From: Styela clava
Taxonomy: Eukaryota; Chordata; Ascidiacea; Stolidobranchia; Styelidae
Direction: 5' to 3'
Assembly (NCBI RefSeq): GCF_964204865.1
Contig: NC_135258.1
Coordinates: 10,283,001 to 10,347,000 of the forward strand
DNA length: 64,000 nucleotides
Every line of letters starts with the position of its first letter. Position 1 is the stretch's first letter. Below are positions 1 to 64,000 of this stretch, one piece after another. A model generated the notes under the pieces. That model worked only from the letters and a program-made list of their open reading frames with translations, was not told the origin of the DNA and ran no database searches. Position numbers and translations under genes: made by a program.

Positions 1-33
1 TCCGCGACACCAAAAGTTTGAGAACCCCTGGCT
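1..33. mobile_element. Right terminus of a hAT-like element cut by the window edge
   Basis: The first bases end in a sequence whose reverse complement begins CAGGGGTTCTCAAACTTTT. This is the terminal inverted repeat style shared by the other hAT-like elements in this window. Only one end is present, so neither the target-site duplication nor the class can be tested. Confidence 0.45.
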
Positions 34-1239
34 TAGATAACTATTCGAGAACGAAGTAAATCTGTGGAGAACTTTTATAAGATATATACTGCTACCTTTC
101 GATATCAGTGGCTTCTTGTACCTTGGCTCGCCCGGAGTAAAAGGCGTCGTATTAAAAAAAGCCCCCTTCCCCTCTCCATTTCGGGCTAGCTATACGTTCT
201 TGATCAGAGGTGCGATGGCAATCGTGTTCCTCACGCTGATCACTGTTCTCGCACTCATATTTAGGTTATGTCATGTTCTTCATACGAAACACCTTTCTTT
301 AGGAAATCAAATTCGTGTATAATAGTGACAAATGCAACATGAACTCGGCAGTTGGCACATTGTGTCACGTAACGCTGGCCTATTAAGGCATCCTCCACCA
401 TGTCAAGTTCAGGCGACTGCAACAAATACATGGAAAACTATTCCCATACACGACATGAACGTCCCCCCTCCCCGCGCTAAATAAGAAACCTCTATTTTAG
501 TGGTTCCCAATTGGGGGCCCTCGGTCACCTGAGGGGGCCACCAAGCAGTTGGAGGGGGGCCACAATGCTAGACACAAAACTAATTTTACTTTACAAGAAA
601 ACTTACCATTCTTCCTAGTTTATTGCTTGATAAGGTAATTACCTCTGGAATGATACACATGGGGCCATGAAAGAAGGTTGGGAACCACTGTCCTATTATA
701 TCTTGGTAAAAACTATATAAATTAGCGTCCATCTCTCCCATAAATATCAATTACAGAAGTTTATAACAAGTGCCTTCAGTAAAAGGTGTCATCATAAAAC
801 TGCCAGCTATGGAAACTCTTTTACATGGTAATTTGCACCATACATAACGTAGTACATCTAATCATGCTATGTCAAATAAACATAGGTCTTCTCGTTTTCA
901 GCTGTGTATTGATTTAAAGAGTAAATTTCCCAACCAGATACTTGAGTCACTGTGGCACCAATAGGTTCTCGTACTTATCCTCATCGGCCACAATGATGGC
1001 AATAATGAAGCAAAGAATTCCAAACAATGAAAGTTTATGATCTGTTGTACAACGCTTATGCAAGAGTAAAATATATGTCTAAGACACTGCACATAATAAC
1101 AGGCTTGCAACATAAGCATCAGCAACAACAACAAAGCAATATGACCCGTGACAGCGATATGCCATTATGCATATGATCATTCATGAAAAAAAGAAGTTAA
1201 ACAAAATCTTCATTCTTGTTTATTAACAGTACAAAATCT
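34..1239. other. Intergenic stretch with one small inverted-repeat element
   Basis: No convincing coding exon is seen. Open frames here are short and lack family resemblance or splice context. The only structured item is the short inverted-repeat element at about 499-690. The last part (1201-1239) carries a near-perfect direct repeat, listed separately, at the 3' end of MUTYH. Confidence 0.6.
499..690. mobile_element. Short hAT-like MITE
   Basis: The ends are inverted repeats: AGTGGTTCCCAA on the left and TTGGGAACCACT on the right. About 190 bp lie between them, including G-rich tracts just inside the left end. The flanks (TCTATTTT and TCCTATTA) are only loosely similar as an 8-bp target duplication. 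The family is therefore inferred from the TIR, which matches the common hAT terminus CAGTGGTTCYCAA. Confidence 0.6.
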
Positions 1240-1252
1240 TCATTCTTGTTTA
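1201..1252. repeat. Direct duplication of 22 bp at the MUTYH stop codon
   Basis: The 22-bp unit beginning ACAAAATCTTCATTCTTG is present at 1201-1222 and again at 1231-1252, separated by 8 bp. The second copy contains the minus-strand MUTYH stop codon (1240-1242). The duplication therefore spans the end of the coding sequence and start of the 3' UTR. It looks like a local replication or repair duplication. Confidence 0.8.
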
Positions 1253-4200
1253 ATAGTAACATCTTTCTCTGTTTTAATATTGCGCAATTTGGGTTTGAAA
1301 AAAGAATCCAATTTCACTTGATTTTTGTTGTTCTTCTTTGCAATCGCAGGCTTCTGACATTTTTTGCTATTGTTCGGTTCACAAATTTTGAGAATTTTAT
1401 GCATAGCAGAGGACATAGCACAACTTGCCAAATCAAATTTTAAAACCCATTTCCAATTCTCCGCGACTTGCTTTGAAATGTCTGAGTGAGTCTTGTTCTC
1501 ATCTGGAGATACAATAATATGTTCCACAATATACCTCAGATGTATATGTGAAAATACATGCGTTAGTTCACCAACATGTGATCTAGACTTGATCACAAGT
1601 CCTGACAAATATTTTTCTAACATACCATCTGTGTTTTCAGATATATAATTTATTGTGTGTTTTGTTGGGTGTGTCCCTTTCTCAGAAAAGTGTTTCTTGA
1701 AACTTTTATGTGCTACTTGTTCAGCATTTAAAGTTAGGGTAGGGAATTCCCACAGTTTGGCTAAAAGTCCAGTGTCCGGCCTTTGAGTAACCAACATTTT
1801 GGATTCATTATCAACATGTTTTAATTCAACCACGCTTAATAAGGCAATGTCTTGTCTTGGCGGCTTTTTATCTGCTTTTCTAGGGTAATTCATGACCCCA
1901 AGCGCTGGAAGCCATGGCTTATCAACTGGAAATTTTAAAAAAGATATCGTACAAGATTCTATATCCTCAACATTTTTACTTTTCAACTCTTCAATCTCAA
2001 CTTTTACTCGTTTTGGTGTTTTTGAGTTGTCACCATCTGCTGATGCTTTCCTTTTGTTTTTGTTGTTGTTTTTACCTAACAGTAAGTTTGATACAGAAAT
2101 TGTATTTGTTTTCTTATAATTTTCAACTTCCTTATAACCTTTACAAACACTTCGTAGAGGACATCGCGAGCATACAGGATTTTTTGGCATGCAGACCAAA
2201 GCTCCCAATTCCATCATTGCCTGTCAAATTAATAAATGAAATTTCGCATGTGGCATGTAGTTATGTAAAAAAACAGTTGGATACAATTTCTGATTGAGCT
2301 GACAGAATAAGGATGACAGATGAAAAACTTCTACAGAAAATAAAGACATTTCTCACCATTTCCAGAGAGGGCGAAGAGCCAAGTCAGAATAAAAGTTTTA
2401 TTAATTTTTCTTTTCAAATTTATAGCAAGTGGAAATTTAATGAACATGATTCAAAGTTCTGTAGGATACAACCTACGGGTAAATGCTTGATTAAAATATA
2501 TTGGGCATTTGGATTTAAATTTTTGCAATAGCAAAATATAAGTCTATAAACAAAAAAAGTGCAGATAAAATGAGCAAGTTTATTGACTGGAGAAGTTTCA
2601 ATAATATAATGTTAACTAAAAGAGCAATTTTTGATAGAGATCCACTGGTCCTATGATTGGTCAGTCATATCATATTATTTATATTTAATAAAATACCCAT
2701 ATTACATCTACCTGGTTAAAATCTCCAGGCTGATCAGATGGAATGCTTTTGTCGACTTGATCCCATAAATGATCAGTAACATTTTTTGAAGACACATCAC
2801 CTCCAATAGTAAGAAGACGACTTATAACACGAATCACATTTCCATCCAGAACTCCAACTGATTCGTTGAAAGCTATTGAAGCGATTGCAGCAGCTGTATA
2901 TCTGGTGTATTTTGATGAAAATATTTTTTTTATATTATTTTAAGTAGTTTTTACATTTAACTCCTAACAAGATTCTAGACAGTAGACATGCAGACGCGGA
3001 TACCTTAGGAACTTCAATTTTAGGAAGGATCAGAACCAATTTGGCATTGCTTAAATAATTATTACAACCTGGATAAGGTGTTCCTTAAACACACACACAA
3101 TTGTGATACAACCATTCCCCTTTTTAGGATCAATATCACCAACAAGAAATATGCAGTATCATAACAGGAGTGCGCAAAAACATTACTCATTATCATTGGT
3201 CTAGGTCAGGGGTTCGACAACTTTCAAGAGTCCAGTGCGACCCCAGGTCAATATATATATTTTTCATGAATCTTTAGAGCTTTTTTCACTGGACTTTTGA
3301 TGCTTACGGCCCTGTTTTACAGTAAGCCATGGTACAAACTGCTAAATTTAACATGGTTTGTCAAATCTTAGATGATATGTACATCCATCCTCTATCATAC
3401 CTCAGTGACCCGACCGACCCCATGACCTGTTTGCGACCCTACCTACTCATCACTCCGACCCAATTTGGGGTCGAGACCCCTGGTCTAGGTTCTTGTTTTA
3501 CCTCAAAGTTAAGTAGAAAATGACTATTTTGGGGTACAAATACATTTAAAAAAAATTGAACAGTCTTTCGTCCTTTTCAGTTATTAGACATGTTTTCAAA
3601 AATGATATGAAAAACATCTATTCGATTCAAATTGAGTTAGAATTGAATTAGCACACTGTCAGTGCAAATATGAACATTCGTGTTTCCAAACAAATATCCC
3701 AACAATTTATGTTTATCGATTGAAAAGCACTCATTCATGAACCAGTTTGTTTACTCACCTACCAACTCCTGGAATAAGCTTCATCAAATTAGTCGCGTTC
3801 TCAGGTATTTGTCCATTTAAATCTTTTACAACTTTACAGGCTCCTTCATGCAATCTCCTTGCTCTTGAATAATAACCCAGGCCAGCCCACACTTGATTTA
3901 CTTCCTCCATATTTGCTTTGGCCAAATCGTGAACAGTCGGCCATTTTAACATCCACCTTTCAATACAAAAAACAAACTTTGTGTTATGTGTGGAAACAAA
4001 GGATTTGTGTGAACTTGCAGTACATGTTCATTAAAAATTTAATCCAATGGGCCAGTAAGTCCTATTTTGAAATTATCATTCACCCCACCTATGCATGAAA
4101 AGCCTGTTTCCATTTGTTGTTTAATTTTAAGGTATCATACTATCATCAGCTACTGCACTGTTTGAATGGTCTATAATTGGCCAATATATATATTACAATA

Positions 4201-4715
4201 AGAATGAATAATATCACACAAAAACACAGTGAAATTTCCTCTCCAGTTAGGACATCCCGTATTAGTACATACATCATTTAATATCTACATTATAACAAAT
4301 GGAATTCATGACTACCATCTATTCTACCCCAATTGGAATTGAAACTGACTTTACAAGAGTGAAGTATGTACTCATAAAAATCTGATTTAGTTTAAATGTT
4401 TCGAAGATTTCTTTATAGTCTGACATACTGTTGCATTCATTAAGTTGATTTTTTGGCTTTATTTAGAAAGCGATTCTCTCAAATTGCAATCTAAGTTGCT
4501 CACTTCTTATAGTAATCAATCACTGTGGTCACTCTGGTTTGTTGGAGCATGATCTCAGAAACCCAAACAGCATAAGCATGTTGTTGTTTATTATCAGTCA
4601 ATGCTGCTCTTCTCCAGGGCAGGTCGCGTTTGTTTTGTCTATACCAATCCAAAAGCTCATTTTGTATCAATGAAATATTTTCTTCATCAAATGTGTGAGG
4701 ATTATTGCTTTTCAT
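1240..4715 (-). CDS. MUTYH: Adenine DNA glycosylase (MutY homologue), four exons
   Basis: This enzyme removes adenine mispaired with 8-oxoguanine, starting base-excision repair in nucleus and/or mitochondria. Exons on the minus strand are 4715-4504, 3956-3759, 2901-2712 and 2220-1240. All junctions are GT-AG and the phases join exactly into 526 residues. Visible signatures, in order, are the N-terminal EIMLQQTRV segment, [13 protein letters not shown], the helix-hairpin-helix LIPGVGR, catalytic Asp in GVLDGNV, the iron-sulfur motif C-x6-C-x2-C-x5-C (CMPKNPVC...) in exon 4, and a NUDIX-like C-terminal domain with [14 protein letters not shown]. Near the C-terminus, [10 protein letters not shown] fits a PCNA-interacting box, as in vertebrate MUTYH (family knowledge). 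The ATG at 4715 is the first plausible start; an upstream targeting exon cannot be excluded. The direct repeat at 1201-1252 covers the stop. Confidence 0.95.
3207..3482. mobile_element. 276-bp hAT-like MITE in MUTYH intron 2
   Basis: The ends are CAGGGGTTCGACAAC and its imperfect complement GGGGTCGAGACCCCTG. They are flanked by a perfect 8-bp target-site duplication, GTCTAGGT, at 3199-3206 and 3483-3490. An 8-bp duplication with CAGGGGT termini is typical of hAT transposons. There is no transposase frame inside, so it is non-autonomous. Its right half closely resembles the right part of the element at 59138-59892. Confidence 0.88.
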
Positions 4716-5715
4716 ATTACCGGTACTAACTAATGTAGACTTGAAAGATTACATAATTCAATTAATAAAGTGCAGCGATTTTCGTTTACAGTCATCACAG
4801 ATAGTACTGAATGTATAATCAAAATATCTTCATGCTTGTACAGCGCCTTGCTCTGAGCAGACGGCATATATATAGGTGGTTGCATGTACAAAACCTTGCT
4901 CGAGTGAAAGGCATGGATAAGCGTCATATAAATCATAAAATACTATGTCAAATGAAGTTAATGAGAAGATTTCAAAACACTTTTACGCAGGCGTTGCATA
5001 TAAGGAAAAAATAGTTGACAAAGTAGCAGCTAAACAGTTATTATTTACTAGTATTGTTTAAATAAAAATGCAAAAAAAATGTTTCGGGTTGAAGTCCCTA
5101 AACTCAAAGTTACCAAGCCACAGCTAATGAAAGGCTCAAGTCAAGTCAATTACTGAGCTGAGTCTTGTCTGCGGTAATTTAATACGAGTCCAAGTCACTT
5201 TATCCGGATACCCAGAGACACAACACAACAAGTTTTTGATAAATGGTGAATAGAGTCAAAATTGACTCTAGTCTCTAACATTCCCAAAACTGCAAAGAAA
5301 TAAGATGAGGAATTATTATCATTTATTACATAATATGAACACCTTTATCAATAAACAATAAAATATATGACGGTCAACGAGGATTAATATTGAGAAAATT
5401 TTAACAATTCAATTGCATGAGAATACAAATGCAGTGATAATAAAGATTATATGCATAATTTTACAGTGAGTTAAACATAATTATGTGGTCACGACAGTGT
5501 TGATAGAAGCACACATACATGCAATAATGTACCAGTAAAAAATTGGGTACCGTACATGGATTGCACAATAAAAAATAATCAGAAGAATGATATTGAATTT
5601 AACAATAATATAAAATCCAATAATAGATAAATTGAAAAAATAGACTTGGCTGTGAGCAGTTTTTAAAAGTAATTTCTTGAGTTGCCTCGAACCAAGCTAC
5701 TGGTACTTAGTATAA
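4716..5715. other. Spacer between MUTYH 5' end and sulfotransferase 3' end
   Basis: This is about 1 kb of AT-rich sequence with no supported exon. It must include the MUTYH promoter/5' UTR and the sulfotransferase 3' UTR, since both genes run on the minus strand. AATAAA-like motifs on the minus strand occur around 5340-5360 and 5560-5580. No other structure was recognised. Confidence 0.5.
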
Positions 5716-6654
5716 TTAAATTACATACTGAAACTCAATATCAACATCTTTCATAGCAATTTTAAGATGATCATCCATTATTTCAGATTGGGAAACAGTG
5801 AAATGATTCTTCCAATCACCAACATCGCCTTTACGATAAAACATTTTTTCTTCACCTTCATTAGATTTCCTCATATAGGTGATTGAACAGCGTTTAACGA
5901 TTTCAGCAATTTCTGTTTCATTTCTTTCAACTTCTAAAAAATCACAGATTGACTTGACAACAACATGGAAATCCTTTTTCATGTCTTCATATGAGAGGAA
6001 TTTCACACAATTTTCATTCTTGTGTTTCAGCCAACTTTTGATATGATAGGGGTACCATTCACCTTCAGGAACATGCGTCCACATTTCCCCATTTATCAAC
6101 TGTTTGTAGAATTTATCGAAATTGTCTGTTCGAAGATGAGCAAGCTCCGGAGGTGATGGATATGACGACTTGAAATGAAAATATGATGTTACCATATCTT
6201 TTGGGTTTCGATATAAATAAATGACTCTTGCATCATTTTTGACAATTTTCTCGAAATTAACCAACTCTTCCGGTAAGTGGGTGGTAAATATACGAGGACG
6301 AGTAAAGTGATCCATGACTTCAAACTTGGCTTTTGGCCCATGATCTAAATAAATGGGTTTAGAAAGAAATCCTCCACTCTTTGGACTAAGAAAATTCAAC
6401 CAATTCGAATCTCTGATAAAATAAATCTGCTTTATAACTTCATACATCCAGTGTGTTCCACATTTAGGATAAGTCACAATAAAGACATCACCTTTACGTG
6501 GTTCCCAATTTCTGTATGCATATTTTGCTGCATCCATAGAAAAAGCCGCAATTCCACGAATATTCTTCCATGTTTGTGGTTTGAGTTTCCAATTATTCAT
6601 AAACTGATTGACTTCATCAATTTTTGTTTTGATATCATCAGGAAAGGAATCCAT
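5716..6654 (-). CDS. Cytosolic sulfotransferase (SULT family), intronless
   Basis: The enzyme transfers the sulfonyl group from PAPS to hydroxyl or amine groups of small molecules in the cytosol. The 312-residue frame is complete in one exon (family members are usually about 285-310 residues). The PAPS 5'-phosphosulfate loop is visible as TYPKCGTHWMYEVI near residues 60-73. The catalytic-His region TTHLPEEL follows, then YRNPKDMVTSYFHF (3'-phosphate binding Arg/Ser). Near the C-terminus lies the signature RKGDVGDWKNHFT. The Cys in PKCGTHW replaces the common Ser and is tolerated in the family. Vertebrate SULT genes have several introns, so a single exon suggests an old retrocopy or lineage-specific intron loss. 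Substrate and subfamily cannot be assigned. Confidence 0.93.
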   Translation of the reverse strand: MDSFPDDIKTKIDEVNQFMNNWKLKPQTWKNIRGIAAFSMDAAKYAYRNWEPRKGDVFIVTYPKCGTHWMYEVIKQIYFIRDSNWLNFLSPKSGGFLSKPIYLDHGPKAKFEVMDHFTRPRIFTTHLPEELVNFEKIVKNDARVIYLYRNPKDMVTSYFHFKSSYPSPPELAHLRTDNFDKFYKQLINGEMWTHVPEGEWYPYHIKSWLKHKNENCVKFLSYEDMKKDFHVVVKSICDFLEVERNETEIAEIVKRCSITYMRKSNEGEEKMFYRKGDVGDWKNHFTVSQSEIMDDHLKIAMKDVDIEFQYVI

Positions 6655-6865
6655 CCTGAAGATTTATCATGACACAGGACTGGACGCCAAAAAAGTTTTT
6701 GTGATATATTATTATTACTGTATTATATTACTACAATAAATCAAATTCCCACTGCAGAATAATTTTAAGTTCTTCTCGTTACTGCGTTATGTAACTGATG
6801 CAATAAAATGTTGTATAAATGTGAAAAACAGAAAGTTAAACAAAGTTCCCCCAAAAATTGAAATT

Positions 6866-7262
6866 TGAACATGATTGGCCTTGGGGTCTCAAAACCATTT
6901 TGGGTATTGATTGATACTCTCAACCTCTTTTCAATCAAAAAGAAAAAGAAATGGAAAAAAAAAACATGATCAGTATTCTAACAAAATACTTGAATAAAAC
7001 GTAATAATGTATATTTCACAAAATTTGTTAAACTGACCCAAATTCGAACAAGATCCTCCTTTCAAAAAATATATTGGGTATGAATGGATGGTTTCAACGT
7101 CTTCCCAATCAAATAAATTGGAAAAACTCAACCAGTCTTCTAACAAAATACTTTTTTACAATGTAATAATGTGAATTTAACAAAATTCAGAAGAATCATT
7201 AAATTGACCCAAAATTTGAACAAGATGAAAAAACTCAATCAGTTTTCTAGCAAAATACTTTT
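6866..7262. repeat. Diverged tandem repeat, unit about 165 bp, 2.2 copies
   Basis: Blocks beginning near 6893 and 7071 share, in the same order, TTGGGTAT, a CAATCAAA segment, TCTAACAAAATACTT, GTAATAATGT and GACCCAAA followed by GAACAAGAT. A third partial copy starts near 7227 (TTTTCTAGCAAAATACTTTT). Copies differ at many positions, so the duplication is not recent. No coding capacity is seen. Confidence 0.75.
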
Positions 7263-8386
7263 AACTGCAGAATCCTTGTTTTGTCTTACCTGAAAGTAAA
7301 TCGGATAATCATAATTTAAACTAAATTTGGTATTAAATTTAGAAGCTCATACATTTGCCCACTAGCCTACTGTCAGTTGCTATAGAGGCGAGTATCGGGG
7401 GATGAGTCTGTTTATAACTTAGAATGCAATTCTCTCACTAACAACATAATCCTATTGATTCTAGAATTCATGCTGATAAGAAAACAATATTTTTAAGTGA
7501 AGTGAATCAAGCTTGAGAAAATTATGGAAGAGATTTCAGAAATAAAAATTTCAAAAAGGCGAAATCTCGATTGACATCTGTGCTTTCAGATATACATAAA
7601 GCTAAGGGAAATTCCATTCGTATGTAAAAGTAATATTGATATATATATGCCAATTTTCATCACTTCCAGGTGATTTAGCTAATTTGTTGCTGGAAGCAAA
7701 ATTTAATTGACAAGAATTGCAGTCTAAATCCTGATTATGGGATGGTTTGTTCGACATATGCCAGCGGTTTTCATCTTTCTTGCATATCCGTTATAGCCTA
7801 GTCCGTTCTCAATTCTTTATTTCGTTGCACACGTATGGTTTATCACTTCTTTGGTATCTTTCTTCACACAAATGCATCGAGCACACCTCAATTCACAACA
7901 ACTGAATTTGTAATTGCCGGAGATTCCAATAACAATCACATACAGACATCTGGACATAGGCTAGTTAGTGAGATAAAAGAATATTTGGATGAAACAAAGA
8001 AGCATAAAATATATTATGTGTTTTCTTTTTGTGGAATTTTGCTGTTTTCAACTCATATTGTGAGTCCTTGGTGTGTTAATTCACCTTCAAGTTCTTAAGT
8101 CTGTAAGTTGTAGACTAGTTAATTCCAGGGGGTTATATTGAGCAATGACCCTCCGTACGCGTCCTGCTATACGCTATATTATATAAAGGTTTTTTGAATG
8201 AACATAAATGCAATTTAATCTCATGAAATGCAGAACTGCAACGGCGCCATTTCGATAAAGCTGAGAGCGAGGTGATGTCTCGCCGCTTGTCAGATAGTTC
8301 GCCTCTCGGCTGCAAATTTTGCAGGCAAACTCACAACAAAAGCATGTCCAATGATGGGAATGGATGTTTTTCTGACCTTTATTCCC

Positions 8387-8404
8387 AGAGAGAGAGAGAG
8401 AGAG
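8387..8404. repeat. (GA)n microsatellite
   Basis: An uninterrupted AG/GA dinucleotide run of about 18 bp. Confidence 0.9.
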
Positions 8405-9477
8405 ATTCATTATTCTTCAACCAGAAAAGCAAGCATTGCAGCAATAATAAAAATATACAACAACATACGCAGTAGAGGCAGAGAAACTCTTCTTTAGCGG
8501 GTGTTCAATCAAAATACTCCGTTTCCCGGTTTCTGACTTATTCTGTGCAACAATAGACCATACACTTCTACGGTATTTATAATTCAAGAAATCAGCAAAT
8601 TTTTCGATATACATATTTTGTTCGACGCGATAACAAACGTTGTGTACTCCGAATGTTCAGTAATGCAATTATCATTTCAGAATTTTTAGCTTGCTTTACA
8701 GCATTACACGTTAAAACTGTTTAGGTAAATTTTCAGTTCGCCAAATGGTATCCCCTAAAATAGAAAAATGTATTTCCCAGGGAATTTTGCCCCGTTCGGA
8801 AATCTCTAGTCTAATGTATCCGAGCTCACATCTATGATAGCCGTTATCTCCAATGTGCATACCATCGATGGTGTTATATCTACGATATAATACCTCTATC
8901 AGTATTTTAAGTGAGGATTGGGACAACAATCTTTTGGAAGATTGCCATGGGTATTTTAACACCGAAACATGTGAATAATTACACCCTTTTACAGTTTAAT
9001 GACGAAAATGCAAGATGCAAATGTAGCGGGTACATTAGGATAGTTACTGTGTATTTTAATATTTTCACCACGTATTGTTAAGTGCATGTTATTTGCCTGA
9101 AACAAGGTCGTTGCTCTCATTCATTTCCCATATATATGATATATTTTATCTTGCTCAGTGTTGCTTGTCTTTATCGTTTTTTGTTAGTTAGAAATTTGGT
9201 TTCATCACCTATACTTGCTTTAAGGTTTTAAAATGATTTCGTTATTTGGATCAATTCGATAGTGCAACTTTACAATATAAAAACATTTGGCATTCAAGAC
9301 ATTATGTGCTTAATTGACCTCTGAAGGAGTCTAGATTGGAGTTACACTCTGTTAACGTGTGTTCAATAACACGGGAGTGTAGACACGCAGATAGGGCCAT
9401 AGCCCCCTGTACAAGTATCGTATCGCGATGTAACTGATCGAAGTTTTGGAATTTAGATGTCCTTCTCGCGATTCGGT

Positions 9478-9606
9478 TCACAGATGCAAATATACGTGGG
9501 TGCAAATGCACATGGGTGCAAATTTCCGCGGGGTCAATGTAGGCCTATATGCGAATGCTTAAACTTATGGGTGGAAATGTACGGGTGCAAATGTGCTGTC
9601 ACCATA
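9478..9606. repeat. Degenerate short-period repeat related to the 12256 element
   Basis: GGGTGCAAATG-type units recur at irregular spacing (for example 9484, 9500, 9516 and 9585). The block ends in a GTGCTGTCACC segment resembling the GTACGGTCACC end of the element at 12256-12459. It is probably a diverged relative of that element. Its left end and target duplication were not resolved. Confidence 0.45.
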
Positions 9607-9741
9607 TTTTGCACTCGCTTTTCAAATCTTACCTCATTGCTGTAAATAGTGGCTAATGCTAATCAAATATTAACGCGAACAGTCACAGTGTTGTATTTGA
9701 AAGAACAAGGGCATCAAACATTTCTTTGGTATTTTATATTA

Positions 9742-10025
9742 CATATCAATCAAAATGGTTAATCTATATTGTACAATGGCGTTGAAACGTGGCAAGACAA
9801 AAAACAAGGTCACAAACACGGAATATTCGCCTACCGACATTATAAATGGAATCAACGTTGTCGATCATTTCTATTATAAAATCATAACACATGGTATGTA
9901 TCAATCAAAATGCTCAATCCACCTTGTACAATACTGGTGTTGAACAGCAATAAGGCAATGAAACAATGGCAGCGAAAAACCAGGAGATTCGCCTATCGAC
10001 GAAAGTAAAGGAATATTCTGTGCTT
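9742..10025. repeat. Diverged tandem duplication of about 155 bp
   Basis: The segment starting ATCAATCAAAATGGTTAATC at 9746 is echoed from 9900 by ATCAATCAAAATGCTCAATC. Both continue with TTGTACAAT, a GTTGAA segment and, later, ATTCGCCTACCGAC versus ATTCGCCTATCGAC. The two copies lie head to tail. The second copy runs into the candidate coding exon at 9966. Confidence 0.65.
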
Positions 10026-10141
10026 TACTTTCTCGTGTGGGCGAATGTTTCGTCAGCTTTACAAGATGCCAGAAATCCAAAATCAAGGCAAGATGCCATC
10101 GATGCCACGAAGAAAACATTAGCGCTCACACTTGGAACACT
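9966..10141 (+). CDS. Candidate first coding exon, unknown protein
   Basis: An ATG at 9966 opens a 58-codon frame (starting MAAKNQEIRLSTKVKEY) that reaches a good donor, T|GTAAGTG, at 10141/10142. The translation is charged and helix-like, with a short hydrophobic patch (VLYFLVWANVSSAL), and resembles no family I know. It lies upstream of the tetraspan gene on the same strand. However, its phase 2 end does not splice in frame to the candidate acceptor near 11875, so it is probably not part of that gene. It may be an exon of an unrecognised small gene or a chance frame. Confidence 0.25.
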
Positions 10142-10801
10142 GTAAGTGTAGCAGGTAAAATAGATTTAAGCATTTTAGAGGATGCATCTTAATAGCTTGT
10201 TTTAACGCACTGCATATTCCAATATTCTTCAGTTAAAAAAGAACTTGTCCCGTGGACATTTTAGCTATGTATTAGACTCATATGAAGCGTAAATGCCCGC
10301 TTTCTGTAAGAGCCAAACACTTCCAGCAGTGACTTGTTGACGAAACTATAATTGAATCGAGTCGTGGTGCCAAACTTAGTTCTACAGTATGAATACTGCT
10401 ATTAAGCATGATTCGAGTTGAAATAATCAATTTCGTTATAGGATTATATAGAAACTCACCTTTGACGGGTCTGCGTTATTAAGCAAATAGCCAGGTTACT
10501 CATTAACGGAAATGCGTACCTAGTTTGCAGTCATTCTTTTATACAAACATTAGTTTAGGGGGAGACTGTTAGAGATGGTTATGTAATCTCCGTTATGGTG
10601 AGCCAGGCTCGCTGATAAATTGTTTTATTCATTTTAAATATAAATGTTTTAGGGTGTACGAAACCACCAGGCGCTTGGCATCGTTTTTTAAGCTTCGAGA
10701 GCTGATTTTAATTAGAAATTAGTAACCAGCGAGTTTTTTACCATATAAAGATTGGAGGTGTCATTTTGAAATAATTTTTATTCTGTCTACTAGACTTAGA
10801 G
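10142..10801. other. Non-coding stretch without recognised features
   Basis: I see no exon, structural RNA or repeat that I can support in these 660 bases. Confidence 0.5.
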
Positions 10802-11798
10802 CAGGGGTCACCAACCTTTTCGAAGCCGAGGGCTACTTTTAGGGTACAGATTAAGCTGCGGGCTACCAGTTCAATGTACACTTCTAAAAAAATCAGTTGC
10901 TCGATTAAGCTTCAATTATTGATATAATTACTGGTATTTAGGGAAGTATACACACAAATAAACTTTAGGATTCTTCAGGAAATCAAACGATTATCACAAC
11001 GTTGTAAATAAATTTCTATCAATAACACTTGTATTTCAAAACTGAGTGTTAAATTGATTTTCATAGGAAACAACAATGTACTTGAATTATTTACAAACAC
11101 TCTGCACAAGTCTAAGATAAAATGGACTTAACAGTTGTACTATCAAATGTTGCATAGTATTATACTCCGACGTGTAACTTGACACTGTAACTCTGACCGA
11201 GTCTTGCAGATTTTCATCAGTGAGGCGTGTTCCATGTTTGTTCCTGGTGGAGTGTGTCGCGGCGCTATGGCCCATCGTGTTAGGCGTTAGGTTTGCAGGT
11301 TAGAATCCCATGATCGACATCGAATGGTAACCGGCGAAAAGCCGTGGTTTGTCACATGGTTAAGCCGTCCTATCGGCTATCACGAAGGCTGTTTTTATGT
11401 TGGTATAAATATATCCACCTACCATTCATCGTGAAAATGATGGATTTTTCTTTGAAATCAATAATTGTATTATTAATGCTCCGCTAACCAACGGCCAAGA
11501 AAAAGCGCTGCTTCGTGGAAAGTGATCTCAGTGTGATGTCATAATTGGAAGAGTGTTAATTGACCCGTCACATTACTGGGGTCAAATAAAAATAAGGTTG
11601 ATGGTTACAATAATCAATATAGTGTTATTCTCTGTTCCATATAATTGTGATTTATACTAAAATAGCAGGACAAAATTTAATTGATGTAGCTTACTTATAA
11701 AAGCAGCTATTAAGCTTAGTTTGGAACAAACCTGCGGGCGACTCATATGGTCTTCGCGGGCGACTTGGTGCCCGCGGGCAACGCGTTGGTGACCCCTG
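10802..11798. mobile_element. Non-autonomous hAT element (997 bp) with nested SINE
   Basis: The left end CAGGGGTCACCAACC and right end TTGGTGACCCCTG are inverted repeats. They are flanked by a perfect 8-bp target duplication, ACTTAGAG, at 10794-10801 and 11799-11806. No transposase frame is visible. Subterminal sequences just inside both ends are similar in inverted orientation (GCGGGCTACC against GGGCGACTTGGTGCCCGCGG). A tRNA-derived SINE lies inside at about 11247-11445, showing the hAT element was present before the SINE insertion or carried it. Confidence 0.9.
11247..11445 (+). mobile_element. tRNA-derived SINE (family A), copy 1
   Basis: This copy shares ordered blocks with the copy at 17350-17577: GCGTTAGG, GGTTAGAATCCCAT (B-box-like), CGACATCGAATGGTAAC, GTGGTTTGTCACATGGTTAA and GCCGTCCTATCGGCT. 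The promoter-like front and conserved body identify a Pol III-type SINE. It sits inside the hAT element at 10802-11798. Confidence 0.7.
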
Positions 11799-11912
11799 AC
11801 TTAGAGTCTACTCTAGACAAAGAACATTCAGAGTCAATATGCAATTCATAAATCTACTTTCTTGTACATTTTAGTAATTATTCGACTACTTAGCAATACA
11901 TTACACAGAAGT

Positions 11913-14751
11913 ATGTCAGCCGCAGAAAAGCCGTCTTTTGCTTATAAATGGGCCTTAGCATGCTCACTATTAGCTTTGGTATTTTCTATCATAGCGATTG
12001 CCACGCCTGAATGGACTGTGGATGGAAATAAAACCATTGGGCTGTGGGTGATATCAGATAATGGCGAACAATATACCTGGACGAATCAAGGAGAGTATTT
12101 CGAACGTACGTACGTTAATCAACTAATTGTGCTTTCGATAGTTTTTTTCCTACTATTACTTCGTAACTTGACAAATAGCGATGGTAACGTTTAACGCATG
12201 CAAACCAATTGAACTAAGCAAGAAGTTCGCGGTAGTAATTGAGCCCATTCGTAGATGGTTCCATTACATTTGAACGCACGTACATTTGAATCCATGACAA
12301 TTGCACCTGTATGCTATTGCACCTGTGGAATTTTTTTTGTTTCACGGATAGTTAAACCCATACTAACCCTAACCCATGGGTTTTAGCACCCGCATATAGA
12401 TTGAACCCGTGGATATACGCCTGGGTTCAAATGTACATGGGTTCAAATGTACGGTCACCTTCGTCGATACGAGGACAGTGCTCGAATACTTTATGGGCAG
12501 AATAGCCAGTGTTTTTCAACCGGGGTGCCGTGGCACACCGGTGTGCCGTAAAATATTGTCAGGGGTGCCGTGGGAACTCAATATAGCATTCAGAATTCGG
12601 AGATTCCACGCAATGACTGTACACGGTTTTTATTCACAATTTGATACGTAAATAAAACAGCCGCAATAGAAAAGTAAATTCAAGGAGGTCAACTATCGTC
12701 TTCATAAATATCCGCATTCCGGCGTCAGAAATGATAATCTTTTTAGCTTAAAATTGGGACAGTTGATTTACAAACGGTGAAAAGAAAGATCTAACCCGAC
12801 CCAAAAGATAAAAATAGAATTTAAATCACGAATTCGTTGAAATTATTCGATTCGATGAAAATATTTTCCCACCCTTGCGATCTGTAATCACGCTAGTAAT
12901 CTGGTAAATGTGTAGTAGTCCAAACACTGATGCAATGAAACTTAACAAAACCTCCATAAATTTAGTAAATTGCACTACTTCATGAAAGCGTGGTGGAATT
13001 GACGACTATTTCATATCTCGAACACAAAAACGGTTATCTTTTTCAGATAGTTTCAGCGGTATGAAAAGTCGAATAAGCGTTTCGACTTAATAAATGCTAT
13101 CTATGATCTTTACCATCAAATATGCTCGGGTCATGCACGAAATTCATAACGTGAAAAGATACGTCCAGCGGTGAAAATTGTTTATAACAACTTTAAGCAT
13201 ATTTAGTGTTTTAGCGATAATACTTAATTGTTGTAATGAAATACAGTTTGTTTGCCTCTTGCATTTATCTCGCAAGTGCCGAAAAATTTCACTATAGAAT
13301 GAATTTGGCAATGAAAGAAACATATTGAATTGTAACAAAAATGAATTAGGTGGTGAAAAAGTGGAAATACACGTGATAATAATAAGGGCGCAACGTGGAA
13401 CGGGGGAAGGCGATCAAAACCGAAGCGCGTGATCGGCGGTGCGTTTGAAGACCACGTAATAAATACCCGTGCGGCCGCGCAACTTTTACAATAAGGTGAG
13501 GTGCTCCAAAGACGCTCTAGTTACTAGTATCTAGTTTACATTAATGTGAGAAAACAGTTGTAATGTCGGTAACTATTAACCATTTGTTCGCGTTCGACTA
13601 TTGCGCTCTTTATGAGTAGAAATGTTCGAGTTTTGTGCTAGGTGTGCCGTGATATAAAAAAGGTTGGTGACCACTGGAATAGACTATCTATGTTGAACTA
13701 CCAACTATCGTTCTGGAGGGTTTTTGTTATCAAAAAACCCGCCCTTGTGATTTAAACATTAGACGACCCCAGCAAAAGGATAACGGTCCGCCGTAGATAT
13801 TTAGGGATTCGAAAGTCTGATTCATGAAATAAGCGTAATGTTAATGTAGCTTATATAGTGGCATACAATCGCGTAACGTTATGTTACGTTCTTGAATTGT
13901 TATAGATCTATATGTTTAGCATGGTTTGGGAAATGCGGGGACGGGCCTGTTGGTAGTGATACGACAGAGATCCCGTTGTTTGAATTTCGAATCCCATCGC
14001 TACCCGCTCGGTCACAAAAATACACTTTGTTAAGCGTTAATGAGCTTGCATGAGTTACACGCATGTGTTTGTATAGCGAGAGGGGGGATTTGATTTAGGC
14101 CCTAAGCGAAATATAATGTGTAACTGTTGCACTTATATGAACATATATATCATTACATTTGTATACAGCTTTCTTTTATACGGACTTCATGCAAGCGTGC
14201 CGTGGATTGATGATGAGCGGAGTCATGGTGGCAGGACTAGGCTGTCTTTATCACATCTTCGTGTTATTCAAAAATAAGATCAATATGACATCGGGCAATA
14301 TTCTGCTGACGTATTATTTGCTGGCTTGTAAGTGGGTTTCCTTAGTTTAACAATCGAAGTGTTTTTAGTAGCGATCGGCCAATCAAATAATTTATTATTG
14401 TTATTGTCGTCGAATACGTAGAATCTTGAATTGAATGCAATTCGCTTACATCCATACGAAAAATCTTGCCTTTACTCTTTTATAGCTTTTCTTCTCCTGA
14501 TCACTGCTGCCGTTTATAGCTCAATGATCCCCCAGCCCGTGTGTATCGATGGTTCTACAACATGTACGGAACTGAATGAGATAGAAAAGTATATGTACAG
14601 AGGAGGTTATGGATACTCGTTGTGGTTCTGTTGGATCAGTGGAGGTCTGTTCATGCTACCAGCGGCATTGACTTACGAAGGAGGAAAGCAACGTAGAAAA
14701 GAAAAAATGCGTGATGAGGCTAGGCAGCAACATAGCACGGAGGCGATGTAA
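11913..14751 (+). CDS. Claudin/PMP22-superfamily four-transmembrane protein, three exons
   Basis: Exons 11913-12105, 14169-14327 and 14486-14751 join with GT-AG sites and matching phases into 205 residues. TM1 is near residues 11-33 (LACSLLALVFSIIAIATPEW). The first extracellular loop contains W-(x)n-GLW (TPEWTVDG...IGLWV), the signature half of the claudin/EMP loop; the paired Cys of true claudins is absent. TM2 (GLMMSGVMVAGLGCLYHIFV), TM3 (LLASFLLLITAAVY) and TM4 (WFCWISGGLFMLPAALTY) follow. A short basic cytoplasmic tail ends the protein. Loop 2 has a Cys pair (PVCIDGSTTCTE). Members act in cell junctions or membrane organisation, but no specific orthologue is claimed. Intron 1 (2063 bp) is filled largely by two inverted-repeat elements. 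The ATG at 11913 lies about 38 bp after a possible acceptor (ACATTTTAG), implying a 5' non-coding exon. Confidence 0.82.
12256..12459. mobile_element. 204-bp MITE in tetraspan intron 1
   Basis: Inverted termini: the left end has TGGTTCCATTACATTTGAAC, and the right end reads GTTCAAATGTACGGTCACC. The flanks TTCGTAGA (12248-12255) and TTCGTCGA (12460-12467) agree in 7 of 8 positions, as expected for an aged 8-bp duplication. Internal GTACATTTGAA units are repeated in inverted order at both ends. No coding capacity is present. Confidence 0.75.
12507..13676. mobile_element. hAT-like non-autonomous element (about 1.17 kb)
   Basis: The left terminus CAGTGTTTTTCAACC and the right terminus GGTTGGTGACCACTG form imperfect inverted repeats. 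GTGCCG(TG) motifs lie just inside both ends (GGGGTGCCGTGG on the left, AGGTGTGCCGTG on the right). GAATAG flanks both sides, consistent with a slightly eroded target duplication. It has no transposase frame and occupies over half of intron 1 of the tetraspan gene. Confidence 0.75.
13935..14015 (+). repeat. tRNA-like SINE fragment
   Basis: A TTGGTAGTGATACGAC segment (A-box-like) is followed 30-40 bp later by TTTCGAATCCC (B-box-like). The segment does not fold into a clean cloverleaf by eye and lacks an acceptor-stem match, so it is read as a SINE remnant, not a tRNA gene. Confidence 0.35.
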
Positions 14752-17151
14752 CGAGCCAACAAAGCGGGACGCTGTACACGTTTATACATGCAATACATTT
14801 CTGATTTAGTTCAAAAATAATTTCTTAATTTTGGTTTATATTATTGTTGCTGGCTATGTTCTTATATATACGAGTGCGACATAGCTCCCTCGTTGATTTG
14901 TTACTGACACATTAAATGTTAATTTTGCTTTATAATACAATGATAAAATTTATATAACATTTGTTGCTTGTATCCGGAGCATACACAGACAGTATTGAAC
15001 AGACCTTTATGGGTCCCACAAAAATCCTCCTCCCATGATTTTGTTGTCAATTTTGATAATACTTTTGCGATCTCTCGCTCGTGCCATGGTATAACTCCCA
15101 CTAAGCTACTCCGCTTTAAGCAATTCAAACAGCTTTATTAGCTGAAAGGCAATTCCAGATCGTCCATACATTCGAAATTAAACATGGTCGCCGATAATAT
15201 ATTTGTAAAGTTCGAACTAAAACTCGAGGATACTTTTTACCTACAGAAACCGTTGTTTTGTCATGTCGCTCGGTTTAATACTTATAATCACGTACGCTCA
15301 TCCCGTCCTAACCAAACTCTGACACCAATCTTTGGAGGATGAAGGAAGAAATCTTCCATAGAAAGAAATAGCAACAATTTGTCAATTCATTTTATTTCAT
15401 TTAGTATTGATTTAAACAACATTGCAGAAAAATAGCACAAAACAGTAACACTAGTCACAGAAGATGAAACAACCTCATTTTGATCATTTTCCCAAAACAT
15501 TGAATAAAATCGTAAAATTAATTGAAAACAGGTAAAATTATTTATGGCAATTACATGATGGATGATGACTATACATTAGTGAATACTTTGTCTGCTATTC
15601 ACAGAAACAAGTCGTCGTTAAGCTAACGCAAGCCACCTAGCGACAAAGAGACAGCCTACAGCAATATCAAACACTATTTGACAAGGAAACTTTAAAAAAC
15701 TAGCAGAAGACGAAAAAAGTGGGTCAGCAAAGGCATAAGAAAATCACAATTTCTCAACAAAAACGAATTATGTATAATTATCAGAGATGAGTCGTTTGAG
15801 GTTACATACCAGAACGAAAATTAGAGATTTTCAACTGAATCTGAACAGCAAAAATTAAAGAAATAAAAATTATGTTAAAACCTGATAAAACCCAGACTAG
15901 CTCTTCTTAAATGTCAAGTGTATATTATCTTCAATTGTCAGGATTTACAATTGTCAAGAATACTTATAAATCCAGCGATATTCACAGAGATTCACATATG
16001 TTTTTAACTATAATAAATGATAGTGGGTTACGAAAGAAGTGGCACAACTTATGTTCACAACATATCGAGAAGTACACATAATGTTTTATAGCGAAGAAAA
16101 ACTGGCCGTTTCTTTTTTCCATAAATATTTTTAAGTGGTATAAACTTGAATACTAAAACCTGGTTAGAAAACAGTTTTTCTATGAAAAGGCGCGGGCAAT
16201 CTATTGTACATTTTCTGCAAATAATGGTATTCCATCAGAAATCAGTATCAGGAATGACACTTTTAAAAACAACCACTCGAATCGATATCATAGAACAAGT
16301 TACTGATAAGGTAGATAAAAAGATAAAGATTGTGATAACAACGAAAATTAGGTGCAAGAATTAATATACAAAGGCAGTCTTTATACAATACATGATTATT
16401 ATTGTGCCATACTCGGGTCTAGCATATAAGCCTTCATTATAAAAGATATAGTGCATAATATGTTTGGCCCGACCTATGACGCAATAAAGTGGAGTGATTA
16501 CAATTAGATAGTGGATGATATATTAACATGAAAAACAAAAAAGTTGGTATATTTAAAATAATTACACACAAGTTCAAATAACCTTCATTTAAAAATGGAA
16601 GTCAAGGTAAAATTCCCTTTCCAGTCGAATCAAACAAGCATAATTATATGGCAATATTAAAAAGAATGAAACTAAGAAGGCAAATGGTACCGATTATTAT
16701 TTACCAGTTGATGTTAAAAATATTATCAAGCACACTTTGATAAAATATTAAGTATGGGAATTATCGTCATTTTACAGTTCAAACGCTTATACAAGATAGA
16801 AAACCAGAAGTTGATTATGGGTGATTTTGGATAAATGAATCACAAAAAATAGCGCTGTACATGGTATATTTGTTATACACACAGACTTTTGTACAGAACC
16901 TTTTTTATAATATGTGTTTGATTTTGTTTGTAAAAGATAATGATTGTTTCCGAAACTTGTACCAAAAGGCAGAGTGGTAGAAATCAAGTAAAAAGGCAAT
17001 ACAGTGCATTAATCAATTCAATTTTGGAATTAAGTACCGCAATGTTTAAATGTATTATGACAGGAGAAAATTTAAAGTACCGAGAACGAAAAACAAGTCA
17101 GAAATACTTCTTAAAATTTTAGGAAAATAGTTAGATGTTGACAATCTTGAA
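14752..17151. other. Convergent 3' region between tetraspan and FARP genes
   Basis: The two genes converge here. The part near 17151 downward is expected to be the FARP 3' UTR on the minus strand. AATAAA on that strand (TTTATT on the plus) occurs near 15391 and elsewhere, so the transcript end cannot be fixed. No other exon or repeat was recognised. Confidence 0.45.
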
Positions 17152-20100
17152 TCAGGCTTTCACACTTTCCATTCTGCTGAATAATCGAACTCTCTTCGTA
17201 TTAGCTGTTGCGCTGCGAATCACCTCCATCCATCTGAATATGATTTAAAATAGAAGTTAATGATCATTCTAGGCTGGGTAAGATAATTGTTATATCCAGA
17301 AAACTGACCAGGAGCCACTGACCCAAATTAATCAGCAGTTAACTTCCCTGGCTCGACTCGACGGTGTGGCGCATCATGCTAAGCGTTAGGAATACGCTCG
17401 CCACCGCAACTCTGATAACCCTGTGTGGGTTCGCATACCCGACATGGAATGGTAACTGAATGAGAGTCTGTGGTTCTCCATATGATTGAGCCGTCTTATT
17501 GGCTCTCCCCTCTCCTCTCCGGGGATGTAATTCTTATCATATGGCGATGGTGAGAGGTGAGTTTGTGAAGTAAACATAGAAACACTTATTTAGGCAGATG
17601 CTGCCCTTCAGAATCAGACAATGTAAGGTATGAAAAAATACATCACCTAATACACCTTATTTCACCCATTGAACATTAATATTAAATCTGAATAAACTTT
17701 TTCTTAAGAAAGTTTGCTCAGAGCAGGGTTAAAAGTAGAACCACATCGAACCATTAGTTTCAGGTATAAATTGATTCATAGCCGTATAAGTAGTTTATGA
17801 CATCTCACTATACTACTTTCTTGTATTTGTTGGCTCATAGTATCAGCTTGTATATATCATCAGGTAAATACCATAAACAACCGCAGCAAAACAAAACAGG
17901 AATGAAAAAGGAAACAAAAAATTGGACCTCCTGAAGTATGCGCACCAAGATGGTGCACAACCTGAACTCAGGTTGTGTACCAGGTTAGGGTTCAGGTTAT
18001 GCGACATCTTGGTGCGCATACTTCAGGAGTACCAAAAAATTTTAACACTCACCTTGAGAATGTGTACTGACTTTCCGCTCGGAAGAAATAAACATGAGTT
18101 TTGAATTGTAGTTTGAACACATATTCTTTCTGAATATTATCCTCAGGATTAGGATTTGTTGCCGAGTAACCAAGCAACGGTAAACTTGCAAGTGGAAACT
18201 CATCCTAAATAGAAAAGGAGGGATTGTTAATATAGTCAAGAACGAACATGATTTTACTTTGGATTTGTGCTTATAGTATTACCCACGTTTTTGCTAATTA
18301 GTATACATTGTATACTATTCAAAATGTACAAACGTCCGGCTGGGTATAAGTTGCACTTAATGCAAGCAAAATGTTCTGATGAAGATTGAATAACAAATGA
18401 AAATAGTATTTATACGTAGTGGGGAAGAATTAGAAACTCAAATGTACATGAGAAAAATGTCTGATTGGAAACAAGGTATGCATGACTTACGTTACACGAT
18501 TTTATATCTGTCATTCTTTGCTAAGTTCAGGATTCTACAGTTTCCCTATTATCTTAACAAGTTTTTGTTTATTCTATTGTTTAGCAATTCTGTTGGAAAA
18601 AACTTCCTTTTTAATATGAACAATTTATTTTTAAGTAAATTTGCTCAAAGCAAGGCCACACTTTCATCACCCAGAGATTGTTCTCCAAGCGAAGTTGAGG
18701 GCGAACAATAAAGATCCAAGACCGAGACCATACAGAAACAGTGTAGATTGTAGAAGGATTTCAATTATTATAGTGTTTAAGGGTGTCATTGGAATTGTAC
18801 AAATAATGAGTAGCTCAAGCTAGCATTTATGAAACTACTAACACAAATATAAGCACTGAAGGCTATGGTCAAGCTTATGAAATGGGACAAAAATACAAAC
18901 AAATATTACCCTTCTGTTTTTGACGACTATGATAAAACCAGTGCTTCATCAAATTGACTTTCAGTTTATTAATCACACCAAAAACAATTCCAAGTTTGGC
19001 AATACACAAATAAAGGCAAAACCTACCTGATGTGATTTGTAAAAGAAAAGACAGAAGTTTGAGAAGACGACCCATAATTTTTGCCAACCGTTAGAATTCT
19101 TGAATTTACGAAGTAAATATCCACAAAGTTGATTCTGAAACATCAAATTTAAAAATTTTAGGATTCAAAAAATAACTGCCATAACAGCAAAACAGTACAA
19201 TATTGAAACAATTTCCTCCTAAACTTTTAAAATTGTTTGATCAAAGAATTTAGTAAAGACAGTGGCAATCAAGTCAAATATCTAGTGATTCGAACCTGTT
19301 TAACTCAGTTGAAATTTATATCAAAGATGGCCAGACTTGAATAATACATTATTTTGAATACAATCTAAAATAATATTCATGTCGCAAATGGAATACAATC
19401 AAAATTGATCATGTTCAACAAAAAAACATAAATATCAATGGGCTCGTTTTGAAAATGCGGTCAAGTTGTAGATAATCAATTCAATGTAAATTCAATTTGT
19501 ATTTTATTGTTTACAACTTTTCAAAGCCTATTGGTCATACTGCGAGACCAAGAATAAGATCAATTAGACATGCTTATTGCCTAATAGGTAAATCTAATTT
19601 GAGATAAACAAGGTAACTCGTATTAAAAAAATAAGAAAAAAAAAGATGAAAGTATAATAACCTGCAATGATATATTGTAATCATCAGCACTGACACTTGT
19701 ATTTCTATGCCAACAGACATGCATTGTAGTGTTTGTTCTTTGTTGATTATTGTGAGATTTATTAGACGATGGATCGAGTGAATTACGTGACGAGCTAGAG
19801 TCATCGGATTGGTCCATTGATTGATCGCTCACAGGCCCTTTGAATTCGAACACAAATATAAATTAGTCTGATAACATTAACATCCCATGGCCGCCTTATG
19901 TTAGAAGTGTTAGGAATGTCTGCATGGGTTCACAGCCTTCTAGATTTTTTTGTGGACAAATTAATTCATTTGCAAAATTTAACATGTTATTTAGAATGAA
20001 ATATTTAGAAATATAAATGTTTACCATATCAACCAGGGTGTAATAAATTTGGGAAGCTAATTACCCAACTGGGAAGAAACGAGTTATTTGAAACACATAA

Positions 20101-23100
20101 CCACTCCCTACATATCAAATGGTTGCTTGTTTAGGCCCTTATCTGAAGTAAAGATGCTAAGTAAAAAAAACTTCTACCAGTAGGCCATGGCTCACTACTG
20201 AACCAGAAAAACATTTCCAGGTGGGGCAAAAATATACTTAAAAGTTCATAGACTTATTGATAAATTAGTTAAATTTGATTATATCAGAAATTATATCTAG
20301 TTTTTCCTCTTAGGTTATCCCATGCATGAGTAAGTTACTGTGCCACAGAATTTTTTGTGCAACAAAAATGGGTCACAAAAGAAAAAGGTTGAGGACCACT
20401 GCGCTAGGCCATTGTACAAACAAATACTTCACTGCAATATATAAATCTTACTTGACGAGCCACCATTAGTGAGAGGAGATTGATACAAAGTGTCTTTACT
20501 GATGTTGATAAAATGATTCAGGTCTTCAATCCATTTAAACATTTCTTCCTGAGTTGCAGCAGCAACAACAACTGTTTTTGAACCTGACAATATACTGAAA
20601 CAGTTTGGCACTGCACGATCACTGTCATTGATTTCAATCTGTGAATGAAAAATGATTGTTTAGCGAAAAAATATAGTTGCACTAGTAAAAAGAAATTGCT
20701 AACTAAAAAACGAAATATAGGAAAGATTTTTTTATAAAAAATATTAAAAATGAGTGTTTAAGACTCGCTTTATTTCTGATTTCGGGAAGCTGTAATTTAT
20801 GTCAAATTTTATGCAGTAAAGAAAGACTGAAATCAACTAAAAATTTTTTTTTTGATTAATCTTAATGTTTTATACATTGAATTTCAATTTCTAAAAATTC
20901 TATATTGACAATATTATTCAGCAAGAATATGATGATGATGTATCATACTCAACTTGATGAAAAAAATTCTGCCAAAAATATTGGATTTTTTCTGGGATAA
21001 ATTACTAAACGCTATTCATCATTTTCATTCATCTTCAAGGTATTTGTAATACAGTATCCGCGAAAAATCCTCTAAATGGAAATAACATTTAGGGGTGAAT
21101 TTCATCCAGGTGAGTATATTATAAGTTCCATGGGTGTGGGAACTTTCCAATATGCTGGGTTGATTTTTTGTGTGTGCAATTTTCTTAGAGCCTTCAATAT
21201 AATTAGACACTTACAATCATTCCATGCAGTGGTAACTCTCCGTGTACTTTGAACTGGTTTGTTGATGTCACTCCTTTACTGGTATATAGCAAGCAACCAG
21301 AATACAAGAAAAACAAACGTTGTTGGAAACCTTTTCTTGATAATTTGTACAAACTTCCTTCACGAACGAAAATCTGAAAAACAAGAGAACAACTCTCAAA
21401 TAATTGAACACAATAGTTGAAGGGTAATATCAGTAACACTTGCCTGAGCACCCAGATAGCTGAAAACTTTGGGGCCAAGTGTGACAGAACAAATAAAGGG
21501 CGCTCCAGAAGTATGTGTACCAATATGAACATAATTAATTTTGTCCGCCTACTTTACATCAAGTTGTGTAAAGGGACAGAAGCCTATCGGAAGGGGGTAT
21601 ATTCACTTGGCTAATACAAACGATCCCCGAACTCGTAATAGACCTAAAATAAGGAAAATCAGAATAAAATTATGGCCCAACTCTAATCCGGTACACATAC
21701 TAAGAGAGTACCAAATAAAGTGCACATATGATATGACCAGTGCACTACAAAAAGTGTTTCTACAAACAAAACAACAAAATTTTGGGAGAACTGTCAATGC
21801 CCATAACTTTAAAACTAAGTAAATGTAATAGCCTTCTAGTGGCTTCTTTAATAGCCTATTCGAATAATCAAAATTTGAAACTGATTGCAAGATCACTTTT
21901 GGTTAACTGCAATCTAGCAAAATATTTGATGCAAATATAGAGGCTGAGCAACAAGAGATGCTACCAATCAAACAGCCTCGAGCTACCTATGAACTTTTAT
22001 GTCATCAATAATTCAAGGGTGATAATATTGCATAGGCCCATGAGGGATAATTTAATAAAACTGCAAGTTAGCCATTTTCAATAATGCATTATTAATATAT
22101 AATATGATAGATGTAGTGCTACTAATGGAAGATAATGAATTTTATAAAAAAGATTGAAAATGGAAAGGCCAAATATCATTTCATAAAGAGTCTCACACCC
22201 CGAAGAAGGCATAAGAGAGAGAGAGAGGGAGCTACTGCTTATTAGAGAGACAGAATCTTTCTAATTGTTCTGATATTGATATTACACCATGTGTGAGTTT
22301 GTGGTCTCAGAATGCTCTACATGCTACATGTGAATGTGGAAATAGATATCCCAATGCATAAACCATTAGATTAGACAGGTGATATATATATATATATATA
22401 TATACCTTTACAAATCTCTGGCAAATACTTCTGACTATTCAGAATTATTCAAATGAATTTCTTTATAATTCTCAAAGTAACAAGTTGGACCTAATGTGTA
22501 TCAGATATGAGTAGACGAGCTACTGAATATTAAAATGCATTATTTTGTATCAAAAATGCATCCGAATATATGTTTATGTAAAAAGTATCATTGAAACTAT
22601 TGCTTTTTTAACTATATAAAAATCATTGGTATCAAGAAGCAATTTGAGACCTCTGGTTCAAATTTAAGTTGATGTTCAGTTGTTGAAATTTTGTAATTAT
22701 CAAACTTGATGAAACTATTTGGGTATCCATCTTGATTATTAAGATATCTAATTTTGATCATACCCCCTGGCAATGTTCCCTCTAATTTTTTGTAGTATGT
22801 GTGCGCAGAAATTTTAGTGTGTGCGCGCTTTTTTGGAAATGACTGATATTTGTGCAAAAACCAATGAAGAAATTTCGGCGTTCTAACCGGGTAATAAGTG
22901 GGTCAACAACAAACTTCCTCAACCTGCCAACCGAGCACATTGTTACATTACATCGAAATACGTTTGTGCGCAGTAAATCTATTCGTGTGCGCACCCTCTG
23001 AAAGCTGTGTGCGCGCCCACACGCGCACACCTTAGAGGGAACACTGCCCACTGGGCAATTTTTCCTATATTATACATCCTTGTCCCTTACCATTAAACAC

Positions 23101-26100
23101 CAACAATAACTGAAAGATGGTGCTTAAAGCTAGATCAGTGGCTCTCAAATTGTGAGGCGTAGACAATTTTTTTGAGGGATGTAAGCTAATTAGAAATGAA
23201 AATATTTGTTAAATTTGATCTTGCCCGTCCTGTTTAGGATATTTACATTTCTTGATGGTTTAGAGATAGCATGAAGCTGCTGTGCTTGTTGTTACCTTGA
23301 TTATCTGTTTTTTTTACTTTTGCCTTACTGTCTGTTATTTGTAGATTATTGTTAGCTAGGTATTTTTGAAGTTTGACAAATTCTAAAAAAGGGGCGCAGC
23401 TTAAAAAGAAGAAGAAGAACCACTGAAAAATAGAAGCATGGTAACTCTCAGGTAAAAAAAGTTTTTCTCAAAGATTGGTCAACAGATATATTAAACTCTA
23501 GACACAATCCTCATCGCACTGATTAATGTTTAATAACCGCATAAGATATATTAGTTAATAAATATTGTGAAATGAATATTTCGTAATTCAAACATTTCCC
23601 TAAAAGAAAAGAACACATGTATTGATTTCAACACATATTTGTTGAACCTAGTATGCTAACACTGTTACACTGCCATCAGGAATACAAATAATACATAATT
23701 TCAAGCAGTATTTTATACCTATTACAGACTTTACCCTCAATAAAATCTATTTCGTATTAGGTTTATAGTTTCATATATTATATCATTAAAGACGTGTTTT
23801 CATCCCGATGTCACATTCCATGGAAGTAAATACCTCAAGGTCATTGGGCCATATCTAACCCTAAAATGAATTAATATGTTCTTAGATACTTCTGTATAAA
23901 AATATTGACAATAAATTGAGCAATAACAACATGAAGATGATGTCCTGTTGCCAGATTTTTTTTCAAGCCAAGTATTTTTAAATGATTTTAAACAAAGTTT
24001 TTGTTTTTTATAAGTTATGCTGGGTTCATACTGGAAATAAATGCATTGGTTTGTTTTTAAAAGTCATGGTACTCCCGTAGTGTGGGTACCAGGTTAGGGT
24101 TAGGCCATGATTTTATTCCGATTTTCCTTATTTTAGTTTTTTTACGTGTTCGGGAACTGTCTGTGTTAGCCAGGTGAATATACCCCGTTTCAGTCCCTTC
24201 ACACGTTTCAGTCCCTTCACAGATTATGGTTTCAAGTATACGGCAATGTATTCATTGTGTCACAAATGATTAATACCAGAAAATTTACATTGAAAAGATG
24301 ATTTTATGAGTAATATGATAAAGTTTGTTGAGCAGATCTATGTAATTCTTTGACTGAATATCAATAAATTTTAAATTTCTTTTGAACTTTGCATTGCAAT
24401 AATGTAAGTTCATGCAAATGACCAAACATTCAAAATCATCAAGTAACATCTTGATCATGTCTAAGAAAGTGAAAGCCAAATTCCCAATCGGCCTTTAAGA
24501 ATGTAGAATAAAGAAAAAATGAATATTCAAAACTGTTTTGACATTTAATAGTAATGACGAATCCTGACATCTAATATACTAATCATAATATATAAAAAGA
24601 ACTGTGTAAACTTTATTGTCATGTTATCATATATGTTTTTTACCGTAGTTCATTCAGAGGTAAACCAAATTTTCAATATAATTAAACTTTCCCGGTTACT
24701 AATTTCTAATAATGGTTAAAATCACTTACCCTGTCATTCGTCACTAGATTATCAACACCGATGAGGTCATGTCGCAGTTGAGCGAGTTTTTGGAAATTGT
24801 GAGCTCTTTGTAATTTGGGTTTCAATGAAGAGGAGATGGTATTAAGGTCATTTGTAGCAGATCTCAATTCATTGTGTTCACTAGCTTTTCCTTCCTGGGT
24901 ATAATGTCTGAGTAGGCCTGGATAAATGAGAGAAAATAACATTAATGAATCATCACAGACATGACGTAATTTTAGTCTTCAAGTTAGTGTATGAATCATA
25001 TTTTTTGCTTGTTTTATTACAAACGAAAACTGAATGAACATACACAAAATGTCGATGAATGAGTGTGAATAAGTGTATGAAAGGTAAATAATATACCCTA
25101 ATGTCTGGAAATTTGAAACTTTACTATTCCTTCACAAAAAAACAGAAGGTAGTAAGACTTAAAATATAGGAATTGTCAATATGAACAAAAACTGAAATTC
25201 ATATCACATGTATGACCAATCAAAAAGGAAGAAATATAAACATTCGAAACATTCAGAAATAAGCAGTAAGCAGAAATTTTGAATACTTTTTCAAGCTCTT
25301 GATAACTTGCAAACTTTATCAATGAATCAATTCGATTACTTTATCATTATAAAATATAATGAAACAAATTTCTTAGCTACTCAAAATATTGCTGATCTAA
25401 CATTGAATACAATATATTTTGATCTGTTTAGTAATTACTTGAATAAAAAATGTGTTTCCATTTACACTACAAGGCATTTATAATATAAAAACAACTGTGA
25501 GATAGGCCTACTTGCAAATGATCCGAATTTGTATTACCACAAAGAATGACATGTAGCAGCTCAGTTTATTTGAGGTATATAATTTTACAATGGTGACGCA
25601 ATGAAACTAAATATAACTCAAAATAATCAAGAATGAAATTAAACTGCTTCAAAATAATTTAAAGGTCAATAATATAGTTCAACTAGTAATCACAAACGAA
25701 CCACAATGTCTTGGAGGAATATTATTACTCCTGAGAAAGGAGACAAGATCAAATTATGCTTATAAACAAATCGAATCATAGATATGACACTGTTAAAAAC
25801 AAGAAGAAAAAAAACTAATATTTTGAAGTTAATTTATCACAAAATGGAAGCTATCAAAGATGTGCAGCAGAATGTTTCTATGCAACATTCTAGACTAATA
25901 ATTATGAATAATATATATTTGAAAGTACATTAAAATGTTGAGTATTTAACTCATTTTTTTAAAAGTCCAGTAGTAAGCCCTGAAGGGAATTTATTCGATT
26001 AAAATGATGATGATGTGATGCGTAATTATATTGATACAATCTCAAATGGCAGTCACTGTTATACGAGACAAAAAAACAGTAAATAATCTAAATCAGAAAT

Positions 26101-29100
26101 AGAAAATAATGGTGCTTAAACTTCATATGAAATCATAAAAATATATCTGGTTTCCTAGATCAAATAGGGTAATATTAAATTTTCTAAGGAGAATTTCCAG
26201 TGACATGAATTATTTACAAGTGTAAGTCACAAGACAACAGTAGGATGTTCTACCTATTACTAATTACTAACTTCATGTCAAGATTTATAACCGTGTTTCC
26301 CCGAAAATAAGAGCTAGCCTGAATTTTAAAAATGACTTTAAGGTCGCTAGCCCAAAATATTTTTTGACCTCTATAGCAAAAAATCTTGTAATTCTCTACT
26401 TTGTAATTGATAAATGAAAATGAAAGACATCTCCCAAAATAAGCCCTGGTGTTATTTTTCGAAGGAAAATTGAAATAGGACCATGTCTTATTTTCGGGGA
26501 AACATGGTATTGACGGTGTTGAGCAGGGGGTGTTCAAAATGTTTATCTAATTTATTTTGCATCACCAAATTTAACTACTATAAATTTACATTTCTGAAAT
26601 TTTATCTGTTGAATATGACGCAATTCACAATGCTCCAGATTATAAAATAATATTTTAATATTTTTTCAGAATAGTTTAATATTCGGTTTTGGCCATCCAT
26701 GGTATTGAACTAATATGCTAATAGCTAATATACTATTTATCAGTTATCTACAGATTTCTTCAAATATTTGCATTATCATGATACCTTAGTATTAACTTTA
26801 CTCGGTTAGCTGTACTAACTACTGGTATGTTACCAATTCTACGTAGATAATATAACCAAGAAGAACTATATTATTTTAGATGCTCGAAAATTATCATCAA
26901 AGTCATTCATGTCGCTCATAAAAGAAAATTTCCTAAATTCAAAAGCAATTAGTATCCTTATGCAATTTAAAACTATTTATGATAACTATACAGTCAATGG
27001 GTAACTACTATGTTTAGAAGAACCAAATTCTACACAGTTCGGCATTGTCTACCCATTCATTGAGCGGGTTGTGAGCAGAGAGTTCAAACTCAAGATCTTT
27101 GACACGTACAAGGTCATAGGGGTCAATCAAAATGCAAGGAAATATAAAAAAGTACTTACGATCAAACAGAACAGAGTAGTGGATGACACGTTGCATTGGT
27201 TGAAGCAGAAATCTAGTGATTGGAATGTAACATATTTTTTGGAGTTCGAAATCTCTGCAAACTTGGTCAATTCGTTCATCCCCATTGCAAGCGCTTTCTA
27301 TGGTTCTCACTAAATCTTCGCCATTTTCAATCAGATGAAATATTTTCTAAAAAAAAATTATTTATTACCAAATATGGCACGAGTAAAAAAATTGAAAGAT
27401 AAATTTGGGAACTATAACATAATCAATAAATTAAGTAGCCTACGGTGTGAAGAATAATTGAAAAATAATATTGACCCCTAGTTACAGTGATAATACAATC
27501 CTACCCTCCATAATTAAGCATAACATATTCAAGGCAATATTTACCAGAATAATTAATATCTTAATACCAAGGTGATTGATTATACAATTGATTTTAACTT
27601 GGTATATGTCAATAAGATTCAAAGATTTTATTCCATTTGGATGCAAATAAATAGCATAAAGTATTGATATACAGTCCCTGGGGAGATGAGTTTGCTTTAA
27701 CAGATTCAAAAATAATTTAGCTGTCAAGTCAAAAATATAATGAATTGTATAATGAAACACCTGTCGTGTTTGTGTATTGTAATATTGTATTTCCTGATTT
27801 ATTATACCTTACTTAACTTGCATACAAACAGAAAATTCATAAAAAATTCACCATTTTGGAAAAAAAACGAGTGACAAAAATACTGTTTTACGCCTTAAAC
27901 GGAATCAGTAAAAGTAACATTTATTTTGATCCTAATTCTTTGTGTGTACCATTTTTAAATCCGTGGATTAGGATGAAAACCAACACTCTGTATTCTTTGG
28001 CTTATACAAAGAGAATGACATAGTCATTATAAGAATGCCTCTAATCCTACATAATTACCCAAAAGGCCGGAATTCTAGGGTAGAGAAAGCTATTTAGATC
28101 ATACCGGCTTGAAATCGGTAACAAAAAGAAAAATTCGAGAATTGCTGGAGCGTGAAATAAGAGTGCCGACGGAACAATAAACGCATGGGGGAGCTTAACA
28201 AAACAAAACACATATGGCACTGGACTAAGCCTTCGCTATAATATTCTGGAATGCTCAAACCTATCATGCATGGGCACAGCAAAACAGATTGATTTTAGGT
28301 TCGATTTAACTAAGTTCTTATATAACAAACTATAAAAAACTTATATAAAAAACTATTTCTCAACAGTGTAGTTAATACATTATTCAAAAGCTTTTTTCAT
28401 CTTGTTCTGCGCATAATACCAGAATAATTATATAGCATGCAGAAATCAGCATATGTAGCCAACTTTGCAGCCATGAATCGAATATTGAGCAATAAGTTTA
28501 AGACAAAATCCAATTTGAGGAAAAATTTAATTATGTTGCAAAAGTAATTCAATTTCTTTGTTGCATATATATATACTAATTTAATTTACAAAACTGAGTT
28601 ATATATAAAAATGTTCAGTTGTATTTTTGCAAAAATGAATGTAGCCAAGAAAATTAAAATAGGCAGATAAATAATGTATTTTCAGTCACCAATAATCTAT
28701 TTTATTCATCTACCCACTAAATGTCATATAATTTTTTATTATTCCATAAAATGTTGAGCAATTATTATATGCAAATAAATGGTGACACGTCAGAGGACAA
28801 ACCACAGACTGAAATCTGAATTTAGACAATATGATACATAAACATATTCAAGAAAACGTAATTCAAAAACCTTACTCATACCATTATGTTGGAAATATTA
28901 CAAATGATCCCAGAAAAAAAATTATAAATTGAAAAAAGAATTTAAAAACCTGTTAGATATACTTCAGATAACTATATAAACTAATGAAGTGGTGATGGAG
29001 GAAGTAACTAAAAAGTATTGAACAAGGGGCTAATAAGAACAGTCATTTCGTATGAAAAGTTGCTTTCTGTGACACCATGATTTACAAAGTACTATACGAC

Positions 29101-32100
29101 ATGTGACATACCGTAAGTTTACCGAGAGGGTAAAAAAAATACCTCTTACCTTGATGCGTTGGAGCTGTGATATCAAAATATCATCGATATTTTCATTTTT
29201 CATTTCATCATTTTCTGTTGAATTTATGGTGGGTGGTCCTTCCCATGAGACCATTCTCGTCTCGAGATCTTTTTTGAATTGTTGGTGAACTGACAGCAGT
29301 GAATCAGTTGTGTTGAATATTTGATTTGCAACATCTTCAGAAAGCAGATGTCCCCCATCTGTATTTGCTGATGCTTTTTCCAGAGCCAATTTGAATCCCT
29401 GTTTCATATAATTGAATTATGTTAATGAAGCAAAGTTGCCTTGAAACTTGCAAGTTGCGACAGTGTTTAAACATCTGGTATTTCCATGAAATAGTCCTGA
29501 TTTTGAAAATATAAACTGTTCGAGGTACTCCCGTAGTGTGTGTACTACGTTAGGGGAAGGCAATAACTTTATTCTGATTTTCCTTATTTTAGTTCTATTA
29601 CCAGTTCGGGAACAGTATGTGTTAGCCAAGTGAATATACCGAAGCCCATAGGCTTCCGCCTCTCCACACAACTTGATGTAAAGTAGACAAACAAAATTAG
29701 TTACCTCCATACTGGTACACATACTTCTAGAGCGCGCTATTCGATAATGATGATACTAAACTGGAGATGAGATAACTATTTTGTATTTTGGGAAAATTAT
29801 TAACAATCTATAATCAGTTATCTCTACCATATATATATAATATAGTTATATGAAAAGAGTTTTCATTTGGTATTACTGTAGATGTTTAATTTTTACTCTG
29901 TACTAAAAAGTTCCATAGTTATTGACAAATTACTTATTTATAGTACCGGTACATACTCTCAAACTTATCTCAAGTTAATAGGCAAACAAGCATATTATAC
30001 TAAATAAGGTGTTGAAATTGTATGGGTCCAGATGATCTTAGTAAACAGATAGTTTGGTTATGACAAGCTACTGAACTTACTTTGTCGATTACTTCCAAAT
30101 CTTTTATATAACTCCTCTCAGTCACAAGAAATTCTTTTGCAATATAGTATGCTGTATCAGTAGGATGTTTTTGCTAAAAAAAAAGCAGACATGGATGTCA
30201 ATATATTCCAAATAATAGTATACAAAAGATAGAATCAGATTAGATATTTTTTATAACTCTTACAGCATAGTTACCCAATTTGACCCCTGAGTGATACCTG
30301 AAGTTGGAATTCAACAGAGACTCAGCCAAAACCGCACAAATGCACTACTCCAAATACATTAAAAAATATTTCCTGTTTTATTTATGGAATATTGATCATA
30401 TTCTAAATTGGGTAAGTTCAATACCAAAGTGAAGAAACATTGTATATTCAATGAGTTTGATTTGGAAAATTTAGGAGAATAAAGATGAACAGTAATTTGA
30501 TTGGTCGATTGTTTTGAAAGAAGCTATTCAAAATTATTCATAAAATCAAAAATTTGAAATAATGAAGCAAATTATTTTCGAATCGATTCGTTTTGTACAC
30601 CCCTGCAGCGAGATCACCCCTATAATATAATTATAAACAAGGCCGCAAAGCATTCAACAAAAAAAAAATACAAATTTTAAATTTCAATAAGCCCAAACCT
30701 ATACCAGTTAGGGGCAAAACCAGAGATCCAATTTACGAAAAAAAATGAAAAATTTACCGAATCTCCAACAGAGGCCATTTTTAGTTCCCTGGTGCTTGTA
30801 TCCACATTTTCTTCCGCTGTTGTTTTGATTGTTGATTGCTGTTCTTTTGCAGGTAGAGCAGGAGGAGTAGAAGCATCATCACTTGAATGTTGACCGCCTT
30901 TGCCAACAGAATAACAAATTTTACTTTTTACATCCATGAGTAATACATCTCAAAATGCTCAAGGTAACTGACAAGATTAAATTATGAATCATATAAAATT
31001 TCCTTTTTATTTGATTTATTTGTTGTACATTGATTTTACCTGAATGTAGGTTGACTTTGGGTAACACTGATTCATTGTGTTGTTGCTGGGTAACTTCCAC
31101 TTCTTTTTTCTCTGTGACATGAATTTTTAATATGTTGTAAATATTTAAATCTAAATAAGATGGCATAAGCTTGTCCTATTTTGAGGTTTTTGAACAAAAA
31201 ATTAAGCAGGAGATCTTTTACATCCTACCTATAGTTGTAACATGGCTTGACTTATCAAAAACGTGGTACATAAGCTGGCATTGTACACCAATACCGACTG
31301 AACAAATAGATCCTGATATCTAGCCAAAGCTTACTTATGATGGATGTTTCCGCAGCCCTTGACCACAGAAAATCTCTTTCTATACTTAACCATTGCGAAA
31401 TTTTTGTGGCTTATTTAAGATTGTTTTCAAGAATTGGTGCTAAAAATCTGGTATACTAGTTTCATAGCTATCATTTTGATCCCAAATATTCAACCATCTG
31501 CCATTTTTAACTAATTTTAGAAATCTTTTGTAGCTCTTTATGGACTAATTTTTGATTAAGTAACTCAACTAGCACTTCCCAGAATACAAAAAGATCATTG
31601 AGCTGTTTCAGAAACACAACCAAAACTGACAAATAGTTGTTAAAACCAGAAACAAGCCATTGCTTATAATGATCACTGAAAAACTGTCTCATTGAAAAAA
31701 GGTGTCTTGAGATTGAGAGGATACCACAATTTCAATTGTTAGATCTTCTTTGACTTCTTGCTGATTAGACAATGTCACAGGAAGCAGCATTGGAAATTCT
31801 GCCATGAAAAACATCCATTGAGGCTATTCGATTTCCTATAGGACCCACCTTTAAAATTTAATTTGTTCCAGTATGCCATTTTGGTAATTTATGCAAAAAA
31901 TATTTGTCTAGTATTCATCAATATTTCATGAATTTATTGTTCATAATATACGCTGGAAGCTGCATGCTGCAATGTCATGTCAAATTATACAGGTATCGAT
32001 ACACGTGTTCAAGAAGATATTCCCAATATTAGTATAGATTTTCAGAATTAATATATTGCAGGTCTTTAGTTTCTAATCATATTTAATACTTACATTTTTA

Positions 32101-35100
32101 GAAAAAAAAAAAAAAACTTTGCTCGCAATGCATTATATTCTGTTGGAAATCAAATATATCAGTGAAGATTTATAATGTTTTTAGGTCTTTAATACTATCA
32201 AAAATAACAAATTTAAAATTTTAACTGAATACTATGGTACCTAACATATAAAGCGTGGACCTTCTATAGCCATCATATGTGCATTCACATATTAAAATTT
32301 GTGGAACTGTATGCTACATTGAACATACTTGGATTCATATTTAATTTCTGTAATAAATGATAACTTAGGAGGCATAACTATTTTATCGTCTTTTAGTGGA
32401 TAGTGGATAAATTTATTGTTAGTTAACATTGGTCCATTCCCAGGGATTATTTTTTTCAAATTTAAATGCAGAAAATAGATTTGCGTAGCAAAATTGTTAA
32501 ACAGTCCTTATGTTGACACCAATTGTTTCCATTCATCATCTACAAACCATTAGAACTATCACAAATACAAAGGATTCTTTACAGGTCGAGAAATAGGTCG
32601 AGAGGCCATAGTATTACCATTCTTTATCTACTTAGCCAATATAGCTGATAAGTAGAAATTTTTGCGAAAAATAATGATTAACTTAGTAAACTAAACCTAG
32701 CAGAGTTAATGAATTTTTCTACCGGCTTGTTACGAAGCTTTTCAAGATGTGTTCAAACAAATGTTTCTTTATACACATAACTTAAATCAACAGAAGGTGA
32801 TATGTCCCATACTATTGAACAAGATTGAGTAAATGACATTTATGAATTTAATGAACAATACAGTATAAAGTTCAAATTGTATTTCCAATCATACTATGAT
32901 TATACAAAGATGAAAACGAATTTGTGTAATCAAAATCAAATTATTCAAGAACATTTCAAAAAACTAAGATTCAAAAGTTTGAAATATTGTTGTGAAGCAA
33001 GCGATTTATTACATATTTGTCTGGGTTAGTTGCAAGAGATTTGTTACATTTGTCTGGGTTAGTTGAAAGAGATTTGTTACATTTGTCTGGGTTAGTTATA
33101 ACTAGGTTCTAAAAGCCTTATGATGGTTCATATATTTTTGATTTGAATAGCTCAACACAATTCTCTATCCCACCCTGTATTGATAACTGCCCAAAAGAGC
33201 TTTGTCGTACTTGATGTGAATTCCACAAAATCTTATGATGCCATCGCATTTGTTGCAATTTGCTATTGATTTTACTCTATATTTGCAACGATATAAAATT
33301 TATAAGCTCGTATATCTTTAAATGAGGATGTATATCATAATTGAAATGCTTTGAACTTGTATGGGATATGTCTAAATTCAAAAGCTTCAATATAATAAAC
33401 TTATGATTGGGCTATAAAAGTAATACTACATTTGTATCATTACATGTGCAAATGTAATGATAAACAGCGAAGCTAATCCTATAATCAAAAATGTCCCAAA
33501 TTGTCCAAATGTCCCAAATATACTTAACGCAATACCTGTACTCTATTTCAGAATTCAAAAATTTTCACCCAGTTGTTGAATGAACATGAAATATTGTTGT
33601 GAAAAAGGACTTATTCGTGAAATTTTTTCTTTTGTGGCAATTTAGAATAGCTTATGCTCTGCTTCGATACAGCAAAGCTAATTTGATTTATTCCAGAAAA
33701 AATGCTTATCAAAAAGAAACAAATCAGTTTTTAACTTTAACAAAGATTTGTGTAATGAATAACCTATCCATATCAGACACTCTGCCTACAGAGATCATTT
33801 CAAGCAGAACACTATTTAAACTAATTTTTTCTCTGGTTTGCCAAGTAAGCATTACGTAATAGGGGATGCCTAATGCCTACATCGGGTTATTTAACAGAAT
33901 TCAAGTCTACCGTATCGATCAGTCAAACGAGCAATCTGTGAAACTAAATGCAATTTGCTGTTGACATTTCACCTGTGTTCAAATGATGGGTGGTATTTGG
34001 GAATAAATAAATTTTTTTTGTGCCAAGAGAAAACTTTAAATAACCTTGTCTGTTTGACATGATATTAATAACACCTATTTCAGCACTAATGAGACCCAAA
34101 ACAACTCATTCAAACAGCGGTTGTGTTGATAGTAAAAACATATTATCTACATTGCCATATCATCTTTCATAGTTTGTCTTCTCCATATTGTTTCTATTTC
34201 CTTCTACAAAAGCCATAAAACTAGCATGTTGTCAGGTCTGATATTTTTCTAATAATAAAAAAGTGGCTCTTTTCCGGGGCAATAGCATAATTTAATGATA
34301 ATTGGACTTGATAAGGGCCTTCTGAATGGCCCTATTTTAGGTCATTTTAAATTCTGAGTACATATAGTAGAAAAACATTTTAACGTTTCAGCTTGGAATA
34401 GTTCATTAAATAAAACCTTTATCTATTTATCATTAATAACAATGTATTTAATGCACTTAATGTGATTAATACACTCAAATGTAAGTCCTCAACACTAATA
34501 TTTGAGATTGTACAGAAACGCTGAGCACAATTTCTGACTGGATATATAAATTGAGATCAGCTGTCCTTAAAGATACTTTATTAAGATAAAAACCACTCAG
34601 CATCTCGTAAAATATCAAGTCAACATCAATAAGCAAAAATTTCAGTTCTTCAATTATTTTATTTCCATTTCAAATAAAATTCATGCAAAACCAAACAAGA
34701 AAGAAAACTCACAAGTCACAATATAAAAAAACAAACAAAAAGGAAAAAAATTTGAAGTGATAACTTTACAATGTCTGGTGCACAATACAGTAGTTAGATT
34801 CGATTACGTAAAGGACTAAAATTAGCTTTTTTAGATGTGCCATAGTTGGTAGAGCATTTGAAACAAAACGTCTCATATATAATTAAATGAAAATAAGTCA
34901 ATGGTGAACTCTTTAGAATTGAAAGATAGCATTGAATGACGACTACCGAGGACAACGAGTGCTTTATATTAAATGGGTTTTATAATTAGCAATTTTAATC
35001 TAATGAATTCTTAGTACATTAATACTTCTTCAACCTCCTAAATATTACAGAATAAACATGAAAAGATAATTTCACACTCTACCAGTGAAATATGACAAGT

Positions 35101-38100
35101 AAACGTGATTCAAAGGTAACACTTGATTAACTTGATAGTACAACATGTGGATAATGTTTAATTTGCTAATTAAATTATTTCAACCACAAGCGAGAAATAA
35201 AGTTAGTAACACACATACAAATTGTCTCATTCGAAGGTATATTCAAGAGATAAAATTACCAAGATGGAATCCCGAATACACATTCTTTTTGATATCAAAT
35301 TTGAGTCAATTCAATTCATAAATGTTTGATTGAATTTGATTTTGTTTCGGATAGCCAATATATATATGACGTTAAATATTTTATGATTGATCATAAAATC
35401 AGACTACAACTTGAATTTTGTTTGAAAAAGCCAGTTCTCAATATATCCTATTGACCAGGTTTATCATATTTTAATCAGTTTTCCTTGTTTTTTTTTAACT
35501 TTATTCAATAAACCGGTAGAAGCCACCAAACTATACACCATCGTGTCAATAAATACCCTTCTGCAATTTCCAAAAGATGGGCAAATATGAGAATTCCTTC
35601 TATGAGGATTTATCCCTAGAAATAAGTATTATTGAATAAGCTACAGCTGGCCAAATAAATTTGTAAACAATTCTGTTGAACAACAGAGGATGTCAATTTG
35701 AATGATTATTCAATTTTGGAAAAGATAAAAAACAGAGCACAGCTGATTAAATAAAGTCAAATATTTTCTATAATCTCAGTATTTGAAACAAGATTATATG
35801 TCAAACATAAAACCCATGTATATCATGCAAGAAAAATGTATGCATCAGTAACAACAGAGTTTGGTCAATTGGCACCTTTTATATTCAGTTAAAATCAATT
35901 ACAAAGTACACAGTAGGCAAGCTTAAAATTTGGCATTCGTGAATAGTAGTAGTAACATATCTGTTATGTTGTATATTAAATTGCAATAAAACAAATATTA
36001 ATAACGATTGAGTGGAATCTAATCGACACAAAAAAATTTACACTTATAAAATAGTAAGTTTATAGAATTATACCCAGAATTTGTTCATGTAAGCCAGGAG
36101 TGGAGTATAAAAAATTTAAAATCAAGTACCGTACTATAAAAACACTTATTGTTACCTAAAAATAATCTCTTTATTTCAACTACAAATATCCTGAAATTTG
36201 TTTAAAAAAGATTTCAAAATGATGCCAGTCGAATAAAATGTTTTTAAAAGATTCAGAAAACCAAATTATATATTATTTTTTGCAAAATTTGAGGAAAATT
36301 CATTTGAGGAATAAATTTCGACACAAAATAAAGCAAAAAACAAATTATTCAAAATATGAATAAATTGTATGGTGAAATTCAAAAATACTTTACTATTTAG
36401 ATATCGAAATCCCAAGTTTTACAATGAACAAAATCTGATAGATAATTGCAAGAGTTTGAAAAATGACAGTCATGTACAATCCTGAACCGCTTGTTTAATT
36501 TAAGTTTAAATATTTTATGAAATATGCATGCTATGCGAAGAAGCAACACCAATCACCAACAAAATGTAAGCTGGACTGATCTAGTAATATTGAGGGAAGC
36601 GGACAGTCTGGCTCTAAATAATCAGATTTTTTTCAATTTTCAATTTGATAAAATTGAATACTGATAAAGAATTTGATATGAAACTATATTGATAATAGAC
36701 AGCTGTTTCAGATATGAAAAGTTTCAATCTTAGCTTATCTTAAACTGCTTGAGAAGGTAACATTTGTCCTGCTTGCCAATATATCTGATGGAATAAAGTA
36801 AAGAAATGTCAATCATGCAGTTTAGTTGTGAATTGATTTATTTTTGTTAGATTAAAAGTGATTGGTATCACACATACATGCATAAAAGCAATGAAACTGT
36901 AACGTTAATATTTTACTATGAAATGAGTTGATATGGTAAATGAATGGTACTAGAACAAAATTTTTAGTTCGTTTTAGGCTGTAGATCCAACATGCCAATG
37001 AAAATTCTTCCGTGCATTCAATAAAAACTGAATCATAGTAATATTTATTATGCTTTTATTATTTTTTGCTTCAACGTGCATACAAGAATATATCATAAAA
37101 GAAAAAAGTTCTAATATGCAATATGGAAACAATTCAACAAATAGGCAGAAATAAGAAATTCAACACAGGCAACAGCAACTGTTGGAACGCCAATAAAAAC
37201 GTACATTGATCTCTGCCAACTTAGCTCATGCTAATTTTATAGGTTTATATCAAACGCAAACAAACACTCAAGTTGTATCACAAGATAAGCAATATATTGC
37301 TTCAAATTCGAAGAAAAGGAATGAACGTTTCATATAAAAATAAAATTCAAAATTCAAAAATAATTTTTTACAATGAAGTAAGTATCACTGAGTCAGTGTC
37401 ATCAAATTCCATTTTGATTGGTGCTAACAATGGATCGTCCTCCGGTGATAACGGTACATTAACTTCAATACCATTTTCGATATCATACTCTTTTCCTTCT
37501 TCGTCTTCTGATGAAGATACTACTATCGCCTCACTGCCGTCAACACAGACTTCTTCTTTCTCATCTGTCTGCTTCTTGTTATTGTAATCATTCGCTTCAT
37601 TTATTGCTTTATAAAGCTGTGTCATAGCTTCATTGATGTCTTTATCGAGAATCTGCGACGTTCGATTCCAACGAGGTGAATTAAACGATTCCCCGTCCGG
37701 TGGGGTTGGCGGTTTTTTCGGAACGGAATAATGGCCGGTTTTGATTTTTTGCTCGCCGATTCTGACCTTAATCTCTGGTGTCATAGGTGTGTCAACAGCG
37801 GCTAAATTCACCACACTATCATTAACAAAAGGGTCTTTCGAATCACCCATGCCTTTAAATCCACTCGAGCTAACATACTCATCATCTAACTTAGTTTTGT
37901 GCTCTCTGTCAATATCTATTTCATTTAAGTTATCGTAAGATCCCTCTCTCTCATGGCTAAGTTGTCTTTCTTTTGGTGGTAAAGGTGGACCGCTGTTCAG
38001 AGTAGTATAAGAATTGAGAGGATCGAAAGAAAGTGACTTTTTTGCAACAAAAAAGCTGTCATTATTGTTAGAAATGTTGGTGTTTGGGTTGCTTTGATCG

Positions 38101-41100
38101 CCTGCCGTAACGTCTCTTAAAAGCGCTTCAACGGAAGGTACATTACTGTCATTTTTTCTAGAGTTTTTATATAGAATTCTCATTCGTTCACGATAAGATA
38201 AATTAGAATTAAATGTTGATTTATCATTGTTTGTTAGTGGCGTAGAATCAGGCTCGTCATCATTACGTTCACCATTCATGTGCTCGTATTTTCTAAAGTT
38301 TGACAGATGACTGATTTTACCTTTAACTTCTGTGACTTCTTGAACATTTTCTTGTTCTCCGATTGGTGTGGCACTGCTATGTAAACTTTTACTTTCCATT
38401 TGCCACTCTGGCATTACAGATTTTTGATTGCTGTCAGGAGTTATGTCCGCAGTTGTCATACTTGCCTCTGTGTCTGGACCTGATAGAAAGAGTCAGTTAT
38501 TAAAATTATTACCACAGGAAGACATATAAATTCAATTTCAATTTTTGCATTCAAATGGGTCGCAGAATTGTCCAAAATGAATCCAAATATTAAAATGAGT
38601 AGAAAGTAATTATATTCAATATTTCCTGGAATAATCTACAAAAAAGTTTCATTTGAAAAATTATTATTTTGAGCTGCTGAAATCTCGCAATTTAACAAAA
38701 AATGCCTTCATTTTATTCCGTGAAAACATTGAAAAACTGCGAAATAAACCCTTATTCATATTAACTTTCATGTATACTAACTCATTGAATACACATTGTC
38801 TTCATTTTTTCTCCGACCCAACAAAATTTTAGAATCTTTTTATGTTTCATATTTAAAATGTAGTAGAATATGTGATAGGAAGCATAGCAAGTCATAGATA
38901 ACACACTGAAAGCTAATAACCAGTTAACAGTATAATATATACATACTTCTGAATGAGGAATCATTAACTCTGTAACTTCCTTGATCTTCAGTGTATGTTG
39001 AACTTGATGGCGTTGTTACATTGCTATTTGTTGTATTGTTCTGTGTTGAAAAAAATATTCATATAACAAATAATGAAATTATTTCATTGAAATACAGAAA
39101 ATTTTTTTCTCTTTAAATATGACAAAATGATGGTTAGTTTGTACTTTCAGGCCCGAAAAATTTATGAGGCATTATTCATACACACGATGAAATCAACACT
39201 GGTCATTCTCAATATTATATAGATAGTCATAAGCAAATTAAGTAGCTTAAAAATGGCCAGCAAAAAAAGATTTGCACTGACAAACTATTTTCAAAGCCTA
39301 TTATCCGTACTTGAGTAATTGTCATGTCTTGCAAGTTCAGCTCCGGTTTTGAATTTTTGGCTTCATTGACAGCACTTGCTTGAGTCGGAGCATAATGATG
39401 CGTCCTCCTACGGCTCGTTGTACGAACAAAATTAGTTCTTCGAAAATTGCTATTTCGTACTAACTCCAATAATTCCTTTTGAGTTTTACCACTGGAATAG
39501 AAGTTATAATCAATAAAAATAAGTGTACTGCTTAAATACAACTTGGAAGTATGATAAAACAAAACACAGCTTAAATGACAATGAATTGTAGCTCACACGA
39601 GCCATTGAAAATCTAATTCAAAATGGAATAAACGAATAATATAAAGAATTATGAAATTAAAATAGTTCTCCATTTACTACACATTTATTTTCAAAATAAT
39701 GTCGGCCAATTTAGCAGCTCTCTGCAAATATTCCCACATTTTAAACTATCAAGTGTTTAACTTCAAAAGAGGTAGTTCATTTAAAGGGTTACTTGTAATG
39801 GAATGAAGAGCCTCTCGACAAGAGCACAGGCTTAGGCTTTATCTTCGGTCGAACTTCTAGTCGAAAGAAAGCGTGATGTTCAATGCATAATTTCCAAAAG
39901 TTTTTGCAGGCGTCTCGGCTCTTCATTACAAATACTAGTATGTTCCCGTATCCTTTTCGCCCACTGGGTTGCTAAATATCCACATAATAGGTGAATGAAA
40001 ATAGATTAAAAAACGAGACAAATATAAAAAAAAATAAAGGCATACATAAATAAAAAGAGAACAATATATATCCAAATCCGAATATCCAATTAAATTTATT
40101 TAATACAAAGTAGTTTTCTTTTTTCTAATAGTTCTTATTAATAGAATGAAAGTTAGTGCCTAATTGCTTATGTCCAGCTAATAGCCATTCCAAAGCACAT
40201 GGCATGTCACAAACCAAAAAATATCCAGATATATCACAATAATGAATGATCACAAAAAATATTGGCATAATACAGGATATAACGCATCATCAGTATTCCC
40301 CCAATAAGGAAATCCATTGATTTCCTTTACAGTATAGGAAAGTAATGAATTGCCTCAATTGCCTGATTGAGTAATATGAAGGAAAATATAAGACTTATTA
40401 ACCTATATAATATTTAACCAATAATAAAATAAATCTGAAAGGAATGCTAGCATAATAGTCTTACCACTGGATCATTCAGCAGTTTTAAAAGAAATCGTTT
40501 CCTCTTGAAGCTCATTTTCCTCATTCTGGACCAATTGAAATTATTGATTCGCTTTATCCCCTGATAAATGATAGGCATTAAAATAGCAATTGGAATTGAT
40601 TGTAACAGGATCTTGTAACATTATTAATCAGTAAAAATGTAGCCGAATTGTCACTGGTGAATGACAAAATCAAGTTTGTTTACCTGGAATACAGTGACAC
40701 CGGCATGAGAAACACCCAATTTTATTTCTGCGTTTTGAGCATCTAAAGCAGGATACAATCTTACGCCATACATTTCTAATCTTCGAGCAACATCTAAAAG
40801 ACTGTAATCAGCTTCATCTGGTTTCTTTCCTCTGTAAACACAACTCAACATTTAACTCGACTATTCTACAGGTAAATTTATAGTGCCGAACAGCAATAGA
40901 CACTCACATTAAATTCCTGTGGAGTTGAGAAATTTTTTGCAAATGCTGAGGTGAAGGGTTTGGAAAGATTTTCATGTCGTTTAAGTACGAACCATCCGAA
41001 CACTCTGCGGCATTCCAGTCCCCGAATTCCGCTAAAATAAAATTGTATAAATAATATTATTTGTCCAATTGAAATAAACTCCCAGAAGTTGTAAGAGATA

Positions 41101-42759
41101 GTGAGTTGTGAACAAAAATACAAAGTGGCATTATTAAATATTACTATGGTGTTACCGGTATTCAAACTCGGGCAAAAGTCTGAGATTGTGTATAAATTTT
41201 GCATGTATGTTTTTTGTCAGATGAATTGATTCAGAAAGTTAGAGCAATACTACTACTATAAACTATTTTCCCAAAAAATTCATGAATAAAAAAAATAATT
41301 GAAAAATATATAAAGTACTAAGTAATATATAAAATGTAAGAGTTTGTCATTCCAAAGTCAAAAACTATTAGAATGACCAAATTTTATTATATCGATTTAG
41401 CATATTAAAAACAAAAATTCTAAAAATACCTTGTACTATATATGATGCAATCTCTAGGGCAGTGTTCTCCGCACATTGTAAAGTTCCGTTGTTCACATCT
41501 CGTTTGATTTGGAGAGCAAAGAGATATCGAGTATACTCATCTTGCATTTGACTCGGATCAGGTGTAAAAAACTTTACACCAAAACTAAGTACTGTGCTCT
41601 CAAGTTCTGAATAAGAAGTTCATATTCAAGTTCAGATTTAGAATTTATTTGGTAACACTTGTCATTAGGGTAGGCTATGTATTACATAAATACTACTACA
41701 AGTTTTGAAGATTGAGAGTATAGGTTCATACCATTGATATCAATTGTTGAGAGCAATCATAAATCCAAACTATGATCTGACTAAACTGACAATATAGAAG
41801 TTCACTCAACAAAACCGTACACTGTTCAGCATTTCAATAAATTATAATGACCATATCATGCTAAAATATTTTATAAATTGATAATAATTCTTAACATATA
41901 CATAAAATTCTAAGGAATGCCGTACTTCTAAAAATAAACAATTATTTTAACAGCAATTTACTTTTAATTTGTCTTCCAATTTCACGAAGCGGATCAAGAA
42001 ATGTCAATCCATCACCATTATCATACGATGCACCAAAATAATCAGATTCCAGAACATCCAGGTCTTTCATAATGGCTTGCAATAGCACACTTCCACAACT
42101 CGATGGCTGCAAAATAGAAATAAAAATTGGAACTTTGTGTCAAATGTGATTGAAAATGTAATGAGCGTGATGGACTAGTGGTTAATTAAGAGCATTAAAC
42201 TGTGTTGGAATAGCAGGTTTGGTTCTCTGGTTCAAATCACATGTACACTCAGGAGGTAATAAATAGGGTAGGCCTCGCCTGTCCAATGCCAAACCGTGAA
42301 AGTTCCGGTCCTACCAAAAATAATAGCTCAATAAGCGTCAAATTAAAATATTTACCATTGATCGCTTATCTGTAACGATAGATAATTTTAGTTTATCGCG
42401 TACTACATATTTTTCATATTAAAGTTACAAATTGAGTAACTATACTGTGATATATAGATCACAGTGATAATGTATTATGATATAATTCACCAAAATCAAT
42501 TATTGTATTGATATTATTAAAGATTTTTTTAATAACAAGTTATACTGTAGATAATCGTTTGAGACGATCGTAGCAAATTCATTGCGGCCACCTCACCAAT
42601 GTAAATACTGTTCCAATCGAAAAGACTTAAATTCCTACCAAACTGTGGCTGTTTCTACACAAGGATATATAGGCTAATATTTCTATTGCTTACCTTCACT
42701 TCATATGAGTTGATGGAATCATCCAGCATTTTCACCTGAATTGTTGTTGATGAAGGCAT
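17152..42759 (-). CDS. FARP: FARP-type RhoGEF (FERM, DH and two PH domains), 22 coding exons
   Basis: Exons (minus strand): 42759-42694, 42106-41962, 41606-41430, 41031-40908, 40831-40684, 40560-40465, 39971-39793, 39491-39311, 39040-38947, 38479-37389, 31109-31040, 30948-30758, 30173-30081, 29398-29150, 27346-27160, 24917-24730, 21373-21215, 20638-20452, 19837-19662, 19134-19027, 18204-18053, 17233-17152. All phases agree, giving 1380 residues with a stop at 17152-17154. The order matches vertebrate FARP1/FARP2: FERM and FERM-adjacent region, linker, DH, PH1, PH2. Near-identity includes [11 protein letters not shown] and [17 protein letters not shown] in PH2. FARPs activate Rac-type GTPases at the plasma membrane. 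Weak points are the exon 10 donor (TCA|GTGATA) and a possible missing short exon in DH between 29150 and 27346. The linker is about 330 residues longer than in vertebrates. Introns are rich in MITEs. Confidence 0.93.
17350..17577 (+). mobile_element. tRNA-derived SINE (family A), copy 2, in FARP last intron
   Basis: An A-box-like stretch (GTGTGGCGCATCATGCTAAG) and a B-box-like GGGTTCGCATACCC are followed by GACATGGAATGGTAACTGAA, GTGGTTCTCCATATGATTGA and GCCGTCTTATTGGCT. The same ordered blocks occur at 11247-11445. It lies downstream of the FARP exon at 18053 and before the last exon (17233). Confidence 0.75.
17924..18033. mobile_element. 110-bp palindromic MITE next to a FARP splice donor
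   Basis: The arms CTCCTGAAGTATGCGCACCA and TGGTGCGCATACTTCAGGAG are exact inverted repeats around a short centre with CAGGTT units. The flanks carry a perfect 8-bp duplication, AAAAAATT, at 17916-17923 and 18034-18041. The insertion lies in the FARP intron after exon 18204-18053; its duplication starts about 11 bp past the donor. It is hAT-like by target-site length. Confidence 0.9.
20189..20404. mobile_element. 216-bp hAT-like MITE in FARP intron
   Basis: A perfect 8-bp duplication, TAGGCCAT, flanks the element (20181-20188 and 20405-20412). The right end, GGTTGAGGACCACTGCGC, is the hAT-type terminus. The left end, GGCTCACTACTGAACC, is a diverged inverted match. It ends 48 bp from the PH1 exon at 20452. 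Confidence 0.78.
20452..21373 (-). other. FARP PH1 domain exons
   Basis: Exons 21373-21215 and 20638-20452 encode the first PH domain, directly after DH. Diagnostic strings are [40 protein letters not shown] and [17 protein letters not shown], then the C-terminal helix [14 protein letters not shown]. The [12 protein letters not shown] segment is almost unchanged from vertebrate FARP (recalled). Confidence 0.95.
21498..21711. mobile_element. 214-bp hAT-like MITE (family B), copy 1
   Basis: A perfect 8-bp duplication, CAAATAAA, flanks it at 21490-21497 and 21712-21719. The ends are CTCCAGAAGTATGTGTACC and GGTACACATACTAAGAGAG. Its inside matches, in reverse orientation, the element at 29524-29736 (CACTTGGCTAATACA, CTAAAATAAGGAAAATCAG) and the truncated copy at 24068. 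It lies in the FARP intron upstream of the PH1 exon. Confidence 0.9.
22214..22228. repeat. (GA)n microsatellite
   Basis: A short uninterrupted AG run inside a FARP intron. Confidence 0.8.
22382..22404. repeat. (AT)n microsatellite
   Basis: A pure AT dinucleotide run of about 23 bp inside a FARP intron. Confidence 0.9.
22771..23046. mobile_element. 276-bp hAT-like MITE with TGTGCGCG-rich ends
   Basis: The termini CAATGTTCCCTCTAA and TTAGAGGGAACACTG are inverted repeats. The flanks CCCCCTGG (22763-22770) and CCCACTGG (23047-23054) match in 7 of 8 positions. The subterminal regions are unusually rich in GTGTGCGCG and CGCGCACAC, standing out against the AT-rich intron. No coding capacity is seen. 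Confidence 0.85.
23136..23425. mobile_element. Probable degraded hAT-like MITE
   Basis: The left end CAGTGGCTCTCAAA and right end GAAGAACCACTG are partial inverted repeats. GTGAGGCGTAG follows on the left and GGGGCGCAGC lies near the right end. The flanks show no clear duplication, so this call rests on the termini alone. Confidence 0.5.
24068..24230. mobile_element. Truncated family B MITE, copy 3
   Basis: It starts GGTACTCCCGTAGTGTG and continues through TTTATTCCGATTTTCCTTA and GTTAGCCAGGTGAATATACC, as in the copy at 29524. It then ends in a duplicated GTTTCAGTCCCTTCACA and lacks the other terminus. Confidence 0.75.
26290..26508. mobile_element. MITE with GTTTCCCCGAAAATAAG termini
   Basis: The ends ACCGTGTTTCCCCGAAAATA and TATTTTCGGGGAAACATGGT are imperfect inverted repeats about 220 bp apart. 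Internal copies of AAAATAAGCCCTGGTG-type sequence are also present. Flanking TA dinucleotides suggest, but do not prove, a Tc1/mariner-like target. I recall similar termini as widespread in animal genomes (not checked). Confidence 0.75.
29524..29736. mobile_element. 213-bp hAT-like MITE (family B), copy 2
   Basis: The ends GGTACTCCCGTAGTGTGTGT and GGTACACATACTTCTAGAG are inverted repeats. The flanks CTGTTCGA (29516-29523) and CTATTCGA (29737-29744) match in 7 of 8 positions. The body matches the copy at 21498-21711 in opposite orientation. It lies in the FARP intron before the exon ending at 29398. Confidence 0.87.
30758..31109 (-). other. FARP linker exons 11-12
   Basis: Exons 31109-31040 and 30948-30758 encode a polar linker ([28 protein letters not shown]) just before the DH domain. 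Their splice phases (0-1 and 1-0) fit both neighbours. The PPALPAK stretch could bind an SH3 domain (inference). There is no similarity to the vertebrate linker beyond low complexity. Confidence 0.75.
31110..37388. other. Large FARP intron (6.3 kb)
   Basis: AT-rich intron between exons 10 and 11, the longest in the gene. Apart from the 33-bp tandem repeat at 33002-33099 I see no transposon ends, RNA gene or coding exon. The open frame at 33599-33859 has no family resemblance. Confidence 0.6.
33002..33099. repeat. 33-bp tandem repeat, three copies
   Basis: The unit GATTTGTTACATTTGTCTGG plus GTTAGTT and a variable GAAAGA/GCAAGA spacer occurs three times head to tail. The first copy is slightly diverged. 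It lies inside the large FARP intron. Confidence 0.9.
37389..38479 (-). other. FARP exon 10: 1.1-kb linker exon
   Basis: This single exon encodes about 364 residues between the FERM-adjacent region and DH. It is acidic, Ser/Asn-rich and predicted disordered by eye, with [11 protein letters not shown] and [11 protein letters not shown] (SH3-like proline motifs). It ends in [21 protein letters not shown]. Reading through its weak donor gives seven more residues and a TAA at 37368, which would yield a FERM-only protein. The exon accounts for the extra length of this FARP over the vertebrate protein. Confidence 0.85.
40102..40186. repeat. Interspersed repeat (family C), copy 1
   Basis: A segment from AATACAAAGTAGTTTTC through GTTAGTGCCTAATTGCTTAT to GTCCAGCTAATAG is repeated at 43255-43337. 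The last 40 bp differ at only two or three positions. It lies in a FARP intron; boundaries and class are unknown. Confidence 0.75.
42161..42352 (+). mobile_element. tRNA-derived SINE (family D) in FARP first intron
   Basis: An A-box-like ATGGACTAGTGGTTAATTAA is followed about 40 bp later by a B-box-like GGTTCAAATCAC. Then comes a non-tRNA body (GTAGGCCTCGCCTGTCCAAT, AAAGTTCCGGTCCTACC). Its sequence differs from the family A SINEs. The 3' end was not resolved exactly. Confidence 0.65.
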
Positions 42760-43254
42760 GCTTGTGGATGGAGTGCAGTACGATGTTGACAATAAATAAA
42801 AATTAAAATAAATAACAACTACACCATAACCGCTACTGTATTAAATTGAGGACTTCGATTAATTTAAGTTATGTTGTCTGAATAATAAATACACAAAAAA
42901 TAGTGAATATTAATAAGTAGCCTACATTTTAAAGCCATGAACTAAAACTGTTGTTGATGCCGTTGGTATGAATTAAAAATAGCCTGGATGGTCCGCAGAA
43001 ACCTAAATGATATACCTAATCCACAACAACATCAATGAATAGGGGATTAATGCGAATATTTTACACATCTCATAATACTGACAACTCGGACATATATATG
43101 TATAAAATGTAATTTTTAAGTAAGAATTTAAAATTCACATTTAGACATGACAGTAAGTAATATTATAATACTTCGCAAATGTAGTATCGCTATCATAATA
43201 TAGTCAGTATAAATATAAAACAGTTGGAGCACAACAATTTAAAAGTTACAGTTT

Positions 43255-43337
43255 AATACAGAGTAGTTTACAATTTTCAAATAGTTCCCAATAGCAATGA
43301 AAATTAGTGCCTAATTGCTTATGTCCAGCTCATAGAG
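43255..43337. repeat. Interspersed repeat (family C), copy 2
   Basis: Second copy of the segment at 40102-40186, in the same orientation. It carries AATTAGTGCCTAATTGCTTA and GTCCAGCTCATAG. It lies upstream of the first FARP coding exon. Confidence 0.75.
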
Positions 43338-44310
43338 TCATAGATTTTTGGTCGTAATACATAAACAATGCCACCTTGGTTGTAAGGTTGCTCTCTTGAC
43401 AACAGACTCCAATTAATTTTGAGTATATTCTAACACAGTATTGTAACATAACCAACATTACGGAACTGTGCAGTTGAAAAATATAATTTAGTTTACGATA
43501 TGACTACATGATTACAGAAAATTTCAGACGTATAGTCACAATATCTACTTGTCCACATGATAAAGAGTTGATAGTTTATTCAATGTCGCGCAGCTACTAG
43601 CAGTTTAATAGTTCACATAAAAAATTGAAGCCACTCATTTGAATTTTTTTTCTTTTTGAGTCTGGGATTAATTTGTTTCTAGTAAAACTGCGCTCTTGGG
43701 TTGAACTTCTTTCTAATAAGTCTTATACTAATCTCTTCGAAATTTTCTTGGTGAGGAATGAAGAAATAATTATTCATTGCAACACTAACTAAAATAAACA
43801 AATGTATTGGAAAACACATAGTTTATTGATTTAAGCGCCTCAAGGCATAGATTATGTGGTTTAGGTTTTATTAGCACATCAGGAGAGTACACAAAAATAT
43901 AATATTAAACAACTGAAATCTAGAGAGTTTTTTTCGGTCTAGCAATCGACACAGCAATAATGGCAAATTGAAGTTACATATTTTTTAATATTTATTATGG
44001 TTGTAATTATTCACTTATTAAAATTAATGTTTTTGATAACATCATTGTAACGTAAAGGCAAATTTACAAGATGTCATATAATAATGTAATACTAGAAGAT
44101 TATCTGAAACAGCATGATCTGGTATCATTTCTCGGTTGTAAACCTAATAATGTTTGATGATTAGACTAGGCAGTAATAGTAAATAAGTATATACAGATTT
44201 ACCAAAAAATATTTGATTGATAAACAATTTCAGAATTTGTGTCTAATGCCTACTCACAGACTCAACTAGTTTAAAAGGATTGAAATTAGGTCCGTGACAC
44301 AAGCATAGTG

Positions 44311-44768
44311 CATGTATGGGGTCTCATGTAGTTTCGTACCTAACATACTTCTAGTGGGCGTAGCATGATAATTTTTTCACGTATCAATCCTAACCCCCAC
44401 CTGACTACACCATCCAAAAATTACGTCATTACGACGTCACAGAGACGTAACAGAGCTCTTCAAACTATACGAACTGCCATCCAAGACGCGCAAACGAGCA
44501 CCCGAAATCGAACAGTTATTTCTCTCATTTTCTCGTCGCAACGATTCCAATAGGAGAGAGACCGATAACGTCAGTCAGTTCTTTATCGTCGGCGCCAATG
44601 CCATTTCGGTCGATCGTGCGTATATTTGGCAAGCTCTATGACGTGATTGTGATGTCGTAGTGATTTAATTTTTGGATTGCGTAATCAGATGGGGGTTAGG
44701 ATTGACATATCAAAAAATTGTTAGGCTACGCCCACTAGAAGTACGTTAGGTATGAAACCCCATGTATG
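44311..44768. mobile_element. Long-TIR (about 100 bp) non-autonomous element
   Basis: Arms read inward from CCTAACATACTTCTAGTGGG (44339) on the left and CCCACTAGAAGTACGTTAGG (ends 44750) on the right. Both continue with GCGTAGC, a TTTTTT tract, CAATCCTAACCCCCA and a CGTCAT/ATGTCGT block. Weaker symmetry extends outward to about 44311 and 44768. Arms of about 100 bp around a 200-bp centre suggest a Mutator-like or foldback element. No clear target duplication was found. Confidence 0.75.
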
Positions 44769-46889
44769 ATACTGTGATAACATCAGAACATACTGACATA
44801 GTGTTACAAAATGTTAAATATTTGCGTGTAAGCAAATATTCCCCTTGGGACCGTGTAATGACTTTGATTGCCTATGCCAGTAGCCTATGCTTCTATGGTA
44901 GCGGAGTAAGGCATTTGTTACATTCTGGTCATTGAAACTCATAAAAATGCTGCATTTCGATGGTTCGCATAGAATTTCTGCATGTTCTGAGTGATAACAG
45001 GATAAATGATAGCCATAAAACTGTAACTGTTTAGGCTATTTCATATTCTGATATTACAGTATTATGGAGCAAATACCGCAATAGTTATCACTAAAAATGG
45101 CTAACACTGTAATGGTAATTTTGGGCAGTCTGGTGAAAAGAGTCACTAATTTCAGAATTCACAAGGATCTACAAACCTAAAAATTAAATATATTACTGAA
45201 TCTGTATAAACTGGTCTACTACCAGACTACACTAACAGACTGAGTTACAGATGATGTTTGAATGTTGCCTGTGGTATGAAAAAAGCCATAAAATGTCTCC
45301 TAATGCCTGAATGCTGTAATGTCTATTGGCACTCTGGCCAAACTGCTTATTCACCTTTCTTTCCACAAGAACTAAGAGTGGTTGCGGACTTCGTTCTTGC
45401 ATTTGCAATACCGTAGCCTACCGTACCTAAATTCATTTTTCAAGTTAACGTCAACACTTGCTAATAGATAATTCGTGTTTTACACTCGCCCTGAAACTGT
45501 AAAATAAATTCATTTAATCACGCACACATAAGATTGTACGACCAACCGCGACGCCACTACGACGGAAAAGCCGCCGGAAACAGTAAAAGTAAAATCGCAC
45601 AACCTCGATTACCAGTAGCGTAAAGAGGACATCGTGCCCGAGGGTGTGATAAAGAGAAAGAGGGAGCTGTTCATAGCGGGGGCGTTGTCACTTCTTTTTT
45701 TATCTTTCAATTATTACACGTTCGCTTTGTCTGAAAAATGCCGATGCGGCCGTCGGGTGACAACTCGCGGCGGTTTATGTAGAACTTCTGCCCAGAATTG
45801 AAAAATTCCCGTATGGAAATCTGAACCGAAGAAGTGAAGAGTGTTCTTGTTGGACACGTCAGTGGACATAACGATCGTTTTGCATTTTATGCTGGCACTC
45901 TTCTTCTCTTTGTTGTTCTTGTTCTTTGACACGCTTTTAAAAAGTCGCTTTTCTCTTTGATTACTGGACCAATTGCTCTGAAATTCTCAGTGGTTGAAAA
46001 TAAAATTATTCTTCAAAAGGCTATTACTTTCATTCATTTCAAACGTGTCCATATATTTGAGCATAGCTCTCTTGTTTTATTTTTCATTGTTTTAGGCTAA
46101 GCAAATACAAAGTATTCATATGGATCATTTTGCTCAACCGTCGTTGCATAATAGTTGTTGTTGCTTAGTAGCATATCGCTATCAAGCCTGCCTATAACAG
46201 TTTTATATTGTATAAAAAAAAACACCAGCCCGGGTGATCTCGCATGTATGTCTTGGAGACATGGACGAGTCAGCCTTCGCACTATCATTGGTCATTGTCT
46301 TTCAGTTCGGAGCAGACGATAAAGAGACTTGCTTGCTATGATTATGGCTGGCCCCAACGTTATCATGTCGGAAATGTGATATATAATTCCACGACGAGAA
46401 TGGTATAGGTCTTCTTCTTTTATTTATACTAAGTCGACAATTTACCAAAATATTTGCATGAATGGCCTTGTCCAAATAAATGCATTTTGTATACACCAAA
46501 AAGCTGTATTGTTTTGATGATCCAACCCGTGCTTCTGATTATATAGCACTAGAATGTGTATGTTATAATGGAACTCTACCCTTGTTCAAATTCATGTTCA
46601 TGCATTAACATGAACATTCTGTATTAACTTACCTTCACTCATAAGTATACAAGTTACCCAGATAAATCGTATCTTAGACTAGAGTACCTGGGCTCCACTG
46701 AGCAGTTTATATTTTTTGAAATTAAAATTCAATACCGACTGAAAAATCCGACTGGCGAATTCGGTTAGTTGAAAGAACCGTGTACCATAGTTTCGCTTTG
46801 ATAAGAAAAATGGTGAAAATATGTAAATATTGTATATAGTAAACAAACATGAGAGGTATTAATAGATTGACACCGAACCTAGTATTTAT

Positions 46890-47075
46890 TTTTTATGCTT
46901 ATTTAATTGAATTGGGTGGCAACTGACTCTGATGACCTCCAAAGGTCGTATCGTTGATTCCCAGTCATGTACCGGAAACATCTGTTTATTTATTTTGTAT
47001 ATATATATATGTATGTATGTATATATTGTTTTCTTGGTTTGACAAAATGAAATAACCCTCTCTCTCTCTCTCTCT
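46890..47075. repeat. Retroposon-like repeat ending in (CT)n, copy 1
   Basis: A TGACCTCCAAAGGTC block at the start is followed by an AT-rich part and ATGAAATAACCCTCTCTCTC at the end. The repeat at 51440-51655 has the same order: TGACCTACAAAGGTC, then GGAAATAAAATCTCTCTC. A shared 3' dinucleotide tail is usual for some SINEs/LINEs. The class is uncertain. Confidence 0.45.
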
Positions 47076-48649
47076 TCGGCAAATTCTCTGGCACACGATA
47101 TATATAACAAAAATCATAAATATTTTGAAGGCATATCGACCAAGGATTTCTCTCTGTGAAAATTCTTTGCACCCATTGTTTATTATGTCATATATTAGCT
47201 ATAAAACAGAAACACATTTCACAATCTTGTTATCTAACACATTGGTTTAGATATATCTTTATATTTTGCACGGTATACAAGAAACGTCACGGTATATGAG
47301 TAGAATTGACTTAGTGTGGTATTACCCTACAACATAAATATGCGATATAAAGGAACTATGCATTTACGCAATCCCTCAGAAACAACGTAATTCGTTAGTA
47401 ACCCTGAAAGTTGTAGCACCTTCGTATACCTGTGTACATTTTCATCCACACATATATATGAATGGTTGGAACGAAACCCCCACAATACCTTTTTTTGCAC
47501 CTCAGAGCGCTTGGAAATATATCTTAAGCAGGCAACGATTAGTATTAATTAGGGACAATAGCAATATTCTCAAAATTATTGTGTGAGATTTTGACAATTT
47601 TTAACACAGTCCAATAAATAAATAGGTACCACTTGTAACATAGAAAATTGACTGGAAGCTAGAGACCTGACCATTTGTATCCTTTATTATGATGACGGAA
47701 GTTGGAAAAATGAAGACAAAGAAACAAAGGCCCATTGTCCATAAGCTATGTTCGGGAGAAATTACATTAACGATTTCCATGAATTATAGATACATCTTTT
47801 GTGTTATTTTTCATTCATTTTTTTCTGAAAATCGCCTGTTATATATATATATATACTCGAAGTGGTCATTAACTACATGTAATGTTATAAAAGTGTCTGG
47901 ATCTGTCAACACACGGCACAGCCAGCCTGCTATTCCAGCTGGACAATAAGATTCAAGATATGGATTATAAAACATCATTTTATTTGGTAAGTAGGTTTTT
48001 GTTCCTGCTGAAAATTTAAACGTATTTGTGTATTTCGAATTTAAGTTTTTGTTAGTTGATTTGATTGAGTATAAGAAATTAATTTCGCTATCTGATAAAT
48101 TATTTGTATATTATTTGTTATTACTCATAAACACTTCGCAAACAAGTATGTTACACCTAAGCCATTTAATATTCGCCGATGCCAATTATCTATTATCTGA
48201 TGGCTTTTGACAAAAATATTCAACACCCAACTTACGGAATTTATTGTCATGTATTATAATATATAGGATTGAAAATTTAGTAAAACTTGATAGCTTTGTC
48301 TAGATTAAAATTTGAAAGACCAAAATCCACTAAGAAGTCAAACTATCAATATTTTTGAGTAGTTTTTTCATTTCAGCCAATTTGCCTATCACGTTCATTA
48401 ATATAGTAAGCGTATTATATCTGATAATATGATTGGGTGCCTCAATTTAAAGACTCACTGCATAGCTCATTGGTACAAATCAGTGATTCCGTCAACACAA
48501 TAAAGACGTTCTCGTCTGTCAACGAAATCTCTAGGTTCCCACATGAACTTCCACTTCGTAGACGCACTCAAATTCGAAGTCAGCGTCTATTATCTACTGA
48601 CATATATATTACAAGCAAAAGTCTCTATATAGCTCAGTCTAAAGTCGAA

Positions 48650-51346
48650 ATGCTCGCATCTTTTCTATCGGTAGTCTTTCTGGTTTTACTGGAGGGTTCG
48701 TGATTTTTATACTTGTAAATGTACATGTTCCAAATTTAATTAGGAAAGAGTTTCAAGGTTAGTTTCGTTGGTAGAATCTACAAACAGATAACCCTTTTTC
48801 TCATAACAATTAATGTCTCCATCAACAAAAAAAAGAGTGAAAGTAGGTAACCACTCTGTATGTCATTGTATACTCCTCTACGCCTTAGTGAATGCTCGAT
48901 AAGATCGCATTTGCTAGAATTCAGTATTTTCAATCTATGGGTCACGATTCAAAACTCAGTCGTCTGAAAATCTGCTTATCTTTCGGGTGAATTTTATTGT
49001 TTAAGCTATATTTCGTATTGTAGTGTTTCTTAGTAGTAATTGCGTACCTGGGAAATATCACAGTTCAATGTTATATTTCGGCAGCAGCAGCTAATTTGAT
49101 TAACTAAATAAACCCAACCCACTGATGGGAAACAAGCGCAGCTTTCTCAGTAGTGCAACTTTGAATCAAATTTCTGTTGAAATATTTCATTTAATTTTGC
49201 GGGTATAAAAGCAATACGTGGCATTTTGTGTGAGAGTATATCATTGAGTCGCGAGATTATACTAAATTTATTCTATATAAAATTTGGGTCGCCTGATAAA
49301 AAGATTGCGAACCACTGCGCCAGATAACATCTCATTAAATATTACAAGTAATAGAGTGCAGTACATATTTTGTAAATGCGAGGGCGCACCCCTCGGCTAT
49401 GTTATCTCGACTGATTTGTGCCTATCAAGTTATTTATCCTGATTTATTTTCAGTCAATTATTTTGGGGTTTTCTCTGATCATGAAAGGGCGATGCACCCA
49501 TACCTACGGTAAGTTGCAATCTATTTCTTCATATTTAAAACTTTGAACATTCAGTACAAAACAATCTTCAAAACAACAGTATTGAATTGGAGATACGTTT
49601 GCTAATATAGTTATATCTCGATATGTCGTAGTACTGCACAAGAATTTGAAAAATGTCAAAATATCGGAAAATATGCAAACTGATATATATATATATAGCT
49701 TTTATGTGCAGGATGTGAGACATTCAAAATGTTTTATTGTGTGAATGTATGTTGATATTTATGTTATTTGCAGCCTACATATTTTATGGAAAATATCCAG
49801 ATGGAGAATTTGATCACAATGTTTTTGGAGCATATAAACCATGCAGTGATCAAATGGATTATTGCCATATATTACCTATTCGAGGAAACATCACGTATTC
49901 ACCTTTACGATCTGCGGCGAAGTCGATATATTATCCTGATGAATGGCCCAACACCATAGCTTTGGTAAGCCTTTGAGCGATGTGATACCTCACCTAAAAC
50001 AGAGTAAATAATGTTATTGAACTATTCCTAATGACCAAGTACTGTAAATATGGCTTAGCTGTGATAATTGACGTAATTATTGCATTACTGATTTTCTCAT
50101 TACGCTGTCCTTATATGTTCAAACTGTTGTCCAGTGCAAATTATTCTTTTAATGGACCACGTCTGCATTGATATACAGTATATCACTGCAGCACTGAGTA
50201 CCGTTACCGGTACCTACCACGTTACCGTATCTCGTTTAATTTAATTTTAGCGTCACAGATATTCCGTCTTCCTATTTAATGCTACAAGATTTTATTACCT
50301 GTTTTCTTCGCTTTCAATATCCACCGCGTCTAATTGAATGCCAGTGTTACGCCTTCAGAATCTGACGTTTGTTGCCGACTGTTAGACAATGCGCATCACA
50401 ATAGTATTGTTGTGACACAGTCCATTAATGCCATCTCCATGGTTACCAAGTTAATGGTGTTCAGAGTCGTGTTTTATTGAAGTGAGCGACTGTTGATTAT
50501 AGCAGATTGCCTCGAGATATTGTATGCATTTTATTTTCCAATTTACTTACACTTGATTCGACTTTTTCTCCCTTATAATATAGTGTCCAGAGTTATTTTA
50601 TAGGTGCCGCTGCTCGATAACCACCACTGATTTCCCGCGTCCTTTTCATCCTGTAATATGGCCTATTTATAATTCATTGCCATTTGCATGTTTGCGCCTA
50701 TTTAAACTATGGTTATATAAAAAACTACTTATTACTGAGTGTTCGCAATCAGGCTATCTCTAGCCAATGTATACAACACGTATCAGCATTTCAGACCTTT
50801 ATCTACCTGATTAATTAGGGAATACCCTACGAGTTATCCGGTAGGATGGGATTTTCAAACCTGTACCGGTGCATTTTATTCTTAAAACATAACTTCCGAG
50901 TTTCCAAATTAAATTAGAAGACGAATCTTGGGTGTCGCTGCTCGATAACCAAATTTGGTTCCCCGCGGCTTCCCTTCCCCAGTAGAATTATGTGTTAAAT
51001 TTTGTTTATCTTTTGATTTTGTATGTTATTTTTTTGCCGGTTGGAAAAAATAAAATTGACTATGACTATGATATCTTACCACCTCTATAACAAAAAAATT
51101 ACAATCCAGCAATCGTCATTAATCCAGTTTATTTGAAGATACGCTGTCACTGTAATACTTCACATGCTGTTTCCAACATCTCTCTCCTAAATGATGTAAC
51201 AATGATTATTTATTGTAGTTAATGACAATTTTTGTGAGTAATATGCAAATACCCAATTTGACAGCAATATTCAGGCTATCCTTGGATACTTCTTGATGTC
51301 AACAAAAAACAGATTGAAGTTGGCGATATGACCTACACTTTTGAAG
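48650..51346 (+). other. Signal peptide and unnamed N-terminal region (exons 1-4)
   Basis: Exons 1-2 encode the signal sequence, with a likely cleavage near residues 20-25 (KGRCTHTYA). Exons 3-4 encode about 90 residues (YGKYPDGEFDHNVFGAYKPC, DYCHILPIRGNITYSP, SGYPWILLDVNKKQIEVG). They have two Cys, an N-glycosylation site (NIT) and aromatic residues. I do not recognise a domain. It may be an atypical leading part of the first CTLD or a separate small fold. Confidence 0.65.
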
Positions 51347-54300
51347 GTGAGAAATTCAATTCCTACTTACAATTCTAATAAAATAACAATAAATTTTAAC
51401 GCCGGTGTTGATTTGACTTACGTATATATATATATGACTAAGGAATAATGAATGACTGGGCGGCTATTAGCCTTCTTAGTCCTTGAAACGTCCGCACTAG
51501 GCGGGGTCGCAATTCCGAAGTCTCAATGACCTACAAAGGTCTTGCATACACAACTCAATGTTTAAATAATTCACTGCATTGTATTTTCGATAAAAATTAA
51601 TATCTGTTCTTTTTATTTAACTTTGTTTTGTGGAAATAAAATCTCTCTCTCTCATTGTCGCGGGGGTCAAAACACACCGGGAATTTTAGCCCAAACTTCT
51701 TGTAATGGGTAAACATTCTGTTTATATCCAATCTTCTTCATTTCAATTTTCTATCCATGACTTATTTTAACATTCATGTGGAACGTTGCGTCAAATTAAG
51801 AAGACATGCCCAATATTGTCCCAATGTTTTTTATTCTGATTTGATTGTTCCGGGTTGTAACCTAAGCGCATAGTTTAAATCCTACATAATAATTTGCTCA
51901 CACACTTGATTATTTTGTCTATTGTTCGTTTCTTTGCTATTTTTGTGAGTGAGATATCCAATATGGCATGCAACGACGTTGTCGCATCTGCCTTCCTGCT
52001 TTTGGAATCACACACATAGTACAGGTTTTTTGGTTGGCTTATTATGTCAACTACCAAAGTTTATCTTCAATCAGTTTCAGTAACTACTTGAAATATTTAT
52101 TTCAGATTACAGCCCAATGTGGTACATTGATTCATATTATCATTTCTCCAATGTCAAAATGAGCCACATAGATGCGCAAAGATATTGTGAGGGTCTGGAC
52201 GGATATCTCGTTGTCCCGAAACACGGTCCTTTGAATCAGTGGATCAATGGCAAAGTTTCGGGATCAATGTGGTCAGGTATGCAACAGGAAAAGGATTAGT
52301 AAGTTATTTAGATATGACGTCTGGGAGCTCTCGTTGATTCTTGCTGTTCATCATAATAAACGCCAACTCAAAAGCAAGTAAAAATAACTGTATTTCATCC
52401 AAAATACTCAAACAAAATAATTTAGCAACGAAGGTATATTAGAGACAAAATAAAACAATATTCAAATAATAAATATTACATTAAGGTATCAAATATATTA
52501 ATGAAACATGGATGTATCACGTCGGACAAGGCAAAGGTATTTGGTTCAATGAGGCAGAATTCATCAAAAGCAATGTACTTGCTCCCGGGGGAGATGGAAG
52601 TTGCATGCTAATTTCAATGGGAAGTATGAAATGGTCAAGCGAAAGTTGCAGCAAAAAATTGTCTGTAGTCTGCAGAATACGTGAGTATTAAGAACCGTTC
52701 TTGAAATGGAAAGATGAGAGGTGTGAAGTTACAAGTTTCATGACCTGTTATCAGCTAAATCTTTTCAGACGAACATCTGAGATACGGACACACAATGATG
52801 GTAGTTTATGAGAAATACCGAAATTACACAGAAGCTTCAAAAGTTTGCACTGATGCCTATGAGTTTCTCGTGAGACCGGACTCCGCCAAAAAACTGAAAT
52901 GGCTATCGAGCATAATCAAATTTTATCAGCATTCTGGACTATTCTTGATAGGTAATACTATTATATAAGTCAATATAACTGTCCTATAGAACTATAAAGA
53001 CTTAATGAGAAAATGTAAGAATAAGAGATGAATACTGTGATGATTTCCCTCATTGATTGAATTACATTTTTATCGTTGATTAAAATTTGTTCAGGTTATA
53101 ATCACTACACTGTACGAAATTGCTCTGGCATTCATCTGAATATCTGTGAATATTTTCTGCATTGAATACTTAGCAAACATATATTTATCATCTCGAGTAG
53201 ACTATGCTAGCAACATTATGCTTTATTATAGATGTTATTAAATTTCGACATTTTTTTGACAAAGGGGATCGATCATCCACGTATTGTGTATATACTTCGA
53301 CATTGTTATGTTATTATGTCGATTGTTGCTATGTTATATTTTGTACTTCAAACATATAATTATCAAAAGATAACAGGTACATCTATACATTGTAAGTTTT
53401 CAATGTTTGTAGGAGAGTAGATAAAGAAGTACGGTTATTCATAATTTGTTCCTACATCCTAAAAAAGTACGGACAAATAGTTATATGAATGTATATATAA
53501 TAATATATTAATATTTTATGAACCAATAGATGCCCTATACAATATGGAAACAGAAGTTTATGAATCCACTCAAGGAGATGTTATTCTTGAAGAAATGTGG
53601 GCACCAGGACAACCAAACACTTCACTTCACTGTGTTGTTATGAATGTAAATGGAAAGTTATTATCATTCGACTGTGATGATGGTTATAATGCACAATTCA
53701 TTTGTGAATACAAGCATATAAGTAAGCCAATATACCTTTTCTATCACCGTTTTCTTAATTTAAATAATGTTTTGCTTCACATCTTTAATTTAATTTGGCT
53801 GCTTGGCTATAAAACATCTGTGTTTTAAACAAACAACCTATAGATTATTAAAGTGGCCCAAACCCAAAACCGCGGGTCACATGGGGCCCGCTGTATCATT
53901 GTCTGTGACCAGCCTCCCATATGCTGATGTACGTCCAAATTGATGATAAATGTTTCTTCATAAAATAAACGAAAAGATCTTTTAACACGCTAACAAATGT
54001 GATTTTGTTTGGGTAATTGAATAGTATGCTTGCCTAAACTGGTCCAAAAGTCAGTTATTCGATTTTGGCGCCCTTGAATGACTTAATTGATTGTATCTCT
54101 TCCTTCGGAAGTAGCGTCTACACAAATAATATACCTAGTACTAAAATATAAGAGTGAAATGGGTGAAAATTTTGATCAACTATCAAAATAAAAACATGGT
54201 AGAAGGGCCCTTACTTTAAACTGCATATCCTCAGTGTGGTAAATGGTCTATGCCAAACTGGAGATAAGCTGGTCTTCTCAAAAACATAGTACAGTAGCAC

Positions 54301-57300
54301 ATTCTTCTTATGTGTCAATGACTTATTGTTCAGGATGTTTTGCAACGTTGTGTTTCGAAGCCTTTTATACATAAATATAAAATACTATATATTTATTATT
54401 ACAGAAGATAATTTTGTCGCCGTCGTTGACAACAAGCGATATTACTGGCATAATGATACTACATTTCAATCTGTTGCTAGTACCAAGTGCGAAAGTGATG
54501 AAGGAGGAAGTCTTGCTGAGGCATCACAATTGTGGCAAATCATGACGTTGGTATCAACATATGCAACAGATTATGCCACAAATAAGGTTAGAGAGTGCAG
54601 AGTCATACATGTGTTGCATTACAATGTTCATTATAATGTTCATTTTGACCTATGCAACGTTTCGCTTAGCTGATTAGCTCAGCTGAGAGTCGGACAAAAA
54701 GTCAAGTGCGTGTCAGAATTTAGTCTTCTTAGGTTTATGAGAGTCCCATCCATATCTCTATCCAATTTTACATTAAGCTTTCAATGTTGATGATAAAATG
54801 TATTTTACTGAACTTACACTTAACTGTTATTTCATGACAGACGTTTTGGTTGATGTTAGCCGGCGGATATAATATTCAAAACGGCATGGTTGTTGCAAAT
54901 GATAACCGACCAAATGACATGTGCCCTACGTTTCGAACGCTTCATATCCCAACATTTGAATGGAAAAATTGTAATACAATACATCATTATTTGTGCAGGA
55001 AAGGTAAACTGATTTTCTAAACTTTCAGTATCTCTTATTGAAATTGATAATTCGTTTTGATACCTGCATGTATACGTGTTGTCCGTTTTACTAAAATCTA
55101 TCATTTTATCAGAAAGAGTAGTTTTTTTTTATTAAAATATCAATATATATATATATGATCTTATAAATAATTCATTCAATGACATCTTGAAAATCCCTTT
55201 ATGTTATAGAATACAAAGAAGTAATTCCCGATGAAGACCAGAGTCTTTGTCCTCCTGGTTTTATGAGAGCAGAGGAAAGCACATGTTTGCGGGCATATCA
55301 CGAAACAGTGGAATGGCATGTAGCGAAGACAGTATGTGAAGCAGATACCGAGCAACGTGGATCCTTAGTAAAATTTCAACACAATCATCCTCAATCTATC
55401 CCCGTGTTATATTTCATGAAATCACAAGCAAATACGGCTGATGAACAATTTTGGGTTGGCATGTGTGGTCAGTATAAGTATCTATGTTTATCTAGTTTAT
55501 CCTATGTTTTATCGCATAATAACGCCAATTAAAATTTACTTGAACTGCTTTTTATGCACTAACTTTGAAGGGTCAGAAAGCAGAGGGACATACCTATTTT
55601 GGACATCAAAAAACGCGACATCCGACGATATAACGACACCATACTATGCAATTAAAGGAGAGTGCCTTGCCGTGAGTCCGCTGAATGCAGATATCAATAA
55701 ATACAACACGTTGTGGAGGTTGTATAATTTCGGTTTCGTGTGCCAGCAGGAAGCTATTATGGTATATGTTTTTTGGTGTTTTCAATTCCATCGTTTTTTT
55801 AAACTAGAGTTGTACTTAATGTACATTCGCTTGCAGTTCGGAAATACGCTTTTTGAAACAGTCCGAAGATTCTGGTGGATGTTGTAGGCCTATTGTTCTT
55901 CTCGGACCTCGGAATGTGTTTTGCTGTTTGACAAAAATTTAAAAAATGTCCGCCATATCATTGCAGATATCAATTTACATTTATAAGGTGTCTAGCATCC
56001 CACTGACTCAGGCCCAAACAGAAAAAGACAAAATGACGTTCTTTTGACATTTTAAAGTTTACAGTAATATTAGGTGAAATAATTTCTCTGGAAACTTGCT
56101 GACGTTAATGGCACAAAACAGCAGAACATTTGTATTGATCCTTGTAAATATAGTAACGTTACAAGTTATGGACGAGCCAATCTGAATATACAAAACCATA
56201 TTTGAAGCAAATTTCAGTGTTCTATCACACCCAGACCCAGCAGGCTGACTGACAATCGTTTAAAAAGTTGACATAATTCGTACGATCAGGTTTTTTTAAT
56301 GTCAAACAATAAAACATTTATGTTGGTTTTAATAATATAGCATGTGAATATGATTTACAAAAGCTACAATACCCCGACAAGAGGCGTGTTGTTTCTAATG
56401 TCTTAATATGTAATTATTGTTTGATATATCTTCATTTCGTTTTTTTTTCATGAAATAAAGATATCGGAATACAATACATTGAACTTAACGGAAGAATCTC
56501 ATTTATATGAAATGAAAGCATTTTTTGGAGATGTTGAGTTCTGTCCAGAGTCATACATGAGTTTTGGAGATCATTGCCTGAAATTTCCAAATCCTACTAA
56601 AGTCACATTCGAAGAAGCTCAAAATTGGTGTTACGACAGCAGTCATCCTTCGTCTATTGCTGTTGACGATTCGGAAATCAAGCATTCAGTCATGTCCAAG
56701 CTGGCACATGCATTGAACTTCACTGTTGCTGAAACGTATAACTTTATTTCTATATATGTACATAAATACAATTACTCATTACACATATACAAATGACACA
56801 ACTTTTCACTTACAATTGGTTGTTTTCCAAACCGTCACCAAACCTAAATAGCACCTAGGACTTAGGACTAGGTCATGATCACTGCACTTAAACATTTCGG
56901 AAAATAATATCACCATTAAGTTGTTTGATTTATACCTAAATTTCGGAATCACGACTAGCTAAATCACAGAAATACTGTAATTTTCCCAACCATGCATGAA
57001 ATTTGCTTGAGTGAAAAATTTCTTTGAGCGGCCTCTGAAATATCAATTTCCCCGTAACCTATGCAAATGCTGAACATAAGTAACGAAGGGAATAGGCCGC
57101 GAGACGAGGCCGTTTATCTTTCAGTTTCGTAGCGCACATAAGGGAACTACCTGAAAATGATTTTAAAATGTTCCTTAGAAATTCAGTAGCAAATAATGAC
57201 TTGTTCCCATTTCCGAAAGTTGCGCGTTTTACGGAAAAGCTGCTTTTACTACAAAAAATATGCGCCACGATCTGTCCTGTATTCTCTGCTTTTCCGGTAT

Positions 57301-60300
57301 CATGGGCCAATGAACACAGACTTCTGCATGATGTAACAATTACAACTGGTCAGCTGTAGGTGGATCCCCCGTGGTCGAATGAATATCAGATGGCGTATTT
57401 GATTCAGAAAACAATGGCTGTTTCTGTAATGCACATTTGTGTGAAAGATGGGAGAATAATCAATTTTACTGATGTTAGTTGGTCTAAATTCATAGAGTCG
57501 ACAAGAACCTGGGAAGCAATGATAAGTTATGCCGAAGTTGAAAGAAAGTAGCCATAGGGCATTTCAGATTGTGATATACAGAGATTCAGTGTAGATATAG
57601 TCTGGTATTCAGGACTGTAGTACATCAGATAAAATGTCGTATGTATGAGGAGTATTAGTCAGTATTTAGTGGTATTTTTACACTCATGCTGTTCTAAATA
57701 TGTTTTTCTTCCTCATTTTAGATACTTTACTACGAAAGAAAACGACAATGTTCCACCAATCCAACCTAACACAGGCTATAATCCCTGCTGCTATCAGCGC
57801 TATACCTGTAAGAATAAAATGGATCAAACAAGAAGTCTTAAAGAAAAGTGTAAAGGTATATGAGATGACAACAGTTGTAAACAGCTTAGATGGGCTATTC
57901 ATATTGAAATACTTTGGCTTTCTTCTGCACTTGAAACCGCTCATCTCGTAAAACTGATGTTGGAGGACTCGAAATTCATTGAGTTTTTTCTCAACTATGA
58001 AGATATTTTGAAGTTAACGAGGCATTAATAAATAAATCTGAAGAATTTGTTTGTTCACTGTATGAAGAGGATATGAAGAATGTAAATGATACCAGGGCAC
58101 GTCTTTTCAAAACTGGCAAACATATGGATTATACTCTTTCGCCCAACGATGATTCACTAGAGAAGCATGTTCTGAGGGTAAATTACCAGGCAGGGCTTCG
58201 TCACTATTGCCTAGAAAGAACCAAGGCCAAGTATTCCCCCGCGTATGGCCATGGATGGGTTCTTGGTGATGGTGTTTTGCGAGTTCAATTGATGGATCTA
58301 CTTCCAGCCCTCAAAGCAGTTCTTGAGTTGGCAAACTGCAACTGTGAGGCAAATAGGCGATAAAATATTTTATGCATGTGTGCTGAAAACAATCTAAATT
58401 GCACAGACTGCAAAAACCACTTATACACTTACAGAGGAAAATTCGATTTTCAAGACTGAGGATTTTGGAAGCAATTCAGAAAAAGTGAATTAGATATTGA
58501 AGTTGATTTAATAAATATTATTTATTAGTTTTGTTCAGACATATGTTAGTGTCGAAAGTCCTGTTGCTTAAAAGGAATATAATTCCGGCCTGGTTTTTAG
58601 ACACTATCTGGCGAATTCTTGAATGATTGTCTTCAAAATAGAAAAATGTTAATATTTAATTTTTTTCTTTTTATTTCAATACAGGTATTGGATAAGCTTG
58701 CGTCCATCGTACAGTGAAAATTTTATTCACACTGACTTGTTTGAACCGAGTCCAATAAATCACTGGGAAAATGATGATTGGAAGGATAATGGATATGTAG
58801 TATTAAAAATTCCTGATAAATGGGAAAAGCTGTCTTCTAAACAATCAAGGTGGTACTTCTGCCAATCAAAGCAATGTTTCCGGAATCATCCATCAAGTTA
58901 TTCAGGAACTGTATGTATTTATGTTGCACAGCGAATTATCGTATATGTATACATGGCTTATACAAAAAGAATTATTATGATGACTTAATGAGACATTCGA
59001 GATTCTTTAAATAAATTGTTTTTAAATATTTTTCCTTGTCTATTCCTGACACAACTTGAGCTTATAAGATTTCTAGTCGTTCTTTATGTGTCATTGCATT
59101 CCCGGAGTGTAGTGTGACGACAGCACTATGTGTTAAACGGGGTTTCCCAAGTTTTTTCTCAGGACGACCCACAGACAAGTATGTTTAAGTGCCCAGTACG
59201 ACTAATATATATATTTCACTGAATTTCAGATTTTGTCCATGTGCTGGAATTTAGTAAATTAAAAGAGAAAATTTAAACTTTCTGTTTTATTTAAAAATAA
59301 CGAAATGACAAAACAAAATTTTAGTTTGGAAGATTATAAAAATTCTTCAATTAAAAATGATCTTTGCTCGATAAATTTCCTGTATTTGCGGATTAGGATG
59401 TCAGGAACCAAAGAATTTTCCAAGTTAACGTTTGTTGTAGGGCTGTGATAATAATTTTTAATAACCACAATGAATAAGAATCTTCAAATTTTTCTTATGC
59501 TTAAATTTTCATAACAATATAATTGCCATTATACGCTATTTTTATCGAAAACGCGGAAAAGCCTAATATAGCTTTTCACTGCTATTTGAACTTTGAATTA
59601 AATACGGGTGTACTAATGTACTTAAATATTGTCTGTGAACACAAACAATTCAAATTGCAAATCTACTACAAGCGATTTCATTGTTAACAATCAAATAGTG
59701 ATGCCACATTAACCACCTATACGTTCAAAAGCACAAATTTAAAGCAATGCTCGTATGCCTTTTCACAGTAAGCATTGGTACAAACAAATCAATGTAAACC
59801 TCGACGATCCTAGGCCTATAACCTGTGTGCGACCCCACCTAATTATCACTCAGACCCAATTTGGTGTCGCAACCCCTGGTTCGAGAACCCCTGTGATAAA
59901 TACTGATTTACCATGCTCTGTCTTCATTTTTCAACTGATCTTTTTAATCAGGACTTTTATTTGCAATGTATTTGTACATTTGTGTCGTTCTCAACAAAAA
60001 TCTTATTTTCAGATGAATATCACCCGTAACGGATTCCAATGCCAGGCCTGGGCGTCGCAATCGCCTCATTGGCATAATGTGTCTGTTGAGCAGAATCCTG
60101 AAATCTGGAAAGAAAACTACTGTAGAGATGATGGTCAATATGCTGGCCCTTGGTGTTACACAACGTCTCATTTTATGAGGTATATGACCTATTTTCTAGG
60201 TAACTCGTTCTAGCTTTGGATTTAAATCTTTAATAATATTTATTTTTCAGACATGAACTGTGTGATATCACTGGTTGTAATTCAAACTTGGTGCGTTACC

Positions 60301-63300
60301 CATCCAACATTATCACGAAAGAAAAATATTCTGACTTCATTCCGGCTATCGAGTACTCTAATGTTACTCTCGAGTGCAGAGACGATGAAGTTTTGTTGGA
60401 CTGTGAATGCACTAACGAACATTGCTTAGGCGTCAAAGTCATTGAAAAAACTGCCCTCGAAGATAGATTCTCGGGTTTCCTTGACTCTCAGTGTCTATTA
60501 GTCGCAAAACCAATGAAATTGCTATTTATGACAAGAAGTAAGTATTTATGACTTTGTACATTTATATTTGAGTATATAGCTTTTGCAAGAAAAAATAATC
60601 GGTCGCCTCATGAATAACTGCGCCTTGCATACAAAATATTTTAAGATGAAAAACTACCGATTGAAATACTATCTATCAAAGTTTCACCCTCGAGTACATA
60701 TGAACACATAAAATGATCATTTCACTCATTAACATAGAACATGAGAGGCGTCCCATGTTACATCAAACTCAGAAACTGTTGATCCTGTTATTTCAGTAAA
60801 CATTTGCCAAGTACAACCAAACGTTCAAAAGTTCTATTAAAAATAACTAATCATCTAATCTAATCGCACTCCATTTGTGCCATTAACAGGTAAAATCCGG
60901 TGCTTATCAATAAACAACTATTTCCTAACAAGGTCAATTATAACAAAACCTGGTAGTGCCGTTAACATATCATGTCCACCCCGTATGAAATTAGCTTCGT
61001 GTAACAGCTTCGATAGCGGACTGAGTGAATATCCGAACAAGTAAGTGGAATTGTTGCAAAGTGTTCCGAATGTGCACCATACATGCAGTTCGTAGACAGC
61101 ATATACAGCCCAAGCCGTACATTGTGATACTCACTGCACGTGTGATACGTGCATGTGGTGTTCATGACGAAGTTGTTGATACGATTGTTAAATGACACTT
61201 TTAGTGTAAAGTAAAACTGCAGCAACACTAATTTTGCCTTTATTCAACCAGGGTAACTCTTGGACAGGCACTTCGAACCCCAATTGCAAATACCATAGAT
61301 GTATGTACTTCTAGAGATTGTACGGGAGAAGATTGCGAGACGACAGCAATATGTTTAATGACAAGCATCTCACAAATTGTTACAGTGCATGTATCAAATC
61401 GATTACGATATACAGATCGCAGCATAATTTTCCCCGCAATAAAAGAACCACGCTGGAAAAATACTAATGCAGCCTTCTATGTGTTTCCCTATGATGACAT
61501 AGGAACATTGTGCTTCTGGATAAAAACTGCTTCAAAATACGTGGGAACAATACTATACCTTACCAGGACACATACATATCCTGTTCTGGCTGTGGCAGGT
61601 GGGAGTCAAACTGAAAGTGGATTGTTCATTGCACCAAATGGCGAAAAAATAAAATTTGACCCGACAGTATTGATGGATAATTACTGGCACAAAATGTGTC
61701 TTACCTTCGGTTCTACCAATGATTCATCTTCCACGTGTGCACTTTATATTGACAGCATTCTGACCGCTGAAACAAATGAATGGGTCACGTGCAATAAAGG
61801 AATGCTTTATCCATATGGTCACTTGTCATTGGGAAGAGGAATGGATGTTTTTAACCCAGTAATTCTATCAGATCCTGATATTCTAATTACAGACAATTCG
61901 TTTCTGAGTGAAAATGAACGAATTGTATTGCAATCGCCTTTTGAAGGAGTAATTGGTGACATCGCATGTTACGAAAATCCTTTGTCCACTGAAGCTTTAC
62001 GCCGTCTTCGCTTTGCTTGTTTCGAAACTGATTGGTATATGGGCATTCCAACTCTCGCACTATCGCAAGAATATAAATACTTAAAAGGGTCCGATATCTA
62101 CGCAGGTACAAGAATATACGGAGAGATCAAAACATACACCGGAAGCAAACCTTGCTCCGAGGTGAGTTACATGGGCTTTTTGTTTCGAAATTTTAAGACC
62201 CTTAAAAATAACAAAACGTGAGATCACGTCATTGTACAAAACTTCAAAATAATCCCACAAGCTCTACAATAAGTAATAGTAATAGCCTTCTAGCGACAAC
62301 AACAATCTTTTACCACTGGAATTTCTAAACAATGGGCCCAGTAGAGAAGGAGAAAAGCTATTTTTTTTCATAATAACAACATAGGCTAATAACAAAACTA
62401 TCCATAGGTAGCCTACTCTTCGTGTCCAATAAACACCATTTACCCGAGGGCGTAAAAGAAATGTGTGTTAATGAATATCTGACTTATTTTTGTTTTAGGA
62501 TATCGATTTTTATAAACTATTCACCTATGAAAATTCTGTTGAGACCTCGTCTACTAACGTTACTATTACTGTGGATGTACATGCGTCTAATTATGAACTT
62601 TTGAAAAATATGATGGTTGATAAATATTATGTTTCGATAAAATGCAACCGGGAATCAAGGTAAAGACATTGAGTACTTTGAATATATGCAAACGCAACAA
62701 GTTGCGCAATACTCGTGTCCTAGCGATACATACGACGTGCGGAATATCTATTTTGTTCACAACTAAAGTCACCGAATTTAAGAGAATAAACCCGACGAAA
62801 TTCTCTAAAATAAAACTGTGATCCACCTGATGAGCACTAGTTTTTATTACCTCCAATAATATTATCTGTTCATTTAATATTATTCCCTCACTGTTTTACT
62901 CATTTAGAAGTTTAAAATCCATTTTCTATAAATATTTCTGCGAAATCTTTAATCGCACGTGATAGAGTCAATTTGAATATCCTTCTTTCAATTCCCATGT
63001 CTTGAAATATTTTATATATTATTTAATTGCAAAGGTGAAGTTTTTTTGCGAACTACTTTTTAAAAATAAATATTGTTTTAAAGGAAGTATTTTAAATCAT
63101 TTTAGTTCTCAAGAATCACCTCTAATATCAGCGATTTCCGAATTTCCACTTATCCAAATGGAAAAAAACGCAACGAAAATCATAAATATAAACAATTTAC
63201 TCTCGGTCGAAGACTACACTTGCTATATTTATTCACATGTTAACCTATGGACGAAATCAAACCAAGAAAATCATCTCAAAATCAGGTTCACGACAACAAC

Positions 63301-63524
63301 AGGGCCTGTTACAAACGTAACGTAAGGAAACAAACCACTTTTTATTTCTCTTAGCAGAAGTCCTGTCACGCCAGGCAGTTCATGGAGCGCTATATCTTTC
63401 CGAAATCGATCTACTTTCCTACCGCAGTTTTTTGATAGCTGTGAGCTGCCTTTATTGGAGACACACCTATACAGCATTAATAAAAACTTGAGTACGCCAA
63501 CAATAGAAACTATTCAGAACAGCA

Positions 63525-63561
<37 letters not shown>

Positions 63562-64000
63562 GCCGCTTTGGCTTTACCTTTTTCCTTTTATCTAAATATT
63601 TATACGCTTTTCGATCCACAGTTTGGAAGGAACGGAATCCATCTGGTTCAACATTGCCTACCCAATATTACAATGGGGTTTGAACGATAACAATACATCT
63701 ATTTCCCCTGCTGTCTGTTTCAAGTGATTTATTTTTTATTAGTTTTAATACTTAACAATCTTTCAGATCATTGGTTTATTTGAATAAGATGATAAACTCA
63801 TACGAAATCCTAGAACCCGGAACGGACAAATTGTGGTGGCAACCACCTGATCGCGGTGAAATCACACAGTATAAAGTAATTGCATACACCAAACTCACCA
63901 ACAATACGTTCATACAAATAAAAAATGAAATAATAAAAAGCGATGATTTTCATAACTACACCGTGATGAAAGAGGAAGGGAGCGCAGGCGCTATTCCAGG
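48650..64000 (+). CDS. Multi-domain lectin protein: 5 CTLDs, kringle, pentraxin/LamG-like, FN3-like (3' end outside window)
   Basis: Exons: 48650-48670, 49454-49508, 49774-49964, 51265-51346, 52106-52276, 52486-52680, 52769-52951, 53530-53721, 54405-54586, 54841-55003, 55210-55467, 55571-55761, 56461-56735, 58685-58910, 60013-60179, 60251-60537, 60890-61040, 61252-62161, 62499-62659, 63106-63321, 63622-63723, 63767 onward. Every junction is GT-AG and all phases agree, leaving one frame of about 1537 residues to the edge. Exons 1-2 give a signal peptide (MLASFLSSIILGFSLI). Many lectin exons have phase 1 borders, allowing domain shuffling. Expected outside the cell, binding glycans or surface ligands (inference). 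Whether it ends in a TM segment, kinase or phosphatase cannot be seen. The first donor (CTATCG|GTAGTC) was chosen because only it keeps frame; exon 13 could also read through to a stop at 56796. Confidence 0.85.
51440..51655. repeat. Retroposon-like repeat ending in (CT)n, copy 2, in lectin intron 4
   Basis: It contains GACTGGGCGGCTATTAGCC, TGACCTACAAAGGTC and a final GGAAATAAAATCTCTCTCTC. It shares the middle and end blocks with 46890-47075. It lies in the intron before the first lectin exon. Confidence 0.45.
52106..52680 (+). other. C-type lectin-like domain 1 (exons 5-6)
   Basis: Residues about 117-239. The fold markers are YHFSNVKMSHIDAQRYC (helix 1 and first Cys), GYLVVPKHGPLNQWINGKV, then CMLISMGSMKWSSESCSKKL and a closing VVCRI. 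The four canonical Cys are present. No EPN/QPD or WND calcium motif is seen, so sugar binding through calcium is unlikely. Confidence 0.85.
52769..53721 (+). other. C-type lectin-like domain 2 (exons 7-8)
   Basis: Residues about 239-364. YRNYTEASKVCTDAYEFLV supplies helix 1 and first Cys; WAPGQPN gives the site-2 loop; LHCVVMNVNGKLLSFDCDD and QFICEY close the fold. QPN resembles the EPN sugar-binding motif, but the WND partner is replaced by SFD. Calcium-dependent binding is possible yet uncertain. It is the only domain here with a near-canonical loop. Confidence 0.85.
54405..55003 (+). other. C-type lectin-like domain 3 (exons 9-10)
   Basis: Residues about 364-479. YYWHNDTTFQSVASTKC and GGSLAEASQLWQIMTL form the first half; FWLMLAGGYNIQNG, MCPTFRTLHIPTFEWKNC and HHYLCRK the second. 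The calcium loop is absent. It is shorter than domains 4 and 5. Confidence 0.8.
55210..55761 (+). other. C-type lectin-like domain 4 (exons 11-12)
   Basis: Residues about 479-628. It is a long-form CTLD with an extra N-terminal Cys hairpin (CPPGFMRAEESTCLRAY). EWHVAKTVCEADTEQRGSLV, EQFWVGMCG, ECLAVSPL and FGFVCQQE follow. No EPN or WND motif is seen. Confidence 0.85.
56461..58910 (+). other. C-type lectin-like domain 5, with first kringle Cys (exons 13-14)
   Basis: Long-form CTLD: FCPESYMSFGDHCLKF, FEEAQNWCYDSSHPSSIAV, TYWISLRPSYSEN, INHWENDDWKDNGYVVL and WYFCQ. The 1.95-kb intron splits it after AC|GTATAA and holds the pseudogene at 57190-58480. Exon 14 ends in QCFRNHPSSYSGT, which supplies the first Cys and opening of the kringle. 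Confidence 0.82.
57190..58480 (+). pseudogene. Decayed copy of an uncharacterised Cys-tail protein gene in a lectin intron
   Basis: Three reading frames are needed to follow one protein. 57360-57551 gives NFTDVSWSKFIESTRTWE; 57721-57860 gives YNPCCYQRYTCKNK; 58073-58363 gives TLSPNDDSLEKHVLRVNYQ, then YGHGWVLGDG and LPALKAVLELANCNC. After a frameshift comes a Cys-rich tail (CMCAENNLNCTDCKNH). I recall this layout (a TSW..KF block, then LPPT-like..AL..H..RA.YQ, GW, C.C tails) as a common uncharacterised family in aquatic invertebrates and fish, sometimes near mobile DNA; that is memory only. Frameshifts and stops show it is broken. It is on the same strand as the host gene. Confidence 0.6.
59138..59892. 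mobile_element. Probable hAT-like element in kringle intron
   Basis: The left end (CGGGGTTTCCCAAG) and right end (GAGAACCCCTG) are diverged inverted repeats. The right part, with GTGCGACCCCACCTAATTAT and GACCCAATTTGGTGTCGC, matches the element at 3207-3482. The flanks TGTTAAAC and TGATAAAT share 6 of 8 positions. No transposase frame is visible. Confidence 0.6.
60013..60537 (+). other. Kringle domain remainder and linker (exons 15-16)
   Basis: Joined to the end of exon 14, this forms a full kringle of about 78 residues. CFRNHPSSYSGT, FQCQAWASQSPHWHN, ENYCRDDG, GPWCYTT and RHELCDITGC give the six Cys in canonical spacing. Kringles bind proteins or lysine-rich ligands. The linker after it has further Cys (ECRDDEVLLDCECTNEHC). 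Confidence 0.92.
60890..62161 (+). other. Cys linker and pentraxin/LamG-like domain (exons 17-18)
   Basis: Exon 17 adds a Cys-containing linker (SCPPRMKLASCNSF). Exon 18 (910 bp) encodes a jelly-roll domain of the pentraxin/LamG type: IGTLCFWIKT, YLTRTHTYPVLAV, DNYWHKMCLTFGS, CALYIDSILTAETNEW, LSLGRGMD and FEGVIGDIACYENPLS. WHKMC and LSLGRGMD are usual pentraxin landmarks. Calcium-binding residues are not clearly conserved. Confidence 0.8.
62499..64000 (+). other. Fibronectin-III/Ig-like region, cut by the window edge (exons 19-22)
   Basis: Exons 62499-62659, 63106-63321, 63622-63723 and 63767 onward. The text has beta-sandwich character. YTCYIYSHVNLW in exon 20 could be an Ig- or FN3-type strand pair. 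YEILEPGTDKLWWQPPDRGE followed by ITQYKVIAYTKL in exon 22 fits an FN3 B-C strand region. Several N-x-S/T sites suit an extracellular location. Domain borders are unclear. Confidence 0.65.
63530..63560. repeat. (TA)n microsatellite
   Basis: A dinucleotide run of about 30 bp in the intron between lectin-gene exons 20 and 21. Confidence 0.9.

Follow-up and report, generated by a model that had tools for sequence, protein, structure and literature searches.

A gene with CTLDs, a kringle and a pentraxin-like module is probably the 5' half of a very large adhesion GPCR gene

The window (the whole stretch of 64,000 nucleotides that was analysed) carries towards its right end a gene that combines CTLDs, a kringle and a pentraxin/LamG-like domain, which raises the question of whether its product is a secreted lectin, a complement-like protein or a receptor. 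As FN3, TSP1, HRM, a GAIN-like region, a GPS and a multi-pass region follow, an adhesion GPCR is most likely rather than a secreted lectin; judging by sequence, we consider it highly probable that one very large adhesion GPCR gene, with the mechanism proposed below, has its 5' half in the window. A secreted lectin or complement-like protein was set aside because the HRM-GAIN-GPS part and the membrane segments follow in frame. Thus, of the 'secreted or surface protein' of the preliminary description, the surface location stands, with the membrane part found, and the secreted lectin does not.

Within the window, 22 exons (47960-64000) join into one spliced frame of 4619 nt and 1539 amino acids with no stops; read in the two remaining frames, these exons hold 90 and 120 stops, counts that are no independent test of the frame, the exon ends having been picked to be open and GT-AG. 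The preliminary description had proposed a search to the right of the window, and the membrane part was found there, in the same frame. In the same assembly, exon 22 extends to 64200 (continued coordinates) and is followed by 20 more exons, so that the full model comprises 42 exons (47960-80890 in continued coordinates), exons 18 to 27 being joined in phase. Together they form a single intact frame of 8.7 kb and 2898 amino acids with one terminal stop (172 and 210 stops in the alternative two frames of these exons). The window therefore holds only the 5' half of the gene, which its edge splits. The earlier reading of about 1537 residues in 22 exons without phase conflict survives as an open frame; its start has probably moved and the gene ends beyond 64000.

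The exon structure, the domains, the GPS with its agonist motif and an N-out charge pattern were computed here. The predicted order begins with a signal peptide, an N-terminal segment without assigned fold, approx. five CTLDs, a kringle and cysteine-rich segments; then would come the pentraxin/LamG-like domain, approx. four FN3, six TSP1 and a hormone-receptor domain and, at the C-terminus, a GAIN region with GPS, approx. seven membrane helices and a short tail. The exons in the window are as follows:

Exon 1, 47960..47986, + strand: probable start codon and signal peptide beginning (MDYKTSFYL); in phase with exon 2; TATAAAAG at 47886
Exon 2, 49454..49508, + strand: remainder of signal peptide (SIILGFSLIMKGRCTHTY), judged by eye; GT-AG, in phase
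Exon 3, 49774..49964, + strand: N-terminal segment without assigned fold; no Pfam match
Exon 4, 51265..51346, + strand: N-terminal segment without assigned fold; no Pfam match
Exon 5, 52106..52276, + strand: CTLD1 first half; CTLD1 alone Lectin_C 9.6e-9, above cut-off
Exon 6, 52486..52680, + strand: CTLD1 second half
Exon 7, 52769..52951, + strand: CTLD2 first half; CTLD2 alone Lectin_C 1.6e-6, above cut-off
Exon 8, 53530..53721, + strand: CTLD2 second half
Exon 9, 54405..54586, + strand: CTLD3 first half; CTLD3 alone Lectin_C 0.022, 16.0 bits, sub-threshold
Exon 10, 54841..55003, + strand: CTLD3 second half
Exon 11, 55210..55467, + strand: CTLD4 first half; CTLD4 alone Lectin_C 0.0013, 19.9 bits, sub-threshold
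Exon 12, 55571..55761, + strand: CTLD4 second half
Exon 13, 56461..56735, + strand: CTLD5 first half, divergent; UL45 (C-type-lectin-like) 0.034, sub-threshold
Exon 14, 58685..58910, + strand: CTLD5 end (by eye) and kringle start; kringle match from aa 786, exon end aa 797
Exon 15, 60013..60179, + strand: kringle middle; independent genome-scan match, E 3.6e-8
Exon 16, 60251..60537, + strand: kringle end, then first cysteine-rich segment
Exon 17, 60890..61040, + strand: second cysteine-rich segment, without assigned fold; no Pfam or PDB match
Exon 18, 61252..62161, + strand: cysteine-rich segment end and pentraxin/LamG-like domain; Laminin_G_3 1.4e-4
Exon 19, 62499..62659, + strand: linker, possibly FN3-like; exon 19-20 segment without fn3 match
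Exon 20, 63106..63321, + strand: linker, possibly FN3-like; copy present in third tandem unit
Exon 21, 63622..63723, + strand: FN3 region start; inside segment scoring fn3 0.001 alone, sub-threshold
Exon 22, 63767..64000, + strand: FN3, fn3 0.001 alone, sub-threshold; window edge cuts exon, true end 64200

The start codon probably lies at 47960 and not, as first described, at 48650. The donor of the 47960 exon (TTG/GTAAGT) scores 6.9, a value attained by 1.6% of the other GT sites (n = 1682), whereas the 48650 donor is weak (2.9, attained by 25%). Moreover, the 47960 exon is in phase with exon 2, and TATAAAAG starts at 47886, 74 b before it. The 48650 exon encodes a signal-peptide-like start and is in phase with exon 3; its joining to exon 2 is ruled out by in-frame stops, and with exon 2 omitted it may be an alternative first exon. 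Its weak donor is no proof against it, since the donors of exon 14 (2.2, the weakest of 41) and exon 36 (2.8) score lower still.

In the window part of the protein, Pfam detects Lectin_C (4.9e-23, above the cut-off, 5 stretches at E<=10) and, in agreement with the kringle first described, Kringle (2.6e-15, above the cut-off). Five CTLDs had been claimed; two of the five domains scanned singly, CTLD1 and CTLD2, exceed the Lectin_C cut-off (22.6 bits), whereas CTLD3 and CTLD4 fall below it and CTLD5 alone has no Lectin_C match. Calcium-dependent sugar-binding C-type lectins carry EPN or QPD plus WND motifs. None of the three motifs occurs in amino acids 1-800, where a single QPN is located in CTLD2. 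The FN3-like region is weak within the window (fn3 E 1.4) and clear with the continuation past 64000 (1.2e-19, above the cut-off). The pentraxin/LamG-like domain stays below the Laminin_G_3 cut-off (22.5 vs 27.6 bits) and has no match to Pfam Pentaxin. What speaks for the assignment is its best PDB match, neuronal pentraxin-1 (E 0.33), and the one weak match of its exon in the genome besides the gene itself (27%, E 0.0056), whose target Pfam clearly identifies as a pentraxin (2.7e-12). A single-sequence AlphaFold2 model of exon 18 had a mean pLDDT of 30 and was not used. The cysteine-rich segments between the kringle and the pentraxin-like domain have no PDB match at E<=10, and the idea of a PCSK9-like module gained no support. 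An NCBIfam search returned no match.

The C-terminal half contains TSP_1 (2.2e-34, 6 stretches) and GPS (1.2e-6, 29.4 bits vs a cut-off of 22.5), both above the Pfam cut-off, as is HRM (1.4e-7), which was detected only when its own segment was scanned alone and was missed in the scan of the whole C-terminal half. The GPS cleavage site is intact (CDHL/TTFAVL) and includes the tethered-agonist motif TTFAVL; by analogy with known adhesion GPCRs, cleavage is predicted at the HL/T site of the GAIN region. HRM-GAIN-GPS aligns with latrophilin-3 (ADGRL3) over nearly its whole length (E 3.7e-10, query 23-375 of 382), and adhesion GPCRs make up 14 of the 15 PDB matches listed for it. Pfam gives no match for the GAIN segment when this is scanned by itself; its assignment depends on the latrophilin alignment.

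Seven hydrophobic segments, six of them strong and one weak, come after the GPS. With boundaries set by eye, K+R number 1, 4, 3 and 6 in the presumed inner loops and tail and 0, 1 and 0 in the outer loops, which fits an N-terminus outside; the short stretch from the GPS to the first helix, necessarily outside, likewise contains 3 K+R. For the membrane region there is no Pfam match (7tm_2 included) and no PDB match at E<=10, and its exons are not among the 126 listed genome matches to 7tm_2. Aligned by hhalign with four class-B-like receptors encoded in this genome (four of ten genome stretches initially selected), the region scored 21.9, inside the range of 100 shuffled controls (maximum 24.4), whereas these receptors scored 192-291 against each other; 7TM homology by profile is thus unsupported. 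With the GPS included, a score of 30.8 exceeded 30 controls (maximum 23.7), the GPS itself belonging to that alignment. By its sequence, the membrane region is unusually divergent. Since homology was not detected, the term seven-helix receptor is based on the location behind the GPS, the number of helices and the pattern of charges; the failed detection does not indicate another fold, and the protein is therefore classed, with reservation, among the adhesion GPCRs on the strength of GAIN-GPS and topology.

In the proposed mechanism, the GAIN region would cleave itself at HL/T and the large outer part would remain bound. A ligand on another cell, the matrix (tunic) or a microbe would be gripped via the lectin-like, kringle, pentraxin-like and TSP1 modules, and its pull or displacement would expose the tethered peptide TTFAVLT and switch on the membrane bundle. 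Cleavage and tethered-agonist signalling are modelled on known adhesion GPCRs, and the nature of the ligand is a guess. A role in immune or self-recognition is plausible as a candidate function.

Tandem copies downstream repeat only the 3' half, matches beginning at exon 26 in the second copy and at exon 20 in the third; thus, the halves can duplicate separately. This favours two adjacent genes, with a secreted CTLD-kringle-pentraxin lectin encoded by exons ~1-18 and an FN3-TSP1 adhesion GPCR by the exons after them, as does the finding that the CTLD/kringle half has no second instance in ~150 kb to the right nor, the kringle aside, in the genome. Searched against the genome (48 of 64 candidates scored), the N-terminal half gave 46 matches at E<=1, of which 15 are its own exons and 31 lie elsewhere, these 31 all within query 783-907 (the kringle and following part); outside the kringle there was no other match at that threshold, and by this search the gene itself belongs to no expanded family. 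No junction requires a stop or a new start, however, and exons 18 to 27 are in phase, and we regard two genes as improbable. Modules are bridged at exon 14, which joins CTLD5 and kringle, and at intron 30, which by cysteine pattern lies inside a TSP1 repeat; the kringle start and CTLD5 end (by eye) on exon 14 argue against separate lectin and kringle genes. Rather unlikely, too, is a mixed product, in which a secreted lectin-kringle-pentraxin form would arise beside the receptor through premature ends or the use of either first exon (47960 or 48650); the signal-peptide-like start at 48650 and its in-phase splice to exon 3 would permit it, and its donor is weak, though not below two accepted donors.

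In its 3' part, the second copy is ~1% different from the first (0.67% of bases in exons 30-42, 0.99% in introns), as uncollapsed haplotypes might. Its equivalents of exons 29-41 are almost identical and splice-ready, and those of exons 26 and 28 contain stops; 11 changes in exons 30-42 alter amino acids and 6 are silent, 10 of these 17 falling in the last exon. The third copy has stops in 4 of 16 matched pieces, three of them in gapped alignments that possibly cross introns, and lacks a match to amino acids 2357-2562. Although such features would suit a pseudogene or an assembly artefact, the window's own copy keeps its intact 8.7-kb frame, and ten ungapped, stop-free pieces common to the first and third copies give a pooled dN/dS of 0.43, which makes this explanation highly improbable. 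The membrane part has 18 of its 25 genome matches in the C10 array and seven weak ones elsewhere (E 0.117-2.24). It is also conceivable, if quite improbable, that a unique recognition ectodomain stands upstream of tandem signalling halves (TSP1-HRM-GAIN-7TM) and that cross-unit splicing or gene conversion joins one head to different tails, in a tunicate-specific receptor whose membrane domain has drifted beyond class-B recognition. Kringle, GPS and 7tm_2 also occur in the same strand order at C13:18.006-18.045 Mb and C5:14.520-14.538 Mb (ORFs only). Separately, the genome carries one GH6 match (E 1.5e-6, above cut-off), suggestive of a tunicate; in animals, GH6 is known from tunicate cellulose synthase.

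Among known receptors, latrophilins (ADGRL) carry SUEL lectin and olfactomedin domains and, to our knowledge, no CTLD, kringle, FN3 or TSP1. The adhesion GPCR proposed here shares with them an HRM-GAIN-GPS part alignable to ADGRL3 and an agonist motif of the TxFAVL type, whereas its membrane region is not recognisably latrophilin-type. In BAI receptors (ADGRB), TSP1 repeats are followed directly by HRM-GAIN-GPS, as they are here, and the PDB matches include BAI3 and vasculostatin-120, a fragment of BAI1. However, the GAIN region is nearer ADGRL3 (3.7e-10) than BAI3 (3.1e-5), the TSP1 block best matches properdin in the PDB (3e-43; vasculostatin only 3.7e-7), and we know of no BAI with CTLD, kringle, pentraxin or FN3. 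ADGRG6 and ADGRD1 are adhesion GPCRs with a pentraxin-type ectodomain module; here, in contrast, the module is sub-threshold and has other domains on both sides.

In amphioxus, Kringle, Somatomedin B or Lectin C domains occur in adhesion GPCRs, and kringle and Somatomedin B characterise a ten-gene expansion, according to the accessible text of a published study (PMC2246102). These N-termini of a non-vertebrate chordate share kringle and C-type lectin modules with the present gene, whereas the order CTLD-kringle-pentraxin-FN3-TSP1-HRM is not described in that text. Nor was this outer-domain order found in the literature searched on adhesion GPCRs with kringle, C-type lectin and thrombospondin modules, and the domain combination thus keeps the unfamiliarity first ascribed to it. 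Within that literature, the receptor class and the occurrence of kringle and C-type lectin in chordate adhesion GPCRs are already known, and the outer-domain order is new.

A puzzling 'lectin' thus becomes a putative signalling receptor whose switch can be predicted (GPS cleavage and a tethered agonist), which makes ligand and activation directly testable. Its CTLD-kringle-pentraxin-FN3-TSP1 array joins the outer modules recruited by chordate adhesion GPCRs, and it would exemplify an adhesion GPCR whose membrane region escapes ordinary profile searches. A Ciona survey, in its accessible text, leaves 24 adhesion GPCRs unclassified, and in 21 of these the GPS alone was recognised (PMC2396169). 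The complete model obtained here suggests that some receptors of this kind may have rich ectodomains that were lost in fragmentary models.

The part of the receptor gene that lies in the window was rebuilt from the raw sequence as 22 exons encoding 1539 residues with no stop, close to the 22 exons without phase conflict and about 1537 residues of the preliminary description, which had, however, only half of the gene before it. To the right of the window, read in its own assembly (376.6 Mb in 379 contigs; the window is C10:10283001-10347000), 20 further exons keep the frame, giving 42 exons and 2898 residues with a stop ending at 80890 (window numbering continued past 64000). The 4619 joined bases of the window part contain 90 and 120 stops in the two alternative frames, but because exons were selected for openness and GT-AG ends, these counts describe the model rather than test it, and proof of the model is carried by the domain matches. 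The donors of accepted exons 14 and 36 score lower than that of the first exon in the preliminary description. Taken together, the gene is well supported, and the window stops half way through it. At 57360-58363, inside intron 13, ORFs resembling a mobile-element fragment were seen by eye. Other features of the window are as follows:

1243-6663, minus strand: exons of a MUTYH-like DNA glycosylase (NUDIX_4 3.6e-15, HhH-GPD 2.8e-9) and a sulfotransferase encoded by a single exon (9.4e-52)
27017-27346 and 41371-41619, minus strand: RhoGEF-like (2.3e-4, sub-threshold) and FERM_M (6.6e-8) exons, possibly of one gene

By its ectodomain unit, the predicted product is an adhesion GPCR. In particular, Pfam matched TSP_1 in six stretches (2.2e-34), GPS (1.2e-6) and, with its segment scanned alone, HRM (1.4e-7); the GAIN segment scanned alone had no Pfam match. 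In a PDB search, latrophilin-3 aligned with residues 23-375 of the 382-residue HRM-GAIN-GPS stretch (3.7e-10), and adhesion GPCRs made up 14 of the 15 matches listed. The GPS sequence CDHL|TTFAVL is predicted to form an intact cleavage site followed by a tethered-agonist motif. The membrane part that the preliminary description had proposed to seek by extending rightwards follows GPS as six strong hydrophobic segments and a weak one, with positive charges mainly on the presumed inner side. The protein deserved to be flagged; since HRM-GAIN-GPS and membrane segments follow, a secreted molecule is the less likely reading.

The membrane region has neither a Pfam nor a PDB match, and its exons are absent from the 126 genome matches to 7tm_2 listed. 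When compared with four aligned class-B-like receptors of the same genome, it scored 21.9; the top score among 100 locally shuffled copies was 24.4, and the four references gave 192-291 in leave-one-out tests. Class B membership of the region thus cannot be recognised from its sequence. The region does carry features of class B, namely GWxxP at the expected position of helix 4 and cysteines both preceding helix 3 and within the second outer loop, but their presence is not proof of membership.

Separate genes within either half are argued against by exons that bridge modules, namely exon 14 (the kringle start, preceded by what reads by eye as the CTLD5 end), exon 16 (kringle end and first cysteine-rich segment) and exon 18 (cysteine-rich and pentraxin-like parts), and by the 5.7-kb intron 30, which interrupts a TSP1 repeat as judged by cysteine pattern. 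The link from exon 18 to exon 26 rests on phase and splice sites.

Pfam matched Lectin_C and Kringle in the window-part protein. Five CTLDs had been proposed; scanned alone, CTLD1 (9.6e-9) and CTLD2 (1.6e-6) exceed the curated Lectin_C cut-off, whereas CTLD3 (0.022) and CTLD4 (0.0013) fall under it and CTLD5 has no Lectin_C match. WND, EPN and QPD motifs are missing from residues 1-800, and classical calcium-dependent sugar binding is therefore unlikely. The proposed pentraxin/LamG-like domain remains sub-threshold in Pfam (22.5 against 27.6 bits), but its sole other genome relative among the matches listed (27% identity, E 0.0056; locus L026:1114-1935, minus strand) is a clear pentraxin domain (Pentaxin 2.7e-12). 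The best PDB match of the receptor's own domain is neuronal pentraxin-1, but at E 0.33, and a two-sequence profile placed an S-layer protein (0.004) ahead of PTX3 (0.017). A scan of parts gave fn3 at 1.2e-19, with two of four FN3 segments above the cut-off when scanned singly. The segment before CTLD1 had no Pfam match, and those between the kringle and the pentraxin-like domain had neither Pfam nor PDB matches. Residues 1-2620 contain 35 N-glycosylation sequons.

A whole-genome search with the N-terminal half returned 46 matches at E<=1, 15 of them its own exons. All 31 others fall inside query 783-907 (the kringle and the adjoining downstream part), so that at this sensitivity the lectin part has no counterpart elsewhere in the genome. 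Kringle, GPS and 7tm_2 exons occur in the same strand order at G000:C13:18006404-18044760 (+), together with EGF-like and long Ser/Thr-rich frames, and at G000:C5:14520183-14537836 (-) in the same assembly; both places probably encode further kringle adhesion GPCRs. The genome has 107 kringle matches, with dense exon clusters at G000:C5:23.82-23.83, C9:2.15-2.34 and C16:4.10-4.16 Mb. A GH6 domain, known in animals from tunicate cellulose synthase, was also matched (1.5e-6), which agrees with the tunicate origin supposed in the preliminary description.

The 3' part of the gene is repeated downstream at ~82.2-100.2 kb (copy 2) and matched again from ~102.2 kb (copy 3); exons 1-19 gave no further match on that side at E<=1e-3. 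In copy 2, the counterparts of exons 26 and 28 are interrupted by stops and the donor of exon 26 is missing; the frame is kept in exons 27 and 29-42, and both splice sites in exons 27 and 29-41. Over exons 30-42, 17 of 2520 bases differ (11 amino-acid-changing, 6 silent), ten of them in exon 42, and of 10281 aligned intron bases 102 differ, with 110 gap columns in addition. These differences show no clear constraint, and copy 2 is possibly a haplotype duplication in the assembly. For copy 3, the 16 of 19 matched pieces with >60% identity were compared; four contain a stop, and the ten left without stops or gaps gave a pooled dN/dS of 0.43 (dN 0.089, dS 0.205). An intronless 468-aa SAMHD1-like ORF (4.1e-117 to PDB SAMHD1) lies antisense within intron 30 (L009:7408-8814, minus strand, in the locus that continues the window; 71308-72714 continued) and recurs in copy 2, the two versions differing at 6 of 1462 bases there.

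In 2008, adhesion GPCRs of amphioxus were described with Kringle, Somatomedin B, Lectin C and SRCR domains (PMC2246102), and Kringle, FN3 and TSP1 were named among adhesion-GPCR domains in 2025 (PMC12716839). A 2008 Ciona survey counted 30 adhesion GPCRs, 24 of them unclassified, of which 21 had only GPS (PMC2396169). The domain order, called unfamiliar in the preliminary description, was not found in excerpts of the literature searched on adhesion GPCR domains, but as kringle and Lectin C receptors had already been published, it is the ectodomain that is new and not the kind of receptor. An established receptor type carrying a novel ectodomain is a better description of the protein than a novel secreted recognition molecule; it is notable for the richness of that ectodomain, a strangely divergent membrane part and a partly repeated 3' half.
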